From Thioalkalivibrio nitratireducens DSM 14787 (GTDB taxonomy: Bacteria; Pseudomonadota; Gammaproteobacteria; Ectothiorhodospirales; Ectothiorhodospiraceae): a stretch of DNA of 64,000 bases. The stretch covers positions 2,542,001-2,606,000 of the forward strand of contig NC_019902.2 of assembly GCF_000321415.2 (NCBI RefSeq), in the 5' to 3' direction. Below the pieces are notes generated by a model, which did not search any database, had not been told where the DNA came from, and worked only from the letters and a program-made list of their open reading frames with translations. The position numbers were made by a program, and so were the translations under genes. Below, piece by piece: positions 1 to 64,000 of the stretch; within the stretch, counting starts at the first letter, position 1; every line of letters begins with the position of its first letter.

Positions 1-1
1 C

Positions 2-286
2 CTAGCGGGGGGTGAGGCGTTCGAGGATCTGTTGCGGCGCAACCCGGTGCGCATCGAGCGCATCGTCAGCAGTGGCCGCCCGGAGCCCACCCTGTACGAT
101 CAGGAGCAGGACGAGTGGGTGTGCCTGCTGCAGGGCGAGGCCGAACTGCAGTTGGGCAAAGAGCGTGTGCCTCTGCAGGCCGGGGACTACCTGTTCATCC
201 CGGCGCACACGCCGCACCGCGTGCTGCGTACCTCCGCGGAACCGCCGTGCATCTGGCTTGCGGTGCACATCGATCCCGGCAACTGA
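2..286 (+). CDS. Cupin-domain protein, C-terminal part (5' end outside window)
   Basis: The reading frame is open from the first base of the window, so the gene starts upstream and only about 94 C-terminal residues are seen. The visible part is a single small beta-barrel cupin: a first strand set with the turn YDQEQDEWVCLLQGEAEL, then G-D-Y-L-F-I-P-A-H-T-P-H-R, which matches the second cupin motif with its His ligands. A metal-binding cupin of this size commonly has no assigned reaction. A TTG at 32 could serve as a start, but the frame continues upstream with sensible residues (EAFEDLLRRNP), so I treat it as truncated. Function unknown. Confidence 0.75.
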   Translation, partial: LAGGEAFEDLLRRNPVRIERIVSSGRPEPTLYDQEQDEWVCLLQGEAELQLGKERVPLQAGDYLFIPAHTPHRVLRTSAEPPCIWLAVHIDPGN

Positions 287-524
287 ATCGGCGCCCCCTG
301 CCCGCTGTATGGGCCCACGCGTGCCTGAACCACACAGCGGCGTGACTTCGCCAACAGGCGGGCACTGACGTACACCCCTGTACCAGCGACAAGCTGCCGC
401 GGCTGGCTGATCTCCCTTGGGTAGCCGGTGAGACAGGTGCCTAGAAGGGACAGGAACGGGGTCGATATCCGGCCAGTCCGTTCGCGATGATACACTCCCA
501 CGCTGCCCAGGGAACCCGTTGATC

Positions 525-983
525 ATGCGTATCACCCGAAAGCTGGAGTTCGACGCGGGCCACCGCATCCCGGACCATCGCAGCCAGTGCCGACACCTGC
601 ACGGACACCGTTACACGATCATGATCACCCTGCGCGGCGAGATCATCGAAGCTTCGGGGGAACCCGTGAACGGCATGGTCATGGACTTCTCCGACGTCAA
701 GGCCATCGCCAAGACCCACTTGGTCGATCGCTGGGACCACGCATTCCTCGTCTACCGGGGGGACCATAGAGTCGTGGAGTTCCTGGCCAGCATGCCGGAC
801 CACAAAACGGTCGTGCTGGACTGCGTGCCGACCGCGGAGAATCTCGCCCAACTGGCATTCCGGATCCTGGATCCGCTGTACCGGGACACTTACGGCAATC
901 AGCTGCGTCTGGACCGCGTTCGTCTTTACGAAACCCCGAACTGTTGGGCGGATGCGGTGCGCGAAGACCTGGAAAACCGGTAA
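525..983 (+). CDS. queD: 6-carboxy-5,6,7,8-tetrahydropterin synthase (QueD/PTPS family)
   Basis: Predicted to convert 7,8-dihydroneopterin triphosphate to 6-carboxytetrahydropterin, the second step of queuosine/7-deazaguanine synthesis in the cytosol. The 152-residue protein has the family layout: FDAGHR near the N terminus gives the first zinc His, and CRHLHGHRY gives the catalytic Cys and the other two zinc His residues. The C-terminal half carries the conserved PTAENLA and RLYETPNCWA segments with the substrate-binding Glu. The ATG at 525 is used because homologues begin MRITRKLEF-like; a TTG at 519 in the same frame is possible. No other queuosine gene is nearby, so it stands alone between intergenic stretches. 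Confidence 0.93.
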   Translation: MRITRKLEFDAGHRIPDHRSQCRHLHGHRYTIMITLRGEIIEASGEPVNGMVMDFSDVKAIAKTHLVDRWDHAFLVYRGDHRVVEFLASMPDHKTVVLDCVPTAENLAQLAFRILDPLYRDTYGNQLRLDRVRLYETPNCWADAVREDLENR

Positions 984-1076
984 CACACTCGGGGGATCGC
1001 GGGGAAAGAGGTTGCACCGCGAGCACCGGTGCCCAGGAGATGCCCCTTGGCGCGGCGCGTTGCACGGAACGGCGCA

Positions 1077-1164
1077 ACGCCATCCGCCGCATGGCGTTCG
1101 TGCGGCCAGAAGTTCGGGGCCGCGCCGGCTGGCGGATGACGGCCTTCGGCCTTTTCCGCCCTAC
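1077..1164. repeat. Partial copy (right half) of the 113-bp inverted-repeat element
   Basis: Ends in the same arm as the full copies, with GGCGGATGACGGCCTTCGG followed by CCTTTTCCGCCCTAC, ending at 1164. The left terminal arm beginning GTAGGGCGGAA is missing, so this is a half element or a decayed copy. It lies 27 bp from the complete copy at 1192, between queD and tex. Confidence 0.75.
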
Positions 1165-1191
1165 CGTTCGCCCTGCCGTTCGATCAGTCCC

Positions 1192-1304
1192 GTAGGGCGG
1201 AATAGCGCAGCGTCATCCGCCGTGCGGCGTTCATGCCGCCCAGGAGCCGGGGGGCACCCCAGCGCCGGCTGGCGGTTGACGGCCTTCGGCCTTTTCCGCC
1301 CTAC
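1192..1304. repeat. 113-bp inverted-repeat (MITE/REP-like) element, full copy
   Basis: Left arm GTAGGGCGGAATAGCGCAGC then GTCATCCGCC; right arm GGCGGTTGACGGCCTTCGG then CCTTTTCCGCCCTAC, the imperfect reverse complement. Total 113 bp, the same length as the copy at 16744. It carries no gene. It sits just downstream of the convergent ends of queD and tex and could fold into a long hairpin in RNA. Confidence 0.85.
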
Positions 1305-1341
1305 CCTTCGATCACGGGAAGGTGCAAGCCAACCTTGACCG

Positions 1342-3702
<2,361 letters not shown>

Positions 3703-3777
3703 GGGCGGTCGGTCCTTTGGGAGGATGGGCACGGCGTCGGGCATGATAGGCAATGCGGCCGCCCGTGCCCACCCGGG

Positions 3778-4339
3778 TCAGTCGGCCCAGAGTGCGTTCA
3801 GCGGAAACGAAATCGCGTCGAACGGCGGAAGCTGGATGGCATTGTCATTCTCTTGCACCCCGAGCAGCAGCCAAGCGGCCGTCTTGGTTCTCGAAGGCCT
3901 CGAGCGTGCGCAGGTCGGGATCGATCAGCCAGGCGTGGCGCACCCCGGCGCCGGCATAGATCGGTAGCTTTTCCACCCGGTCGACGCGGGCGGTCGACGG
4001 TGAGAGCACCTCGCAGATCCAGTCCGGTGGCCGTTCGAACCAGGCCGTTTCCGGCAGGGTCGGAAGACGTTCCCGGCGCCAGCCCGCGAGGCCGGGGACC
4101 AGCACATGCGGCCCGAGGTGGAGTTCCGGCCCGTCCAGGATCCACCAGCCACCGGGGCCGCCGCGGCCCCTGTCGAACGGCCCACCCACCTCGATGCCCA
4201 GCGCGGAACTGGCAACCGCATGGCGCGGTGCCGGACGCGGATGCGTGCCCAGTTGCCCGTGGATGATCTCCGCAACGAGGTTCTCCGGGACCTGGAGCAG
4301 ATCCTCGTAGGTTGAAGCGCGGGTCGCGGGTGCGTTCAT
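3778..4339 (-). pseudogene. Uma2 family (DUF820) endonuclease-like gene broken by a one-base frameshift
   Basis: The first 164 residues are a Uma2/DUF820 protein: YEDLLQVPENLVAEIIHGQL, the PPDWICEVLSPSTARVDR motif with the conserved Glu, YAGAGVRHAWLIDP, and LRTLEAFENQDGR. These are PD-(D/E)XK-fold proteins of uncertain role, often in multicopy families. Reading then goes off into LAAARGARE and a stop at 3845. Skipping a single T at about 3874 restores the expected tail: WLLLGVQENDNA, then LPPFDAISFPLNALW, and a TGA at 3778, giving 186 residues, the usual family length. This is therefore a recent frameshift or an assembly error in an otherwise intact gene. Confidence 0.85.
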
Positions 4340-4581
4340 GGCTGCCTCGTGCTTGCTCGAAAACGGCTACGTCAAGGCTACCCCGGGCGCACCAGGGGCA
4401 CCAACGCGGAACCCGCGATCGGACCTTCGGCCGGCGTGGGGTCGCCAGCCCCCGCGCCTACGCTGCCGAGGACGCGGGGTGGGCAACGAGAAGCGCGCTC
4501 GCCCACACGCCTTGGCGGCCGGGACGGTGGACTTGCGGTATCGGCCCATCCCGCTCGGGGAGCGGGCCTTGAATCCCTTCC

Positions 4582-4866
4582 TCAGTCCTTGAACGTGTAC
4601 TGCTTCTCCAGATCCTCGTGGATCTCCCAGGTACAGGACATGCCTTTCGGGAAGGTGATCAGGTCACCGCGCTCGAAGGTCTGCGGCCGGCCGCCGTCCG
4701 GTGTCACCGTGACCCGCCCCTCCAGCAGGTAGCAGACCTCGGTACGGTCGTAGGTCCACCGGAATGTCGATGCCTCCTTGCTCCAGTAGGGCCAGCCCGG
4801 TACGCCGAGGACATCCAGCTTGGCTGGGGACGGATTGCGTTCGAAGAAGATTTCCTGGTCGTTCAT
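4582..4866 (-). CDS. Small cupin-domain protein (cupin_3/EutQ-like)
   Basis: A 94-residue single-domain cupin. The sequence shows PGWPYWSKEASTFRW, then the barrel core TEVCYLLEGRVTVTPDG and FERGDLITFPKGMSCTWEI, typical of the DUF861/cupin_3 group. Members are putative metal-dependent small-molecule binding or enzyme proteins without an agreed reaction. The ATG at 4866 is preferred over upstream in-frame starts because AGGAG lies about 7 bases before it and the upstream extension is unlike a protein. A GC hairpin CCCGCTCGGGGAGCGGG lies just beyond the stop (about 4551-4567) and may end the transcript. Confidence 0.85.
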   Translation of the reverse strand: MNDQEIFFERNPSPAKLDVLGVPGWPYWSKEASTFRWTYDRTEVCYLLEGRVTVTPDGGRPQTFERGDLITFPKGMSCTWEIHEDLEKQYTFKD

Positions 4867-5090
4867 GCCCCGCTCCTGTCTGTGGCGATTGCGCGTCATG
4901 TTGCCGCGTCCGGGGGGCGAGGACCAAGTCTGCCGCGCCCGGTGGGGAAAATGCGGAAGCCGCCCCTCGGCGCGTCCGTCCCCGCGCCCTCCCTCCGGCC
5001 GTGCCGCGGGCGTCGAGAGACCCCGGCGGATCGGAACCCGCGCCATGGACCAGGAGCGACCTGCGCATCATGCGAGGTCATCGGTGCAAC

Positions 5091-5136
5091 AGGCACCGGG
5101 ACACTGCGAACGCCGAAAGGAGGATGAAGCTGCGCC
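5091..5136. repeat. Decayed fragment of the 113-bp repeat
   Basis: The stretch GGCACCGGGACACTGCGAAC then GCCGAAAGGAGGATGAAGCT matches the interior and right arm of the complete copy at 16744 (GGGCACTGCGAACGCCG, GGCGGATGACGCTG) with a few substitutions and no terminal arms. It lies in the promoter-side region of the PAS-GGDEF-EAL gene. Confidence 0.5.
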
Positions 5137-5249
5137 GCGATCGTCGTGTCCTGGACGTTAAAGTGACCTTTGAGAAGTCGAGTCCAAGAACCAAGAAAAA
5201 AATGGTAAAAAGATACTTGGCATAGCCCCGTCCCGAGGCACTTCTTTCC

Positions 5250-7709
5250 ATGTACAGACACCGGTGTTTCGCACTAGCACTCGGGATTCTTCTCGCCCTG
5301 GGACCGGCCGGAATCCTCTCGGTCGCCGGGCCTGCGCCTGCCGCAGATCCTGGCCTTGCGGCGAAGACGCAGCTGCCGGGTCTGGCAGAGATTCCCGTGC
5401 GTCCCACAGATTCCTCGCCTGCGGCCAGTCTCCCGCCTTCAGTACGGACGGCTTCGTCTGGCGGTACTAACATTCCAGGATCGCAGCTGCACGAACTGCG
5501 CCCAGTGGCCATCGCAGGACTGGTGCTGGTACTGCTCGTGGCGGTGATGGTCCTGTACAGCAGCAACCGGCAACTGCGCTCGCAGGGAAACCGTCTTGCC
5601 GCCGGCGAATCTCGGCAAAGGGCCGTGTTCGCAGCGCTGGGCGAGGGCGTGTACGGCACCAACGCCGACTTCGAATGCACTTTCGTAAACCCGGCAGCAC
5701 TGAAGATGCTGGGATTCACCCAGGAGGAGGTGATCGGGCGCGATCCGCACACCCTGTTCCACTACCAGTGCGCCGACGGGCAGCCCTGTGCCCGGGAGGA
5801 ATCCTCGGTCTTTCAGACGGTCCGGGACGGCCGCACCCGTCATGAAGAGGGCTGGCTCCTGCGCAAGGATGGTACCGGGTTTCCCGCTGACATGATCGTA
5901 ACCCCGATGGTGGAGGCGGGCCACGTGACCGGCGCGGTGGTCGCATTCAGCGACATCTCCGAACGCAAGGCCGCAGAGGCGCAGCTGCGCCAGCTTTCGC
6001 TGGCGGTCGACCAGAGCCCCGAGAGCATCGTGATCACGGACCTCGACGGTCGCATCAAGTACGTGAACCAGGCCTGCGTAAACAAGTCCGGCTACTCGCG
6101 CGTCGAACTGCTCGGAGCCAACCCGCGCGTGTTTCAGTCGGGCCGCACCCCGCCCGAGACCTATCGAAAGATGTGGGACACCGTCACCAGCGGGCAGATC
6201 TGGCGCGGGGAACTGATCAACCGAAACAAGCACGGGCACGAGTACACCGAACTCGCCACGCTTGCCCCGGTGCGCGACCACAACGGCCGTATCAGCCACT
6301 TTCTGGCACTGAAGCAGGACATCTCGGAACTCAAGCACGCCGAGGCGGAGGTACACCGGCTCGCGAACTACGACCGGCTGACCGAACTCCCGAATCGCAG
6401 TCTGCTGATGGACCGGCTGGCCCAGACGCTGGCCAGCAGTTCCCGCCATCCGCAGCGATCGGCGTTGATCCTGTGCAACATCGATCGTTTCAAGATTCTG
6501 AACGAGGCCCGCGGACAGGCCTCCGGCGACCTGCTGCTGAAGGCCGTCGCACGGCGTCTCGACACCCTGGTCCGAGAGAGCGACACGGTGGCCCGGCTCG
6601 GTGCCGACGAATTCGCGATTCTGCTGCAGAACCTGGATCCGGAGCAGGGCAGCGCCAGCCGCAGCGCGTTCTCGGTAGCGGAGAAGATACATCTCGCCCT
6701 GCGCCATCCGTTCACGCTGGACCAGGACGTAGTCAATATCACTGCCAGCATCGGCATCACTCTATGGCCCGAGGATGCTGTCCCGCGCATCGGGTCCAAC
6801 GCATCGGCGCGCGACACGCCGCAGGAAATCCTGCGCCGTGCCGATACCGCCCTGCACAAAGCCAAGCGTGCGGGCGGAAACCAGAGCGCATTCTTCGAAG
6901 CCGGCATGGGGGAAGTGGCGCAGCTGCGTTTCCACCTGGAACGGGAACTGCGCGAGGGAATCCCTGCCGGGCAGCTTCGCCTGTTCCTTCAGCCGCAGGT
7001 CGATGCCGAAGGGCAGATCGTGGGCTTCGAGGCGTTGGTCCGGTGGCAACACCCCGGGCGCGGCCTGCTGCTACCGAATGCATTCATACCGGTGGCGGAG
7101 GAATCCGACCTGATCGTCGAGATCGGCGTCTGGGTGCTCACCGAGACATGCGAGCTGATCGCCCGCGAGAAGGCCCGGGGCCGCCCTCTCCGCATCGCCG
7201 TGAATATCAGCCCCAGGCATTTCAAAGAAGCGCATTTCGTACCCTGGGTGCGTGATCTGATCGCGGCGACAGGGATCGACGGTCATTCACTGACGATGGA
7301 AGTGACCGAGGGCCTGATGATCGACAACTTCGACGACGTGATTGCCCGAATGTCGGCGCTCCAGGAGCTCGGCATCCATTTCTCGGTGGACGATTTCGGC
7401 ACCGGCTACTCGTCGCTGTCCTACCTCAAGCGGCTGCCAATCCATGAACTGAAGATCGACAAGGGCTTCATCCAGGATGCCCCCACCGACCCAGAAGACG
7501 CCGCACTGGTGGAAACGATACTGAACGTGGCGAAGGATCTGGGGCTCACGGTGGTGGCCGAAGGCGTGGAAACCGCCGAACAGGCCGCGTTCCTGAATTC
7601 CCGGGCGAGGGCTGTCCACCAGGGACATTTCTATGGAAGGCCGGAGCCCGCGGAAGCCTGGCTCGAACGCACAGCGACGCTGTCTTCCATGCGCGTGACC
7701 GCCGACTGA
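5250..7709 (+). CDS. Membrane PAS-PAS-GGDEF-EAL sensor (cyclic-di-GMP turnover)
   Basis: An 819-residue signalling protein. A signal-like hydrophobic N terminus is followed by about 50 residues probably outside the membrane and one transmembrane helix near residues 88-107 (VAIAGLVLVLLVAVMVLY). Then come two PAS/PAC sensor modules, a GGDEF domain (DRFKILNEARGQASGD) and a C-terminal EAL domain (FEALVRWQHPGRGLL, DDFGTGYSSLSYLK). The GGDEF signature reads GADEF, so cyclase activity may be lost, whereas the EAL, the DDFG loop and other metal-site residues look intact. It is therefore most likely a phosphodiesterase tuned by PAS signals. It stands alone, with about 380 bp to the cupin gene upstream on the other strand. 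Confidence 0.92.
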   Translation: MYRHRCFALALGILLALGPAGILSVAGPAPAADPGLAAKTQLPGLAEIPVRPTDSSPAASLPPSVRTASSGGTNIPGSQLHELRPVAIAGLVLVLLVAVMVLYSSNRQLRSQGNRLAAGESRQRAVFAALGEGVYGTNADFECTFVNPAALKMLGFTQEEVIGRDPHTLFHYQCADGQPCAREESSVFQTVRDGRTRHEEGWLLRKDGTGFPADMIVTPMVEAGHVTGAVVAFSDISERKAAEAQLRQLSLAVDQSPESIVITDLDGRIKYVNQACVNKSGYSRVELLGANPRVFQSGRTPPETYRKMWDTVTSGQIWRGELINRNKHGHEYTELATLAPVRDHNGRISHFLALKQDISELKHAEAEVHRLANYDRLTELPNRSLLMDRLAQTLASSSRHPQRSALILCNIDRFKILNEARGQASGDLLLKAVARRLDTLVRESDTVARLGADEFAILLQNLDPEQGSASRSAFSVAEKIHLALRHPFTLDQDVVNITASIGITLWPEDAVPRIGSNASARDTPQEILRRADTALHKAKRAGGNQSAFFEAGMGEVAQLRFHLERELREGIPAGQLRLFLQPQVDAEGQIVGFEALVRWQHPGRGLLLPNAFIPVAEESDLIVEIGVWVLTETCELIAREKARGRPLRIAVNISPRHFKEAHFVPWVRDLIAATGIDGHSLTMEVTEGLMIDNFDDVIARMSALQELGIHFSVDDFGTGYSSLSYLKRLPIHELKIDKGFIQDAPTDPEDAALVETILNVAKDLGLTVVAEGVETAEQAAFLNSRARAVHQGHFYGRPEPAEAWLERTATLSSMRVTAD

Positions 7710-7870
7710 CGGTCGTCACAACGCGCACCCGTGTGAAGGCCGTGAAGCCCCGACACCGGGCGGTGAAACACCACCAGCGTTGATGCCTTCTGTATCAGCC
7801 GATACCCACTCCAGAAAGCGGCCTTTTGGCACCGAGGGTTGCGATGCGACCCATACTCCGGGCACAGGGG

Positions 7871-7953
7871 GCCGAAGGACGTCATCCGCCGTTCCCACGC
7901 CGGGCCTGCCTCAGGCACCGGGGCAGTGCAAACGCGGAACGACGGATGACGCG
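7871..7953. repeat. Decayed copy of the 113-bp repeat in the convergent gap
   Basis: Contains GGCCGAAGGACGTCATCCGCC and later GGGGCAGTGCAAACGCGGAA then CGACGGATGACGCGGCG, in the order seen in the copy at 16744, but the terminal arms are lost. It fills much of the 285-bp gap between the ends of the GGDEF-EAL gene and the receptor gene. Confidence 0.55.
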
Positions 7954-7994
7954 GCGTGCCTCGCGCTGACGGGTGAATCCGCGTTTACCCAGGG

Positions 7995-10136
7995 CTAGAA
8001 CTCGTATCTTGCCCCAATCTCGAAACTGCGCTCGGGTCCGGCATAGATGCCCTGACGCAACCCGGCGATGTAACGCTCGTCCGTGAGATTCTTGACCGCA
8101 CCGAATACGGCGAAACGGGGATTGAAGTCATAGCTCGCCGTCAGATCCACGGTGTAGTGGCTGGGCACCAGACCCGAAAAACCGTGGTTCTCCGGATCAA
8201 TCTCCCGCCGGTTATCGCCCGTACCAAAGACCGAGCCGGTGTAGTTGTACATCAAGGCCGTCTTCAGCGGACCTTGCTCATACGACAGTGCGACATTGGC
8301 AACCCACTCCGGCGAGTACGGCAGGCGATTCCCCGCAGCGATACCTCCCACGCGATCCTCACGAAATTCAGCAGTGGGAACCCAGGTGACATTGCCATCC
8401 AGACGGAACCCTGCTGGAAGGTCATACCCCATAGCAGCTTCCAACCCCTGAATCAGCGCACTTCCCTCGTTGGGATTGCGAATTCCCGAGATACCGGGAT
8501 CGACCTGGTTGGAGAAGTCCATCTGGAACGCCGCCGCTTCGTAGTTCCACGGCCCGGTGGCACCCCGCATGCCCAACTCGAGATTCACGGACGTTTCAGC
8601 ATCGGTAGGCGCGTCATCGGCTCCGATTACACTGCCGACCACGGGCGGCTGAAAGGCGCGGTATACGCTCCCATAGAACTGCAAGGCCGGGTTCAGCTGA
8701 TAGGTGGCCCCAAGACCCGGCAAGAATTCGGTATTGGAGAACGTATCCGCAGGACCGCCCGTCTGCCGATCCTTCCGCTTCTGCTCGTAGGTCTCTACGC
8801 GCAAACCCGCCGTCACCGACAGCTGATCGGTGACGTCGAAACGGTTCTCCGCAAAGCCTGCCCAGCTCTTGGCCGAGTCAAGGCGGTCTCGGCGCAGTCC
8901 CTGGCCGTCCACGGCAATCGGGCTGCGGGGTGCGGCCCGGGTGGCTCGGGGCCTCGTGTCATGCATCTCCTCTTCCATATAGCGCAGGCCGAATTCCGCC
9001 GTGTTGTTGATCCCGAATGCCGAGTGGTTCAGGAACAAACGAGAGTCCACCCCGATCCGTTCGAAGTCCCGGTTCCGCCCCTCCAGGATGTCGGTAAAGT
9101 TCCATACGGTATGGCCATCCGCATTGGTGGTGGTACCGTCCACATTGAACCGCCAGTAGTCACGACTCGTCTCCATCCAGTACGCCACCGTCTTCAGGCG
9201 CATATCGGGATTGATATCCCACTCGTGGTTGACGTCGAAGGCCGTGCGCTCGGTCTCGAAGCGGTCATCCGGCGCGGGGTTGAAAGTCGCGCCTGCGTCG
9301 AACGCGTCCTGGAAATAGCCGCGATACGAAATGGCGGCGTCGTTTTCGTAGTAGGAGAATTTCGCGCCGAGAAACTGGTTGTCGCCGATGGCGCTGCCAA
9401 CCTTGATCATGACATCCGTCATGTCCCATTCCTTGTCCATCCAGCCATCGCTGCTGGCATCGGTCACGACGAGACCAAACAGCGCGTCGCCGGAAGGCGA
9501 ACTCCCCCCCGCCTCGACGGTCACCTCGCGCGTGTTCCACGAGCCCACCGTGCCGGTGACGGCGAGGCCATCGTCCGGGGTCCTGGTCTGGTAGTTGATC
9601 ACACCGCCACTGCTGGCCGGGCCGTAGCGGAGCGAAGCGGCGCCTCTGAGGATCTCGACACCGTCCATGCGCTGAACACGCGGATTGTAGTAACGCTGGT
9701 TGCCGACGAAGATGCCCGGCTGCACCGGCACACCATCCTCCAGCACCGTCGTCTTGTACTGATCGGCGGGGATACCGCGCACTCCGTAGTTGGTGACGAT
9801 CGCGCTGTCGTCCTCGCGCTTGATGTACATGCCGGGCACTCGGCGCAACACGTCCTCGGTGGAACGCGGGCGGGTCTCCTTGATCTCGTCTTCGGTTACG
9901 ATCGTCACCGCCCCGGGTGTTGCGGATACGTCGGTAAGGCCCGGCGCCACCACGTCGATCCGTGGCAGCACGACCGAAGCCCTTTCTTCGGAAGCGGCAT
10001 CGGACTCTTCAGCCTTCACAGTCCCGGTGCCAGCCATTCCGGAAATCGCCACGGCAACGGCCAGTGCGAGCTTCCCGGTACGAACCGGCATCTGGGCAAC
10101 ACCCGAGCGCCGCCCCAATATCGTCTTGCGAGCCAT
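7995..10136 (-). CDS. TonB-dependent outer-membrane receptor (FecA-like, probable iron chelate uptake)
   Basis: A 713-residue outer-membrane receptor. The N terminus has a signal peptide (LALAVAVAISGMAG, AEE). A TonB-box-like PRIDVVAP and plug domain follow (GAVTIVTEDEIKETRPRST, DVLRRVPGMYIKREDD, MDGVEILRGAASLRYGPASS, GGVINYQTRTP), then a beta-barrel ending in a terminal Phe (ARYEF), as required by the Bam machine. It resembles the FecA/siderophore class. The tonB-exbBD-hemP genes in the same direction just upstream support a role in iron or haem uptake. The actual ligand cannot be read from sequence. A possible iron-regulated palindrome lies at 10353. Confidence 0.93.
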   Translation of the reverse strand: MARKTILGRRSGVAQMPVRTGKLALAVAVAISGMAGTGTVKAEESDAASEERASVVLPRIDVVAPGLTDVSATPGAVTIVTEDEIKETRPRSTEDVLRRVPGMYIKREDDSAIVTNYGVRGIPADQYKTTVLEDGVPVQPGIFVGNQRYYNPRVQRMDGVEILRGAASLRYGPASSGGVINYQTRTPDDGLAVTGTVGSWNTREVTVEAGGSSPSGDALFGLVVTDASSDGWMDKEWDMTDVMIKVGSAIGDNQFLGAKFSYYENDAAISYRGYFQDAFDAGATFNPAPDDRFETERTAFDVNHEWDINPDMRLKTVAYWMETSRDYWRFNVDGTTTNADGHTVWNFTDILEGRNRDFERIGVDSRLFLNHSAFGINNTAEFGLRYMEEEMHDTRPRATRAAPRSPIAVDGQGLRRDRLDSAKSWAGFAENRFDVTDQLSVTAGLRVETYEQKRKDRQTGGPADTFSNTEFLPGLGATYQLNPALQFYGSVYRAFQPPVVGSVIGADDAPTDAETSVNLELGMRGATGPWNYEAAAFQMDFSNQVDPGISGIRNPNEGSALIQGLEAAMGYDLPAGFRLDGNVTWVPTAEFREDRVGGIAAGNRLPYSPEWVANVALSYEQGPLKTALMYNYTGSVFGTGDNRREIDPENHGFSGLVPSHYTVDLTASYDFNPRFAVFGAVKNLTDERYIAGLRQGIYAGPERSFEIGARYEF

Positions 10137-10352
10137 TTCTTTCTCCCTTCAATGTGCACGACAACGCACCTCCACGACCGGTGAGATGCCGCAGTTCAAA
10201 TGACAACTAAAAAATGGCTGGCTGAGGGAACAGGTCCCCTGGCTGGCGGGTGCCGTGGCGATAACCCCGGGCAATGTAACGCTGGTTCTTTTTGGTCAGG
10301 ATCAGCTTCTACTGGAGGTCACCCGAAGGGTGTAGCATACGGTATCGCGAAT

Positions 10353-10365
10353 GCGAACGATTTTC
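10353..10365. promoter_or_regulatory. Candidate iron-responsive operator upstream of the receptor
   Basis: GCGAACGATTTTC is an imperfect palindrome, read in reverse as GAAAATCGTTCGC. It shares the core AATCGTTYGC with GCGAATCGTTTGC, 50 bp upstream of bfd at 14010. The two occurrences before the two iron transcription units suggest a common regulator such as Fur, although the match to the classical Fur box is weak. Confidence 0.35.
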
Positions 10366-10423
10366 AACCCCGTTCGCAGATTGTTTGGGGTCGGTAGAGT
10401 GAGCGGGCCTGATAACGAACTAC

Positions 10424-10700
10424 CTGATTATCACGAAACTCCGCAGCGAGTGCGACGCCGTGCGGCATCGGTCGTCATTGCGAGCGTAGCGCGGCACTAA
10501 TGCGCATAGCGCATTGAACAGCCACAGGCTGGCCCGAAGGGCGAGCGCAGCGAGTAATCCAGGCGGCGCGGGGAGGACTAACGCCGTTTGGATCGCCACG
10601 TCCCGCCACGCTGCGCTCGCGGCTAAAGGCTTCGCTCCTCGCGATGATGCTGGTTTCGAAGATGGCCCAGTCCAGCTTGCGGAGCTTCCGTGATAATCAG
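10424..10700. repeat. 277-bp MITE-like element with terminal inverted repeats
   Basis: The left end CTGATTATCACGAAACTCCG CA and the right end TGCGGAGCTTCCGTGATAAT CAG are near-perfect reverse complements over about 23 bp. The interior contains the widespread type of repeat text (GTCATTGCGAGCG, GGATCGCCACGTC, CTTCGCTCCTCGCGATGAT) and no gene. It lies between hemP and the receptor gene. No clear target-site duplication is visible. Confidence 0.75.
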
Positions 10701-10807
10701 GCATCAATTTACCCCCTCCGGCCCTCGCCGATGTGATGCCGTTGACCAGGATGCGGCCGACGCGGGGAACCGGGTTCGCGTAGCCCGTCCGAGTCGGGTT
10801 CGACGGA

Positions 10808-11011
10808 CTACTTGGTCAGGATCAATTTGTTCCGGTTGGTCTGCCGCAGCACATACCACTCGCCCTCGTGCTCGATACGGAGCTGCCGCGCCGAGCCTAG
10901 CAATACGTCGCTGCGCGTGGTGGGAATCGGCCGGCCCGAACCTCCAGCGTGCAGCGTCTGGTCGTTGCCGGTTCGGCGTATCCGGCCATTGTTCTCAGAG
11001 TCCGTTGCCAT
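10808..11011 (-). CDS. hemP: Hemin uptake protein HemP
   Basis: A 67-residue small protein whose last 35 residues match the HemP family: SDVLLGSARQLRIEHEGEWY, VLRQTNRNKLILTK, with the invariant KLILTK ending. The first half is polar and unconserved. HemP proteins accompany haem/iron uptake genes and in some bacteria regulate the receptor. The ATG at 11011 overlaps the exbD stop as TGATG, so translation is probably coupled; a GTG one codon earlier is in frame. Last gene of the bfd-bfr-tonB-exbB-exbD-hemP series. Confidence 0.9.
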   Translation of the reverse strand: MATDSENNGRIRRTGNDQTLHAGGSGRPIPTTRSDVLLGSARQLRIEHEGEWYVLRQTNRNKLILTK

Positions 11012-11424
11012 CACTGCGCCTCCGGCTGCGAGACGAAGCCGAGGCGTGCGACGCCGGCCCGGCGGGCGTCGGCCATGATCCGGGCGAGCGCCTCGTAACG
11101 GGTGTCGCGGTCGGCGCGCAGATAGACCGCCAAGTCCGGATTGGCCGCTACCGCCTCCTGCAGGCGCCCAACCAGTACCGTCTGGTCGATCGGGGCGTTG
11201 TCCCAGTACAACTGTCCCGCGGCATCCAGCGCGAGCGTGACGCTGTCGATGGTCTGTTCGCTGGGCGCACTGCTGGCGCGCGGCAGTTCGAGTTGCACCG
11301 AATGCGTAATCACCGGCGCGGTGACGATGAAGATCACCAGCAGCACCAGCATCACGTCGACCAGCGGGATCACGTTCATCTCCGACATCGGCTCATTGGT
11401 GTCGCCCAGGCGTCCGAAAGACAT
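11011..11424 (-). CDS. exbD: ExbD biopolymer transport protein
   Basis: A 137-residue inner-membrane protein with one N-terminal transmembrane helix, VIPLVDVMLVLLVIFIVTAP, containing the essential Asp that carries protons, and a periplasmic domain ending VARLGFVSQPEAQ. With ExbB it forms the proton-driven motor that energises TonB. It begins 3 bp after exbB ends and overlaps hemP by one base. Confidence 0.96.
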   Translation of the reverse strand: MSFGRLGDTNEPMSEMNVIPLVDVMLVLLVIFIVTAPVITHSVQLELPRASSAPSEQTIDSVTLALDAAGQLYWDNAPIDQTVLVGRLQEAVAANPDLAVYLRADRDTRYEALARIMADARRAGVARLGFVSQPEAQ

Positions 11425-11427
11425 GGC

Positions 11428-12171
11428 TCAGGCCCCCTCGGCCGATGGCCGCGTGTCGCTGGCGGGGAGCGGCTGCTCGATCCGCCGCCCGTGTAACCCT
11501 GGTGCGTAATCGGAGTGCATCAGAAACGCGTGCAGGTCGTGGGCAAACGCCTCGAAGTCCTGCTGCATCAGCCGGTTGAACCGGTTGAAGATATTGAAGA
11601 ACGCGACCGCGGGGATCGCCGCGGCAAGGCCCGCCGCGGTCGCGACCAACGCCTCGCCCAGCGGACCCGCAACCAGATCCATCGACACGCTCTCCATGAT
11701 CGAAAGTTCGATCAGCGCGTTGTGAATGCCCCATACTGTTCCGAACAGACCGATGAACGGTGCCAGACTGCCCACCGAGGCCAGCAGCGTCTGCCCGGCC
11801 TGCAGACGCAACTGCTGCCGATCCATCGACTGCCGGATCATGCGGATCATGTGATCGTCCAGGCGCTGTTCGCCCTTCGGACTGGTGTCGTGGCGACCCG
11901 GATAGGTTTCCACCGCGTGCCAGCCGTCGCGCGCCATTTCGGCGAGCGGACCGCGGTTGTCGAAAACCGCATCACGGAGGGCGCGAGTGCTCCCCGCATT
12001 CCAGAATGCCTGCAGAAAGCGCCGGTTCGCCCGACGTGTCTCGATCAGGCTCAGACCCTTGGTTGCAGCGATCGCCCAGGTCGCGATCGACAGCACGAGC
12101 AGGGTCAGGAAGACGCCGATCAGTACGACATCGCCGTGCTGAAAGACATAGAAAATGTCGAGTTCGGTCAT
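11428..12171 (-). CDS. exbB: ExbB (MotA/TolQ/ExbB proton channel family)
   Basis: A 247-residue inner-membrane protein with three hydrophobic spans: one at residues about 15-35 (DVVLIGVFLTLLVLSIATWA), then two in the second half. The second half carries the conserved SLAPFIGLFGTVWGIHNAL and GEALVATAAGLAAAIPAVAF segments of the proton-channel family. It forms the pentameric channel around ExbD. Length and domain spacing are normal. Placed 37 bp after tonB and just ahead of exbD, so one transcript is likely. Confidence 0.96.
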   Translation of the reverse strand: MTELDIFYVFQHGDVVLIGVFLTLLVLSIATWAIAATKGLSLIETRRANRRFLQAFWNAGSTRALRDAVFDNRGPLAEMARDGWHAVETYPGRHDTSPKGEQRLDDHMIRMIRQSMDRQQLRLQAGQTLLASVGSLAPFIGLFGTVWGIHNALIELSIMESVSMDLVAGPLGEALVATAAGLAAAIPAVAFFNIFNRFNRLMQQDFEAFAHDLHAFLMHSDYAPGLHGRRIEQPLPASDTRPSAEGA

Positions 12172-12208
12172 AAGATCGGCCCCTCGGGGCGTTGTCGTGT
12201 TCAGTCGT

Positions 12209-13161
<953 letters not shown>

Positions 13162-13192
13162 AACGGATTGGGGTGGGCATGGCCAGCGGCGC

Positions 13193-13669
13193 TCAGCCAG
13201 CGCTGCCCATCTGACTTTGTTCGTAGTTCTGGAGACCAACCCGCTCGATCAGGGCCAGGTTGGTCTCCAGCCAGTCGACATGCTCCTCCTCGCTGTTGAG
13301 GATGCTCTGGAGCAGGTCTCGGGTCACGTAGTCCTGCACCTTTTCACAGTGGGCGATCGCCTCCCGAAGCAGAGGAATCGCTTCCTGCTCCATGGCCAGG
13401 TCGCATTCCAGGATCTCCTTCGTGTTCTCGCCGATCCGCAGTGTCCCGAGATCCTGCAGGTTGGGCAGGCCTTCCAGAAACAGGATCCGGTTGATCAGCG
13501 AATCGGCATGCTTCATCTCGTCGATCGACTCGCCGTACTCGTACTCGTCGAGTTTCTTCAGGCCCCAGTCGCGGAACATCCGCGCATGCAGGAAATACTG
13601 GTTAATGGCCGTCAGTTCGTTCTTCAGCGCCAGGTTCAAGTAGCGCAGAACATCGGAATCACCCTTCAT
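13193..13669 (-). CDS. bfr: Bacterioferritin
   Basis: A 158-residue iron-storage subunit forming a 24-mer haem-containing shell. The ferroxidase ligands are in their usual places: E18 (LKNELTAIN), E51 and H54 (DEMKH), later E94 and the EEEH motif near 127-130. M52, the haem axial ligand, is present, distinguishing it from ferritin. A run GAGGACGACC in the coding strand precedes the ATG. It follows bfd, its mobilising partner, by 90 bp, and precedes tonB by 31 bp. Confidence 0.97.
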
Positions 13670-13759
13670 TTGGTCGTCCTCCTCGGGAATTGTCGTGTCT
13701 GTGTGTCCGGGCTTCTACTCGCAATGAACGCCAGCCTGTCGAAGCCGGGCAGAGAGGCC

Positions 13760-13960
13760 TCAGGCCTTTAGTTGCTGCCCCGTCTCGCAGCAGGACCGGC
13801 CGCGGCTGCGCAGCAGGCCCAGCGCCCGTTCTCCGCATTTGCCGCATTCGGAGCATACGCCAAGACGTTCGCGAAGATCGCGCATCCGCAGCCCCGATTC
13901 CAGATCCGCCAGGGACAGGATTTCCTGCTCGCGAACGGCCTTGCAGACACATACGTACAT
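13760..13960 (-). CDS. bfd: Bacterioferritin-associated ferredoxin (Bfd)
   Basis: A 66-residue [2Fe-2S] protein that reduces the haem of bacterioferritin to release iron. It has the family start MYVCVC with Cys4 and Cys6, and CSECGKC with Cys36, Cys39 and Cys42. The start at MYVCVC is chosen by homology; an upstream in-frame start at 13996 would add 12 residues. First gene of the iron operon, 50 bp below a candidate operator at 14010. Confidence 0.93.
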   Translation of the reverse strand: MYVCVCKAVREQEILSLADLESGLRMRDLRERLGVCSECGKCGERALGLLRSRGRSCCETGQQLKA

Positions 13961-14009
13961 CGGGCACAACCCCATCCGGTGAACGATGGCCACCAATCAT
14001 ATTGGTAAC

Positions 14010-14022
14010 GCGAATCGTTTGC
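14010..14022. promoter_or_regulatory. Candidate iron-responsive operator upstream of bfd
   Basis: GCGAATCGTTTGC is an imperfect palindrome (reverse complement GCAAACGATTCGC) and shares AATCGTTYGC with the site before the receptor gene. It lies in the bfd/cydA divergent region, about 50 bp upstream of bfd. Confidence 0.35.
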
Positions 14023-14152
14023 AACACCGTTCCCTGCACCCAAATGCGTAGCCGCCCTTCAACTGATTCGCCATGTACCTATATACTCATGCAGAGCGCT
14101 GCATTCGCACCTACACTCAGGCTGCTGGAACCCGCCAACCCCAGGAAGCGTC

Positions 14153-15553
14153 ATGGAATTCGATCCCCTACTCCTCTCCCGTATCCAGTTCGCGTTCGTC
14201 GTGTCTTTCCACGCGATCTTTCCGGTCTTCACCATCGGGCTCGCCACCTACATCGCGCTACTCGAGGCGATCGCCTACCGTACCGGCGATGATCACTGGG
14301 CCCGCCTGTCGCAGTTCTGGATCAAGGTATTCGCGGTGGTCTTCGGCATGGGTGTCGTGTCCGGGCTGGTGATGGCATTCCAGTTCGGCACGAACTGGAG
14401 CGAGTTCTCCTACCGCACAGCCAATTTCCTCGGACCGGTGCTGGCCTATGAGGTCGTAACCGCGTTCTTCCTCGAAGCGGCGTTCCTCGGTGTGCTGCTG
14501 TTCGGCCGCAAGAAGGTACCGCCCGGCGTGCATCTGTTCGCCGCGGTGATGGTCGCGCTCGGCACTTTCATCTCGTCGTTCTGGATCCTGTCCGCGAACT
14601 CGTGGATGCAAACGCCCGCAGGCTTCGAGTTTCGTGATGGCATCGTGCACGTGACGAGCTGGCTGGAGGCGATCTTCAATCCGTCGTTCGGCTACCGCTT
14701 TGTGCACATGGCCATCGCCTCACTGCTGACCGGCGGCTTCGTGGTCGCGGGCATCTCCGCCTGGTACCTGCTGCGCGGACACGCGGTCACCGCCAGCAAG
14801 CGGGCACTGAAGATGACGCTGGTGATGCTCGCGATCGCCGCTCCGGCCCAGCTCGTGATCGGCGACTTCCACGGCCTGAACACGCTGGAGCACCAGCCCG
14901 CGAAGGTCGCGGCGATGGAGGGTGCCTGGGAGACCCAGGAGGGACTACCGCTGCTACTGTTCGCGATCCCCGACGCCGCCAACGAGACCAACCGTTTCGA
15001 GATCGGAATCCCGAAACTGGCGAGCCTGATCCTGACCCACGAGTGGGACGGCGAAGTCCAGGGGTTGAAGGAATGGTCCGCGGAAGAACGTCCGCCGGTC
15101 GGCATCGTATTCTGGACCTTCCGGATCATGGTTGCGATCGGCCTATTGATGATTGTGGCTGCACTATGGGGCGCGTGGCTGCTATACCGGCGCCGCCTGC
15201 TCGACAGCCGCGGCTACCTGCGCCTGCTGACCTGGATGATTCCGCTGCCATTCGTGGCGGTGCTGGCCGGCTGGTTCGTGACCGAGGTTGGACGCCAGCC
15301 GTATGTGCTCTACGGCGTGATCACGGTGCAGGATGGCCTGACGCCGGCGCTGACCGGTGGCATGGCCCTGTTCACGCTGATCGGCTACATCCTCGTCTAC
15401 GCGGTGGTTTTCACCGCGGGGATCTACTATCTGACCCGAATCGTGCGCAAGGGCATGCCGGAAACCGACGAAGAGCAACAGGACCCGCAGGGACACCCGA
15501 AGCGGCCGCTGTCGGCGGCGGACACTCCGCTCGATTCATCGGCCGGGCTTTGA
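14153..15553 (+). CDS. cydA: Cytochrome bd quinol oxidase subunit I (CioA-type)
   Basis: The haem-bearing subunit of a bd-type terminal oxidase in the inner membrane, which reduces oxygen with quinol and does not pump protons. The 466-residue protein has nine or so membrane spans, the haem ligand H20 in FVVSFHAIFPVFTIG, the LEAAFLGVLLFG segment, and GRQP near the end of the quinol loop. It is shorter than the E. coli subunit (522) and has the short Q-loop of the cyanide-insensitive (CIO) group. The ATG follows AGGAAGCGTC. A 16-bp imperfect palindrome ATGCAGAGCGCTGCAT at 14089-14104 lies in its promoter region. cydB follows by 15 bp. Confidence 0.96.
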   Translation: MEFDPLLLSRIQFAFVVSFHAIFPVFTIGLATYIALLEAIAYRTGDDHWARLSQFWIKVFAVVFGMGVVSGLVMAFQFGTNWSEFSYRTANFLGPVLAYEVVTAFFLEAAFLGVLLFGRKKVPPGVHLFAAVMVALGTFISSFWILSANSWMQTPAGFEFRDGIVHVTSWLEAIFNPSFGYRFVHMAIASLLTGGFVVAGISAWYLLRGHAVTASKRALKMTLVMLAIAAPAQLVIGDFHGLNTLEHQPAKVAAMEGAWETQEGLPLLLFAIPDAANETNRFEIGIPKLASLILTHEWDGEVQGLKEWSAEERPPVGIVFWTFRIMVAIGLLMIVAALWGAWLLYRRRLLDSRGYLRLLTWMIPLPFVAVLAGWFVTEVGRQPYVLYGVITVQDGLTPALTGGMALFTLIGYILVYAVVFTAGIYYLTRIVRKGMPETDEEQQDPQGHPKRPLSAADTPLDSSAGL

Positions 15554-15568
15554 CAGGGAGAATGCGGC

Positions 15569-16567
15569 ATGTTTGATTTCACCTATCTCTGGGTACTGAT
15601 CATCGGCTTCGGCGTGCTGATGTATGTGCTGACCGACGGGTTCGACCTCGGTGTCGGCATCCTCTTTCCGTTCGCACGCAGCGAGCAGGACCGGGACATC
15701 CTGATGAACTCGGTCGCCCCGGTCTGGGACGGCAACGAGACCTGGCTGGTGCTGGGCGGGGCGGGCCTGCTGGCGGCATTCCCGCTGGTCTACACGGTAT
15801 TCCTGCCGGCGCTGTACATCGGCGTGTTCCTGATGCTCGCGGGGCTGATCTTCCGCGGCGTCGCGTTCGAGTTCCGCTTCAAGTCCGCGCCCGGCCGGCG
15901 AGCCTTCTGGAACTGGGCGTTCTTCGGTGGCTCGCTGGTCGCGACCTTCGCCCAGGGCGCGGTCGTAGGCACGTTCATCCAGGGCTTCGAGACCGAGAAT
16001 TTCCGCTATGTGGGCGGGCCGCTCGACTGGTTGACCCCGTTCACCGTGATGACCGGCCTCGGCATGGTCGTCGGCTACGGACTGCTCGGCGCGACCTGGC
16101 TGCTGCTGAAGACCGACGGCGAGACGCAGCAGTGGGCACGGCGCTGGGCCTACCGGCTGCTGGCGGCGATGATGGTGTTCTTCGTGATCGTCAGCCTGTG
16201 GACGCCGCTGGCCGACGAATACGTGCGCGGCCGCTGGTTCCACAACCTGACCTGGCTGTGGCTGCTGCCGCTGGCCACGGTACTGGTCGCCGCTGGCCTT
16301 TGGCGTTCGCTGAGCTGCTGCTACGAAGCCACGCCGTTTATCGCCACGATCGGCCTGTTCGCGTTGTTCTACGCCGGCCTGCTGTTCAGCAAGTGGCCGT
16401 ACGTGGTCCCGCCGAACTACACGTTCCACGACGCCGCCTCGGCGCCGGAGAGCCAGCTGTTCCTGCTGATCGGGCTACTGTTCGTGATTCCCTTCGTGCT
16501 GATGTACTCGGCCTGGACCTACTATGTATTCCGGGGCAAGGTCCGCGCCGACGCGGGGTATCACTAG
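15569..16567 (+). CDS. cydB: Cytochrome bd quinol oxidase subunit II
   Basis: A 332-residue polytopic inner-membrane partner of CydA. Family segments include FDLTYLW-like FDFTYLWVLIIGFGVLMYVL, the DGFDLGVGILFPF motif, APVWDGNETWLVLGGAGLLA and FRGVAFEFRFK. It follows cydA by 15 bp after GGGAGAATGCGGC, giving a clear Shine-Dalgarno sequence. No small cydX-like gene is evident after it; a repeat region comes next. Confidence 0.96.
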   Translation: MFDFTYLWVLIIGFGVLMYVLTDGFDLGVGILFPFARSEQDRDILMNSVAPVWDGNETWLVLGGAGLLAAFPLVYTVFLPALYIGVFLMLAGLIFRGVAFEFRFKSAPGRRAFWNWAFFGGSLVATFAQGAVVGTFIQGFETENFRYVGGPLDWLTPFTVMTGLGMVVGYGLLGATWLLLKTDGETQQWARRWAYRLLAAMMVFFVIVSLWTPLADEYVRGRWFHNLTWLWLLPLATVLVAAGLWRSLSCCYEATPFIATIGLFALFYAGLLFSKWPYVVPPNYTFHDAASAPESQLFLLIGLLFVIPFVLMYSAWTYYVFRGKVRADAGYH

Positions 16568-16596
16568 CTCTCATGGCCAGCGGCCACCCTGCAACA

Positions 16597-16697
16597 TGAA
16601 AAGGTGAGCCACGGAAAGCACGGACAGACACGGAAATAAGGATTTGATTTGTTTCATCTTCCGTGATTTCCGTGTTCTTCCGTGGCTATCATTTCAC
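16597..16697. repeat. About 100-bp inverted repeat of CACGGAA blocks downstream of cydB
   Basis: The left side has AGCCACGGAAAGCACGGACA and GACACGGAAAT; the right side has TTCCGTGATTTCCGTG and TTCTTCCGTGGCTA, its imperfect reverse complement, around an AT-rich loop. It is noticeably poorer in G+C than its surroundings. It may act as a terminator-like hairpin for cydAB or be a dispersed repeat. Confidence 0.65.
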
Positions 16698-16743
16698 GTT
16701 GACTTCCATGCCCCGTGAGACCACCCCCGGTGATGAAAGATGC

Positions 16744-16856
16744 GTAGGGCGGAAAAGGCCGAAGGCCGTCATCCGCCATCCGGCGCCCGGGATGCCGCGG
16801 GCGCCTGGGCACTGCGAACGCCGTGTGGCGGATGACGCTGCGCTATTCCGCCCTAC
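16744..16856. repeat. 113-bp inverted-repeat element, full copy (opposite orientation)
   Basis: Begins GTAGGGCGGAAAAGGCCGAA and GGCCGTCATCCGCC, ends GGCGGATGACGCTGCGC and TATTCCGCCCTAC. Exactly 113 bp, in the reverse orientation to the copy at 1192. It carries no gene. Confidence 0.85.
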
Positions 16857-16954
16857 GGGACTCGTCCCCACCTCGGGTTCTTTCACGTTACGCTTGCGGC
16901 TAGAGGCCTCACGCCCCACGATCACCCATCCATCAGCGCTTCCCTAACGCAGCG

Positions 16955-16992
16955 CCCTCCCCCCTCACCCCCGTCCCGCTTGCGGGGGAGGG
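16955..16992. repeat. GC-rich hairpin (CCCTCCCCC / GGGGGAGGG)
   Basis: CCCTCCCCCC and GGGGGAGGG flank a short C-rich loop. The similar palindrome at 20873 makes this a second example of a REP-like hairpin in the cyd region. It lies about 60 bp before cydD. Confidence 0.5.
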
Positions 16993-17052
16993 TTTGGGAG
17001 GGGACCGGCGCACAACCCACATCCGAAACCCGCGCGTGACCGCCCGGCTCCA

Positions 17053-18741
17053 ATGCCGACCGAACCCCCTGCTTCCCCCACACCGCCGACACCCCGCGAC
17101 TTCCTGCGGGGCCTGCTCCGCGCGCACCGGCGCTGGCTGCACCTGTCCTGGCTTGCCGGCCTCGGCGCGGCGGCCGCCACCGTCGCGTTTGCCGGCAGCA
17201 TCGCGTGGCTGGTCCACCAGAGCCTGTTCGCCCCGGGCCAAACCGGCCCCTGGCCGTGGCTTGGGCTGGCACTGGCGGCGGCGGTCCTGCGCTATGGGCT
17301 GCAGACGCTGCGCGACTGGAGCGGACAGCGTCTCGCCTTCGCGGTCCGCGGCGAGCTGCGTGCCCGCCTCGCCGGCACCGCCACCCGCATCGGCCCGGTG
17401 CATCTCGGCCAGCGCGGGCATTCCGGCGCCTGGGCCAGCCGCTACCAGGAACAGGTCGACGCCCTTGGCGGGTATTTCGCGCGCTACCTGCCGGCACTGG
17501 GGCTGGCTTTCGCAGTGCCGCTGTTGCTGCTGGCCACCGCCTTTGCGCTGGACTGGGTCGCCGGGCTGCTGCTGCTCCTGTCCGCACCGCTGATCCCGGT
17601 GTTCATGGCCCTGATCGGCATGGGCAGTCAGCAAATCCACGAAGAGCAACAGGAGCGTCAGAACCGGCTCGCCGGGCACTTCCTGGACCGCATCCGTAAC
17701 CTCGACCTGTTGCGCCGCAGCCTCGCGCTGGACGCCGCCCGGGCCGAAGTGGCCACCGCCGCGCATGGCTACCGGCGCCTGAGCATGCGGGTGCTGCGAG
17801 TGGCCTTTCTCTCCTCCGCGGTAATGGAGTTCTTCAGCGCGGTCGCAATCGGCCTGGTCGCGATTTATGTAGGGTTCGCGCTGCTCGGGTTCCTGGAGTT
17901 CGGGCCGGCCGGCGAACTCGCGCTGTTCCCGGGCCTGTTCGTGCTGCTGCTCGCCCCCGAGTACTTCCAGCCGCTGCGGCAATTCGCGCAGAGCTACCAC
18001 GACCGAGCGGGTGCCGTCGCGGCGGCCTCGGCGCTGGCGCCGCTGCTGCAGCCGGCCGCGCGCGGGCAGCCGCCGGCGCCATCAGCTGCCGGGCCGCTGC
18101 TGCGCCTGGAAGGCGCCGGAGTGCGCTACGATTCCGAGGGCCCGCCCGCGCTGCAGGGCGTGCACCTCGAGATCGCCGCGGGCGAACGCGTCGGGCTCGT
18201 CGGGCCCAGCGGCAGCGGCAAATCGACCTTGCTGGCACTGTGCGCCGGCTTCGTCGCGGCCGACAGCGGCACGGTCATCCGCGCGCCGGCGGCTGCCCGG
18301 TTTGCCTGGATCGGCCAGCGGGCCCACCTGTTCCACGGCAGCCTGCGCGAGAACCTGCATCTGGCTGCCGGCCCCGATGCGACCGATGCCGAACTCGCGA
18401 CGGCATTGCAGGCGGCGGGACTGCCGGTGCACGACCCGACCCTGCCCCTTGGACTGGACACGCCGATCGGCGAAGCCAGCCGCGGCATCTCCGGCGGGCA
18501 GGCGCAGCGCGTGGCGCTGGCCCGGGCGCTGCTCTCCGGCAGTCGCCTGTGGCTGCTGGACGAGCCGACCAGCGCGCTGGACCGGGAGACCGCGGAAGAC
18601 CTCCTGGCGCGACTGCTACAGCACGCGAGCGAACGCGGCATCACGCTGCTGCTGGCCACCCACCAGATCGAGGTCGCCCGGCGGATGACCCGCATCCTGC
18701 GGCTCGAGGCCGGGCAACTGTGCGAGGATCGGCGTGTCTGA
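17053..18741 (+). CDS. cydD: Cysteine/glutathione ABC exporter subunit CydD
   Basis: Half of the heterodimeric exporter that moves cysteine and glutathione to the periplasm and is needed to assemble cytochrome bd. The 562-residue product has an N-terminal six-helix membrane domain and a C-terminal ATPase with Walker [15 protein letters not shown], signature GISGGQAQRVALARAL and Walker B LWLLDEPTSALD. The start at 17053 is the first good ATG; the ribosome site is poor. It overlaps cydC by 8 bp. Being beside cydAB fits its role, although 485 bp of repeats separate the two pairs. Confidence 0.94.
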   Translation: MPTEPPASPTPPTPRDFLRGLLRAHRRWLHLSWLAGLGAAAATVAFAGSIAWLVHQSLFAPGQTGPWPWLGLALAAAVLRYGLQTLRDWSGQRLAFAVRGELRARLAGTATRIGPVHLGQRGHSGAWASRYQEQVDALGGYFARYLPALGLAFAVPLLLLATAFALDWVAGLLLLLSAPLIPVFMALIGMGSQQIHEEQQERQNRLAGHFLDRIRNLDLLRRSLALDAARAEVATAAHGYRRLSMRVLRVAFLSSAVMEFFSAVAIGLVAIYVGFALLGFLEFGPAGELALFPGLFVLLLAPEYFQPLRQFAQSYHDRAGAVAAASALAPLLQPAARGQPPAPSAAGPLLRLEGAGVRYDSEGPPALQGVHLEIAAGERVGLVGPSGSGKSTLLALCAGFVAADSGTVIRAPAAARFAWIGQRAHLFHGSLRENLHLAAGPDATDAELATALQAAGLPVHDPTLPLGLDTPIGEASRGISGGQAQRVALARALLSGSRLWLLDEPTSALDRETAEDLLARLLQHASERGITLLLATHQIEVARRMTRILRLEAGQLCEDRRV

Positions 18742-20407
18742 GTGGTCGTTCCTCCGTACCGTACTGCGCGGCCGCCGCGCCTGGACCGGTACCGCCTACC
18801 TGCTGCTCGCGCTGACCTGGGCCGCCGGGATCGGCCTGCTGGCATTGTCCGGCTGGTTCATCACCGCGTCGGCATTGGCCGGGGCCGGTCTGCTGCTCGG
18901 ACTGGAGCTGTTCACGCCGTCCGCCGGCATCCGTGCCGCCGCGCTGCTGCGCACGCTGGCACGCTACGGCGAGCGGGTGATCGGGCACGAGGCCGTGCTG
19001 CGCGTGCTGGCCGATCTGCGCATACGCAGCTTCGCCGCCATCGCCCGGCTTCCGGCCGCGCGCCAGCGTGCGCTGCGCAGCGGCGATCTCCAGCAGCGCC
19101 TGACCGCCGACATCGACACGCTGGACGCGGTACCCCTGCGCATCACGGGTCCCCTCGTTGCGGCGGTGCTCGCCATCGCTGCCGCCGCCGCGCTGGCGGC
19201 ATGGCTGGCGCCATGGCCCGCTGCGCTGCTGCTGGTCGCAGGTGCGGTGCTGACACTGGCCACGTCGCTTGCCGCCGCCCGCGCCGGGCAGGCGCAGGGG
19301 CGCGAGCTGATCGAGCAGCGCAGTCGCCAGCGGGTCGCGCTGCTCGACTACTTCGGCGGGCTCGCCGAACTGCTCGCGTACCGCCGGATCGACCGGCAGC
19401 GGGCGCTGCTCGACCGGCTCGAACACGACCAGGCGGCCCGCCTGTGGCGCCAGGAGCGCGTGGCGTTCGTGACCGACCAGGCGGTGCAGCTGCTGGTCGC
19501 GGCCCTCACGCTGGCGATGCTCGGGCTGGCGCTGCACTGGCACGCGCAGGACCGCATCGATGCGCCGGTGGCGGTGCTGCTGACGCTGATGACGCTGGGC
19601 CTGAACGAGGTGCTGAGCACCTTGCCGGGCGCGCTGTGGCGCGTCGGCGAGAGCCTGCAGGCCGCGGGCCGCCTGCAGCAGCTCGGACTCACCGCCGACG
19701 AGAAGGATTCTGCGCCCGCGCCGGAACCTGCAAGCGATCGGCCGGCACCAGCCCCCGATGGCACACTCGAGGCACAGGACCTGGCGATCGGCTTCGACCC
19801 CGGCCGGCCGCTGGTGGCCGGCCTGTCCTTCGTGCTCCAGCCCGGGCGCCCACTGGTGATCCACGGCCGCAGCGGCGTCGGCAAGACCACGCTGCTGGAG
19901 ACGCTGGCCGGCGAACGGGAGCCGCTGACCGGCGAGTTACGACTCGCGGGTCGGCGGCTCGGCGACTGGCCGGAAGCCGCCCGCTACCGCGCCGTGGGCT
20001 ACCTGCCGCAGCACACGTTGCTGCTGGACGCGAGCATCGGCGAAAACCTGCGCCTCGGCCGGCAGGATCTTCCGGATCAAACCCTCTGGCAGGCGCTCGA
20101 GACGGTCGATCTCGCCACGGCCCTTCGGCGCGAGGGTTTCGGGCTGGACTATGCGGTTGGCGAGGGCGGCCGCCGGCTGTCGGGAGGCCAGGCCCGGCGC
20201 CTGGCGCTGGCTGCCCTGCTGCTGCGCGACACGCCGGTGATGCTGCTGGACGAACCGTTCTCAAGCCTCGATCCCGGCACCGTAAAGCGCGTGCTGCAGA
20301 GAATCGCGCCCTGGCTCGCAACCCGGCGGGTAGTGATCGTGACCCATGCCCCCGAGACGCTGCCCGGCAGCTGGCCCCGGCTGCAGATCGCGCCGCCGCG
20401 CGGCTGA
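18734..20407 (+). CDS. cydC: Cysteine/glutathione ABC exporter subunit CydC
   Basis: Partner of CydD, 557 residues, starting at a GTG that overlaps the end of cydD, so translation is probably coupled. A six-helix membrane domain (SGWFITASALAGAGLLLG) is followed by an ATPase with Walker A HGRSGVGKTTLL, signature RLSGGQARRLALAALLL and Walker B VMLLDEPFSSLD. The H-loop is in VIVTHAPETL. Sequence and order are normal for the family. Confidence 0.94.
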   Translation: MSEWSFLRTVLRGRRAWTGTAYLLLALTWAAGIGLLALSGWFITASALAGAGLLLGLELFTPSAGIRAAALLRTLARYGERVIGHEAVLRVLADLRIRSFAAIARLPAARQRALRSGDLQQRLTADIDTLDAVPLRITGPLVAAVLAIAAAAALAAWLAPWPAALLLVAGAVLTLATSLAAARAGQAQGRELIEQRSRQRVALLDYFGGLAELLAYRRIDRQRALLDRLEHDQAARLWRQERVAFVTDQAVQLLVAALTLAMLGLALHWHAQDRIDAPVAVLLTLMTLGLNEVLSTLPGALWRVGESLQAAGRLQQLGLTADEKDSAPAPEPASDRPAPAPDGTLEAQDLAIGFDPGRPLVAGLSFVLQPGRPLVIHGRSGVGKTTLLETLAGEREPLTGELRLAGRRLGDWPEAARYRAVGYLPQHTLLLDASIGENLRLGRQDLPDQTLWQALETVDLATALRREGFGLDYAVGEGGRRLSGGQARRLALAALLLRDTPVMLLDEPFSSLDPGTVKRVLQRIAPWLATRRVVIVTHAPETLPGSWPRLQIAPPRG

Positions 20408-20449
20408 GCCCGGCGGCCGGGCGCCGCTGCCCGCGGACGCGCGGACCGA

Positions 20450-20737
20450 TCAGGCATCGCCGGGACGCCAGACACCCGAGGCCTGCTGCGGAGGCGGTGC
20501 CGCACCCTTGCGGCTCTCGACATCCAGGAACACCGAGTGCATGAACTGCCCGAGTTCCGAGAGGTAGTCCTTGCGCTGTTCGACGGGCTCGGGCATCTGC
20601 GCCACCAGATACCCGACCACGGCCGCGAGGTACTGCACCGCCACCACGGTTTCGCTCGCGCGGGGGTCGGCCGTAGTCAGCGCGTTCCTGAGATTCTGGA
20701 TCAATTCGCCGGAAAGTTGCAGGCTATCGTCGCTCAT
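20450..20737 (-). CDS. Hypothetical protein, 95 residues
   Basis: I do not recognise the family. The protein begins MSDDSLQLSGELIQNLRNAL, continues with a helical, mildly hydrophobic middle (VVAVQYLAAVVGYLVAQMPE) and a charged segment RKDYLSELGQFMHSVFLDVE, and ends in a Pro/Gly-rich tail. No signal peptide or clear transmembrane helix. An AAGGGATTCCCG sequence precedes the ATG. Codon use is like its neighbours and the frame is clean, so it is probably a real gene. It is convergent with cydC and followed upstream by a 306-bp gap before clpB's end. Confidence 0.65.
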   Translation of the reverse strand: MSDDSLQLSGELIQNLRNALTTADPRASETVVAVQYLAAVVGYLVAQMPEPVEQRKDYLSELGQFMHSVFLDVESRKGAAPPPQQASGVWRPGDA

Positions 20738-21043
20738 CGGGAATCCCTTCGTTGGATTGGGAGGGGCATCAGACTACGGCATCGATCCGCCAGGCAAGAG
20801 CCGGGATGCGGAAAGGGGACTTCACCGCGTCGTGAACCCCAGCCGCAGGTTGTGCCGCGCTGCTGCCCTGCGCTCCCCCGCTAGCGGGGGAGAAGGACTC
20901 TCATCGTCAAGGATGGCGCAGGGCCATGTCGGTTGACCCGGGCGCACCGCGCCTCAGGTGCGGTCAGCCCGACGGCCGGTGTGACCGGAGACCCGAGGCG
21001 GAAGGAACCACAGGCCGCGATCCGCCGCTGGAGTACCGGCCGG
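20738..21043. other. Intergenic region with a perfect 20-bp palindrome
   Basis: No gene seen. At 20873-20892 lies CTCCCCCGCTAGCGGGGGAG, a perfect palindrome able to form a 10-bp stem; it resembles the hairpin at 16955. It lies beyond the clpB stop and before the hypothetical gene, so it may act in termination or processing of the clpB message. Confidence 0.55.
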
Positions 21044-23617
<2,574 letters not shown>

Positions 23618-23656
23618 GGACGGGTTCCCCTCGCGAAAAGCTCTGATCTGACACCT

Positions 23657-23685
23657 TAGGTGGGGGTATGCGCGCGATATTCAAG
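23657..23685 (-). promoter_or_regulatory. clpB: Candidate sigma-32 (RpoH) promoter of clpB
   Basis: On the minus strand CTTGAA (23685-23680) is followed after 14 bp by CCCCACCTA (23665-23657), close to the RpoH consensus CTTGAA and CCCCATNTA. It lies about 40 bp upstream of the clpB start, the position expected for this heat-shock gene. Confidence 0.65.
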
Positions 23686-23783
23686 TGCGCGGGCGCTGCG
23701 CTGGCTGGCCCCGGAAGGCCAGGGGCATCTGAATCGGCACCCCTCTAACGTGAAGCCACACGGCTTTTCTCGGGGGGCGACGT

Positions 23784-23891
23784 GTCGGGCGGAAGAGCGC
23801 AGCGTCATCCGCCGTGCGGCGTTCGCAGCGCTCCCGCGGCAACCCCGGCGCGGGAATGGCGGATGACGGCCTTCGGCCTCTTCCGCCCTAC
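23784..23891. repeat. Copy of the 113-bp inverted-repeat element (108 bp)
   Basis: Left arm GTCGGGCGGAAGAGCGCAGC then GTCATCCGCC; right arm GGCGGATGACGGCCTTCGGC then CTCTTCCGCCCTAC. Slightly shorter than the other copies. It lies in the 381-bp gap between pgeF and clpB, upstream of the clpB promoter. Confidence 0.8.
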
Positions 23892-23998
23892 CCCTGTTTC
23901 ATGGTCGCGGGTGGGTGTGCCTCCTGCGTCGGCACGACCCACGGCGCCCACCGATCCTTTCATGAGCCGCCGGGGGGCATCCAGGCCAGACGCACCGA

Positions 23999-24742
23999 TC
24001 AGGAAACGCGCCAGATCAGCGTGGCCATGCGGCCGCAGACGCCGTCGCGGCGGTAGGAGAAGAAGGTGTCGGATTCGGCGAAGGTGCAGCGCCCGCCACC
24101 GTGGATCTCGCGGATGCCGGCGTGTTGCAGGCGCAGGCGGGCCAGCCGATAGATATCGGCGAACCAGCGGTCCCCGGTTCCGGACCGGAACGCGGCCTCT
24201 GCACCGGGATCGCCGGCCAGAAAAGCTGCGCGCACCTCGGGTCCGACCTCGAATGCGTCGGGGCCGATTGCCGGTCCGAGCCAGGCGGTCACATCGCCCG
24301 GGGGATGACCCATCGCCTGCAGGGTGGCCTCCAGCACGCCTGCGGCGAGTCCGCGCCAACCGGCGTGCGCGGCAGCGACCGTGCGGCCGTCCAGGCTCGC
24401 AAACAGCACCGGCAGGCAGTCCGCCGTCTGCACACTGCAGACCTGCCCGGCCCACCCGGCGACGACCGCATCCGCTTCGGTTGCACCATCCCGCACGTCC
24501 GACGCGTCGGCCACGGCTGCACCGTGGACCTGCCGGGGCCAGACCGGAGGCACCGGCAGCCCCAGTGCATCGGCGAGCAGGCGCCGGTTGGCCGCGACGG
24601 CTTCCGGTGCGTCGCCGGTATGTCCGGCGAGGTTCAACGCACTCCAGCGGCCGGCACTGACACCGCCGGCGCGGGTCGTCTGCGCTGCACGCAGGTTCGG
24701 CGACAGCGGCCAGTCGGGTATGATCAGTGGGATCGTGGTCAT
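23999..24742 (-). CDS. pgeF: PgeF/YfiH-family protein (laccase-domain, peptidoglycan editing factor)
   Basis: A 247-residue protein of the multicopper-oxidase-like (DUF152) family. Relatives remove wrongly built muropeptide precursors or act as purine nucleoside phosphorylases. The metal-site motifs are present: RQVHG, TADCLPVLFA with its Cys, and AHAGWRGLAAGVL with the His. The start at 24742 (MTTIPLIIPDWPL) follows GGGGACACC. It lies 65 bp after rluD in the same direction, and clpB comes next, the same order as in E. coli. Confidence 0.9.
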   Translation of the reverse strand: MTTIPLIIPDWPLSPNLRAAQTTRAGGVSAGRWSALNLAGHTGDAPEAVAANRRLLADALGLPVPPVWPRQVHGAAVADASDVRDGATEADAVVAGWAGQVCSVQTADCLPVLFASLDGRTVAAAHAGWRGLAAGVLEATLQAMGHPPGDVTAWLGPAIGPDAFEVGPEVRAAFLAGDPGAEAAFRSGTGDRWFADIYRLARLRLQHAGIREIHGGGRCTFAESDTFFSYRRDGVCGRMATLIWRVS

Positions 24743-24807
24743 GGTGTCCCCGCCCGATCCCGCGCCCGGCGAATCCGGGCATCGGCTGCCGCAACCATGC
24801 CGGCCAC

Positions 24808-25815
24808 CTACGCGCCCCCTGCCCGTGTCGCGTCGGCGACGAGTGCATCCAGCAGTGTCTGGAAGTCGGCCGGCAGCGGGGCCTCGAAACGGCACTCGGC
24901 GCCGGTGTCCGGGTGCCGCAACCCGAGCACCGCGGCATGCAGCGCCTGCCGCCGGAACGCTGCCAGTGCCCGAGCGGCCGCCGGCTCCATGTCGCGTACC
25001 GGGCGCGGCCGCCCGCCGTAGACCGGGTCGCCGACCACGGGGTGCCCAACCTGCGCCATGTGCACCCGGATCTGGTGGGTACGGCCAGTGTCCAGCCGCA
25101 CCTCGACCAGGGTGTGCGCCCGCAGCCGGTGCCGCACCCGGTAGTGCGTCACCGCAGGCTTGCCACCCGCAACCACCGCCATGCGCTTGCGATCCACCGG
25201 ATGGCGCCCGATCGGCGCTTCCAGGGCTCCGCCGGAGATCAGCACGCCCTGCACCAATGCCAGGTACTCGCGGTGCATGCTGCGTTGCTGCAGCTGCCGA
25301 ACCAGCGCGGTCTGGGCCGCCGGCGTGCGGGCCACCACCAGCAGGCCGGTAGTGTCCTTGTCCAGCCGGTGCACGATCCCTGCGCGCGGCAACGCCGCGA
25401 GTTCCGGGGCGTGATGCAGCAGCGCATTGACCAGCGTCCCTTCCCGATGACCCGCGGCGGGATGCACCACGAGCCCGGCGGGTTTGTTGATCACGAGAAT
25501 GGCGGCGTCGGCATGGACCACGTCGAGCGCGATCGCCTCGGGCTGCGCCTCGGAGGCCGGGGTATCGGGAATCCGGAGCCGTGCCCGTTCGCCCCCGCGC
25601 ACCGCATCCCGCGGGCGCGGCTGGCCGCCATCGACGGTGAGTGCGCCCTGCTTCAGCCACTGGGTGAGCTGGTTCCGCGAGTAACCGTCGAACACCCGGG
25701 CCAATGCCACATCGAGCCGCATCCCTGCCAGATCGACGGGGATCTCGGCCTGTAGCTCGCGGACCTCGCTATCGGCGCGGGCCGAAGGCTCGTTGTTGTA
25801 GAATCCGGCAGTCAT
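24808..25815 (-). CDS. rluD: 23S rRNA pseudouridine synthase D (RluD)
   Basis: Makes pseudouridines in helix 69 of 23S rRNA. The 335-residue protein has an N-terminal S4 RNA-binding domain (DLAGMRLDVALARVFDGYSR, with WLKQGALTVDG) and the pseudouridine synthase domain with HRLDKDTTGLLV, in which D152 is the catalytic Asp. Later motifs are RTHQIRVHMAQVGHPVVGDP and YGGRPRP. The ATG at 25815 overlaps the ATG-containing CATG of the divergent bamD region. Upstream extension of the frame lies inside bamD and is rejected. Confidence 0.96.
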   Translation of the reverse strand: MTAGFYNNEPSARADSEVRELQAEIPVDLAGMRLDVALARVFDGYSRNQLTQWLKQGALTVDGGQPRPRDAVRGGERARLRIPDTPASEAQPEAIALDVVHADAAILVINKPAGLVVHPAAGHREGTLVNALLHHAPELAALPRAGIVHRLDKDTTGLLVVARTPAAQTALVRQLQQRSMHREYLALVQGVLISGGALEAPIGRHPVDRKRMAVVAGGKPAVTHYRVRHRLRAHTLVEVRLDTGRTHQIRVHMAQVGHPVVGDPVYGGRPRPVRDMEPAAARALAAFRRQALHAAVLGLRHPDTGAECRFEAPLPADFQTLLDALVADATRAGGA

Positions 25816-25837
25816 GTACTGGAATCGAGGCTCCGCC

Positions 25838-26668
25838 GTGTCCCTGGCCCGTTCGTTGATCGCGCTGATCGCCATCATAACCCTGTCCGGCTGCGCAGGC
25901 TGGGAACAGGATCCGACACGCAACTGGTCCGCCAGCCAGTTGTACGGAGAGGCCAAGGCTGCGCTCGAAAGCGGCGATTACCAGCAGGCGGTCGAGTACT
26001 ACGAGCTGCTGGAGGCGCGTTTTCCCTTCGGCCGCTTCGCCCAACAGGCGCAAATCGAGATCCCGTACGCCTACTACAAGGCCGGGGAACCGGAAGCCGC
26101 GCTGGCCGCGGTGGACCGCTTCGTGCAGCTGAATCCACGGCACCCACACCTGGACTACGCGTACTATCTGCGCGGTCTGATCAACTTCAACCGCGACCGG
26201 GGCTTCCTCTCGCGCGTGTTTCCGATGGATCCGGCCGAGATGGACACCAGCCAGTTGGACCAGGCCTTCCATGATTTCGCCCGGCTGCTGCGCGAGTTCC
26301 CGGACAGTCGCTACACCGATGATACCCGCGAACGCATGATCTTCATCCGCGACGCCCTCGCCAACCACGAGGTCCGCGTGGCGCAGTTCTATATGGAACG
26401 CCACGCCTGGGTGGCCGCGGCGCAGCGCGCGCGCCACGTCGTGGAACACTACCAAGGGGCCGAGTCGATGCCGCTGGCACTCGCGATCCTGATCCAGAGT
26501 TACCGCGCGCTGGATCTCGATGACCACGCGGACAACACGATGGCGGTACTGGAACTGAACTTCCCCGAACAAGCCGCCGCAGTGCGGGCCGGTCGGCCGG
26601 TCACCGTCGATGGCGAGCCCGGCGGCATACGCCGCTGGCTCGAACGCCTGCCGTTCTTTGCCAACTGA
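25838..26668 (+). CDS. bamD: Outer-membrane assembly lipoprotein BamD
   Basis: A lipoprotein of the Bam complex that folds outer-membrane beta-barrel proteins. The start at GTG 25838 follows GAGG with good spacing and gives a signal peptide ending in the lipobox LSGC, with lipidated Cys19. An ATG at 25814 in the same frame would add 8 residues. The mature protein, about 258 residues, is five tetratricopeptide repeats (LYGEAKAALESGDYQQAVEY, RFPFGRFAQQAQIEIPYAYY). It is divergent from rluD, the arrangement found in many gammaproteobacteria. Confidence 0.95.
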   Translation: MSLARSLIALIAIITLSGCAGWEQDPTRNWSASQLYGEAKAALESGDYQQAVEYYELLEARFPFGRFAQQAQIEIPYAYYKAGEPEAALAAVDRFVQLNPRHPHLDYAYYLRGLINFNRDRGFLSRVFPMDPAEMDTSQLDQAFHDFARLLREFPDSRYTDDTRERMIFIRDALANHEVRVAQFYMERHAWVAAAQRARHVVEHYQGAESMPLALAILIQSYRALDLDDHADNTMAVLELNFPEQAAAVRAGRPVTVDGEPGGIRRWLERLPFFAN

Positions 26669-27138
26669 CGGTTCCACGCGGCCACGCCGCCCGAGCCGCG
26701 GCACAGGTCGCGACACCGCAACCCGTGGCGGCCTGTGCTCCGGGCAGACGGGGTACGCATCCGATCGGGAATCGGGTCGCCACCGTGCGCGCCTACGGCG
26801 CGTCGCGTGCAAGGCGCGCTTGTATGTTTCCGCTTGGCAGGCCTAGAAAGGCTTGTCGGGGTGTGGAGGGACAAGGCGCGCCCGCGTCGCCTTCGCCCTG
26901 ATGAAAAACCAGACCGACTACGAACCGAAAATCCCTTGCGCGCAGACATAGAATCTCCTACGGGGGCACGGGCATGGCCGCGACTTTCCCGTTAACTCTC
27001 ATGCCATCGGCCGCGAGACACCCCAATTCATGACAATGTCATTAAGAATCAGAGGCATGCGATTCTGGGCCGGTGTATTTTCCCGCTAACGGCCCGCCCA
27101 AGAAGCCCCGGCGCTGCGCTGCCATTCGCTTGGGGGAG
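26669..27138. other. 470-bp intergenic region, no gene recognised
   Basis: Lies between the convergent ends of bamD and the P-II gene. No open frame looks protein-like. The right half (26880-27100) is lower in G+C than the surroundings and includes a 13-bp perfect palindrome with one central base, ATGACAATGTCAT, at 27030-27042. This may be a protein-binding site, but nothing transcribed from it is visible. It could be a decayed gene. Confidence 0.5.
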
Positions 27139-29236
<2,098 letters not shown>

Positions 29237-29248
29237 CGGGGTCGGGTT

Positions 29249-30118
29249 CTAGCCGAGGGCGCGGGCCATCGCCGTACCGAGCTCGGCCGGACTCGCGGCG
29301 ATCTCGACCCCGGCGTCGCGCAGCGCCGCGATCTTCTGCGCGGCCGTGCCCTTTCCGCCCGCAATGATCGCCCCCGCGTGGCCCATGCGCCGGCCCGGCG
29401 GCGCGGTCGCGCCGGCGACGTAGGCGGCCACCGGCTTGCCGAACGACTCGGCGATGTACCGTGCGGCGCGCTCCTCGGCATCGCCGCCGATCTCGCCGAC
29501 CAGCAGCACCCCTTCGGTTTCCGGGTCAGCGGCGAAAAGTTCCAGGCAATCGACGAAGTCCATCCCCTGGATCGGGTCGCCGCCGACCCCGATGCAGGTA
29601 CTCTGCCCCAGGCCCAGGTCGGTCGTCTGCTGGACCGCTTCGTAGGTCAGCGTTCCGGAGCGCGACACGATGCCGATCCGGCCTCGCCGGTGGATGTAGC
29701 CGGGCATAATGCCGATCTTGCAGGCGTCGGGGGTGATGATACCCGGGCAGTTCGGCCCGATCAGGCGTGCCGACGTCTGGCCAAGGTATTGCTTCACGCG
29801 GATCATGTCCTGCACCGGGATCCCCTCGGTGATACAGACCACCACCTCGATGCCCGCATCCGCGGCCTCGCAGATCGCGTCGGCGGCAAACGCCGCAGGA
29901 ACATAGATCATGCTCGCCTGGGCCCCGGCCTCGTGTACCGCTTCCGCCACGGTGTCGAACACGGGCAGGTCCAGGTGCCGCTGCCCGCCCTTGCCCGGGG
30001 TTACGCCTCCGACCAGCCGGGTGCCGTAGGCCAGGGCCTGCTCGGAGTGGAACGTTCCCTGCTTGCCGGTGAAGCCCTGGCAGATGACGCGCGTCTCGCG
30101 GTCGACCAGAATACTCAT
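29249..30118 (-). CDS. sucD: Succinyl-CoA ligase alpha subunit
   Basis: Forms ATP or GTP from succinyl-CoA in the citric acid cycle. The 289-residue protein starts [20 protein letters not shown], with a CoA-binding domain, and carries the phosphorylated His247 in [17 protein letters not shown]. The ATG overlaps the sucC stop, as usual for the sucCD pair. Confidence 0.97.
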
Positions 30119-31275
30119 GCCGCCGCCTCCACCGCGGCCCGCGCCGCCTGATCCAGGTCGGCGGCGGCGACGATATCCAGTCCGCTCGCGGCCAGTGCCT
30201 CGCGGCCCGCTTCCGCGTTCGTGCCCTCCAGCCGGACAACGACCGGCACCTGCACGTGCACTTCCCGCACTGCGGCGATGATGCCCTCGGCGATCAGATC
30301 GCAGCGCACGATGCCCCCGAAGATGTTCACCAGCACCGCGCGCACGGAGGTATCGGACAGGATCAGCTTGAACGCCGCAGCGACGCGCTCGACCGTGGTA
30401 CCGCCACCGACGTCGAGGAAATTCGCGGGTTGCCCGCCATGGTGCTGGATCAGGTCCATCGTCGCCATTGCCAGCCCCGCGCCGTTCACCATGCAGCCGA
30501 TGGTGCCATCGAGGCGAATGTAATTGAGATCATGCTCGTGCGCGCGTTCCTCGGCCTCGTGGCGCTGGCGCGCGTCGCGCAGCCCGAAGATCTCGCGCTG
30601 GCGGTAGGTAGCGGAATCGTCGATCACCAGCTTGCCATCCAGTGCGAGCAGTCGGTCGTCCGAAGTCAGCACCAGCGGGTTGATTTCAAGCAACTGCGCA
30701 TCGGAGGACTGGAACAGACGGTAGGCATCGGCGACGAGCCGCGCGGCAGCACGCGCGGGATCCCCGCGCAGCCCCAGCACCCGCGCGGCGCGCCGCCCAT
30801 GAAACGGCATCACCCCGGTGACCGGATGGATCGGCAGCGTAACCACCGCAACGGGCCGCTCCCGGGCCAGTTCTTCGATGTCCATGCCACCCTCGGCCGA
30901 GATCACCATCACCACCGAGGCCCGGGACCGGTCGACCAGCATCCCGAAATAGAACTCGCGCTCGATCGCCGCTGCCGGTTCCATCAGCACCTGGTCGATC
31001 GGCAGTCCCTCCGGGCCGCCCGCCCCGGTGACCAGCCGTGACCCGAGCAGACGTGCCACCGCCGCTTCGGCCTCGGCCGGATCGGCGGCCCGGACAACGC
31101 CACCGGCCTTGCCACGTCCGCCGCTGTGCACCTGCGCCTTGACCCATACCGTGTCCGCGCCGAGGCGTGCCCATGCCCCGGCGGTATCGTCGACCCCGGT
31201 GATCAGTTCGCCCGGCGGCACCGGGATGCCGGCGGAACGGAACAGCGCCTTCGCCTGGAATTCGTGGAGGTTCAT
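30115..31275 (-). CDS. sucC: Succinyl-CoA ligase beta subunit
   Basis: The ATP-grasp partner of SucD, 386 residues, starting [23 protein letters not shown]-grasp features include [18 protein letters not shown] and [19 protein letters not shown]; the C-terminal contact domain has [16 protein letters not shown]. The start at 31275 is set by homology. The sucC-sucD-nadE-P-II order is a likely single transcript. No sucA/sucB is in the window. Confidence 0.97.
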
Positions 31276-31524
31276 GCCAACTGAGCATAACGAGACGCAG
31301 GCGCAGCGACAACCGAGGCACGAGCCAGGGACGCCGGGCGGGGAGACACCGGGCGAGGTGCCCGCCAGCCTCCGATGGACCGGCCAGCGCCAGGGCCGCC
31401 ACTCAACCCCGCCCCCCGGTCCATGGCCCGGGTCCGACTTGGAAACAGGGTTCCGCGAAGGCATGCAGGGACATCACCCGACAGCTGGTGCGCCTCCCCG
31501 CACACCCTCGCGCCGCGGGATTGA

Positions 31525-33693
31525 TCACCGACGTCCGTCCGGCACCCGGAAGAATCCATTCACCACATCCACGACCTCGCCCGGGGCATTGCGCGCGGTC
31601 GCGGTGAACAGACCCTCGATCACGCCGTCCTGGGAATGCACGATCTCGATCGTGCACGCTCCTCCCGAGAGGTTCGTGTTGAACTCGGAATCTCCGTTGC
31701 GGCGGTTGTACCGGACTCGGGGCTGCGGCCCACCCGCACAGCTGTACGTGCCGGTCGACTCACCGTTGATGTCGATCGCCCAGACATGGTGGGTGCGGGG
31801 CGCCCGCGTGTACACGGGTTCCGACACGTCGTAGCGTGCCGATGTGAATACGTCCGAACGCGTATTCCGAGACGCATCGACAAAGCCGCTGATGCAGAAG
31901 TCGCTGCTGGCATGCGACAGGCACATTGCGTGAATGGTGGTCGGACCGTCGCCGTTCCCGTCACCGTTCCCGTCACCGTTCCCGTCACCGTTCCCGTCGC
32001 CGTTCCCGTCGCCGTTCCCGTCGCCGTCGCCGTTGCCGTTCCCGTCGCCGTTCCCGTCGCCGTTCCCGTCGCCGTTCCCGTCACCGTTCCCGTCACCGTT
32101 CCCGTCGCCGTTCCCGTCGCCGTTCCCGTCACCGTTCCCGTCACCGTTCCCGCCGCCGTTCCCGCCGCCGTTCCCGTCGCCGTTCCCGTCGCCGTTGCCG
32201 CCGCCGTTCCCGCCGCCGTTCCCGCCGCCGTTCCCGTCGCCGTTCCCGTCGCCGTTCCCGTCGCCGTTCCCGCCACCGTTGCCGCCACCGTTGCCGCCAC
32301 CGTTCCCGCCGCCGTTGCCGCCGCCGTCGCCGTCGCCGCCGCCGTTCCCGTCGCCGTTCCCGCCACCGCCGTCGCCTGCTTCGTCAGGATCCTGGCCACC
32401 CGCACGAGGATCGGCGTCCCCGAAACGGACCTCGTTATCGCCCAAGTCGTCCGCGATGAAAATTCCGGCTCCATCACCACCACTGGCCGCGTCGACGATC
32501 ACGACCTCGTCATCGACGAGACCGTTGCCATCGAAATCGGTCAGGTACCGAATCAAACTGTGTGCCTCGTTGTCGCCGCCGCCCTCGCTGCAGGTGAACA
32601 GGTCGTCCACCGGCAGGTAGACCGTCCGTTTGTCGGTGGCGAACTGCAATCCCCCGTCGGCCAGCAGGTGGAAGGTATAGTCCACGCCCTCGGTAAACTC
32701 GCCGTGGAAGCCGTTCACCACCGTGGCCGGCAGCGTCACCGTGCCGTAATGCCGGGCAAAGTACGACGAGATGAACTCCGGGGTACAGTTGGGATCCCGC
32801 ACGATGAACCGGCTGGTTCTGATACCGTCGGCCAGGGCCTGAAGCGGCCCATCGCCGCTTGCGGCGGCGTGATCGCGCAGCGCCCCTTCGTAGCGTTGCC
32901 GGAACTGCAGGGGATCATAGAGCAGGCCTGCGATCGGAAGCCCCTCCGGACCACGACCATCGATGGTGCCATCCGCCGCGTCGTCGGCCAACTGCTGCAG
33001 CGCCCGAAGCGCCGGGGCATCCTGGCCCCGTCCGAACTCCGCAAACGCCATCTTGAACCATGCGTGGAGGTTTCCCTCGGAGTCTCCAAGATCTCCGGCC
33101 GCGGGGTGGGCACCCAGGAGCATTGGCATCGCGAGGATGTCCTCGGCTTCAGGCATCAGCGCCCGGCGCACCGCTTCGTTGTAAAAGGCGACGTCGCCGC
33201 CCGTCAGGTCGGGCAGCCCGTGACGCTCGCCGATGCGATAGCTGATCTCGGTGAACGGGGAGACCCCGGTCTGGTCACGGGCATCCGGAATCGGTGCCCG
33301 CATGGCCATGCCGACAGCGTCTTCGGGGACCGGGATGTGTGCCTGACGCACCTCATCGTAGTACCATGTCTGCTCGTCGAATACGACCTCGGAAAGCCCC
33401 GGCACCGGGCGATCGGCGACCGCGAACTGTGTGTACCCATCATTGCCGGTCGAGCCGTCACCGACCTGTCCCGCGACGTCGCCTGGCCGATAGTCCCGCA
33501 GGCCGAACTGGCGAACGGCCGCGTCCGCGACCACGCCCAGCGTCGGGGCCACGATCATGGTCATTTCGTCTCCACCGACCGCGCCGTCATCCCCCGGGTC
33601 GCCCGCACCCGTTCCACTGCCGCCTCCGCATCCCATCGCCAGCAACGAAGCGACGGGGACAGCGAGCAGCGCCCTCCCATTGGTCTTGAACAT
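31525..33693 (-). CDS. Lipoprotein with long Gly-Asn-Gly-Asp repeat (unknown function)
   Basis: A 722-residue product. The signal peptide ends in the lipobox LAMGC, so the protein should be lipidated. A unique N-terminal region of about 430 residues follows ([60 protein letters not shown]). Then comes a tract of about 140 residues made of NGDG and NGGG tetrapeptides, and a C-terminal domain of about 135 residues with Cys pairs ([37 protein letters not shown]). I do not recognise the globular parts. The repeat looks like a flexible acidic linker that might bind calcium. It stands alone between sucC and the signalling cluster. The ATG at 33693 gives the clean signal peptide. Confidence 0.8.
31947..32373. 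repeat. 12-bp tandem repeat (about 35 units) inside the lipoprotein gene
   Basis: On the plus strand the unit is CCGTTCCCGTCA or CCGTTCCCGTCG, with variants ending CCGCCGCCG. The minus strand codes GDGN and GGGN. The unit is a multiple of three, so gain or loss of copies keeps the frame and changes only linker length. Expect length variation between strains. Confidence 0.9.
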
Positions 33694-33900
33694 TCCCCTT
33701 CCCCTACGTTCATCCGGAGGGTGCGGACAACCCACACCCGATCACACGCCTTTGCAGACTTCCGGGTAGGTTAGAATGGGATACCACTTCCAGACTATCG
33801 CCAGATGGGACTAGCCCTGCGGTATGAAGTCGTGGCGTGCGGGAATGGGGGGGTGCACCCTGGCCCCGCGCGACGGGCGCCGGCGCCGGCGCCGGGACGG

Positions 33901-34692
33901 TCAGCCGGTAAGGGAATCCCGGCGCAGGGGATCGGCCAGGAGGCGTGCGGCGGCCAGCGCAAGCTGGGTCCGGTTGCTGAACCCGGAGGCCGTGAGGATC
34001 TGCGAAACATAGAGCTTCACGGTGTTCTCGGTAATCCCCAGCTCATAGGCAATCTGGTAGTTGCTCTGCCCCGTTGCCAAATGGCGGAGCACATCCTTCT
34101 GCCGTTTCGTGAGCTTGCCGAACGCGAACTCGGCGGCAGGATCGGCGGCACCGGTGCCGTCGCTCGCCGATTCCGGTAGGCCGAGCTGCCTGCGGATTTC
34201 GGCAAGGCTGGTCGAGACCTGCGACAACGACTGTGTCATGTCCTGCAGCCGGCTCCCAACGCCATGCGCAGCCGCGAGCATCCGGCGCCTGCGGCGTACC
34301 GACTCGACGAGGCGGTCCACCGACTGGTTCAGCGCGGGCAAGTCCACGGGTTTGGGAAAATAGTCGCGCACACCAGCACGCATCGCTTGCACCAGCACTT
34401 CCTCGTCACCGTGCCCGGTGAACACGATGGCCTCGAACACACGCTGGTCCTGGTACGTCCGGACCAGCCTCTCGACGAGTTGGATACCCTCCTCATCGGG
34501 CATCCGAACATCGGTCAGGACGATGCCGATGTCGGGATCCCGCTCGAACGCCCGTCGGGCCGCCCGAACCGTGGTGGCGCCGAGACACGAGTACCCGGCC
34601 TCGGTGAGGTACTCCACCATCTCCTCGACGATTTCAGGTTCGTCGTCGACTACCAGCAACTTCATCGCATCCACTACCGCCAACTCTGCCAT
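33901..34692 (-). CDS. Two-component response regulator, receiver plus LuxR-type HTH
   Basis: A 263-residue regulator. The receiver domain has the acidic pair D16-D17, phosphoacceptor D61 in IVLTDVRMPDEEG, a Thr in IVFTGHGDE and the Lys in FPKPVD. A coiled linker (RLQDMTQSLSQVSTSLAEIR) leads to a C-terminal LuxR/FixJ helix-turn-helix (LTKRQKDVLRHLATGQSNYQ, IAYELGITENTVKLYVSQIL). It probably regulates transcription downstream of the histidine kinase encoded just upstream on the same strand. The starts at 34692 and 34665 (MKLLVVDDEPE) are both possible. Confidence 0.92.
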   Translation of the reverse strand: MAELAVVDAMKLLVVDDEPEIVEEMVEYLTEAGYSCLGATTVRAARRAFERDPDIGIVLTDVRMPDEEGIQLVERLVRTYQDQRVFEAIVFTGHGDEEVLVQAMRAGVRDYFPKPVDLPALNQSVDRLVESVRRRRRMLAAAHGVGSRLQDMTQSLSQVSTSLAEIRRQLGLPESASDGTGAADPAAEFAFGKLTKRQKDVLRHLATGQSNYQIAYELGITENTVKLYVSQILTASGFSNRTQLALAAARLLADPLRRDSLTG

Positions 34693-34909
34693 TGCCTACC
34701 ATCCTCATGTCGAGCCGATCCGCCGGGGAATCTGCTCGCGGACCCCGGCTCGTTCCGACACGCGGCACCGCCCGTTGGCGATCCGCGGTCAGCCTGTCGT
34801 ACTGGCGGCACGGCCATCTCCGCCCTGCCGGACTGCAACAAACCCGGCACAGTGCCCCTGCCCACCGGAGCGACACACCGCGGCCGAGGACCGACTCTGC
34901 CGCACTGGC

Positions 34910-37888
34910 TCAGGACTCCGCAACTCTGCCTTCCGGGCTGGTCGTCGCCGGATCCTCGCACCCCGGCAGCTGGATGGTGAAGCAGGCCCCGTGCTCTTCA
35001 TTCTCGACCCGGATGCTCCCCCCCATGTCCTTAATGATACCAAAGCCGATGGAGAGCCCCAGACCGGTGCCCTGCCCGACCTCCTTGGTCGTGAAGAACG
35101 GCTCGAACACCCGGTCCAGCAGCGATTCGGGCACCCCGCCGCCGCCATCGCGGACCCGGATCACGACACTCCGGTGCTGCGGATCGTCTTCCATCTCGAC
35201 CCGGACCCAGGGCTGCGCCTCCCGGCCCTGGCGGCCCCGGGCGCCCTTACCGAGGATCGCGTCCCGGGCATTGATGACCAGGTTCATCAGGATCTGTTCC
35301 AGCTGGTCGGGGTGGCCCAACACCTTGCGCGAGGTGCCTGGCGGCGTCCAGTCCAGTCGGATCCCATGGATACGCAACTGCTCGCCCAACAGCGCAACCG
35401 CATCCTGCAACGGCTCCACCGGGTCGAATGGCTGCCGTTGAACATGGGATTTGCGCCCGAAGACGCGCATATGATCGACGATCTGCGCGGCTCTCGCCAC
35501 CTGATGCTCGACCCGCTCCAGCTTCCCCAGCAGCGCACCGGGGTCCACCCTGTTCGCCAGGACCGACCGGCGGGCGTTGTAGACCGCCATACGGATCACG
35601 TTCAATGGCTGATTCATCTCATGGGCGACGCTGGTGGTCATCTCGCCGAGGGTAGCCAACTTCGCTGCCTGCACCAACTGGCTCTGCGCCTCGCGCAGGT
35701 CGGTGTTGTCGCGCCCGACCGCCTGGATCTCGACGAGGTTCCCGTGTTCGTCGAAGAACGCCCTTTCCGACCAGACCTGCCAGCGAACACGGCGATCCGC
35801 CCGCAGGATGCGAAGCTCATGGGTACCGAACGGCTGGTCCGGAGACAAACTGGCGATATCGCGCTGATACGCTGCACGCTGGTCTTCGAGCAGATAATCG
35901 AGCCAGCAGGCACCGATGAGATCCGCGGGATCGCGGGAGAGGTATTCCGCCAGCGTCCGGTTGACGAAGCGGAAACGCAGGTCGGGGCCGAAGCGACAGA
36001 TCAATGCCGGCGCGTTCTCGACCAGGTCGCGGTACCGGCGTTCGCTCGCCTCGGTCGCGGCCTCGGCCTCCTTGCGCCCGGTGACGTCGAGCCAGATACC
36101 GACGACCTCGCTCGGTCGGCCATCGGGATCGCGCAGCAGGTTGCCCTCCTCGTAGACCCAGTGATAGCTGCCCTGGCTGTCCAGGATCCGGTACTCACCG
36201 ACGAAATGCCCCTCCTGCAGGATCTCCCGGGTCCGGCGGGCGACCCGATCGAAGTCCGAGGGATGCACGTTGCGCTGCCACCAGGCGGAATCGCCGAGGT
36301 CATCGGTCTCGTGGCCGAACACCGTGCGGAGGTTGTCGCTGGCATACTCGGGAACGAGGCGGTCACCGTCGACCTGCTGGACGTACACGACGATCGGGGC
36401 GCTGGCGATCAGGTGGCGCAGGCGCGCGTGTGCCGCCTGTGCCCGGGTTTCGTTTTCCTTCAGCCCGCTGATATCGAGAATGTTCCCCCGAAGAACCCGA
36501 CCCTCCCCGTGCGGCCGGTGCACGACCCGGGCCTGGACGTGTGCCCAGCCGCTCGCGCGCCCGACGACATCGCCCGGTCCCCGCCGCGCCCAGCGCAGTT
36601 CCATATCGACCTGGGCATCGTTGGCAAGGGCCTGTACGCAGGCCAACTCGAGCGCCGTGCTGTCCGATCCCTCGAACACGGACAGCAGGTCCGAGAGACT
36701 GCCGCACCGCGCGGGATCCAGCCCCAGCAGATCCTCGGTGCCTTCGGACCAGGTGGCCAGGCCGATCTCCGGATCCCAGTCCCAGTACCCCAGCCGCGCC
36801 AGCGCCTGCGCCTCCCGCAACCGCTCACGCTCAAGCTGGAGTTCCTGTCCCTTGCGCTCCCGGATCAGGGACTCGGACAGAATCTCGACCACCGTCCGCC
36901 ACTCGGATTCGGGAAGATCGTCCCATTCGGGCCGCGCTGCGACCGACTCGGCGACGATGCACCCGGTCACGTATCCGCGTGAGAGCAGCGGCGCGAACAG
37001 GATCGCCCGGCAGCCGCGCCGGCCCATGCAGGTGATTTCGGCGATCCGATCGGCATCGCGGGACAGCGCGTCGGCATCCGGGATGATGAACGGCGAACCG
37101 GACACCAGTGCCGCCTGCAGCCGATCGCAGCCGGCAAACGCCGTCGTATCCAGCGTCGCGGTCATCGGATCGGCATCCTGCACCGACCAGGACAACGACT
37201 TCTCGGGCGCAGCCGCGTCCTGCTCTTTCTGCATTAGGAACAGCCGGTCGGCGCGAAGCCCCTGGCCCACGAGGCCCAGCACCCGGTCGAGCGCCTCGCG
37301 ATAACATTCGGCCGGGGTACCGGATAGCGCGCGGGACACATCGACGATGATCCGCTGCCAGCGCCTGCGGGACTTGTCGGCTTGCTTGGCGGCGATCTCG
37401 CCGGTCAGATCCCGGGCGACGAGCATGCGGCGTGCCCCGTCCTCGCCGTCGCGGTCGACCGATAGCAGCATCGCCTGCCACCAGCGCGGGCGCCCTTGCC
37501 GGCTCACCAGGGCCAGCTCCAGCGGTTCCCCCGCGGGCGGGCCGAATAGCCAGTCGAGCGTTTCGTGCGTCGCGGATCCCAGGTAATCGGGCAGATGCCC
37601 CGGCACGGTGTCGCCCACACCAAGTTCCAGGGAATCGCGCGCCACCGGACTCAGGTCGAGGATGCGGCCGGTCGTATCAAAGGTCACGCACATCAGGTCG
37701 AACGTGCGGGCCAGCGCCTCCATGGGCACTGCCCCGCGGTGCGGGTCCGGGATGTCTCCGGAGGCCGGCCTCGGAAAATCCAGCCGCGTGGCGGGTGCCG
37801 CCGGCTTCCCGGCATCGGGGTCAGACAGCGCCCCGGGCTCATACCCGGTCCGCAGTCTGTGCAGAACGCGATCCCACATCTTCAGCAC
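34910..37888 (-). CDS. Soluble multi-sensor histidine kinase (PAS/GAF)
   Basis: A 992-residue cytoplasmic kinase with no membrane span. In order: a PAS-like N-terminal domain, a GAF domain near residues 180-340 (CMGRRGCRAILFAPLLSRGY, VTGCIVAESVA), three PAS/PAC domains (LGYWDWDPEIGLATWSEGTE; WWQRNVHPSDFDRVARR; ENAPALICRFGPDLRFRFVN), then a HisKA domain with the phosphorylated His in TTSVAHEMNQPLNVIRM and an ATPase domain (MNLVINARDAI, GQGTGLGLSIGFGIIKDMGG). The signal is unknown. It sits between the small receiver gene (58 bp upstream) and the LuxR-type regulator gene (217 bp downstream), so they likely form one pathway. Confidence 0.93.
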   Translation of the reverse strand: MLKMWDRVLHRLRTGYEPGALSDPDAGKPAAPATRLDFPRPASGDIPDPHRGAVPMEALARTFDLMCVTFDTTGRILDLSPVARDSLELGVGDTVPGHLPDYLGSATHETLDWLFGPPAGEPLELALVSRQGRPRWWQAMLLSVDRDGEDGARRMLVARDLTGEIAAKQADKSRRRWQRIIVDVSRALSGTPAECYREALDRVLGLVGQGLRADRLFLMQKEQDAAAPEKSLSWSVQDADPMTATLDTTAFAGCDRLQAALVSGSPFIIPDADALSRDADRIAEITCMGRRGCRAILFAPLLSRGYVTGCIVAESVAARPEWDDLPESEWRTVVEILSESLIRERKGQELQLERERLREAQALARLGYWDWDPEIGLATWSEGTEDLLGLDPARCGSLSDLLSVFEGSDSTALELACVQALANDAQVDMELRWARRGPGDVVGRASGWAHVQARVVHRPHGEGRVLRGNILDISGLKENETRAQAAHARLRHLIASAPIVVYVQQVDGDRLVPEYASDNLRTVFGHETDDLGDSAWWQRNVHPSDFDRVARRTREILQEGHFVGEYRILDSQGSYHWVYEEGNLLRDPDGRPSEVVGIWLDVTGRKEAEAATEASERRYRDLVENAPALICRFGPDLRFRFVNRTLAEYLSRDPADLIGACWLDYLLEDQRAAYQRDIASLSPDQPFGTHELRILRADRRVRWQVWSERAFFDEHGNLVEIQAVGRDNTDLREAQSQLVQAAKLATLGEMTTSVAHEMNQPLNVIRMAVYNARRSVLANRVDPGALLGKLERVEHQVARAAQIVDHMRVFGRKSHVQRQPFDPVEPLQDAVALLGEQLRIHGIRLDWTPPGTSRKVLGHPDQLEQILMNLVINARDAILGKGARGRQGREAQPWVRVEMEDDPQHRSVVIRVRDGGGGVPESLLDRVFEPFFTTKEVGQGTGLGLSIGFGIIKDMGGSIRVENEEHGACFTIQLPGCEDPATTSPEGRVAES

Positions 37889-37946
37889 CCGTTTCCATCA
37901 ACGTACGCGGCGGCTGGCAATCCCTGCGGGCTTCCCGCCGCCACCG

Positions 37947-38471
37947 TCACCGGTTCCTCCGTCCCGCGCTGTCCCATTCCTCAGCTCCATCCACCGGTTG
38001 CTTTGACGCGTCCGCCCGGCCGGATCCGGCCGGGTGACACGCCCGGACTGCGCAGGCCAGGCTGGCGGCCAGCGCTTCCTCGGTAAAGGGTTTACGCAGG
38101 ACCGCGGCAACGCCATCCATCTCTTCGAACATGCGCAGGTAGCCCGGACCCAGACCGGTATACAGCACGAACACCAGCGAGCCCGGAAGACCGGTCCCGC
38201 GTTGTCGCTCCAGAATCCATTCGGGGCCGCTCGTTCCGGGCATCGCGACATCGCAGTAGACGATGCGCAGGCCGGGATCACGCGCAATCAGCGCGGCGGC
38301 TTCGTCCGTGTCGCATGCCCCTCGGGCCTGTAGCCCCTGGCTGCGGAACCAGTCGACCAGCTCCTCGACCACCCCCGGATCGTCGTCGACCACCAGCAGC
38401 CCGGCCCCCTCGGGAAGCGGGCCGACGCCCGGTCCGGCGGCGCCAGATACCCGCGACCTACTCGCCGACAC
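37947..38471 (-). CDS. Single-domain response regulator
   Basis: A 174-residue receiver protein with no output domain: acidic cluster VVDDDPGVVEELVDWF, phosphoacceptor Asp in IVYCDVAMPG, Thr in VLYTGLG and Lys in LRKPF. The chosen start is a GTG at 38471 that overlaps the last codons of the GGDEF-EAL gene and has GAGG about 7 bases upstream. Likely a phosphate relay or sink working with the histidine kinase next to it. Confidence 0.85.
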   Translation of the reverse strand: MSASRSRVSGAAGPGVGPLPEGAGLLVVDDDPGVVEELVDWFRSQGLQARGACDTDEAAALIARDPGLRIVYCDVAMPGTSGPEWILERQRGTGLPGSLVFVLYTGLGPGYLRMFEEMDGVAAVLRKPFTEEALAASLACAVRACHPAGSGRADASKQPVDGAEEWDSAGRRNR

Positions 38472-40269
38472 GCTGATCCTCGTAGCGTCCGACCGCGAAC
38501 GCCAGTGCATCCTCGATGCGCATGGCCTTTCCCAGCAGGTAGCCCTGCCCATAGCGGCAACCCAGACTTGCCAGCTGCCTGTGCTGGGTCTCGGTCTCGA
38601 TACCCTCCGCGATCACCGGACAGGCCAGCTTGCCGGCCATCGTGACGATGGTCTCGACGACCTGGGCACTGCGCGCCGACCGCTGGAGCTCCTCGGTGAA
38701 ATGCCGGTCCAGCTTGAGGCAGTCGACCGGGAACTCCCCGAGGCGGGCGAACGACGAATGGGCCACCCCGAAGTCGTCCAGAAACAGCAGGCCACCCTGG
38801 GCGGGTCCGCGGAACGCGAGCAGCCGCTCGCGCTGGGCTTCCGGCAGCAGCCCGAGATCGCCCTCGATGATCTCGACGGCGAGCACGAAGCGGTCCGACG
38901 CGAAACCCTCGAGGCGCTCCATCACCCGGCCGAAGCTCTCGGGGTCGGTCAATGTACGGGACCACAAATTCACGCTGACCACGTATCGCCGGTCGCTCGG
39001 AAGCACATGCTGCCATTCGTCGAGGTCCGAGATCACGGCATCGACCACGGCTTCATCGAGTTGCGGGGCGACGTCGGTGTCCTTGACAATCCCGGCGAAA
39101 GTGCCGGCGGACACGACCTCCCCACCCTGATGCCAGCGCATCAGCGCCTCGAATCCCCAGACGTTGGAGTTCGCGAGTTCGACGATCGGCTGGTACCACG
39201 GCCTGATCCGTCCCTCCAGCAACGCGTCGCGGATGCCGTCGAGGATCCGGTTGGAACGGGACCCCGCCGCCACCATCGACGCCCGGGCGTTCACGTGGCA
39301 GTTGCCACCGCGCTGCTTCCCTTCCGCCAGGGCCATCTCGGCCTCGAAAACCAGCCGTTCGGCATCCGGCTGCTCCGGACCCGAGAGCGCCGAAGCGGTC
39401 GTGACCGCCAGCGGGTGCCGTATTCCGCTCTCCGGCAGGGGCTCCGCCAGCCGCTCCCGCAACGCGGTTGTCCAACTGCCGAGGTCCGGACCGTCGCCCC
39501 CGAAGAACCCGAGGATCGCGAATCGGTCGGAGGACATCCGGCCCAGCAGCGCCCCGGCCCCCGCCAGCGTCTCGATGCGCCCGGCGAGGGCGACCAACAC
39601 CCGGTCCCCGGCCGCGAATCCGTGCAGTTCGTTGATCTGCCGGAAACGGTCCAGATCGGCCATGATCACCGCGGCACGGCTCGACCCGGAATCGGCGAGG
39701 CGGCGGGCAGACTGCCCGAGGAACGCCGGGCGATTCAGAAAGCCGGTCAGCGGATCGTGGGAACGCAGGTAGTCGAGCTGCCCGCGCAGATCCCGAATCC
39801 GCCGGTAGAGGCTCGTTTCGGCCGGCGCGGCACTGTTCCGCCCCCCGCCACGGGCATCCTTCCAGGCGAGCCGACGCGCCGCACGCTTCAGGGCCACTTC
39901 CAGGGCCGGCAGGTGCAGCGGCTTTTCGAGGAAATCGGTCAACCCGAGGCGGACACTGCTGATCGCGTGCTCCTTGCTGCCGTGCCCGGTGATCACGATG
40001 CATTCGTGGTAATCGCCATAGGCCTCGCGCAGTTCGGAGATCAGGTCCAGGCCGTCGCGCCCCGGCATCCGGATATCGACCAACAGGATTCGAATCTCCG
40101 GCATCTGGCGCAGGATTCCCAACGTCTCGTCGGCATCCAGCGCGTGCCATGCGAGATACCCCTGCTCGATCAGAAACTCCGCCAGTTCCTCGTGGACATC
40201 GACCTCGTCATCGACGATCAGAATCGGACCCACATCGACATCATTCGGCTGGACAACTTCGGCCTGCAT
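38458..40269 (-). CDS. Response regulator with degenerate GGDEF and EAL domain
   Basis: A 603-residue regulator: receiver domain (ILIVDDEVDVHEELAEF, phosphoacceptor in ILLVDIRMPGRDG, LEKPLHLP), a GGDEF domain in which the signature reads SSDRF, so no cyclase activity is expected, and an EAL domain with FEALMRWHQGG and LLFLDDFGVAHSSF. The EAL motif and the DDFG Asp pair are kept, so phosphorylation may control hydrolysis of cyclic-di-GMP. It heads the four-gene signalling cluster, which runs toward the LuxR-type regulator, and is followed upstream by the tad pilus genes in the same direction. Confidence 0.92.
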   Translation of the reverse strand: MQAEVVQPNDVDVGPILIVDDEVDVHEELAEFLIEQGYLAWHALDADETLGILRQMPEIRILLVDIRMPGRDGLDLISELREAYGDYHECIVITGHGSKEHAISSVRLGLTDFLEKPLHLPALEVALKRAARRLAWKDARGGGRNSAAPAETSLYRRIRDLRGQLDYLRSHDPLTGFLNRPAFLGQSARRLADSGSSRAAVIMADLDRFRQINELHGFAAGDRVLVALAGRIETLAGAGALLGRMSSDRFAILGFFGGDGPDLGSWTTALRERLAEPLPESGIRHPLAVTTASALSGPEQPDAERLVFEAEMALAEGKQRGGNCHVNARASMVAAGSRSNRILDGIRDALLEGRIRPWYQPIVELANSNVWGFEALMRWHQGGEVVSAGTFAGIVKDTDVAPQLDEAVVDAVISDLDEWQHVLPSDRRYVVSVNLWSRTLTDPESFGRVMERLEGFASDRFVLAVEIIEGDLGLLPEAQRERLLAFRGPAQGGLLFLDDFGVAHSSFARLGEFPVDCLKLDRHFTEELQRSARSAQVVETIVTMAGKLACPVIAEGIETETQHRQLASLGCRYGQGYLLGKAMRIEDALAFAVGRYEDQRVGE

Positions 40270-40357
40270 CAGACTTCCCCTTCTTCGCCGTTTCGCGAAC
40301 GCAGTCGATCGCGGATCGTGTCAATGAATGACGGCCGAGGGCCGTGACCGTTTCCGT

Positions 40358-40834
40358 TCATAACTGGATCGAGGCGGCTGCCGTCAGGTCATCCGGCAGC
40401 CGCGGCACGTCCCCGAACAGCGGCAGCGTCAGCACCGGAACCAGCGGATTGCCCCGATAATCCGGGTAGGTAACCTCGACGATCAGCACCGCACCATTGA
40501 AGCGCACGTCGGTTTGCAGCCGTTCCTGCGCGTTGGCGGGCACCCAGTTCAGGAACTCGTCGACCCGTTCGCGGGCGCGCTGCTCGACCAGGAGCTGGTA
40601 GTCCTCCTCGGCGGGGTCGACCGCGACCGCGGCGCGCGCGCCCTCGGCGGCGGCCATGTTCAGCCCCTGCATCAGCAACATCGGCAACGCGTAGCTGACG
40701 ACCGCGTAGAAGATCACGAAAAACAACAGGAACACCAGCGCGAACTCGATTCCCGCCGCGCCGCGCTGACCGCGTCGCGGCCCCGTCCCTCGTTGCTGTT
40801 GCATAGCCTTAGCCTCCCGGCCCCGACGGGCCAC
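40358..40834 (-). CDS. tadE: TadE-like pseudopilin/pilus assembly protein
   Basis: A 158-residue protein with the TadE signature QRGAAGIEFALVFLLFFVIF near the N terminus: a short basic leader, a Glu after the processing Gly, and one membrane helix. The extracytoplasmic domain is about 110 residues. TadE is a minor pseudopilin processed by the TadV peptidase. The start could be 40834 or 40804 (MQQQRG). It is the last gene of the tad series. Confidence 0.9.
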   Translation of the reverse strand: MARRGREAKAMQQQRGTGPRRGQRGAAGIEFALVFLLFFVIFYAVVSYALPMLLMQGLNMAAAEGARAAVAVDPAEEDYQLLVEQRARERVDEFLNWVPANAQERLQTDVRFNGAVLIVEVTYPDYRGNPLVPVLTLPLFGDVPRLPDDLTAAASIQL

Positions 40835-40844
40835 CGCGGTCCGG

Positions 40845-42617
40845 TCAAATCAGCAAATCGACACCGCCCTCGCGCATGTCGAGCAGGTCCACGTCCATGC
40901 CGCCGACACTGATCCCGAGCAGCCGCAGCAGCGGATCGAGCAGGGTGTCGCCCAGCGTCTGCAGCAGCGGCGCCAGAAGGCCGCCCAGCAACGCACCCAG
41001 CACGTCGTCCAGATTGATTCCGAGGAGTGCCAGCGGATTCAGTCCAAGCACCTCGGGATCGACCGCCACCAACGTGTTACTCAGACCGTCGCCCAGGCTC
41101 GGGCCGAGGCCGGAGTACACGGCGTCCTCGCCTTCCCATTCGCCGCCGGGCTGCTGGGTAAACACGACCTCGCGGGGCACCGCCTCGCGCAGCGGCAGGT
41201 CGAGCGCCAGCCCGAGCCTCACGACATCGCCGAGCAGAATTGCGCGTAGCACGACCTCAGCCGGCTCAAGGACCTCGCCCCCAGTTGCGAGATCCTGCCA
41301 GCGCCCGAGCGTCACCGACGCGATCCCCGGATCGACGCCGAGCACCGCCTCGCGCGACGGGTCGCCCAGCGTCGCGCAGCGCGCGCTCTGGAACCAGGCC
41401 TCGCCGTCGGCGACCTCGATCGCGAGCGGCAGATCGACGTCCGCGGTCAATAGCCCCAGCACGTTCACGCCGGCGCTGGTCGTCAACTGCACCCTAACCT
41501 GCGCGGTGTCGACCTTGGTGCGCCACTCGCCGCTGCCGTCGCGTCCGGGCGGACCGATCGCGATCTTCGGCGCCTCGATCACGTGAATGTCGACCACGAT
41601 GTCGGTGTTCAGCAGCCCGAGGTTCAACGGGATGCCCAGATTCACCGTGATCGCGTGGTCGCGGTTCGCGGTCAGCGCGGTCGCGCGGATCAGGTCGAGC
41701 ACGTTGACGCCGGCGTGCAGCGCCGCGTCGTGGGCCGCGCCGGCCGGGGCGGTCAGCTCGAGCAGCTCGCCGAGGGTCAGCTCCACGTCCCGGATGCCGG
41801 CGCCCAGCAGCTGGCTTTCGAGCAGGCCGACGTCGACGTCGAGCACATCCGCGTGGTCGAGCGCGCTGACCGTCGCCTCCAGCAATTCCGCCAGCGTCAC
41901 CTGCATGTTGAGCATCTCGTCCACGGTCGCCACCGCGAGGTCCAGACCGAGCACCGCGAAGCCCTGCATCAACTCGAGCAAGGTCAGGTTGGTGTTGGCC
42001 AGACCGTTATAGGCGACAGCGTCGAGATTCAGGTTGCTGCCGAGCAGTTCGTTCAGCAGCAGGTTCAGCAGCACCGATTCCTCGCTGCTGATGTTGGCCA
42101 GCTTGGTGCCGCCGAAGATCGTCGCGACCGGCTGACGCTCGGCCACCGCGACCGCGTTCAGCGTGACCGTGTCCCCGAGCAGGCCGCCGGCGAACAGGCT
42201 CGCGCGCACAGGATTGCGGCCATGGATGCGCACCGCCTCGTTGCGCAGGCCGCCGCCGTCCCGGAAGGTGCGCAGGCCGTCGACGGTCTCGACCCAGCCG
42301 AGCTGCACCGCGTCCGGCTCGGCCGCGAGGTCGCCTCGGTAGCCGTTGCGCAGTGCCGCGTCCTGGGCCCAGGCCGCGGCATCGCCGATGTCGCCGACGC
42401 CGCAGAGCCCGTGACGCATCGCGGTGTCCAACGCGACGGTGTCGGCGATCCGCTGCAGGCTGCGCTGCTCGAAGAACAACCGGCCGGCATCGACCGCCAG
42501 CGCCGCGAACAGCAGCGTCAGCAGCAGTGTCAGCGCCGCGAACAGGCCGATCGCACCCCGCTGTTGCCGCGGCGGGGCAGCGATGGCCCGGCCGTGCGGT
42601 CCAGTGTCTCTAGCCAT
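40845..42617 (-). CDS. tadG: TadG-like protein (Tad domain / DUF2134)
   Basis: A 590-residue protein with the TadG-type N terminus, QQRGAIGLFAALTLLLTLLF and a following membrane helix, then a large periplasmic domain. The middle (residues about 180-330) is rich in Leu/Asp/Asn-Leu repeats such as LLLNELLGSNLNLDAVAYNG and VTLAELLEATVSAL, which suggests a regular beta or helical stack. Family members help anchor or assemble the Flp pilus. It lies between the DUF3613 gene and tadE with 10-48 bp gaps. Confidence 0.82.
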   Translation of the reverse strand: MARDTGPHGRAIAAPPRQQRGAIGLFAALTLLLTLLFAALAVDAGRLFFEQRSLQRIADTVALDTAMRHGLCGVGDIGDAAAWAQDAALRNGYRGDLAAEPDAVQLGWVETVDGLRTFRDGGGLRNEAVRIHGRNPVRASLFAGGLLGDTVTLNAVAVAERQPVATIFGGTKLANISSEESVLLNLLLNELLGSNLNLDAVAYNGLANTNLTLLELMQGFAVLGLDLAVATVDEMLNMQVTLAELLEATVSALDHADVLDVDVGLLESQLLGAGIRDVELTLGELLELTAPAGAAHDAALHAGVNVLDLIRATALTANRDHAITVNLGIPLNLGLLNTDIVVDIHVIEAPKIAIGPPGRDGSGEWRTKVDTAQVRVQLTTSAGVNVLGLLTADVDLPLAIEVADGEAWFQSARCATLGDPSREAVLGVDPGIASVTLGRWQDLATGGEVLEPAEVVLRAILLGDVVRLGLALDLPLREAVPREVVFTQQPGGEWEGEDAVYSGLGPSLGDGLSNTLVAVDPEVLGLNPLALLGINLDDVLGALLGGLLAPLLQTLGDTLLDPLLRLLGISVGGMDVDLLDMREGGVDLLI

Positions 42618-42665
42618 GGCGATTCGACCTCCGATACACGCCGACGCCGCTGCGGGGCGGTCGGA

Positions 42666-42965
42666 TCAGGGAGCAAACCCGGAACGATCGACGAACGTTT
42701 CCGGAATCCGGTGCGTGAAGCTTTGCAGGTGACGCTCGTAGGCGCGTTCGGCCTCGGCGTCGCGCAGTGCCTGCGGATGGGGAGATTGCAGCGCCCCGCT
42801 GGCCTGCAGCTCCAGCCAGCCCCGGGTTTCTAGGCCGGGGGCCGGCGGCGGAATCACGACGGGCGCGCGGGAATCCGCCTCCGCCCACGCTCCCGGGGCC
42901 AGAAACACGCCCGCGCACAGGGCCAGTGCGGCCAGGGCCGTCGGGGTAGCGATTCGGTAGGACAT
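42666..42965 (-). CDS. DUF3613 domain protein, secreted
   Basis: A 99-residue protein with a signal peptide (ALAALALCAGVFLAPGAWA) and a DUF3613-like mature part (ETRGWLELQASGALQSPHPQ, then YERHLQSFTHRIPETF). Proteins of this family are found within tad loci and have no known function. The ATG at 42965 follows AAGAGGTGATCG. It sits between tadD and tadG. Confidence 0.8.
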   Translation of the reverse strand: MSYRIATPTALAALALCAGVFLAPGAWAEADSRAPVVIPPPAPGLETRGWLELQASGALQSPHPQALRDAEAERAYERHLQSFTHRIPETFVDRSGFAP

Positions 42966-43023
42966 CTCGATCACCTCTTCATTGCAGGGCGGGCGGAACG
43001 ACAGGCGGTTCGGCACAGGGACG

Positions 43024-43872
43024 TCAGCGTGCCGGTCGGGACCGCATCCCGGGCGGCATCGCCAGTTCGTCGGGCGACAGTCGACCGTCCGACGACTCCG
43101 GCCGGGAATCGCGCTCGCCGGAATCGCGGCCTTCCACCGGCGCGTCGGCAGACGCATTGCGGTCGGTGCGGCTCGCCGCCGCGGGCAAGCGCTGGCCCCG
43201 AAGCAGCTCGAGTTCGTCGACGCGCAGCTCGACCTCCGCGACCTCGGACCGGCTCAGGCCGTGCCGGGAGATCAGCGCGGTCGCGGCGTCGATCCGCTCT
43301 TCGCTGAAATACAGCAGCAGCAGGTTGTGAATCGGCCTACGGTCGCCGTCGCTCAGGTCCATCGCACTCATCAGCTCGAAATGCGCCTCTTCGGTCTCGC
43401 CCAGGACCATCAGCACGAAGCCGTAGTCGTTGCGGATGCGGGGATCGACCGGCAAATGCTCGCGCGCCAGCTTCAGGTGCTCCGCTGCCGCGCGGTAGTC
43501 GCCGGCGTCGGCACGCAGCAGCCCGAGGCCATGGTGGGCATGCCCGCTGGAACACCGGGCGAGCGATCGCTGGAACTCCTGTTCGGCCTCTTCGTCCCGC
43601 CCGATCCGCCGGAGGATCTGCGCCCGCTTCAGCGCGACCTCCGGCAGTTCGGCCGGCATCGTGTCCAGGCGCGCGAGCGCCGCATACTGGCGGCCGTCGC
43701 CGACCAACTGGTCGACCACGTTCAGGGTCAGCTTCTGATCCTGGTCGAGTTCGGAGGCACAGGCCTCGCGATCCGCGCGCTCGGACTTCCCGAGTCGGTC
43801 CCCGACAGTGGCACAGCCCGACGCCAGCAACGGCACCAGAAGCCACCACGCGAGTCGAAAACGTTCAGCCAT
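43024..43872 (-). CDS. tadD: TadD-like tetratricopeptide lipoprotein
   Basis: A 282-residue lipoprotein with signal peptide ending in ASGC, followed by tetratricopeptide repeats (AHHGLGLLRADAGDYRAAAE, VDPRIRNDYGFVLMVLGETE). TadD proteins act as pilotins/assembly factors for the Tad secretin. The C terminus is a long Arg/Ser/Pro tail. It overlaps tadC by 8 bp. Confidence 0.88.
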   Translation of the reverse strand: MAERFRLAWWLLVPLLASGCATVGDRLGKSERADREACASELDQDQKLTLNVVDQLVGDGRQYAALARLDTMPAELPEVALKRAQILRRIGRDEEAEQEFQRSLARCSSGHAHHGLGLLRADAGDYRAAAEHLKLAREHLPVDPRIRNDYGFVLMVLGETEEAHFELMSAMDLSDGDRRPIHNLLLLYFSEERIDAATALISRHGLSRSEVAEVELRVDELELLRGQRLPAAASRTDRNASADAPVEGRDSGERDSRPESSDGRLSPDELAMPPGMRSRPAR

Positions 43873-44797
43873 CGCCCACCCCCATCAAGCCGCGTCCGAG
43901 GGCCATCAACCCGGGCGCCGCGAGAAACGCCAGCAGCGCCGGAAACAGGAAAACCATCATCACCACACTCATTTTCGCCGCCATCTTGCTGATTTTCTCC
44001 TGCGACCGCGTTTCCTGCCGGTCCAGGATCAGGTCGCTCAGCTTCTTCAGTGGCCCGCGCACCCCGCCCCCCTGCTGCACGAACTGGCGCAGGATCGGGG
44101 CGGCATCCTCGATCTCGGGCACCTGGAGCGCGTGCGACATCTCGTCGAGCGCCTCGGCGAGTTCCTGCCCGGCCTCGACCCTTTGCAGCACCAGCTCGAG
44201 TTCCTGCGCCGTGTCCGGCAGCAGCGTTCGGGCCTCGGTCGCAATCACCCGCAGCGCATGTTCCAGCGACAGCCCCGCTTCCAGCAGCAGGCGCAGCAAC
44301 TGCACGAACAACCCTGCCTCGTGCCCGATCCGGGCCTGGCGCCGTGCAGCCAGCACCCCCAGCACGCGCTTGGGCAGCAGCACTGCGAGAATGGTCACCA
44401 TAGCCAACCCGGCCAGCGGCCGCGCTTCCAGCTGGCCGGATGCCGAGAGCCACAGGAACCCGAGCAGCCCGACCGCGACCGGCAACACGTTCGCAACCGT
44501 CACGAAGACTCTGCGGTGCACCGGGCGCGGATACCCGGCCTGCGCCAGCAAGCGGCTGAGTTCGGCCGGGTCGAACGCCGGCGCCCGCTTGGATACGGCC
44601 GGGCGCATCCCGGTCGCCAGGCTACCCAACCGTGCCAATCCCTGGGCCGCCCCGCCCTGCCCTCGTACGCCGCCGATGCGTCGGCCGATCAGCTCGTCCT
44701 CGTGCACGCGCCGCACCAGTCCCCAGCCGAGCAGCCCGAGCGCGAACGCGACCAGTGCCAGCGACACCAGGGCCAACCACCATGCATCGACGTCCAC
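43865..44797 (-). CDS. tadC: TadC inner-membrane platform protein (GspF-like)
   Basis: A 310-residue integral membrane protein of the type II secretion F family. The F domain (FVQLLRLLLEAGLSLEHALR, ALDEMSHALQVPEIEDAAPI) and three to four membrane helices match TadC. With TadB it forms the membrane platform for the TadA motor. Gene order and 15-bp spacing to tadB are typical. Confidence 0.93.
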   Translation of the reverse strand: MDVDAWWLALVSLALVAFALGLLGWGLVRRVHEDELIGRRIGGVRGQGGAAQGLARLGSLATGMRPAVSKRAPAFDPAELSRLLAQAGYPRPVHRRVFVTVANVLPVAVGLLGFLWLSASGQLEARPLAGLAMVTILAVLLPKRVLGVLAARRQARIGHEAGLFVQLLRLLLEAGLSLEHALRVIATEARTLLPDTAQELELVLQRVEAGQELAEALDEMSHALQVPEIEDAAPILRQFVQQGGGVRGPLKKLSDLILDRQETRSQEKISKMAAKMSVVMMVFLFPALLAFLAAPGLMALGRGLMGVGDG

Positions 44798-44812
44798 GAT
44801 TCGCCTCCTGCG

Positions 44813-45700
44813 TCAAACGCTCTTGAGCATACGCCAGAGCAGAAATATGCCGAGCACCTGCCAGGCCGCGGCCCCGAACAGCACGATGCGCCCGGTCGGA
44901 TCGTCGAGCATCCATGCGTAGTAATCGGGATTCATCGCCACCATATACCCCGCGATCGCGATCGGGACCACGGCCAGCACGACCGCGCTCACGCGGGTCT
45001 CGCCGGTCAGCGCCCGCAGCTGGCGCCGGCTGCGGTCGCGCTGGCGCAGCACCGCGACAATGTTTTCGAACAATTCGGAGGCGCTGCCGCCGAACCGCTG
45101 GTTCACCTGCACGCCCAATGCGAGCAGCTGCAGCTCGCGGACGCGGTGCACCTGCGCGGTGGCCATCATCGCTTCGGTCATGCTGCCGCCGAGGTCGCCG
45201 GCGCGCAGCACGCGTTCCATCACGCCGCGCAAAGGCTCGCGAGACGACTCGACCGCGCTGCGCAGCGCGCCATCGATGCTGCGTCCGACGCGCAGGCCGC
45301 GGATCATGTGTTCCAGAAAGCCCGGCAACTGCTCGACGATCCGCGCGACCCGCCTGCGGTACTGCCACTGCAGCGCCCCGGCCACCAGGGCCGACACGGC
45401 GCCGACCCCCAGCAGAAAACCCAGCCAGCCGAGGTACAGCGAGGCGATCAGCCCCGCGGCGGCGGCGCCGAAGGCCAGCAGCAGCACGACCCCCGGACTC
45501 GCGTCGATCCCGGCGCGCTCGAAGTAGCGGCTGAGACGCCGCGGATTCGGAACGGTCTCGTGGGTCCGCAGCGCCAGTTCCGATACGCGCCTGGCGATCT
45601 GCTCCTCCTCCGCACGCTCGCGGCTGCGCCCGAGCAGCACCAGACCCACCGCGCCGAAGACCAGCGCGACGGCCAGCAGCATCGCCGCGGCCGGCGTCAT
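44813..45700 (-). CDS. tadB: TadB inner-membrane platform protein (GspF-like)
   Basis: A 295-residue type II secretion F-family membrane protein with N-terminal helix AAAMLLAVALVFGAVGLVLL, a central F domain (LPGFLEHMIRGLRVGRSIDG, FGGSASELFENIVAVLRQRD) and C-terminal helices. Partner of TadC. Confidence 0.93.
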   Translation of the reverse strand: MTPAAAMLLAVALVFGAVGLVLLGRSRERAEEEQIARRVSELALRTHETVPNPRRLSRYFERAGIDASPGVVLLLAFGAAAAGLIASLYLGWLGFLLGVGAVSALVAGALQWQYRRRVARIVEQLPGFLEHMIRGLRVGRSIDGALRSAVESSREPLRGVMERVLRAGDLGGSMTEAMMATAQVHRVRELQLLALGVQVNQRFGGSASELFENIVAVLRQRDRSRRQLRALTGETRVSAVVLAVVPIAIAGYMVAMNPDYYAWMLDDPTGRIVLFGAAAWQVLGIFLLWRMLKSV

Positions 45701-45742
45701 GGCCGCGCCCGCCTGCGGCGACCGCCGCGAACGATCACCGCG

Positions 45743-47020
45743 TCAGTGCATGACATCCGCATCACCGTAGTAGCCTTCCCGCAGCTTCGGAATCGACGGC
45801 CGCGTCGGCGACCGCACGAAACGGTTCTGCGCGCGATCGTAGCTGAACAGCGTGTTGGTCACGTATGCGCCTTCGCGCAGCTCGATCAGCTCGAGCACCT
45901 CGGAAATGCAGCGGCGTCCGCTCGGCAGCCGCACGATGTTGATGACCAGTTCGACCGCCGAGCCGATCATCTGCTTCTGGGTCAGTTCCGGGATGTGCCG
46001 GCCGGACAGGCCGAGCAGCGTCTCCAGCCGCAGCAGCGCCTCGATCGCGCCGTTGGCATGGACGGTGCTCATCGAGCCGTCGTGGCCGGTGTTCATCGCC
46101 TGCATCATGTCCAGCACTTCGTCGCCGCGCGACTCGCCGAGGATGATGCGGTCGGGCCGCATGCGGAGCGCGTTCTTGACCAGGTCCCGGGCGGTGACCT
46201 CGCCGTGCCCCTCGACGTTTGGCGGCCGGGTTTCCATCCGCACCACGTGGCTGTGGCCCAGCTGCAGCTCACCGGTGTCCTCGATCGTGACCACGCGTTC
46301 GGTCGGCCCGATGAAGCCGCTGAGTATGTTCAGCAGGGTCGTCTTGCCGGTGCCGGTGCCGCCGCTGATCAGGATGTTGCAGCGCCGGCGGACCGCAAGC
46401 CGGAAGAAATCCAGCATGGCCTCGTCGGCCGAGTGATAGGCGATCAGGTCGCTGCTGCGCAGCAGGTCGCTGCGGAACTTGCGCACCGAGATGCAGGGGC
46501 CGTCCAGCGCGACCGGCGGGATGACCGCGTTCACCCGGCTGCCGTCGGGCAGGCGCGCATCGACCATCGGGCTGGATTCGTCCAGGCGGCGCCCCAGCGG
46601 CGCCAGGATGCGGTGGATCACGCGGATCACGTGCGCATCGTCGATGAAGCGCAGGTCGGTTTCGGCCAGCCGTCCCTCGCGCTCGACGAAGATGTGCTGG
46701 GCACCGTTCACGAGGATCTCGGTCACGGTCGGATCGACCAGCAACACCTGCAGCGGGCCATAGCCCGTCAGCTCGTCGACCATCTCCTCGGTGAGCCGAT
46801 CGAGATCGTAGCGGGTGACCGCGAGCTGCTGGCTGGCGGCATAGGCCGCTACCTTTTCCTCGACGTACTTGCTGATCGACGATTTCACCCAGTCGCCCAG
46901 ATCGACGCCGTCCTCCTCGATCGCGTCGATCAGGTACCGGTGCAGCTGCAGCTTCAGAGACTGGTAGCTCTCCGACTGCTTCAGCGCGAAACTGTGGGAA
47001 AATCCTCCGAGCCGCATCAT
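45743..47020 (-). CDS. tadA: TadA/CpaF secretion ATPase
   Basis: A 425-residue hexameric ATPase driving Tad pilus assembly (type II/IV secretion ATPase family). Walker A is [16 protein letters not shown]; the Asp box, Walker B ([20 protein letters not shown]) and His box ([13 protein letters not shown]) follow. The N-terminal domain ([20 protein letters not shown]) is complete. It starts 7 bp after tadZ. Confidence 0.97.
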
Positions 47021-47027
47021 CGCACCC

Positions 47028-48218
47028 TCAACGTGATCCGTGGCTCAGCCCGATCAGCCGCGCCAACCCGCCGCGCCGTGCCGACCCGGTCTCGCCCAGC
47101 CGGCCGAGCACCTCCTCGACGGCCGCCGCATAGCGATCGCGGGGGGCGACCTCGAACACGCTGCGACCGAGGTTGGCGGCCCGCAAGCGCACTGCCGGGG
47201 CCGGGGGCAGTGCCGCGAGCAGCGGCAGATCGAAGGATTTCGCGAGAGCCGCCTGGTCGGGCGCCACTTTCGGCTCGTAGCGGTCGATCAGAAACCCCGC
47301 CAGCCGGTCCTGCAACCCCCAGTCCTTGATCAGACGCAGGCGTCTGAAGTTCTGATTGCAGCTCGGCACGCTCTGATCGACCAGCAACAGGATCTGCTCG
47401 GCATGCGACAGCAGCAGTTGCAGAAAGTCCGACGGCGGTACCCCGCTGAGGTTGAGCACGACGTGCGTGAAATGCTGCTTGAGCACCCCCAGGAGGAGGT
47501 AGATCTCGGCCGAGGTGACGTCCTCGATCCCGCCGGCCTCCTCGGGCATCGCGAGCAGCTTCAGCCCCGAGCCATGGGCCGGAAACGCGCTCTCGATCAG
47601 CGTCTGGTCCAGGCGCCGGAGGTTGCGTACCGCGTCCAGGAAGCTGAACGAACTCTCCAGACCGAGCAACTGCAGGCTGTCGCCCGGAGGCAGGCCGAGG
47701 TCGAGCAGCAGCACGCGCGCGCCCGCCACCCGCTGCTGCAGACCCAGCGCCAGGTGCTCGGCGAAAAAGGCGTTGCCCAGATCGGGACGGGCATTGAGCA
47801 CGGCGACGAATCGGCCATGATTGGCTGACACGGACTGGCCGGACGGCAACCGCTGCTGCAGGCGCCGCACCAGGCCCGTGAGCTCGGAGGTTCGCGCACC
47901 CGGGGTCAGGAAGTCCCGCGCCCCGGCACGCATCGCCGCCAGCACCAGGTCGCTGTCCATGCCGTCCCCCACCGCAACGACGCTGAGCATCGGCTTCGCG
48001 ACCAGAAGGCCTTCGATGAACGCGGTCATGCGGGCCGTGTTGGCCGGTTGCAGGCCGACGAACACGACCAGCGCGCCGGTCATGTCGACCAGATCCACCA
48101 CGTCTTCCAGCGGCCGGCCCTCCGCCGAAACGACCTCGCCAACCTGGGCGAGGCCCGCTTTCAGCCACTGCAGTTCGCGGTCACTCTCGAAAACCGCGAT
48201 AAAGTTCTGGCGTTCCAT
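47028..48218 (-). CDS. tadZ: TadZ/CpaE-like localisation protein
   Basis: A 396-residue protein with an N-terminal receiver-like domain (ALVVFVGLQPANTARMTAFI, GARDFLTPGARTSELTGLVR) and a C-terminal MinD/ParA-like ATPase fold (FVAVLNARPDLGNAFFAEHL, LLLDLGLPPGDSLQLLGLES). Walker A is degenerate (FVAVLNARPDLGNAF lacks the usual GKT), as in several TadZ proteins, so it may not hydrolyse ATP. TadZ positions the machine in the cell. The starts 48218 (MERQNF) and 48248 are both possible. Confidence 0.88.
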   Translation of the reverse strand: MERQNFIAVFESDRELQWLKAGLAQVGEVVSAEGRPLEDVVDLVDMTGALVVFVGLQPANTARMTAFIEGLLVAKPMLSVVAVGDGMDSDLVLAAMRAGARDFLTPGARTSELTGLVRRLQQRLPSGQSVSANHGRFVAVLNARPDLGNAFFAEHLALGLQQRVAGARVLLLDLGLPPGDSLQLLGLESSFSFLDAVRNLRRLDQTLIESAFPAHGSGLKLLAMPEEAGGIEDVTSAEIYLLLGVLKQHFTHVVLNLSGVPPSDFLQLLLSHAEQILLLVDQSVPSCNQNFRRLRLIKDWGLQDRLAGFLIDRYEPKVAPDQAALAKSFDLPLLAALPPAPAVRLRAANLGRSVFEVAPRDRYAAAVEEVLGRLGETGSARRGGLARLIGLSHGSR

Positions 48219-48238
48219 CGGTTGCCCACCCTGCGCCA

Positions 48239-49528
48239 TCAGTCCCAAAGCCCCATGCGTCTGCTGAAACTGCCATCCTCGAACAGGAACAGCTCGGCGA
48301 AACTCGGATCGTACTCGTGGAAATGGCGTCCGGGCAGCTCCGGAAGTTCGGCGTCGGCCGCCAGCGGGCGCACCAGCCGGGGGGTCACGATCATCAGCAG
48401 CTCGCGGTCCTCGGCCTCGAACCGTGATGACCGGAAAAAGGCGCCGAGCACGGGCAACGTGCCAAGACCGGGCAGCTTGTCGACGCTGGCGATGGTACTG
48501 GAACTAACCAGGCCGCTGAGAACGAAACTCTCGCCATCGGCCAGTGCCACGGTCGTATCGGTGCGCCGCACCCGCAGCGCCGGCACCGAGGTACCCTCGA
48601 GCCGGATGCCGGCCTGGAAGTCCAGCTCACTCACCTCGGGTGCGACCTTGAGCATGATCCGGTCGCGGTCGACCACGGTCGGCGTCAGCGACAGACGCAC
48701 ACCGAACTCCTTGAACTCGATGGTCACCGAGTCGCCCCTGCCGCTCGGCACCGGGATGGGAAACTCGCCGCCGGCGAGGAAACTCGCCTTCTGGCCACTG
48801 AGCGCCACCAGGCTGGGCTCGGCGAGCGTATAGGCGAAACCGCTGCCCTCGAGCGCGTTCAGCAAGGCGAGGAAATTGCGTCCGCCGCCGCCGTAGAAGA
48901 TGTTGAAACCGGCCTCCGGCGCGGTAATCCCCGGCGAGATGGTCCCGAAAGTGCCTGGACTGAACGTCTGGCCGCCCAGGACCTCGGGCGAACCGACCAG
49001 AAAATTGGACGACGCCCGCCGGCCGAGCAGCGAGATCCCGGCTTCACGCAACTTGTTCCGGCTCACCTCGACCAGCCGGATATCGGTCTGGACCTGCGCC
49101 GGAAGTTCGGCGCGCGCCTCGCGCGGGGGCACGCGTTCGTGCACCGCCACCGCGGCCGGACCGGCGACCATCAGGACCGACTTCACGGGATCCCGCGCGC
49201 AGCGGGTCCAGACCATCAGCGATGTCGTGCCGGCGCCGATACCCGTCAGCAGAAACCCATGGGTTCCGACCATTTGCACGTCGGCGACGTTCGGGTCGCC
49301 CACCGCGACCCGCTCGGCGGGTACCGGCAGCCGCAGGGATTGTTGCGCCCCGACCTGCAGATCCTGCACCCGCGGCAACGCCGGGGCCAGATCCGCGCAG
49401 CCAGCTTGCGCGGCCGCTGCCGCCGGCCACACCAGCGCCAGGGCACCGAGCAGCCCCACCATCCGGAAGATATGCCCGGCCTGGCGCGGCCGGGCGCGGC
49501 GGAATCGGTCGATCGTGTCGGTTCTCAT
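48239..49528 (-). CDS. rcpA: RcpA/CpaC outer-membrane secretin
   Basis: A 429-residue secretin for the Tad/Flp pilus. Signal peptide (LLGALALVWPAAAAAQAG) with a BON/N0-like start (QSLRLPVPAERVAVGDPNVA), then the secretin domain (VQTDIRLVEVSRNKLREAGI, GFAYTLAEPSLVALSGQKAS, LAGGEFPIPVPSGRGDSVTI, EFKEFGVRLSLTPTVVDRD). It forms the outer-membrane ring through which the pilus emerges. Confidence 0.95.
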   Translation of the reverse strand: MRTDTIDRFRRARPRQAGHIFRMVGLLGALALVWPAAAAAQAGCADLAPALPRVQDLQVGAQQSLRLPVPAERVAVGDPNVADVQMVGTHGFLLTGIGAGTTSLMVWTRCARDPVKSVLMVAGPAAVAVHERVPPREARAELPAQVQTDIRLVEVSRNKLREAGISLLGRRASSNFLVGSPEVLGGQTFSPGTFGTISPGITAPEAGFNIFYGGGGRNFLALLNALEGSGFAYTLAEPSLVALSGQKASFLAGGEFPIPVPSGRGDSVTIEFKEFGVRLSLTPTVVDRDRIMLKVAPEVSELDFQAGIRLEGTSVPALRVRRTDTTVALADGESFVLSGLVSSSTIASVDKLPGLGTLPVLGAFFRSSRFEAEDRELLMIVTPRLVRPLAADAELPELPGRHFHEYDPSFAELFLFEDGSFSRRMGLWD

Positions 49529-49552
49529 GCTCGCTCCACCATCGCTGGATGA

Positions 49553-50530
49553 TCAGGGTTGGATCTCGACGCTCTGTGTCCCGCGGTGCAGAATCACGCC
49601 GGGCCGGGGTTCGGGCGCAGGCCGCCGCGCAGGATCCGGCGGCGGCGACACGGCTGGCGGCAGCAACGCGTCGATGGTGGTGAAGCGCAGCGGTTCTTCT
49701 GCAACCGGCCGGGGCATCAGCGTGCCCAGCCCGACGACCGGCGCCGCGGCTTCGTCGACCGGGCCCGGATCCACGTCCACGTCCGCGGCCGCCACCGCCA
49801 GCCGCTCATCGGCGCCGTGCAGCGCCAGCCGCAGCGAGCCGGCGTTCGCGGCGAGCATCACCTTCGGTGCTTCGTCCTCTGGCACCGCGAGCACCGCCGT
49901 GCGGTTGCTGCGCCGCTGGCCGTCGCGCTCGCCGTCGGTGTCCTCGGCGGCACCGTCGGGGGGCAGATCCAGCCTCAGCTCATAGCTAAGCACCCGCAGA
50001 TCCGAGACGACCACCTGGGCCGATTCGCGCGCCGGGCCGGCGCGGGCACCGGTCTCCTTCAGGTAGAGCAGCAGATCGACATGATCGCCCGGCGCGATAT
50101 ATCCGCCCGCACCGACCACGTCGTCGACCGCGACCGCGAGCGCCCGCTCGCCGGGGCGCAGCGTCCGCGCGAGCTGGCTGGCCTTGAAGAACCGGGTGTC
50201 GAGCAGTGGCTCGCCTTCGCGCACGGGCAGCACCAGCAGCTTCCCGATCACCGCGTCGGGTTCGGAAAACGCGTGCGGCGGCCGCACCGACAGGCGTTCG
50301 ACGCGCAGGTCGTCGGGCCCGACGCGCGCGCCCGCCTGCAGATCGCGGGCAGCGAACAATACCTCGACCCGGGCGTCGTCCTCGACCGTCGGTTCCGGCG
50401 GCGGCGCCGGCTCGGCAGGCGGAGCCGCGACCGGCTCGGGCTGGCGCGAGAGCTGGTAACCCGCGATCCCCGCGATCACCGCGGCACCCAGCAGCAGGAT
50501 CGCGACCACCGTCATCAGCCGGCTGTTCAT
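49553..50530 (-). CDS. rcpC: RcpC/CpaB pilus assembly protein
   Basis: A 325-residue protein with one N-terminal transmembrane helix (TVVAILLLGAAVIAGIAGYQ), a Pro-rich segment, and a SAF-like domain (VEVLFAARDLQAGARVGPDD, LRPGERALAVAVDDVVGAGG, YIAPGDHVDLLLYL) characteristic of CpaB. It may bind peptidoglycan or prepare the secretin. First gene of the minus-strand tad operon; the tail is Pro/Arg-rich. Confidence 0.92.
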   Translation of the reverse strand: MNSRLMTVVAILLLGAAVIAGIAGYQLSRQPEPVAAPPAEPAPPPEPTVEDDARVEVLFAARDLQAGARVGPDDLRVERLSVRPPHAFSEPDAVIGKLLVLPVREGEPLLDTRFFKASQLARTLRPGERALAVAVDDVVGAGGYIAPGDHVDLLLYLKETGARAGPARESAQVVVSDLRVLSYELRLDLPPDGAAEDTDGERDGQRRSNRTAVLAVPEDEAPKVMLAANAGSLRLALHGADERLAVAAADVDVDPGPVDEAAAPVVGLGTLMPRPVAEEPLRFTTIDALLPPAVSPPPDPARRPAPEPRPGVILHRGTQSVEIQP

Positions 50531-50958
50531 CGCAGATTGCCTCGATGCAGAGGGCCTCTACCGCACCCAGGGCCGCGCAACGGCGCCGCCGCCGACCCAA
50601 ACCCCGAACCGCCGGCCATAGCATTGGTTAGCTTCACCGATCCCCCCGCTATCATTCGTTTCGGTACCTCTACCGGCTGGTATCAGGCCATGCCCGGCGC
50701 ATCCCGCCGACACCACCTGAACCCGCCGCGGAAGCCAAGCTACTGAGTACACGCACTTCCGGGTGCGGCAATGAGTGTTGCCTGTCCCCACTGCCATCGC
50801 AATAGTTGGAGTGGATTAACCCGATGGGAATATCGTCGAGTTCGTCCGGATTGAGTAATCTGTTCGTGGGGTTGCGGCCTGCAGCTCCGGGGCGTCGCCA
50901 GTGCGGGCTCCAAACTCGAGCGACAACTACAACGGTTGCATACACGGGAGATCCAGTC
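50531..50958. other. 428-bp divergent region between rcpC and flp
   Basis: It should hold the promoters of both tad transcripts. I see no confident sigma-70 pair and no sigma-54 box (TGGC-N7-TTGC). A GGGAGATCC ribosome site precedes flp. No gene is evident; the frame in line with flp is open to 50806, but the extension does not look like protein. Confidence 0.55.
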
Positions 50959-51141
50959 ATGTTCAAGCAAGCGATTATCGAGTTCTTTCGCGACGACGAA
51001 GGCGCCAGCGGTATCGAATACGCGCTGGTCGCCGCGATGGTGGCGCTGGCGATCGTCGCCTTCGTTCCGCAGGTCCGCGACGCCGTCACCGAGATCTTCA
51101 CGTCCATCGCCGATACGCTGTCCGAGTCTGTAGCAGAGTAG
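50959..51141 (+). CDS. flp: Flp type IVb pilin
   Basis: A 60-residue major pilin. A short leader MFKQAIIEFFRDDEGASG is followed by IEYALVAAMVALAIVAF, the Flp motif with Gly at the cut, Glu then Tyr, and a hydrophobic stem. The C-terminal region (DAVTEIFTSIADTLSESVAE) is typical. TadV would process it. It is divergent from the other tad genes and followed by tadV after 100 bp. Confidence 0.96.
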   Translation: MFKQAIIEFFRDDEGASGIEYALVAAMVALAIVAFVPQVRDAVTEIFTSIADTLSESVAE

Positions 51142-51241
51142 GCGGACTCGCGCCAGCCCGACACGGAACCCGGAGGGTCCCCGCCTTGATCCCCGGGCTC
51201 CCGGTGCCACGGAACGGCCCGCCGGCCGCGCGACGCAAGGC

Positions 51242-51745
51242 ATGATCGCGGTCGCGGCAGTCGCCTGGGCCGCGCTTTGCGGCTGGCTCGATCTGCATAC
51301 ACGGCGCCTTCCCAACGCACTCACGCTCGGCGCTGCCGGCGTGGGGGCGTTGGTTCTGTTGCTGCGTGGCGAGACGCTGCTGCATCAGGCATCGCCTGGT
51401 TCTGCATTGCTCGCGTTCGGCCTTGCGCTCGTCTTGACGCTGCCCGGCTACGCGCTCGGGCGGCTCGGGGCCGGCGACGTGAAGCTGCTCGCGGCGATGG
51501 CGCTACTCGGTGGTCTCACCGCGCTGCTCTGGGCCTTTGTCGTCGGCGCATTCGCGGCCGTGATCGTCTTCGCCGGCTGGTCGCTGTTCTGGCGCATCCA
51601 GTTCATGCCGTCGGTCTACCGCTGGGTATCCCGGGCCGGAGGGCCGGTCCCCGACCCGCGCACGGTGCGCATTCCTTTCGCCCCGGGGCTCGCGCTCGGC
51701 TTCGCGCTGTCGCTGCCGCTCGCGTCCCGGCTGGCCGCAGGCTAG
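51242..51745 (+). CDS. tadV: Prepilin peptidase TadV/CpaA
   Basis: A 167-residue inner-membrane aspartic protease that trims Flp and the pseudopilins. The two catalytic Asp residues are in CGWLDLHTRRLPN (D17) and GRLGAGDVKLL (about D78). Four to five membrane helices. Its stop codon overlaps that of the convergent C39 peptidase gene as CTAG, with no terminator between them. Confidence 0.94.
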   Translation: MIAVAAVAWAALCGWLDLHTRRLPNALTLGAAGVGALVLLLRGETLLHQASPGSALLAFGLALVLTLPGYALGRLGAGDVKLLAAMALLGGLTALLWAFVVGAFAAVIVFAGWSLFWRIQFMPSVYRWVSRAGGPVPDPRTVRIPFAPGLALGFALSLPLASRLAAG

Positions 51746-52320
51746 TCGTCCATGTCCGGCACGCCATCGCGCTGCGGCGATTGCCGCGCCGGAAACCAGT
51801 CCTCGTCCGCGACCGGCGGCGCCCGCAGCGCCTCTTCGCCCAGCGGCAGCCAGTCGGCCTCCGGCGCCGCGACGTAGAGCGCCCGTCCCTCCGCCCCGCG
51901 CGGCGCCCAGCGGCGGAGGAACTGCGACCGCGCAAGCCGCAGGTTGCCGCGCGCGGGATCCGCCAGCCAGACCCGCGCCGGGCCGATACCGCGCAGCACC
52001 GCGAAATGGCCGACGGCGGAAGCCCCCGGCAGGTGCAGCAGCGCCGGCCTTCCCGCGCGGCCGAGGCCGTCCCAGTCCAGCGCATAGCCGAACGCCCGCA
52101 GCCCGTACTGCGCGCAAACCTGCTGCAACTGGTCGAGACCGACCACCTTCCGCGTACCCAGGCGTTCGAGCACGTCGGCTTCGGTCACCGGCAGCGCGTG
52201 GACCTCGGCGAGCAGCGTGGCCAGCGCAGCCGCGCCGCAGGATTCCGGCCAGGACTGGCGCTGGACCCGTCGGAAATCCGCCGGCGGCCGCAGCAGCCGG
52301 TTCAGTACCGACCGCGGCAT
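51742..52320 (-). CDS. Stand-alone C39 double-glycine peptidase
   Basis: A 192-residue cysteine protease of the C39 family, which cuts after Gly-Gly in bacteriocin and peptide leaders. The catalytic set is visible: Q22 and C28 in RQSWPESCGAAALATLL, H105 in SAVGHFAVL and D121 in VWLADPARGNLRL. There is no signal peptide, no membrane helix and no fused ABC domain, so it should be a soluble cytosolic enzyme. In most peptide exporters this domain is fused to the ABC transporter. Last gene of an operon that starts with tolC; its start overlaps the preceding stop as TGATG. A peptide with a Gly-Gly leader lies in the same island (57773). Confidence 0.9.
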   Translation of the reverse strand: MPRSVLNRLLRPPADFRRVQRQSWPESCGAAALATLLAEVHALPVTEADVLERLGTRKVVGLDQLQQVCAQYGLRAFGYALDWDGLGRAGRPALLHLPGASAVGHFAVLRGIGPARVWLADPARGNLRLARSQFLRRWAPRGAEGRALYVAAPEADWLPLGEEALRAPPVADEDWFPARQSPQRDGVPDMDD

Positions 52321-52850
52321 CAGAACGCGCCGGCGATGCGGTTGTACGCCAGCGCCACCGCGACCAATCCGCCCAGCATGAGCAGCCAGAGCACCACCGC
52401 CCGCAGCGGCGGCTGCTGCGCGACGTCGAGCGGGATCAACAGCAGCAGCGCGAACATCGCGCCCGCGGCGACCAGCCCCAGCACCGGAACCGAACCCAGT
52501 GCCAGCGGAAGCATCGCGAGAATCACCGCGACGTGCAGACGCTGCCAGCCGCCGTGCCACGGGGTCAGTCCGCGCAGCAATAGCCAGAACACGCTCGGCA
52601 CCAGCAGCGCGACCAGCACTGCGGTGCGCACGGCCTCGAGCAGGCGCCCCGCGGCATCGTCGCGACCGACCAGCAGGCCGACCAGCACGTTGACCAGCAC
52701 GATGCCGAACAACAGCAGCCACCCGGCCAGGAGTTGCCCCAGGCCGTCGTCGAGGCTGCGCAGCGTGCTGCGCGGGCGTGTAACGAAAGCGAGCAACAGA
52801 CGCCAGGCCTCCCCGGCGGACGCCGAGGGCCGGAACGCGGTTTCAGTCAT
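52320..52850 (-). CDS. Yip1-like multi-spanning membrane protein
   Basis: A 176-residue protein with about five hydrophobic spans, for example QLLAGWLLLFGIVLVNVLVG, AVLVALLVPSVFWLLLRGL, VAVILAMLPLALGSVPVLGL and AVVLWLLMLGGLVAVALAYN. The arrangement and the N-terminal segment TRPRSTLRSLDDGLGQ resemble Yip1-domain proteins. YknW of Bacillus is such a protein and assists the YknXYZ MacAB-like transporter; the same set of neighbours is found here. The role, probably transporter assembly, is inferred. It overlaps the permease gene by 8 bp and the peptidase gene by one base. Confidence 0.72.
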   Translation of the reverse strand: MTETAFRPSASAGEAWRLLLAFVTRPRSTLRSLDDGLGQLLAGWLLLFGIVLVNVLVGLLVGRDDAAGRLLEAVRTAVLVALLVPSVFWLLLRGLTPWHGGWQRLHVAVILAMLPLALGSVPVLGLVAAGAMFALLLLIPLDVAQQPPLRAVVLWLLMLGGLVAVALAYNRIAGAF

Positions 52851-54069
52851 AACGAAGGGCCTCCATAGGGGACAGCGACGCCGCCTTGTGCGCCGGGTAA
52901 TAACCGAAGAAGCCGCCGATCGCGGCCGAGAACAGCAGCACGAGCAGCACCACGCCGGACTCCATCTGGCCCTGCCAGGGCAGCATCTGGTTGAGCAGCA
53001 CGATGCTGCCGGCGGCGAACAGCATGCCCAGAAAACCGCCGAGCAGCGTCAGCAATGCAGCCTCGCCGATGAACTGGATCCGGATCTGGCCGGCATTGGC
53101 GCCGACCGCGCGGCGGATACCGATCTCGCCGACCCGCTCGCTGACCGATGCCAGCATCACGTTCATCACGCCGATCCCGCCGACCACCAGGCTGACCGCG
53201 GCGATGCTGGCGAGCGTCCAGGTCATCGCGGCGGTCAGGCGGCCGGCGAGGCTGGCGATCTGCCCCATGTCGGTGACTGTGTAGATCGGGCCGCCGTGCG
53301 ACAGCGCGGTGTTCTTGGTCAGCAGGTAGAGTTCGATCGCCAGCGCGACCTCGTCCTTCGCCTCGCGCGAGACGGGCTGGACCATCAGGTACTGGACATG
53401 GCGCACGCCCGCGATCGACCGCTGCACGAAGCTGACCGGAGCGAACAGATCGCTGTCCTGACCCTGGCCGAGCGCGGCGTCGTCGCGGCGCGACAGCACG
53501 CCGACCACCTCGACCGACTGCCCCTGGAACCGCACCGTCTGGCCGACCGCCGGACGGTTGCCGAACAGCCGCTCCGCGAGTTCGGCTCCGAGCACCGCGA
53601 CCGGGGCACCGGCACGCTCGTCGGCAGCGGTCAACGGCCTGCCGATGTCGACCCGCAGGTCGCGCAGCCCGAGGTAGTCGGGCGTAGTACCGACCAGGCT
53701 TGCCACCGCCCGCCGGTCTCCGTAGCGGACCTCGCCCTGCAGCTGCGAGACCGGCGCGACGCGCAGGACCCCGGGAATCGAATTGCGCAGCCGCTCGGCA
53801 TCGCGCACGGTCAGGCTCTCGGCGATCAGCGGGTTGAAAAAGCTCGTCGGATCCTGCACGTTTCCCGGGGTCACGATCAGCAGGTCGGAGCCGAGCACGG
53901 CCACCTGCCCCTCGATGTAGGCACGGGCGCCGAAGCCGATCGCGAGCAGCGTGACGACCGCCCACACGCCGACCGCGATCCCCAGGATCGTCAGGCCGCT
54001 GCGGGTCTTGTGCTCGCGCAGCAACGCCATGGCGTCAGTCAGCACCGCCGGGATCCCGGATCCGCTCAT
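52843..54069 (-). CDS. MacB-like ABC transporter permease
   Basis: A 408-residue FtsX/MacB-fold permease. The N-terminal helix LTILGIAVGVWAVVTLLAIG is followed by a periplasmic MacB core domain of about 220 residues (LGSDLLIVTPGNVQDPTSFF, ERLFGNRPAVGQTVRFQGQS). Three C-terminal helices include WTLASIAAVSLVVGGIGVMN and VMLASVSERVGEIGIRRAVG. It has no ATPase of its own; that is encoded by the overlapping next gene. MacB-type permeases act on substrates already in the periplasm or on peptides, not as classical channels. The ATG overlaps the ATPase stop (TGATG). Confidence 0.92.
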   Translation of the reverse strand: MSGSGIPAVLTDAMALLREHKTRSGLTILGIAVGVWAVVTLLAIGFGARAYIEGQVAVLGSDLLIVTPGNVQDPTSFFNPLIAESLTVRDAERLRNSIPGVLRVAPVSQLQGEVRYGDRRAVASLVGTTPDYLGLRDLRVDIGRPLTAADERAGAPVAVLGAELAERLFGNRPAVGQTVRFQGQSVEVVGVLSRRDDAALGQGQDSDLFAPVSFVQRSIAGVRHVQYLMVQPVSREAKDEVALAIELYLLTKNTALSHGGPIYTVTDMGQIASLAGRLTAAMTWTLASIAAVSLVVGGIGVMNVMLASVSERVGEIGIRRAVGANAGQIRIQFIGEAALLTLLGGFLGMLFAAGSIVLLNQMLPWQGQMESGVVLLVLLFSAAIGGFFGYYPAHKAASLSPMEALRYD

Positions 54070-54833
54070 CACAATGCCCTCAGCATCTGACCGCCGGCCC
54101 TGTCCGCACCGGCGCTCGCCACCGGCCAGAGCTTCCCGGCGTCGAGACGGTAACAGCGTTCCGCCCGGGCCGCGAGGTCGTGGTCATGCGTCACCAGGAT
54201 CACGGCCATCTGCGGCTCGCGCCTGCGTAGATCCCGGACGATCGACAAAACCTCCGCGCCGGTTTCCGGATCCAGATTGCCGGTGGGTTCGTCCAGCAGC
54301 AGGATCCGGGGCCGCGCCGCGAGCGCACGGGCGATCGCGACACGCTGCTGCTGCCCGCCCGAGAGCTGGCGCGGCCGATGCCCGGCATGCGCGGCAAGCC
54401 CGACCTGGGCGAGCGCTGCCTCCGCCCGGGTGCGCCGCTCGGCACGGCTGAGGTCGGCACGGTAATCCAGCGGCATCTCCACGTTGCGCAATGCGGTCAT
54501 GCGGTCGACCAGATGAAATCGCTGGAAAACGAAGCCCAGCGTGCGTCCCCGAAAGATGGACAGCGCCTCGTCGTCGAGCGTCTGAACCGAGCGGCCGCCA
54601 ACGATGACTTCGCCCCTGTCCGGCCGCTCGAGACACCCCAGCACGTGCAATAGCGTCGATTTTCCCGACCCGGAAGGCCCAATGATCGCGCTGTAATCGC
54701 CCGGCTGCACCGCCAGCGAAACCCCGCGCAGGGGTTCCACGCGGTGCCCGCCGACGGAGAAACCCTTGACGACATCGACCAGTTCGAGCACCGGACCCGG
54801 CGCGCGGTCACTCCCGGTAGAGGACGAGGACAT
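54069..54833 (-). CDS. ABC transporter ATPase (LolD/MacB type)
   Basis: A 254-residue ATPase: Walker [19 protein letters not shown]-loop [20 protein letters not shown], signature [17 protein letters not shown], Walker [14 protein letters not shown]-loop [10 protein letters not shown]. The [14 protein letters not shown] text is characteristic of the LolD/MacB group. The start at 54833 is selected because GGGAG lies at useful distance; starts at 54842 and 54878 are in frame. It overlaps the HlyD-like gene by 26 bp. Confidence 0.93.
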
Positions 54834-56016
54834 CGTCACCATGCTCCCACGCGTCGACCAGCGCGACCTGGGATTCATCCTGTACCCCGAGGCGCACCCC
54901 CACCGGATGCAATTCGCCTCGAGGTCCGGAGGTCCAGATCACGGCCTTGCCCGATGCGCGCAAGCGTTCGAGCTCGCCTTCGTGCCCCCGCAGCACCGCG
55001 GGATCGGGACGGTACAGCAGCGCTTTCAGCGGAATCACCGGCAACCGGCCCGAACGGCCCGTTTCGATCCGGGCCTGTGCGGACATCCCCGGGAACAGCT
55101 CGCGATCGGCGTTATCCACATTGACCACCACGTCGTACACGGTGATGCCGCCTTGCCGCTGCCCTCCGGCACGCACGCTGCGCACTTGGCCAGGAAACTC
55201 CCTGCCCGGAAAAGCCTCGACGGTAAATCGGACCGACTGCCCCGAAGCCACGCGCCCGATATCGGCCTCGTTCACTTCCAGCCGCAGCTCGAGAGCTTCG
55301 AGGCTCGGGGCCACCTCGAACAGCGGCTGGCCGCCGGCGGGCGACACCGGCTGCCCCGGTTCCGCGAACAGACTCAGCAGCACGCCGTCAATCGGGCTGG
55401 CGACCACGCTGCGCTGCAGGTTCTCGGCGGCGCGGTCGCGCCGGATTCGTGCCTGCTCGACGTGCGCCTCGGCAATCTCCAGCGCTGTCTCCAGTTCCTC
55501 CTGGTTCGCGACGGCCTGGTCGCGTTCGTCCCGCGGGATCAACCGTTCCCGGAGCAGGCGCTCCGAGCGCTCGCGTTCCTGCCGCGCGCGCTGCGCCCGG
55601 CCGCGCGCCGCCGCCGCATCTCCTTGAGCCGCCAGCCAGGCCGACTGGGCCTCCTCGAATGCCAGGCGTAGATCGGTGTCCTCGATCCGGACCAGCCAGG
55701 CGCCGGACCGAACGCGGTCATCGCCGGCCGCGACGCCGTCGGCCACTTCGGCCACGACCCCGGTAACCTGAGGATGCACCGCGATCTGACCCCGGGCGCG
55801 CAGGACTCCCTGCGCGCGAACCTCCAGCAGGAGATCGCTCTCGACTACCGGGGTTCCGGCTACGCCGTCGGGCAGCCGCGTACCGCTGGCCGGCAGCAGA
55901 ACCAGCACAAGCAGCACGACCCCGAGTCCGGCAGCGATGGCCGCCGCCCGCAGAGAAAATCCGCCGGTCCCCCAGAAGTTCAGGAGCCGGCGGTACCACG
56001 ATCCCGTCTGCAGCAT
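54808..56016 (-). CDS. HlyD/MacA-like periplasmic adaptor protein
   Basis: A 402-residue membrane fusion protein. One N-terminal membrane helix (AAIAAGLGVVLLVLVLLPAS) and a biotinyl-lipoyl half motif (GQIAVHPQVTGVVAEVADGV) lead into a coiled-coil hairpin of about 100 residues rich in Ala/Glu/Arg. The second lipoyl half follows (VVASPIDGVLLSLFAEPGQP), then a beta-barrel domain (GQSVRFTVEAFPGREFPGQV) and a C-terminal domain. It would link the permease to the TolC-like channel. The start at 56016 (MLQTGSWYRRLLNFWG) is based on the helix and on overlap with tolC further upstream. Confidence 0.9.
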   Translation of the reverse strand: MLQTGSWYRRLLNFWGTGGFSLRAAAIAAGLGVVLLVLVLLPASGTRLPDGVAGTPVVESDLLLEVRAQGVLRARGQIAVHPQVTGVVAEVADGVAAGDDRVRSGAWLVRIEDTDLRLAFEEAQSAWLAAQGDAAAARGRAQRARQERERSERLLRERLIPRDERDQAVANQEELETALEIAEAHVEQARIRRDRAAENLQRSVVASPIDGVLLSLFAEPGQPVSPAGGQPLFEVAPSLEALELRLEVNEADIGRVASGQSVRFTVEAFPGREFPGQVRSVRAGGQRQGGITVYDVVVNVDNADRELFPGMSAQARIETGRSGRLPVIPLKALLYRPDPAVLRGHEGELERLRASGKAVIWTSGPRGELHPVGVRLGVQDESQVALVDAWEHGDDVLVLYRE

Positions 56017-56032
56017 CGCAACTTCCCTGCGG

Positions 56033-57448
56033 TCAGAACGATCCCGCCGGACCATCATCATCCAAACCGCCGATCGCCCAATACAGGCGCACGATTGCCT
56101 GCTGGCGGTCAAACTCAGCTCCGACGGAACGTGCCGACGCCTCGCGGTACGCGGTCTCGGCCAGCGAGAGATCGTAGAAGGTTCGGATGCCTTCCCGGTA
56201 TCCGCTGCGCGCGAGCTGCAGATCAAGTTCAGCAGCGGCAAGGGCCTTGCGAGTGAGTTCGATCCGCTCCGACGCTTCCTGCAGGTCCTGCTGGGCATCG
56301 CGGATGTCGGTGACCACCTGCTGGCGCAGCGCCTGCGAGCGTTCCGATTCGGCGATCACTCGGGCACGCGCCTCGGAGACCCTGGCGCTCCGGAGCCCGC
56401 CATCGAAGACATCCCATCGCAGCTGCATGCCTACGGTGTAGTTGGGGGCGGTTCCGCCACTGGCAAACTTCTGGACGCTGTAATTGCCCGTAAGCTGCAG
56501 CGAGGGGTAGCGATCGGCCAGCAGTCGCCGCACCCGCTCGCGCTGCGCCGCGACCGCATGCGCCTGCCCCGCCAGCCGCGGATGCTGGTTCAGCGTGTCC
56601 TCATCCGGAAGCCGCTCGGCGAGGTCGGCCGGATCGATCATCCGGCTGTGCCCGGCGATGTCGAACTCGAATTCGCCAGGTTCGAGACCCATCGCCTGCC
56701 GCAAGCGCAGCATGTTGCCCTGAAGGTCGTTGCGCAGGCTCGTGACCTCCACCTCGGCGCGCGCAACATCGGCGTCGGCGCGCGCGATGTCGCCGGCACT
56801 CACACGCCCTGCCCGTTCCAGCCGCCGCGCCATTCGGGCAGCCTCGCGCAGGCGCGTCAACGACTCCTCCTGCACGTCCAGGAGCGCGCGCAGGTGCAGG
56901 ATCTCGAAATAATGCTGCGCGACCGTCAGCACCGTATCGACCTGCACGCTGTCGAGGGACGAATCCAGGGCCTGCCGGTCGCTCCGGGCCGCCGCGAGCC
57001 CGTGCTGGCGGCGGCCGAAATCGAGCAGCAGGTATTCGACGCTGACGGCTCCCACGTACCGCGTGAACCCGGAGAGGTCGCGCTCGGCCTCAGCCACCGG
57101 AACCTGCCCGAGCGACGGGTCGAGCACCGAAAAGTCCAGGAAGGGCCGAGCCTCGACCGGCGACGCCTGGTTCAGCGTCGTCCGCTCGCCGGAGGTGGTG
57201 ATCGAGACCGAAGGCCAGTAGGCCGATTCCTGCGCGCGCACCCGCGCATCGGCCGCTTCCAGATCCCACTTCGCTTCCCGAACCCCCGGGTTGTTTTCCA
57301 GTGCCCGAAGCACAACCTGTTCCAGATCGAGCACGGGCAGCCTGTCAGCCCCCGCAGAAGGCGCCGCCAGCGCCAGCATCAGCCAGGAAACGAGCACCAG
57401 GCCACAGGCCCCCACGGCCTGTTTGCCTCTTCGCGAATTCGGCACCAT
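56033..57448 (-). CDS. TolC-family outer-membrane channel
   Basis: A 471-residue outer-membrane efflux protein. A signal peptide (VLVSWLMLALAAPSAGA) precedes two OEP repeats with the typical helical pairs (EQVVLRALENNPGVREAKWD, ALDSSLDSVQVDTVLTVAQH; LQLTGNYSVQKFASGGTAPN, MQLRWDVFDGGLRSARVSEA). It starts the minus-strand operon and lies 16 bp upstream of the adaptor. Its own promoter should be in the 324-bp divergent region shared with the peptide gene. Confidence 0.92.
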   Translation of the reverse strand: MVPNSRRGKQAVGACGLVLVSWLMLALAAPSAGADRLPVLDLEQVVLRALENNPGVREAKWDLEAADARVRAQESAYWPSVSITTSGERTTLNQASPVEARPFLDFSVLDPSLGQVPVAEAERDLSGFTRYVGAVSVEYLLLDFGRRQHGLAAARSDRQALDSSLDSVQVDTVLTVAQHYFEILHLRALLDVQEESLTRLREAARMARRLERAGRVSAGDIARADADVARAEVEVTSLRNDLQGNMLRLRQAMGLEPGEFEFDIAGHSRMIDPADLAERLPDEDTLNQHPRLAGQAHAVAAQRERVRRLLADRYPSLQLTGNYSVQKFASGGTAPNYTVGMQLRWDVFDGGLRSARVSEARARVIAESERSQALRQQVVTDIRDAQQDLQEASERIELTRKALAAAELDLQLARSGYREGIRTFYDLSLAETAYREASARSVGAEFDRQQAIVRLYWAIGGLDDDGPAGSF

Positions 57449-57634
57449 ACCAGTTCACCCCTGCAAGTATTGTTGCTTGCACATCGTCAGCGTGCGTTTC
57501 GGCTCGGCTCGCGCAGGCGAACCAAGATGCAGCGAAACAGCGGTTGGATGGAATCGACGCGTCAAGGGTCCGCCGACATCCCGCATGACCAGTCCGCACC
57601 ATGCGCTGAAGCATCGCAGGGATACTGCCCTTTT

Positions 57635-57660
57635 GTATATCGTACCTAGGTGCTATATAC
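57635..57660. promoter_or_regulatory. 26-bp palindrome, candidate operator of the peptide island
   Basis: GTATATCGTACCTAGGTG then CTATATAC reads GTATAT-NNN-ACCTAGGT-NNN-ATATAC, so 20 of 26 positions are symmetric around a perfect 8-bp core. It lies 20 bp upstream of the peptide -35 box, between the divergent tolC and peptide genes. Symmetry and position suggest a dimeric regulator; none is encoded in the island. Confidence 0.6.
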
Positions 57661-57680
57661 AAGTTACTTCCCACATATGG

Positions 57681-57710
57681 TTGACGGCTGAACAAAGCCC
57701 TTCCTAATAT
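57681..57710 (+). promoter_or_regulatory. Sigma-70 promoter of the double-glycine peptide gene
   Basis: TTGACG at 57681-57686 and TAATAT at 57705-57710, spaced 18 bp, close to the consensus TTGACA and TATAAT. The stretch is AT-rich in an otherwise GC-rich genome. It lies about 60 bp upstream of the peptide start codon. Confidence 0.65.
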
Positions 57711-57772
57711 TAATGGTGTCAGCTGGGCTGGCGTGGACAAACACCCAAAAATTCGATAGGAGCGCTACTCTC

Positions 57773-57970
57773 ATGATTCGTCAGTTGGATAGCCATGAAA
57801 TGAAACAAGCCCGCGGCGGCGCCGACGCCACCGTCAACCTGGGCGCCCTTGGTTCCATCACCGTAGACGCCGCCATGCCGGCGTTGGCCGCGATCGCCGC
57901 AGGCGTGAACGGCCTGCTGATCGGTGTCGTCAACGCACTCGGCGGCCTGCTCGGCCCGCTGCTGGCCTGA
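57773..57970 (+). CDS. 65-residue peptide with double-glycine leader (bacteriocin-like)
   Basis: The first 16 residues, MIRQLDSHEMKQARGG, fit the double-glycine leader pattern: Leu at -12, Asp at -11, Glu at -8, Met at -7, Ala at -4, Gly-Gly at -2/-1. The mature part would be 49 residues: ADATVNLGALGSITVDAAMP followed by ALAAIAAGVNGLLIGVVNAL and GGLLGPLLA. It is almost free of charge (two Asp, no Arg/Lys/Cys), hydrophobic and Gly/Ala/Leu-rich, like membrane-active peptides. GGAG lies 10 bases before the ATG. A promoter precedes it and a terminator follows. The C39 peptidase and transporter genes are divergent from it, which indicates processing and export. Whether it is toxin, signal or surface material is unknown. 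Confidence 0.85.
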   Translation: MIRQLDSHEMKQARGGADATVNLGALGSITVDAAMPALAAIAAGVNGLLIGVVNALGGLLGPLLA

Positions 57971-57977
57971 CCCACCC

Positions 57978-58058
57978 CAGCCGATCCGGCTACGGCCGGA
58001 TCGGCTGCCTCGGCAGCCTCTCTGTCGGCATCCGCCGAGAGGAAGGCTGCTGTTTTTT
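57978..58058 (+). terminator. Tandem hairpin terminator after the peptide gene
   Basis: AGCCGATCCGGC and GCCGGATCGGCT around TACG form a perfect 12-bp stem (57978-58005). A second hairpin (GCAGCCTCTC with GAGAGGAAGGCTGC) ends in TTTTTTT at 58052-58058, giving a Rho-independent terminator. Confidence 0.85.
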
Positions 58059-58188
58059 TCCGCCGCACGCCCGCAATTGCATGCTTCCCGCCCCGGGGTG
58101 ACCGGCGCAGTATGTCTTCCCTGGTGACATTCCGCCCCTGAGTGTGATCCGAATCACCCCCCCCGCTACCTAAAGGCACCAACACAAA

Positions 58189-58223
58189 CGGGGCCCGGAT
58201 GCCAACAACACATCCGGGCCCCG
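58189..58223 (-). terminator. Hairpin terminator after the second peptide gene
   Basis: CGGGGCCCGGAT and ATCCGGGCCCCG enclose an 11-base loop (perfect 12-bp stem). On the minus strand it is followed by TTTGTGTT, so it can end the leftward peptide transcript about 40 bp after its stop. Confidence 0.75.
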
Positions 58224-58263
58224 CGCCGAACTGCACCGGCAGTTCGGCTGGGCTACGGCGAAA

Positions 58264-58371
58264 TTACAGGAGACCGCCCAGCAGCCCGCCCCCCAGAAGG
58301 TTCCCAACAAGCGAAAGAACCGGCTGGAGCAGACCCAGAATCGGCCCTAAAAGGCCACCAAGAAGATCCAT
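58264..58371 (-). CDS. 35-residue hydrophobic peptide (LLGGLLG-type), no leader
   Basis: A small gene reading MDLLGGLLGPILGLLQPV, then LSLVGNLLGGGLLGGLL. One charged residue (Asp2). GGGAG lies 8 bases before the ATG at 58371; an ATG two codons earlier (58377) is in frame. It shares LGGLLGP(L/I)L with the C-terminal end of the peptide at 57773. There is no Gly-Gly leader of the usual length, although residues 5-6 are GG. A leftward AT-rich stretch with TATACA (58416-58411) could be its -10, and a strong hairpin follows the stop. No function known; perhaps a membrane-active peptide, an immunity peptide or a partner of the first peptide. Confidence 0.6.
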   Translation of the reverse strand: MDLLGGLLGPILGLLQPVLSLVGNLLGGGLLGGLL

Positions 58372-58604
58372 AATCATAACTCCCGAAACGTGATGTGATG
58401 TGATGTACCATGTATACAGCGAGCAATAAGGAGCAACAGCAAAGCGCACCAACAACCCGCGATCAGGCAATTACCGGTAACGCCTTACGGGTATTCAAGG
58501 TAATCGCCCAAGCCACCAGACTCAATCATCCCTTGGCACTACTCGCTTCGAACTGCCTGCGCGCCGAACGCCACGAACCGGCTACGATCGGCTAGAATTC
58601 GGCC

Positions 58605-58850
58605 ATGAGGATCCTGCTGCTTGTCGCCGCCATCGTCGGCGTGTTCCTGATCGTGCGCACCCTGCTCCGGAGCTCCGGAAAGGGGGCTCCCGCAGTTCCG
58701 CCCGAACGGGTCAAGCAGCAGGGCCCGGTCGTGCGCTGCGCCCACTGCGGTGTCCATGTGCCCCACCTCGAGGCGTACCGGGCGGGCGAGCGCGTGTACT
58801 GCTCCCGCGAGCATGCGCTGGAGGACGCCCGCAGCCGCGACGACGACTGA
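58605..58850 (+). CDS. PP0621-family small membrane/zinc protein
   Basis: An 81-residue protein with an N-terminal hydrophobic helix (RILLLVAAIVGVFLIVRTLL) and a Cys-rich end (VRCAHCGVHVPHLEAYRAGE, VYCSREHALED) that may bind zinc. The PP0621 family commonly lies just upstream of pilS. Function unknown. Confidence 0.85.
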   Translation: MRILLLVAAIVGVFLIVRTLLRSSGKGAPAVPPERVKQQGPVVRCAHCGVHVPHLEAYRAGERVYCSREHALEDARSRDDD

Positions 58851-58857
58851 TTCCGCG

Positions 58858-60495
58858 TTGAAGACCCCGGTCGACACCCCGCACTCGCTCTGGCTGATCG
58901 GGCTCTACCGGCTCTTCGTCGCGTCCTTCCTGCTGTGGCTCGGCACGATCGCTCCCGGCGATCCGGGATTCGTGCCGGCGTCGACACCGGGGTTTCAGTT
59001 CGTCGCCGCCGGCTACCTCGCGTTCGCGATGGTGCTCGCGGTGCTGGCCCGCGAATCGGCACAGGCACCCGCCCCGCTGCTCGAATACCAGGTGATCGGC
59101 GGGGCCCTGGGCGACATCCTCGCGATCAGCCTCGTCCTGCTCACCGCGGGCGGGGTAGAAACCGGGCTGGGACTGTTGCTCATTCCAGCCGTAGCGGCCA
59201 CTGCGGCGATGACGAGCGGCCGGATCAGCCTGTTCGTCGCCGCGCTGGCCACGCTGATGCTGCTGATCACCGAACTGGTGATCGGACCGAAACTGGCGTG
59301 GGCGTTCACGCCCGCCCCGACCCAGACGGGCCTGCTCGGAGCGACGCTGTTCGTCGCGGTGATCATGGTCTGGCGCCTGGCACGCAGGGCCGGCATCAGC
59401 GAGGACCAGCTGGCCCGGCAGGAGGAGGATCTCGCCAGCCTCGCAGAACTCAATGCCCAGATCGTCGCGCGCATGGGTGCCGGGGTGATCGCGGTCGAGC
59501 GCAACGGCCGGATCCGGAGCATCAACGAGGCAGCACGCCGCCTCCTTCCCCCGCGAGCCGGGCGTACGCTGCAGGAGCTCTCGCCCCGCCTTGCCGACGC
59601 GCTGCGCCAATGGCAGCGTGAGCCGAGGCTTCCATTGTCGGTGCAGTTCCCGGGCGATGCCGAGCAGACGGAACTGGAAGTACGGCTCGCGCCCCTGGGG
59701 TTCGCGGGCGAACAGGGCACCCTGCTGATCCTCGAGGATGCGACCGAGATCAAGCGCAAGGCGCATGCGAGCAAGCTGCAGTCGCTGGGGAAACTGACCG
59801 CCAGCATCGCCCACGAGATCCGCAATCCGCTGGGTGCGATCAGCCACAGCGCGCAGTTGCTGGCCGAGTCTCCCCAGCTGACCGTGAGCGATAAACGGCT
59901 GCTGGAAATCATCCAGAACCAGAGTGCGCGGGTCGACCAGGTAATCCGGAACGTACTCAGTCTCTCGCGCGGGCGGCCCGCAGAACGCGGCAGGCTGGTG
60001 CTGCTCGAGCGGCTTGAGCGCTTCGCCGAGGAATTCTGCGGAGCGCTGCAGCTGCGCCGCGATGCACTGCACATCCGGGTGACTCCACCCGACGCGGAGG
60101 TGTTGTTCGACCCGCTGCAACTGAACCAGGTGCTCTGGAACCTGTGCCACAACGCGCGGGTGCACGGCGGACACGACAACCCCGGGCAGGGACCGATCGT
60201 GCTGCGCGGAGGCGCCGGTCAAATCAGCCGGGCCGCAACCCTCGATGTGATCGACGCGGGCCCCGGCATTTTACCGGCGCAACTGGAAGATCTGTTCGAA
60301 CCCTTCCGGTCCCATGCCCCGGGCGGTACCGGGCTTGGCCTGTACATCTCGCGGCTGCTGTGCGAGAACAACGGGGCCGCTCTGGAATACGTCCAGCACC
60401 CCCAGGGGGGCTGCTTCCGCATCCTGTTCGCGCCCGTGGACGACGGCTCCTCCCCAGCCGAGCGGGGGCCACCAGACCTCGGCGACTCGAAATGA
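58858..60495 (+). CDS. pilS: Sensor histidine kinase PilS
   Basis: The sensor of the PilS-PilR system that controls type IV pilin transcription. The protein has six N-terminal membrane helices (LWLIGLYRLFVASFLLWLGT onwards to TGLLGATLFVAVIMVWRLAR), a PAS-like domain (IVARMGAGVIAVERNGRIRS), HisKA with the phosphorylated His in TASIAHEIRNPLGAISHSAQ, and an ATPase domain (NQVLWNLCHNARVHGG, GGTGLGLYISRLLCEN). The start is uncertain: TTG at 58858 lies 8 bp after the PP0621 stop, and an ATG at 58813 overlaps that gene. No type IVa pilin gene is in the window. Confidence 0.93.
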   Translation: MKTPVDTPHSLWLIGLYRLFVASFLLWLGTIAPGDPGFVPASTPGFQFVAAGYLAFAMVLAVLARESAQAPAPLLEYQVIGGALGDILAISLVLLTAGGVETGLGLLLIPAVAATAAMTSGRISLFVAALATLMLLITELVIGPKLAWAFTPAPTQTGLLGATLFVAVIMVWRLARRAGISEDQLARQEEDLASLAELNAQIVARMGAGVIAVERNGRIRSINEAARRLLPPRAGRTLQELSPRLADALRQWQREPRLPLSVQFPGDAEQTELEVRLAPLGFAGEQGTLLILEDATEIKRKAHASKLQSLGKLTASIAHEIRNPLGAISHSAQLLAESPQLTVSDKRLLEIIQNQSARVDQVIRNVLSLSRGRPAERGRLVLLERLERFAEEFCGALQLRRDALHIRVTPPDAEVLFDPLQLNQVLWNLCHNARVHGGHDNPGQGPIVLRGGAGQISRAATLDVIDAGPGILPAQLEDLFEPFRSHAPGGTGLGLYISRLLCENNGAALEYVQHPQGGCFRILFAPVDDGSSPAERGPPDLGDSK

Positions 60496-60722
60496 CCGGC
60501 CTGGATGCCTATCCTTTGTGAGGGCTTCGCAAGGGAAGACATCGGCGCCTGCCGTCCTTTCCCGACCCCGTCTGATGGCGGGATTCGGCTCTCCCGCTGC
60601 GGAGTCCGGCCGCTGGAGTTCCCGGTCGCGCCGCGTACCGGCCCCGTCTTGTCGGGCGGAGGGCGCGCGCCCGACCCCGTCGACCAGGCGATAGCGAGCA
60701 GGCCTGTGCCCAAGGACGTTCG

Positions 60723-62096
60723 ATGAGCATCAAGCATGTGCTGGTGGTGGATGACGAACCCGATATCTGCGAACTGCTGGAGATCACTCTGCAGCGCATG
60801 GGCATCGATACCACCACCACGACGCGCATGACCCGGACGATCGAACTGCTGGAAGAGCGCCGGTTCGACCTCTGCCTGACCGACATGCGCATGCCCGATG
60901 GCGATGGGCTGGAGCTGGTGCGGCTGATCCAGGATCGATACCCTGAACTGCCCGTCGCGATCATCACCGCCCACGGGAGCATCGACACCGCGGTGCAGGC
61001 ACTGAAACTGGGGGCCTTCGACTTTGTCACCAAGCCGGTCGATCTGAACCTGCTGCGCAGACTCATCGACAGCGCGTTGCGGCTGGGAGCGGGTGGCGCA
61101 CCGGAGTCCGCCCAGGGATCGGGCGAAGGAGCACCGACCACCAACCCGCTGCTCGGGCGTTCGCCAGCGATGGTACAGCTGCGCAACCGGGTGGCACGCC
61201 TGGCCCGCAGCCAGGCACCGGTGATCATCCTGGGAGAGTCCGGGTCCGGTAAGGAACTGGTGGCCCGCGAGATCCACCGCCTGGGGCCGCGGGCCGGCGG
61301 GCCGTTCGTCCCGGTCAACTGCGGTGCGATCCCGGCCGAGCTGATGGAGAGTGAGTTCTTTGGCCATCAGAAAGGCGCGTTCACCGGCGCGGTGCGGACC
61401 CGGGTCGGCCTGTTCCGCGAAGCGCACGGCGGCACCCTGTTGCTCGACGAGGTGGCCGAACTCCCGCTTCCGCTGCAGGTAAAGCTGCTGCGTGCCCTGC
61501 AGGAACGGGCGATCAAGCCAGTGGGCGCATCGCGTGAAGAGCCGGTCGACGTGCGCATCCTGTCGGCGACCCATCGCGACCTTGCCGCGGATGTCGCGGA
61601 AGGACGTTTCCGACAGGATCTGTATTACCGGCTCAACGTGGTGGAGCTGCGGGTTCCGCCACTGCGTGAACGCCACGAGGATCTCGAGGAACTGGCGCGG
61701 CACATTCTCGCGCGCATCGCCGGGGAGTGGGGGATTCCAGGTCTGTCGCTGTCCGAGGATGCGCTGGCACGGCTCAGGCAGCATCCGTTTCCGGGCAACG
61801 TACGCGAGCTGGAGAACATACTGGAGCGCGCCGCGGTCATGGTGGACGGGCGGGTCATCGACAGCAGCGCGCTCGATTTTCCGAACTGTTCCAGGGCTGG
61901 AACCGGGTCCGGCGGCAACCCCGCCACGGTCATGGAGGGCCAGGTCGCGCTGGACGACCACCTGGCCGAGCAGGAACGCCGCGCGCTGGAGGCTGCGCTG
62001 GCGCAGACCGCGGGCAACCGCACCGCGGCCGCCCGCGTGCTGGGTCTGAGCTTTCGGCAGATGCGCTATCGGCTGAAGAAGCTGGGCATCGACTGA
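60723..62096 (+). CDS. pilR: Sigma-54-dependent response regulator PilR
   Basis: A 457-residue NtrC-type activator. Receiver domain with D10-D11 and phosphoacceptor D54 (DLCLTDMRMPDGDG) and Lys in FVTKPVDL. The AAA+ domain has Walker A ILGESGSGKELVAREIHRLG, the sigma-54 contact motif KGAFTGAV and Walker B GGTLLLDEVAELPLPLQ. The C-terminal Fis-type helix-turn-helix is AARVLGLSFRQMRYRLKKLG. It lies 227 bp after pilS. It might also act on the tad genes or the peptide island, but no sigma-54 site was found there. Confidence 0.95.
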   Translation: MSIKHVLVVDDEPDICELLEITLQRMGIDTTTTTRMTRTIELLEERRFDLCLTDMRMPDGDGLELVRLIQDRYPELPVAIITAHGSIDTAVQALKLGAFDFVTKPVDLNLLRRLIDSALRLGAGGAPESAQGSGEGAPTTNPLLGRSPAMVQLRNRVARLARSQAPVIILGESGSGKELVAREIHRLGPRAGGPFVPVNCGAIPAELMESEFFGHQKGAFTGAVRTRVGLFREAHGGTLLLDEVAELPLPLQVKLLRALQERAIKPVGASREEPVDVRILSATHRDLAADVAEGRFRQDLYYRLNVVELRVPPLRERHEDLEELARHILARIAGEWGIPGLSLSEDALARLRQHPFPGNVRELENILERAAVMVDGRVIDSSALDFPNCSRAGTGSGGNPATVMEGQVALDDHLAEQERRALEAALAQTAGNRTAAARVLGLSFRQMRYRLKKLGID

Positions 62097-62132
62097 GCCC
62101 CTGCGAATCCCCGCGCGTTTCCCGGATCCGGA

Positions 62133-62723
62133 TCAGCCCGCCAGGCGCCGCTGCGGAGGGTCGGGGAGTTCCCGAAGCATCCGATCGAGCTCGTACAGCG
62201 GCAGGCCCACCACGTTGCTGTAGGAGCCGGCGAGACAGCGGACGAACGCCGCGCCCCGGCCCTGGATCGCGTAGGCACCCGCCTTGCCCAGCGGTTCGCC
62301 GGTCACCAGATACGCGGCGATCTCCGCGGGTGCGATCTCGCGTATCCAGACGCGCGTCTTCACGCGGCAATCGCGCGTTCGCTCGCCCCGGCGAGCCAGC
62401 GCGAGGCCGCTGTACACGCTGTGGACTCTTCCTGAGAGGCGCGCGAGCATCAAAGCGGCCTCGCCCGTATCCGCCGGCTTGCCGAGGATTTCGCCGCCGA
62501 CCGCGACCACCGTGTCCGCGCCGAGGATCCACTGGCCCGACCGGGTTCCGGCGATCGCCTCGGCCTTGCTCCGTGCCAGGCGCAGCACCAGCCGCGCCGG
62601 AGATTCCCGCGGCCGCGGGGACTCGTCGATGTCGGCCGGCGCCAGCGTGAACTCGACGCCAAGTTGCGCCAGCAGTTCGCTGCGGCGGGGCGAAGCGGAC
62701 GCAAGCACCAGCGGCCAGGTCAT
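62133..62723 (-). CDS. maf: Maf-like nucleoside triphosphate pyrophosphatase
   Basis: A 196-residue housecleaning hydrolase. Family motifs: LASASPRRSELLAQLGVEF, then GADTVVAVGGEILGKPADTG, and SYSNVVGLPLYELDRML. The starting motif SASPRR is the phosphate-binding loop. It overlaps rlmH by 4 bp in the same direction. The nucleotide preference (dTTP/UTP or m7GTP) cannot be set by eye. Confidence 0.95.
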   Translation of the reverse strand: MTWPLVLASASPRRSELLAQLGVEFTLAPADIDESPRPRESPARLVLRLARSKAEAIAGTRSGQWILGADTVVAVGGEILGKPADTGEAALMLARLSGRVHSVYSGLALARRGERTRDCRVKTRVWIREIAPAEIAAYLVTGEPLGKAGAYAIQGRGAAFVRCLAGSYSNVVGLPLYELDRMLRELPDPPQRRLAG

Positions 62724-63190
62724 GCGCGGTGGTACGGATGGTTGGCGAGCACCGACCAGGCACGGTAGAGCTGTTCCGCAACCAGAACCCGCACCAGCAT
62801 GTGCGGAAAAGTCAGCGCTGACAGCGACCAGATCCAGTCGGCACGCTCGCGGATCGAGGCGTCGAGCCCGGCAGCACCGCCGATCAGCAGCGCCACGTCG
62901 CGGCCCGAGTGGCGCCACTGTTCGAACCGCGCTGCCAGGCGCCGGGTATCCACCCGGTCACCGCGTTCGTCCAATGCGACCAGGATCGCCTGCGGCGGCA
63001 CCGCCGCCAGCAATGCCTGTGCTTCGGCACGGCGCAGCGTGGAGGCATCCATGGCTCGCGAGCGCGCCGGCCCGGCGAGTGCCTGCAGCTGCAAGGGTGT
63101 GTCCCGGGGCATCCGTCCCGCGTACTCGGCAAAGCCCTCGGCAACCCACCCCGGCATGCGCTGGCCGATCGCGATCAGGTGCAGTCGCAT
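62720..63190 (-). CDS. rlmH: 23S rRNA pseudouridine-1915 N3-methyltransferase RlmH
   Basis: A 156-residue SPOUT methyltransferase that modifies helix 69 of 23S rRNA on assembled 70S ribosomes. The C-terminal knot motif LLIGGAAGLDASIRERADWI and LSALTFPHMLVRVLVAEQLY RA are typical. Substrate is a pseudouridine made by RluD, whose gene is elsewhere in this window. 189 bp of unassigned DNA separate it from rsfS. Confidence 0.95.
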   Translation of the reverse strand: MRLHLIAIGQRMPGWVAEGFAEYAGRMPRDTPLQLQALAGPARSRAMDASTLRRAEAQALLAAVPPQAILVALDERGDRVDTRRLAARFEQWRHSGRDVALLIGGAAGLDASIRERADWIWSLSALTFPHMLVRVLVAEQLYRAWSVLANHPYHRA

Positions 63191-63379
63191 CGCAGACCCT
63201 CAGGGCGCGTGACAACGCCCGCTGCCGGCGCAAGGGCGTCGCTGCACCCGCCCTCCGATGCACGGCGTGCGGCAATCCGCGCGGGTGGCCCGGCCCGCGT
63301 AAGCGGACCGGAATCCCCGAGTGCAGACAGGCGCATTCAGGCTCATCCACTGCAGCAACGCGAATCGCTTCACGCGCTT

Positions 63380-63769
63380 TCAATGGCGGATGCGCCGGAT
63401 CACGCTGGGCCCGGGCAGCTGCCGGGCGGCAGCCTCGTCGTCGGCATCCTCCGCCAGCCAGAGCTTCTCCAGGTGGTAGAAGTCCCGGACCTTCGGAAGC
63501 ATCACGTGTACGATCACGTCGTTCAGGTCAACCAGCACCCATTCCTGACCCTCCTGCCCCTCGATCCCCAGGGGCTGCACCCCGGCCTCCTTCGCCTTCA
63601 CGGCGACCGAATCGGCAAGGGATTTCACGTGCCGGTTGGAGGTGCCGCTGGCGATGACCATGTAGTCGGCAAGCGGTGTCTTGCCGCGCACGTCGAGCAC
63701 GCGGACCTGCTCCCCTTTCATGTCTTCCAGCGCACGGGTCACGAGCTCGACCAGTTGTTCACTTTGCAT
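63380..63769 (-). CDS. rsfS: Ribosomal silencing factor RsfS
   Basis: A 129-residue protein that binds L14 on the large subunit and blocks subunit joining in starvation. Conserved text: [49 protein letters not shown]. The start ATG at 63769 overlaps the end of nadD by 11 bp. Confidence 0.95.
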
Positions 63770-64000
63770 CGGGCGGTTCCTGAGATGAACGGGTTTCCCG
63801 GGTAATGACCGGGTAGAGGCCATGTTCGTCGATATAGGCACAGACACTGTCCGGCAACAGGTAGCGCGCGCTCCGGCCCGTCTGCAGGACGCCCCGGATG
63901 GCAGTGGCCGAGATATCGAGCTGGGTCACAGGCTGGAAGTGGAACAGGCCGCAGGGCCGATTCCGCAGTGGTTCCGGATCCGGGGCGATGTCCGCGACGC
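63759..64000 (-). CDS. nadD: Nicotinate-nucleotide adenylyltransferase NadD, C-terminal part (cut by window end)
   Basis: The minus strand from the window end reads [20 protein letters not shown], then [20 protein letters not shown], then [15 protein letters not shown] and ends with PDAK and TGA at 63761-63759. ISATAIR is the ISSTxIR-type motif that closes the nucleotidyltransferase active site. About 80 C-terminal residues are visible; the 5' end is beyond 64000. NadD adenylates nicotinate mononucleotide in NAD synthesis, acting before NadE (encoded at 27524). The order nadD-rsfS-rlmH matches that of E. coli. Confidence 0.92.

Follow-up and report, generated by a model that had tools for sequence, protein, structure and literature searches.

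Organization of a putative peptide export locus

The locus raises the question of how two small hydrophobic peptides, one with a double-glycine (GG) leader and one leaderless, would leave a Gram-negative cell through a MacB-type pump that is encoded together with a free C39 peptidase. To our knowledge, Gram-negative GG peptides exit via transporters that carry the peptidase as a fused domain, and the leaderless bacteriocins described are all Gram-positive. The window (the whole 64 kb stretch of DNA that was analyzed) contains a coupled operon of six genes encoding a TolC channel, a HlyD/MacA adaptor, an ATPase, a MacB-type permease, a five-helix membrane protein and a stand-alone C39 peptidase. 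The gene of the GG-leader peptide, PEPA, is divergent from this operon and is followed by that of the leaderless peptide PEPB:

51742..52320, minus strand: stand-alone C39 peptidase, 192 aa (Pfam PF03412, 54.7 bits)
52320..52850, minus strand: five-helix integral membrane protein (labelled YIP), possible immunity or accessory subunit
52843..54072, minus strand: MacB-type permease without ATPase domain (MacB_PCD and FtsX; Pfam, NCBIfam)
54069..54878, minus strand: separate ATPase subunit, MacB/LolD-like; the true start may be internal to the open reading frame
54808..56016, minus strand: HlyD/MacA-type periplasmic adaptor
56033..57448, minus strand: TolC-type outer membrane channel
57681..57710, plus strand: sigma-70-like site 5' of PEPA, TTGACG-18-TAATAT, 9/12; weak evidence
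57773..57970, plus strand: PEPA, 65 aa
57773..57820, plus strand: PEPA double-glycine leader MIRQLDSHEMKQARGG, 16 residues
57821..57970, plus strand: PEPA core, 49 aa, plus stop codon
58188..58224, minus strand: terminator-like hairpin 3' of PEPB, 15 pairs
58264..58371, minus strand: PEPB, 35-aa leaderless Gly/Leu-rich peptide

The exporter genes were assigned by Pfam (MacB_PCD 147 bits, FtsX 58, ABC_tran 115, HlyD_D23 67 and OEP 177). The TolC and HlyD genes are separated by a 16-bp gap, the ATPase and permease genes meet in GTGATG, the permease and YIP genes overlap by 8 bp, and the YIP and C39 genes join in TGATG. Gene positions, overlaps, the GG leader and the second peptide had been reported in a preliminary description and were all confirmed. 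Terminators were reported there as well: the 15-pair hairpin follows PEPB, and five terminator-like sites were found in the region compared to a mean of 1.4 in dinucleotide shuffles. The promoter fared less well. The sigma-70-like site upstream of PEPA is present, and one promoter-like site was found in the region against a mean of 0.4 in dinucleotide shuffles, but 13% of simple shuffles of the 140-bp stretch upstream of PEPA score as well. A promoter common to the PEPA orthologues was not found: no comparable site is present at the two orthologous loci. For PEPB, no promoter-like site better than shuffles was found in the three genomes in which the locus is linked to a Tad pilus.

The GG leader and its candidate protease

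GG leaders carry hydrophobic residues at positions -4, -7 and -12, according to PMC10885120. The PEPA leader (L-12, E-8, M-7, A-4, G-2, G-1) follows this rule at all three positions; position -4 is an alanine in the PEPA of the window and a valine in two orthologues. The core is anionic and free of lysine, arginine and cysteine. All six frames were scanned for short open reading frames that combine all four leader positions, the GG and a Shine-Dalgarno-like site. The scan returned a single frame in the window, PEPA, and one each in L034 and L035, which are the PEPA orthologues, compared to none in L057, L171, L161 and ten block-shuffled windows.

Residues Q22, C28, H105 and D121 of the C39 peptidase, which we take to be catalytic as in the C39 family, are invariant in an alignment of three orthologues. 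The structural model resembles the peptidase domains of PCAT and ComA, and its nearest solved relatives are GG-peptidase domains; inactive C39-like domains and C39-like toxins are among its matches as well. FilB and FapD are likewise stand-alone C39 proteins, but the best NCBIfam matches of the island enzyme lie far under both curated cut-offs (FilB, 45.6 vs 475 bits; FapD, 37 vs 330 bits), and by inspection it differs in that no signal peptide or other N-terminal export signal is evident. The genome holds two further C39 matches, a domain of a type 1 secretion exporter and a lipoprotein-like protein, and none of its three matches is a fused peptidase-exporter with a catalytic cysteine. Judged from these sequences, the island enzyme is the sole good candidate for a GG protease among the three.

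Distribution of exporter and peptides

The full set of six operon genes, PEPA and PEPB is syntenic in three of 47 genomes of the family, the window included; the other two are G026 and G012. Exporter and PEPA coincide in the same three genomes, the permeases of which are 63% identical. The conserved synteny of exporter, C39 peptidase, GG peptide and second peptide anticipated in the preliminary description was therefore found in these three genomes. Close relatives of the exporter occur in two genomes of another family (G130 and G253), where PEPB and a second leaderless peptide are encoded directly upstream of TolC, and no C39 peptidase or GG leader was detected in the stretches read around the exporter. 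Exporter carriers are thus known from five genomes in two lineages. Because exporter and PEPB occur without PEPA and C39 in the stretches from G130 and G253, it is the leaderless peptide that accompanies the pump throughout. GG leader and C39 peptidase look like a module, and on this sequence evidence the pump clade is not built around a GG leader. The tie between pump and GG peptide proposed earlier consequently holds for three genomes, but not for the scanned stretches of the two others, which carry two leaderless peptides instead. A GG-scan match (3/4 positions) on the PEPB frame of G130 and G253, read from an upstream GTG, was discarded as spurious, because the ATG behind an AAGGAGG site starts inside that 'leader'.

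In the large searches, at most four or five candidates per genome were scored. A PEPB profile matched four of 258 genomes of the class, namely the exporter carriers G000, G130 and G253, and G125, where the match is weak and lies within a 683-aa frame. The patterns used to scan named genomes are too common. At least 80 loci were obtained; those listed are generic MacB-type permeases (30–39% identical), and none of them exceeds 9 bits with the YIP, PEPA or PEPB profile. At one, L073, an open reading frame of 1130 aa matches C39 at 40.7 bits. A plasmid search yielded two distant permeases and no PEPA. C39 matches were obtained in 28 other genomes, of which seven were read as extended regions and the remaining 21 as short loci. 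The extended regions of G026 and G012 match the island; those of G092 (all seven places), G046, G058, G067 and G044 do not, second places in G046, G058 and G044 being excluded.

Properties of the peptides

PEPB probably starts at the second ATG (58371), which gives 35 residues as in two relatives. Values of dN/dS ranged from 0.19 to 0.60 for PEPA pairs and from 0.16 to 0.66 for PEPB pairs excluding G130 and G253, and are thus well under 1 though not uniformly low. The two leaderless peptide genes of G130 and G253 differ by six synonymous and no non-synonymous substitutions (chance about 0.0008). Sequence divergence indicates that PEPA and PEPB are both under selection as proteins. The helical hydrophobic moment exceeds that of shuffles in all nine peptides scored (p at most 0.0124), and these peptides contain no lysine or arginine, unlike most bacteriocins. 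Five PEPB-type peptides contain three to five GxxxG motifs (p 0.03–0.16), while the second G130 peptide and each of the three PEPA cores contain one or two (p 0.29–0.55); a glycine-zipper spacing is not clearly beyond composition. The PEPA core looks similar to the second G130 peptide, also leaderless (ATVNLGALGS / ASLNLEAILGS), but homology was rejected: the three cores gave fractions of 0.0055, 0.153 and 0.4075 against 2000 shuffles, and the G130 peptide was found by the PEPB and not by the PEPA profile.

A putative secretion system for hydrophobic peptides

The locus probably encodes a secretion system dedicated to two small peptides that are anionic and strongly hydrophobic. By analogy, the best reading is a system like those of leaderless or two-peptide bacteriocins or of microcins that operates via a MacB-type pump. 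An export system without a fused peptidase had been suggested before; the synteny in three genomes, the PCAT-type free C39 peptidase and the selection on the peptides argue for it, and we retain it at this strength.

The island resembles class II microcin and PCAT systems (CvaAB-TolC; LahT, PCAT1 and ComA peptidase domains) in its GG leader, in a C39 protein with Q/C/H/D and a predicted PCAT-type fold, and in its HlyD and TolC partners. However, its protease is a separate protein and not a domain of a type 1 ABC exporter, and its ABC part consists of a MacB-type permease and a separate ATPase. With MacAB-TolC and split relatives (YknXYZ, Spr0693-0695, Legionella LitOPAI) it shares the PCD and FtsX permease, the MacA-like adaptor and, where these are Gram-negative, the outer membrane channel. 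In MacB proper the ATPase is fused to the permease, whereas it is on a separate chain in the island, as in YknYZ and LitAI; C39 peptidase, five-helix protein and small peptide genes are additions of the island. In Gram-positive bacteria, clusters for leaderless bacteriocins (PMC11580447) also harbor leaderless hydrophobic peptides beside components of an ABC transporter and a small membrane protein with several spans, but the island differs in its Gram-negative trans-envelope pump, its anionic Gly/Leu-rich peptides and a membrane protein without Yip1 support. The Caulobacter Cdz system (PMC5380434) likewise comprises a pair of small, Gly-rich hydrophobic peptides, and its secretion genes include those of an ABC protein and a periplasmic adaptor. 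Unlike in the island, secretion there runs through a type I exporter, CdzAB, and the cluster lacks a TolC gene. The Cdz peptides have extended GxxxG repeats; in the island peptides such spacing is not clearly beyond composition.

In the proposed mechanism, PEPB would be made leaderless and PEPA with its 16-residue GG leader, which the separate, cytoplasmic C39 peptidase would cut off. The freed peptides would associate with the inner membrane, and permease, ATPase, adaptor and TolC would move them from the inner membrane or the periplasm to the outside, as in MacAB-TolC; the five-helix protein would be an accessory or immunity protein. Cleavage of PEPA, the transport route, membrane activity of the peptides and a role in antagonism or Tad-linked attachment are what we infer for this system. 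MacB-type pumps normally take their substrate from the periplasm, and this mechanism does not explain how the peptides would get there. A bolder and rather improbable proposal is that the pump represents a new trans-envelope class of peptide secretion, in which recognition of a leader plays no part and wholly hydrophobic, anionic peptides are pulled out of the inner membrane. The free C39 peptidase and the GG leader would then form a detachable module by which one of the two partners stays silent before it is processed. In one genus, the peptides would be deployed at the cell surface along with the Tad pilus, either as an adhesion factor or as a weapon that depends on contact. A natural comparison is offered by one pump clade in which the peptide pair is either wholly leaderless or includes one peptide with a leader, in the latter case together with a free protease. 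Therefore both the leaderless export of hydrophobic peptides by a MacB-type pump and the contribution of leader and protease become testable.

Linkage to a Tad pilus

The preliminary description did not mention a linkage to a Tad pilus, which was found in all three island genomes. The neighboring features in the window are:

33901..40269, minus strand: LuxR-type response regulator, PAS/GAF sensor kinase and EAL/GGDEF response regulator
40358..51745: Tad/Flp pilus locus, co-inherited neighbor of the exporter
Tad locus, minus strand: TadE, TadG, DUF3613, TPR protein, two T2SSF, T2SSE ATPase, secretin (CpaC), RcpC/CpaB and, at the TadZ place, an open reading frame without Pfam match
Tad locus, plus strand: Flp pilin and A24 peptidase (CpaA)

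The final four bases of the Tad locus overlap the C39 stop, and in each of the three genomes the C39 gene and cpaA are arranged tail-to-tail. The regulator block has counterparts in G026 and G012, with a shorter EAL-regulator homologue and the other orientation of the LuxR gene. The linkage provides a concrete handle on function, and exporter and Tad pilus may be functionally connected. It is conceivable, if less than probable, that the peptides are not toxins but extracellular matrix, surfactant or signalling molecules, which would work together with the Tad pilus when cells attach and form biofilms and would share the processing and export route described above. Such a role is suggested by cpaA, which was detected in three of 30 genomes of the genus, exactly the exporter carriers, and adjoins the exporter, as Tad genes and regulators do in all three; physical linkage by itself, however, could explain this co-inheritance. 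PEPB adjoins a type 1 secretion locus in G026 and G012, with a BapA-like adhesin in G026, and biofilm formation of Synechococcus requires proteins with a GG motif and a C39 transporter (PMC4997328). Against this, no match to Flp, CpaA, CpaB or CpaC was found in the 20 kb around the G130 exporter.

The five-helix protein and further alternatives

The description of the five-helix protein as Yip1-like and its connection to YknW were not supported. The window protein has no Pfam Yip1 match, and one of four orthologues reached E 0.077. Alignment to E. coli YohC by hhalign, which itself was recognized as Yip1 at 123 bits, showed no similarity, and Foldseek returned no solved-structure match. The five-helix topology is compatible with Yip1, and these sequence and structure tests are of limited sensitivity. 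No recognized immunity gene was found at the island, and the protein is a possible immunity or accessory subunit.

Its presence in the operon, and the division of permease and ATPase between two chains, a feature shared with YknYZ (PMC4887032 and PMC8277102), would also agree with a pump for detoxification of or immunity against membrane peptides, comparable to YknWXYZ and SDP, in which case the peptides would be toxins that are cleared by the pump and secreted otherwise. We regard this as unlikely, since the Yip1-family subunit of YknWXYZ has no counterpart in the island by Pfam, hhalign or Foldseek, no alternative fused peptidase-exporter with catalytic cysteine is among the three C39 matches of the genome, and export is the better fit for an operon that is linked to TolC and has a peptidase of its own. 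Very unlikely is an ordinary MacAB-TolC-type pump with bystander peptides and a C39 enzyme that serves, for example, a pilus or fibril protein like FilB and FapD: the sub-cutoff matches to these two, the position next to cpaA and the paralogous, more distant pumps of G130 and G253 (L159 and L160), which have no such peptides alongside, would suit it, but the hydrophobic extension at the N-terminus of the other C39 proteins compared is missing from the three orthologues of the island enzyme, PEPA and C39 co-occur, and the peptides track the exporter clade across two lineages.

Gene set and conservation within the genus

The six minus-strand genes of the window form a single, tightly packed operon. 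The gene for PEPA, a peptide with a double-glycine (GG) leader, diverges from it, and the leaderless, Gly/Leu-rich PEPB is encoded beyond PEPA.

Genes of the proposed export set in the window
51742-52320, minus: C39 peptidase
52320-52850, minus: membrane protein, 176 aa
52843-54072, minus: MacB-type permease
54069-54878, minus: ATPase
54808-56016, minus: HlyD/MacA-type adaptor
56033-57448, minus: TolC-type channel
57773-57970, divergent from the operon: PEPA, 65 aa including a 16-aa GG leader
58264-58371, minus: PEPB, 35 aa

PEPA was the single ORF of the 64 kb window to pass a strict six-frame scan that required all four positional leader features, the GG and a Shine-Dalgarno-like site; the same scan of 10 block-shuffled windows gave no ORF. 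Conserved synteny, expected by the preliminary description, was found: the arrangement of exporter, C39 peptidase, PEPA and PEPB is kept in G026 and G012, two genomes of the same genus. The small ORFs are also conserved, with identities in G026 and G012 of 67% and 65% for PEPA and 83% and 74% for PEPB. For this pair of genomes dN/dS was about 0.19 in PEPA and 0.30 in PEPB. The remaining pairs ranged from 0.16 to 0.66, with top values for PEPA between the window's genome and G026 (0.60) and for PEPB between G012 and G253, a genome of another family (0.66). The two peptide genes of G253 and its sister G130 differ by six synonymous and no non-synonymous substitutions (about 0.0008 under neutrality). 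Judging by comparison between genomes, PEPA and PEPB are real genes.

Exporter and leaderless peptides in other genomes

The operon of G130 (L057) has the order TolC-HlyD-ATPase-permease-membrane protein, with two leaderless peptides ahead of TolC. The first is PEPB, MLGLGDLLGGLLDTVLGLLGPVLGLVQGLLGSLLGGLLG, with the Shine-Dalgarno sequence AAGGAGG; the second, MISASLNLEAILGSVISTVTGLVGHVLDLVGGLLGSVMTLV, is followed by an inverted repeat, read as a putative terminator. G253 encodes the same two peptides as G130, on a contig ending just past the ATPase. For G130, stretches of 20 kb and a further 8 kb were covered, and for G253 the contig; neither the C39 profile nor the strict GG scan gave a match in any of them. 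Thus, as judged from two lineages only, the exporter is accompanied by a leaderless peptide in both and C39 by a GG peptide in one. The proposed peptide export set stands, with the leaderless instead of the GG peptide as the constant partner of the pump. A transporter lacking a nearby GG peptide, which the preliminary description had counted against itself, does occur in these stretches, yet two leaderless peptides are present there. G130 also encodes an orphan third PEPB-type peptide, MFGLENLLGGILGLVTGLLDTVLGLVTGLLGGLLG (L162:9779-9886). It has a promoter-like site scoring 10/12, and the surrounding 20 kb that was read gave no match to an exporter gene.

The permease profile matched three of 47 family genomes, including the window's own, and PEPA the same three. 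At E 1e-70 the permease was found in 7/369 genomes of a class sample; in the regions read from the six non-window genomes, the membrane protein and PEPB were present in G130 only, and neither was found in the other five. A further class sample yielded 2/310 (G130 and the distant G377) and a phylum sample 1/398, the window's own genome. More distant paralogous pumps of G130 and G253 (L159, L160) occur without such peptides. Four of 258 genomes matched the PEPB profile. Three are the window's own genome, G130 and G253; the fourth, G125, is probably a chance match, with E 0.009 and a position within a 683-aa frame. Among the 369 class genomes PEPA matched itself and, weakly (E 8e-4), a distantly similar GG-leader peptide in G184 (L058:9768-10025). 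This peptide adjoins a 724-aa ABC exporter (L058:11275-13449) whose N-terminus looks C39-like.

Among the literature matches listed for MacB-type pumps with C39/GG peptides, leaderless bacteriocins with MacB/Yip1/TolC, Tad with peptide toxins, and class II microcins, no description of the gene set was recognised from titles and abstract starts. The set is real, conserved and rare; it is a variant of known peptide-export systems and itself new.

C39 peptidase

Q22, C28, H105 and D121 are invariant in an alignment of the three C39 orthologues. The best relatives of the profile among solved structures are the GG-protease domains of 6mpz (E 3.2e-10) and PCAT1. Foldseek with the structure model (mean pLDDT 68, higher in the core and low at both ends) retrieved PCAT1 (E 6e-8), ComA (9e-7) and 6mpz (2.9e-6); weaker matches were C39-like toxins and the inactive HlyB domain. 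By inspection the window protein has no signal peptide; most C39 ORFs read in G092, G046, G058, G067 and G044 have a hydrophobic N-terminal start. The two further C39 matches of the window's genome are a type 1 ABC exporter N-domain, without Cys in the domain part examined, and a lipoprotein-like protein. The window peptidase is therefore the only good candidate in the genome for a presumed cleavage of the PEPA leader. G092 has seven C39 places (L036-L041), which share 34-41% identity with the C39 of the window. Most have a signal-like N-terminus, no exporter or peptide was matched close to them, and they may represent an expanded FapD/FilB-like family.

Peptide properties and proposed export route

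Nine mature peptides were scored; all of them carry a net negative charge (-1 to -4), lack Lys, Arg and Cys, have a GRAVY of 1.2 to 1.6 and exceed shuffled sequences in helical hydrophobic moment (p at most 0.0124). ATPase and permease together equal one MacB on two chains, a division also known from YknYZ, Spr0694-0695 and Legionella LitAI (PMC8277102 and PMC11559062). The peptides may partition into the inner membrane, from which the pump would extract them. As MacAB-TolC is described as taking its substrate from the periplasm (PMC11559062), this would be the simplest export route.

The membrane protein was modelled by AlphaFold with short N-terminal helices followed by five long helical segments (mean pLDDT 80; two of five models above 70). 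It had been called Yip1-like; it was unrecognisable as Yip1 in the tests made, leaving that parallel unproven. Yip1 and PH-domain membrane proteins occur in leaderless-bacteriocin clusters, their role being unclear (PMC11580447). By analogy, we infer that the window protein may have an accessory or immunity role.

Tad pilus neighbourhood

The set adjoins a Tad/Flp locus flanked on one side by an EAL/GGDEF response regulator, a sensor kinase and a LuxR-type regulator.

Tad neighbourhood
40358-51745: Tad/Flp pilus locus
33901-51745: Tad/Flp locus together with the neighbouring sensor kinase and response regulators (also L034, L035, L167, L169)

In G026 and G012 the exporter and peptide genes are likewise accompanied by counterparts of all Tad and regulator genes, and gene order is conserved; compared with the window, the EAL-regulator homologue is shorter and the LuxR-type gene is in opposite orientation. 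In the window, the conserved block of Tad, regulators, exporter and peptides is about 24.5 kb long. CpaA (E 1e-5) was found in three of 30 genus genomes, exactly the exporter carriers and each time beside the peptide-export genes, a count from a single divergent query that could miss other carriers. For two independent sets of three, this coincidence has a chance of 1 in 4060. The genes are adjacent, however, so that their transfer or loss as a unit accounts for it with no need for a common function. Contact-dependent prey killing by Myxococcus requires a Tad-like apparatus (PMC8460266). The PEPB-end flank contains PilS/PilR-type regulators in the window's genome and a type 1 secretion locus in G026 and G012 (L034:16481-19371, L168:1824-4640, L035:255-3748), which in G026 includes a BapA-like adhesin.

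What the first reader, a model, noticed from the sequence alone, without database searches (positions are those of the whole stretch)
58264..58377. Leaderless hydrophobic peptide sharing LGGLLGP(L/I)L with the precursor
The two peptides are convergent neighbours, each with its own hairpin terminator. Peptide 1 ends ...NALGGLLGPLLA and peptide 2 begins MDLLGGLLGPILGLL. The shared segment suggests common origin or direct interaction, for example an immunity peptide, a two-peptide toxin, or a co-assembling partner. Genes of this size are usually missed by annotation.
Basis: partly seen in the sequence, partly recalled or inferred. Interest (0 to 1): 0.65.

Follow-up and report, generated by a model that had tools for sequence, protein, structure and literature searches.

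The report
Exporter-linked leaderless hydrophobic small peptide
The 35-residue, very hydrophobic peptide is a real, conserved gene that always travels with its neighbour peptide and a TolC-MacAB-type export pump in a transferable cassette, which suggests a secreted peptide pair of a kind known from Gram-positive bacteria but apparently undescribed in Gram-negatives.

Summary
The small gene is real. Its conserved start is MDLL..., 35 aa at 58264-58371 on the minus strand; the reported end adds two upstream codons. Same-length orthologues, 74-83% identical, lie in two other Thioalkalivibrio genomes, again convergent with peptide 1 and followed by a hairpin, and the frame is under purifying selection. 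The argument from the shared LGGLLGP segment fails. It is absent in the relatives, and p2 matches unrelated hydrophobic stretches of this window equally well. Instead, p2 is linked to an exporter: TolC-MacA-ABC-MacB-small membrane protein(-C39 peptidase). A distant gammaproteobacterium has a p2-like peptide, a second leaderless peptide and the same operon, on one strand. The four peptide-linked MacB permeases form one clade (100/100); 20 other MacB neighbourhoods lack such peptides. The cassette sits at the edge of a 27-kb island absent from a sister genome. Best explanation: an exported, membrane-active peptide pair with a dedicated efflux/immunity pump. That activity is inferred, not shown.

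The parts
58264..58371 (-). peptide 2 (p2), 35 aa, MDLLGGLLGPILGLLQPVLSLVGNLLGGGLLGGLL, leaderless
   Evidence: conserved start, length and frame in two congeners, pN/pS 0.26-0.39
58188..58224 (-). hairpin (15 bp stem) after p2, terminator-like
   Evidence: different-sequence hairpins with U6 tail at the same place in both relatives
57773..57970 (+). peptide 1 (p1), 65 aa precursor with GG-type leader MIRQLDSHEMKQARGG
   Evidence: homologues in the same two congeners
57979..58055 (+). two strong hairpins after p1, the second followed by U7
56033..57448 (-). TolC-family outer-membrane channel
54808..56030 (-). MacA/HlyD-type periplasmic adaptor (the longest ORF runs to 56298; true start probably near 56030)
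54069..54878 (-). ABC ATPase (MacB-type, separate NBD)
52843..54072 (-). MacB/FtsX-type permease
52320..52850 (-). small multi-pass membrane protein, no Pfam family; homologue at the same place in G130
51742..52320 (-). stand-alone C39 peptidase (Cys, His, Asp motifs present); homologues at this place in G012 and G026, none beside the G130 operon
31317..58590 (.). 27-kb block absent in sister genome G011: regulators, tad/Flp pilus locus, exporter, p1, p2

Best explanation
p2 is a leaderless, anionic, glycine-rich amphipathic helical peptide. With p1, which is made as a GG-leader precursor and trimmed by the stand-alone C39 peptidase, it forms a secreted membrane-active pair, most likely bacteriocin-like. 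p2 would partition into the inner membrane without a signal, and the TolC-MacA-ABC-MacB conduit with its small membrane partner would pull it from the outer leaflet or periplasm and expel it; this both exports the peptide and protects the producer, as MacB-type pumps do for AS-48, EntDD14 and SDP in Gram-positives. Shown: gene reality, purifying selection, pairing with p1, same-strand linkage with one specific exporter clade in two bacterial orders, and presence in an island missing from a sister genome. Inferred: export, cleavage of p1, assembly of the pair, membrane activity and target.
For: p1 and p2 profiles hit the same 3 of 47 genomes. A close MacB orthologue occurs in exactly those 3 within the order. 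Outside the order, the only comparably close MacB among 369 class genomes (58% identity against at most 39%) is in G130, whose operon is preceded by a p2-like 39-aa peptide (76% aligned identity) and a 41-aa second peptide. MacB clade support is 100/100. 0 of 20 other MacB neighbourhoods have such peptides. p2 lies on the operon's strand in all four. pN/pS is 0.26-0.39; pA has 5 synonymous and 0 replacement changes between G130 and G253. p2 is 74-83% identical among congeners while MacA and TolC are only 41-48% between this genome and the other two. AlphaFold2 gives p2 a single helix 4-33 (pLDDT 87) and p1 a C-terminal helix 31-64 (low confidence). MacB-type pumps handle bacteriocins and toxin peptides (PMC5985334; PMC9865063).
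Against: No activity, transcript or secretion data. p2 is anionic (-1 to -4) without Trp, unlike typical leaderless bacteriocins. MacB expels from the periplasm, so how p2 crosses the inner membrane is unexplained. No separate immunity gene was found. The cassette lies beside a pilus/biofilm gene set, which also fits a matrix or surfactant role. Only three independent lineages are known (G012 and G026 are close), and they were drawn from a sample of genomes.
Confidence: 0.45

Rival explanations
1. p1 and p2 are secreted surface-active or matrix peptides (working like phenol-soluble modulins) that aid attachment or biofilm structure rather than kill competitors.
For: In the three Thioalkalivibrio genomes the cassette adjoins a tad/Flp pilus locus, with regulators and an EAL-domain protein in the same island in this genome. 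A BapA-type adhesin secretion system is found in the same three genomes of the order and adjoins p2 in two. The peptides are anionic amphipathic helices.
Against: In G130 the operon is not beside a tad locus in the 18 kb read. In this genome the adhesin system is unlinked to p2.
Confidence: 0.25
2. p2 is a small inner-membrane subunit or regulator of the pump, as AcrZ is for AcrB, not its cargo.
For: Single hydrophobic helix, no leader, same strand as the operon, more conserved than TolC and MacA.
Against: G130 has two such peptides; p2 has its own terminator and is separated from TolC by p1; it has no positive residues to set membrane orientation.
Confidence: 0.15
3. p2 is an immunity peptide against p1.
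For: Always adjacent to p1, same three genomes.
Against: G130 and G253 have p2-like peptides but no GG-leader p1 beside them; p2 has its own convergent transcription unit, whereas immunity genes are usually co-transcribed with their toxin (general knowledge).
Confidence: 0.08
4. The ORF is not translated; the similarity is low-complexity convergence.
For: Only L/G-rich sequence; 35 codons; no sigma-70-like promoter found on its strand.
Against: Exact length and start conserved, other five frames broken in at least one genome, 14-19 synonymous against 11-14 replacement differences over half as many sites, terminators in all three.
Confidence: 0.03

Closest known systems
Leaderless two-peptide bacteriocins with a MacB-type pump (enterocin DD14, DdGHIJ; PMC9865063)
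   Same: Leaderless small peptides linked to adaptor + ATPase + MacB-type permease + small membrane protein
   Different: Here Gram-negative with TolC, peptides anionic and without Trp; no DdE/DdF-like pair was seen beside the operon; p1 has a GG leader in Thioalkalivibrio
YknWXYZ (sporulation-delaying peptide protection) and AS-48EFGH (PMC5985334)
   Same: MacA-like adaptor, separate NBD, MacB-type permease, co-encoded small membrane protein
   Different: TolC added; the peptides lie next to the pump; the small membrane protein matches no Pfam family
MacAB-TolC exporting enterotoxin STII (PMC5985334)
   Same: Tripartite MacB-type conduit that expels a small peptide from the periplasm
   Different: STII reaches the periplasm by Sec with a cleaved signal; p2 has no signal. 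E. coli MacB is fused to its NBD, here the NBD is separate
Staphylococcal phenol-soluble modulins (own knowledge)
   Same: Leaderless, short, amphipathic, often anionic helices exported by an ABC transporter
   Different: No sequence-family match; other exporter type; other phylum

Membership tests
leaderless bacteriocin | no leader; translation product is the mature peptide | tested here: met
   conserved start MD and length 35 in three genomes
leaderless bacteriocin | cationic, usually Trp-containing | tested here: not met
   charge -1 to -4, no Trp
leaderless bacteriocin | antibacterial activity | not testable with these tools
   needs peptide assay
two-peptide (class IIb) bacteriocin | two adjacent genes, both with GG leaders | tested here: not met
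   p1 has the leader, p2 none
two-peptide (class IIb) bacteriocin | GxxxG helix-packing motifs | tested here: inconclusive
   small-residue lag-4 pairs 5 in p2, shuffle P 0.09; 7 in the G130 peptide pA, P 0.02
MacAB-TolC-type tripartite exporter | TolC, HlyD/MacA adaptor, ABC ATPase, MacB_PCD+FtsX permease | tested here: met
   Pfam and NCBIfam
YknWXYZ / AS-48EFGH four-component pump | co-encoded small membrane protein of the YknW (Yip1) or AS-48E kind | tested here: inconclusive
   multi-pass protein present at the same place in G000 and G130, best Pfam hit DUF998 E 0.034
phenol-soluble modulin | match to a PSM or other curated family | tested here: not met
   no Pfam or NCBIfam hit for p2

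The most novel reading that the evidence does not exclude
A mobile Gram-negative cassette for a two-peptide secreted system in which one peptide is leaderless and the other GG-processed, served by a dedicated TolC-MacAB-type pump with an added membrane protein that extracts the hydrophobic peptide from the inner membrane.
Probability: 0.35. Interest if true: 0.75.

Novelty: new variant of a known kind. Interest (0 to 1): 0.55.

Why it matters
If true, leaderless membrane peptides with MacB-type pumps are not confined to Gram-positives, and it gives a natural peptide substrate for a MacAB-TolC-like pump, a family whose substrate recognition is little understood (PMC5985334). Genes of 35-41 codons such as these are easily missed by annotation; the linked MacB clade is a ready marker for finding more.

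Tried and rejected
Shared LGGLLGP segment as homology: rejected. Link to the BapA-type adhesin secretion system next to p2 in G012 and G026: the system exists in this genome but is unlinked and has no p2 beside it. Similarity to the TadG C-terminus: not above shuffles (P 0.10). Weak profile hits in G002, G020 and G125: inside unrelated frames. Viral hit: chance match inside a phage tape-measure-like protein. Plasmids and phages: no match to p2; plasmids: none to p1 or pA. Genome-contig scan with p2 found nothing and with p1 found only ALJ24 and ALJT. A first MacB tree used wrongly oriented sequences and is discarded in favour. A first shuffle script timed out.

Full report
What is there. On the minus strand at 58264-58371 lies a 35-codon frame, MDLLGGLLGPILGLLQPVLSLVGNLLGGGLLGGLL. 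The finding's end, 58377, adds the codons MI. GGGAG is 8 nt before the inner ATG and only 2 nt before the outer one, and both relatives start at MD, so 58371 is the likely start. A 15-bp hairpin follows at 58224-58188. Its U-tract is weak here, but the relatives carry hairpins of other sequence with U6. Peptide 1, 57773-57970 +, converges on it and ends in strong hairpins with U7.

It is a gene. p2 occurs in Thioalkalivibrio sp. ALJ24 (G012) and ALJT (G026), names, at 74-83% identity with identical length. pN/pS is 0.26-0.39 and every other frame is interrupted in at least one genome. AlphaFold2 gives one helix, residues 4-33, mean pLDDT 87.

Pairing with peptide 1. Profiles of p1 and of p2 hit the same three of 47 genomes of the order, always convergent. 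The shared LGGLLGP(L/I)L is however private to this genome: p1 of the relatives ends GVLGGVL and their p2 reads GLLGTV. In this genome the 8-of-9 match beats 1500 shuffles, but in the relatives it is ordinary (61-76% of shuffles), the codons differ (3/9 third positions alike), and p2 matches a kinase membrane segment and the TadG tail of the same window as well as it matches p1.

The exporter link. Left of p1, on p2's strand, lie TolC, a MacA-type adaptor, an ABC ATPase, a MacB permease, a small membrane protein and a stand-alone C39 peptidase. In the order, a close MacB orthologue (64%) is found only in the three p1/p2 genomes. Among 369 genomes of the class the next closest is G130 (58%; the rest at most 39%). 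Independently, the p2 profile picked out G130 and its relative G253: a 39-aa peptide, MLGLGDLLGGLLDTVLGLLGPVLGLVQGLLGSLLGGLLG, with a perfect ribosome-binding site, then a 41-aa peptide, MISASLNLEAILGSVISTVTGLVGHVLDLVGGLLGSVMTLV. In G130 these are followed by TolC, MacA, ABC, MacB and the membrane protein, all on one strand, with homology for every component; the G253 contig ends inside the operon. In G130/G253 the first peptide shows five synonymous and no replacement changes. Both peptides match p2 better than all 1500 shuffles. The four MacB proteins form one clade with 100/100 support among 36. A scan of 20 other MacB neighbourhoods found no p2-like ORF; two of those stretches were under 5 kb (L067, L077), so their upstream side was not fully covered.

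Transfer. ClpB is 84-85% identical between this genome and G012/G026, but MacA and TolC only 41-48%, no closer than to G130. The sister genome G011 (ClpB 99%) lacks p1, p2 and the pump, and joins window 31316 to 58591 within 49 bp. So p2 sits at the right edge of a 27-kb block gained here or lost there, which also holds a tad/Flp pilus locus and regulators. In G012 and G026 the cassette is again next to tad genes.

How it may work. MacB pumps do not carry cargo across the inner membrane but expel it from the periplasm by mechanotransmission; related four-component pumps protect against or export SDP, AS-48 and EntDD14 (PMC5985334, PMC9865063). The anatomy here, hydrophobic leaderless helix plus partner plus such a pump plus a small membrane protein, is the same arrangement with TolC added. 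I therefore favour an exported membrane-active pair with self-protection by the pump (0.45), ahead of a PSM-like matrix role (0.25) and a pump subunit (0.15). Export, p1 cleavage and activity are inferred.

Limits. Co-occurrence rests on three lineages (G012 and G026 are close). The genome of G130 is unnamed in the tool. The small membrane protein could not be assigned to a family. Short L/G-rich peptides can converge, so the p2-pA kinship leans on position, strand and exporter as much as on sequence. Papers were searched only in an open-access library; no description of this cassette was found.

Noticed in passing
window 31317-58590: 27-kb block absent from sister genome G011 with a clean junction; no tRNA in the window and no long direct repeats at its ends.
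   Followed up: partly
window 31525-33735 (-): Large putative secreted protein with a long 12-bp tandem repeat encoding GDGN-type repeats.
   Followed up: no
G000:C1 about 2026000-2034342 (L082), L008, L009: BapA-type adhesin with its own type I secretion system and an OmpA/BamE-like protein; its HlyD is found in the same three genomes of the order as p1/p2, unlinked in G000, adjacent to p2 in G012 and G026.
   Followed up: partly
window 1052-1304, 16692-16861, 23776-23914: Dispersed repeats of about 120-175 bp that also occur in tandem in G011 (L109).
   Followed up: no
window 40845-42617 (-): TadG-like protein with an L/G-rich hydrophobic C-terminus (LGALLGGLLAPLLQTLGDTLLDPLLRLLG) reminiscent of p2, not above shuffles.
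   Followed up: partly
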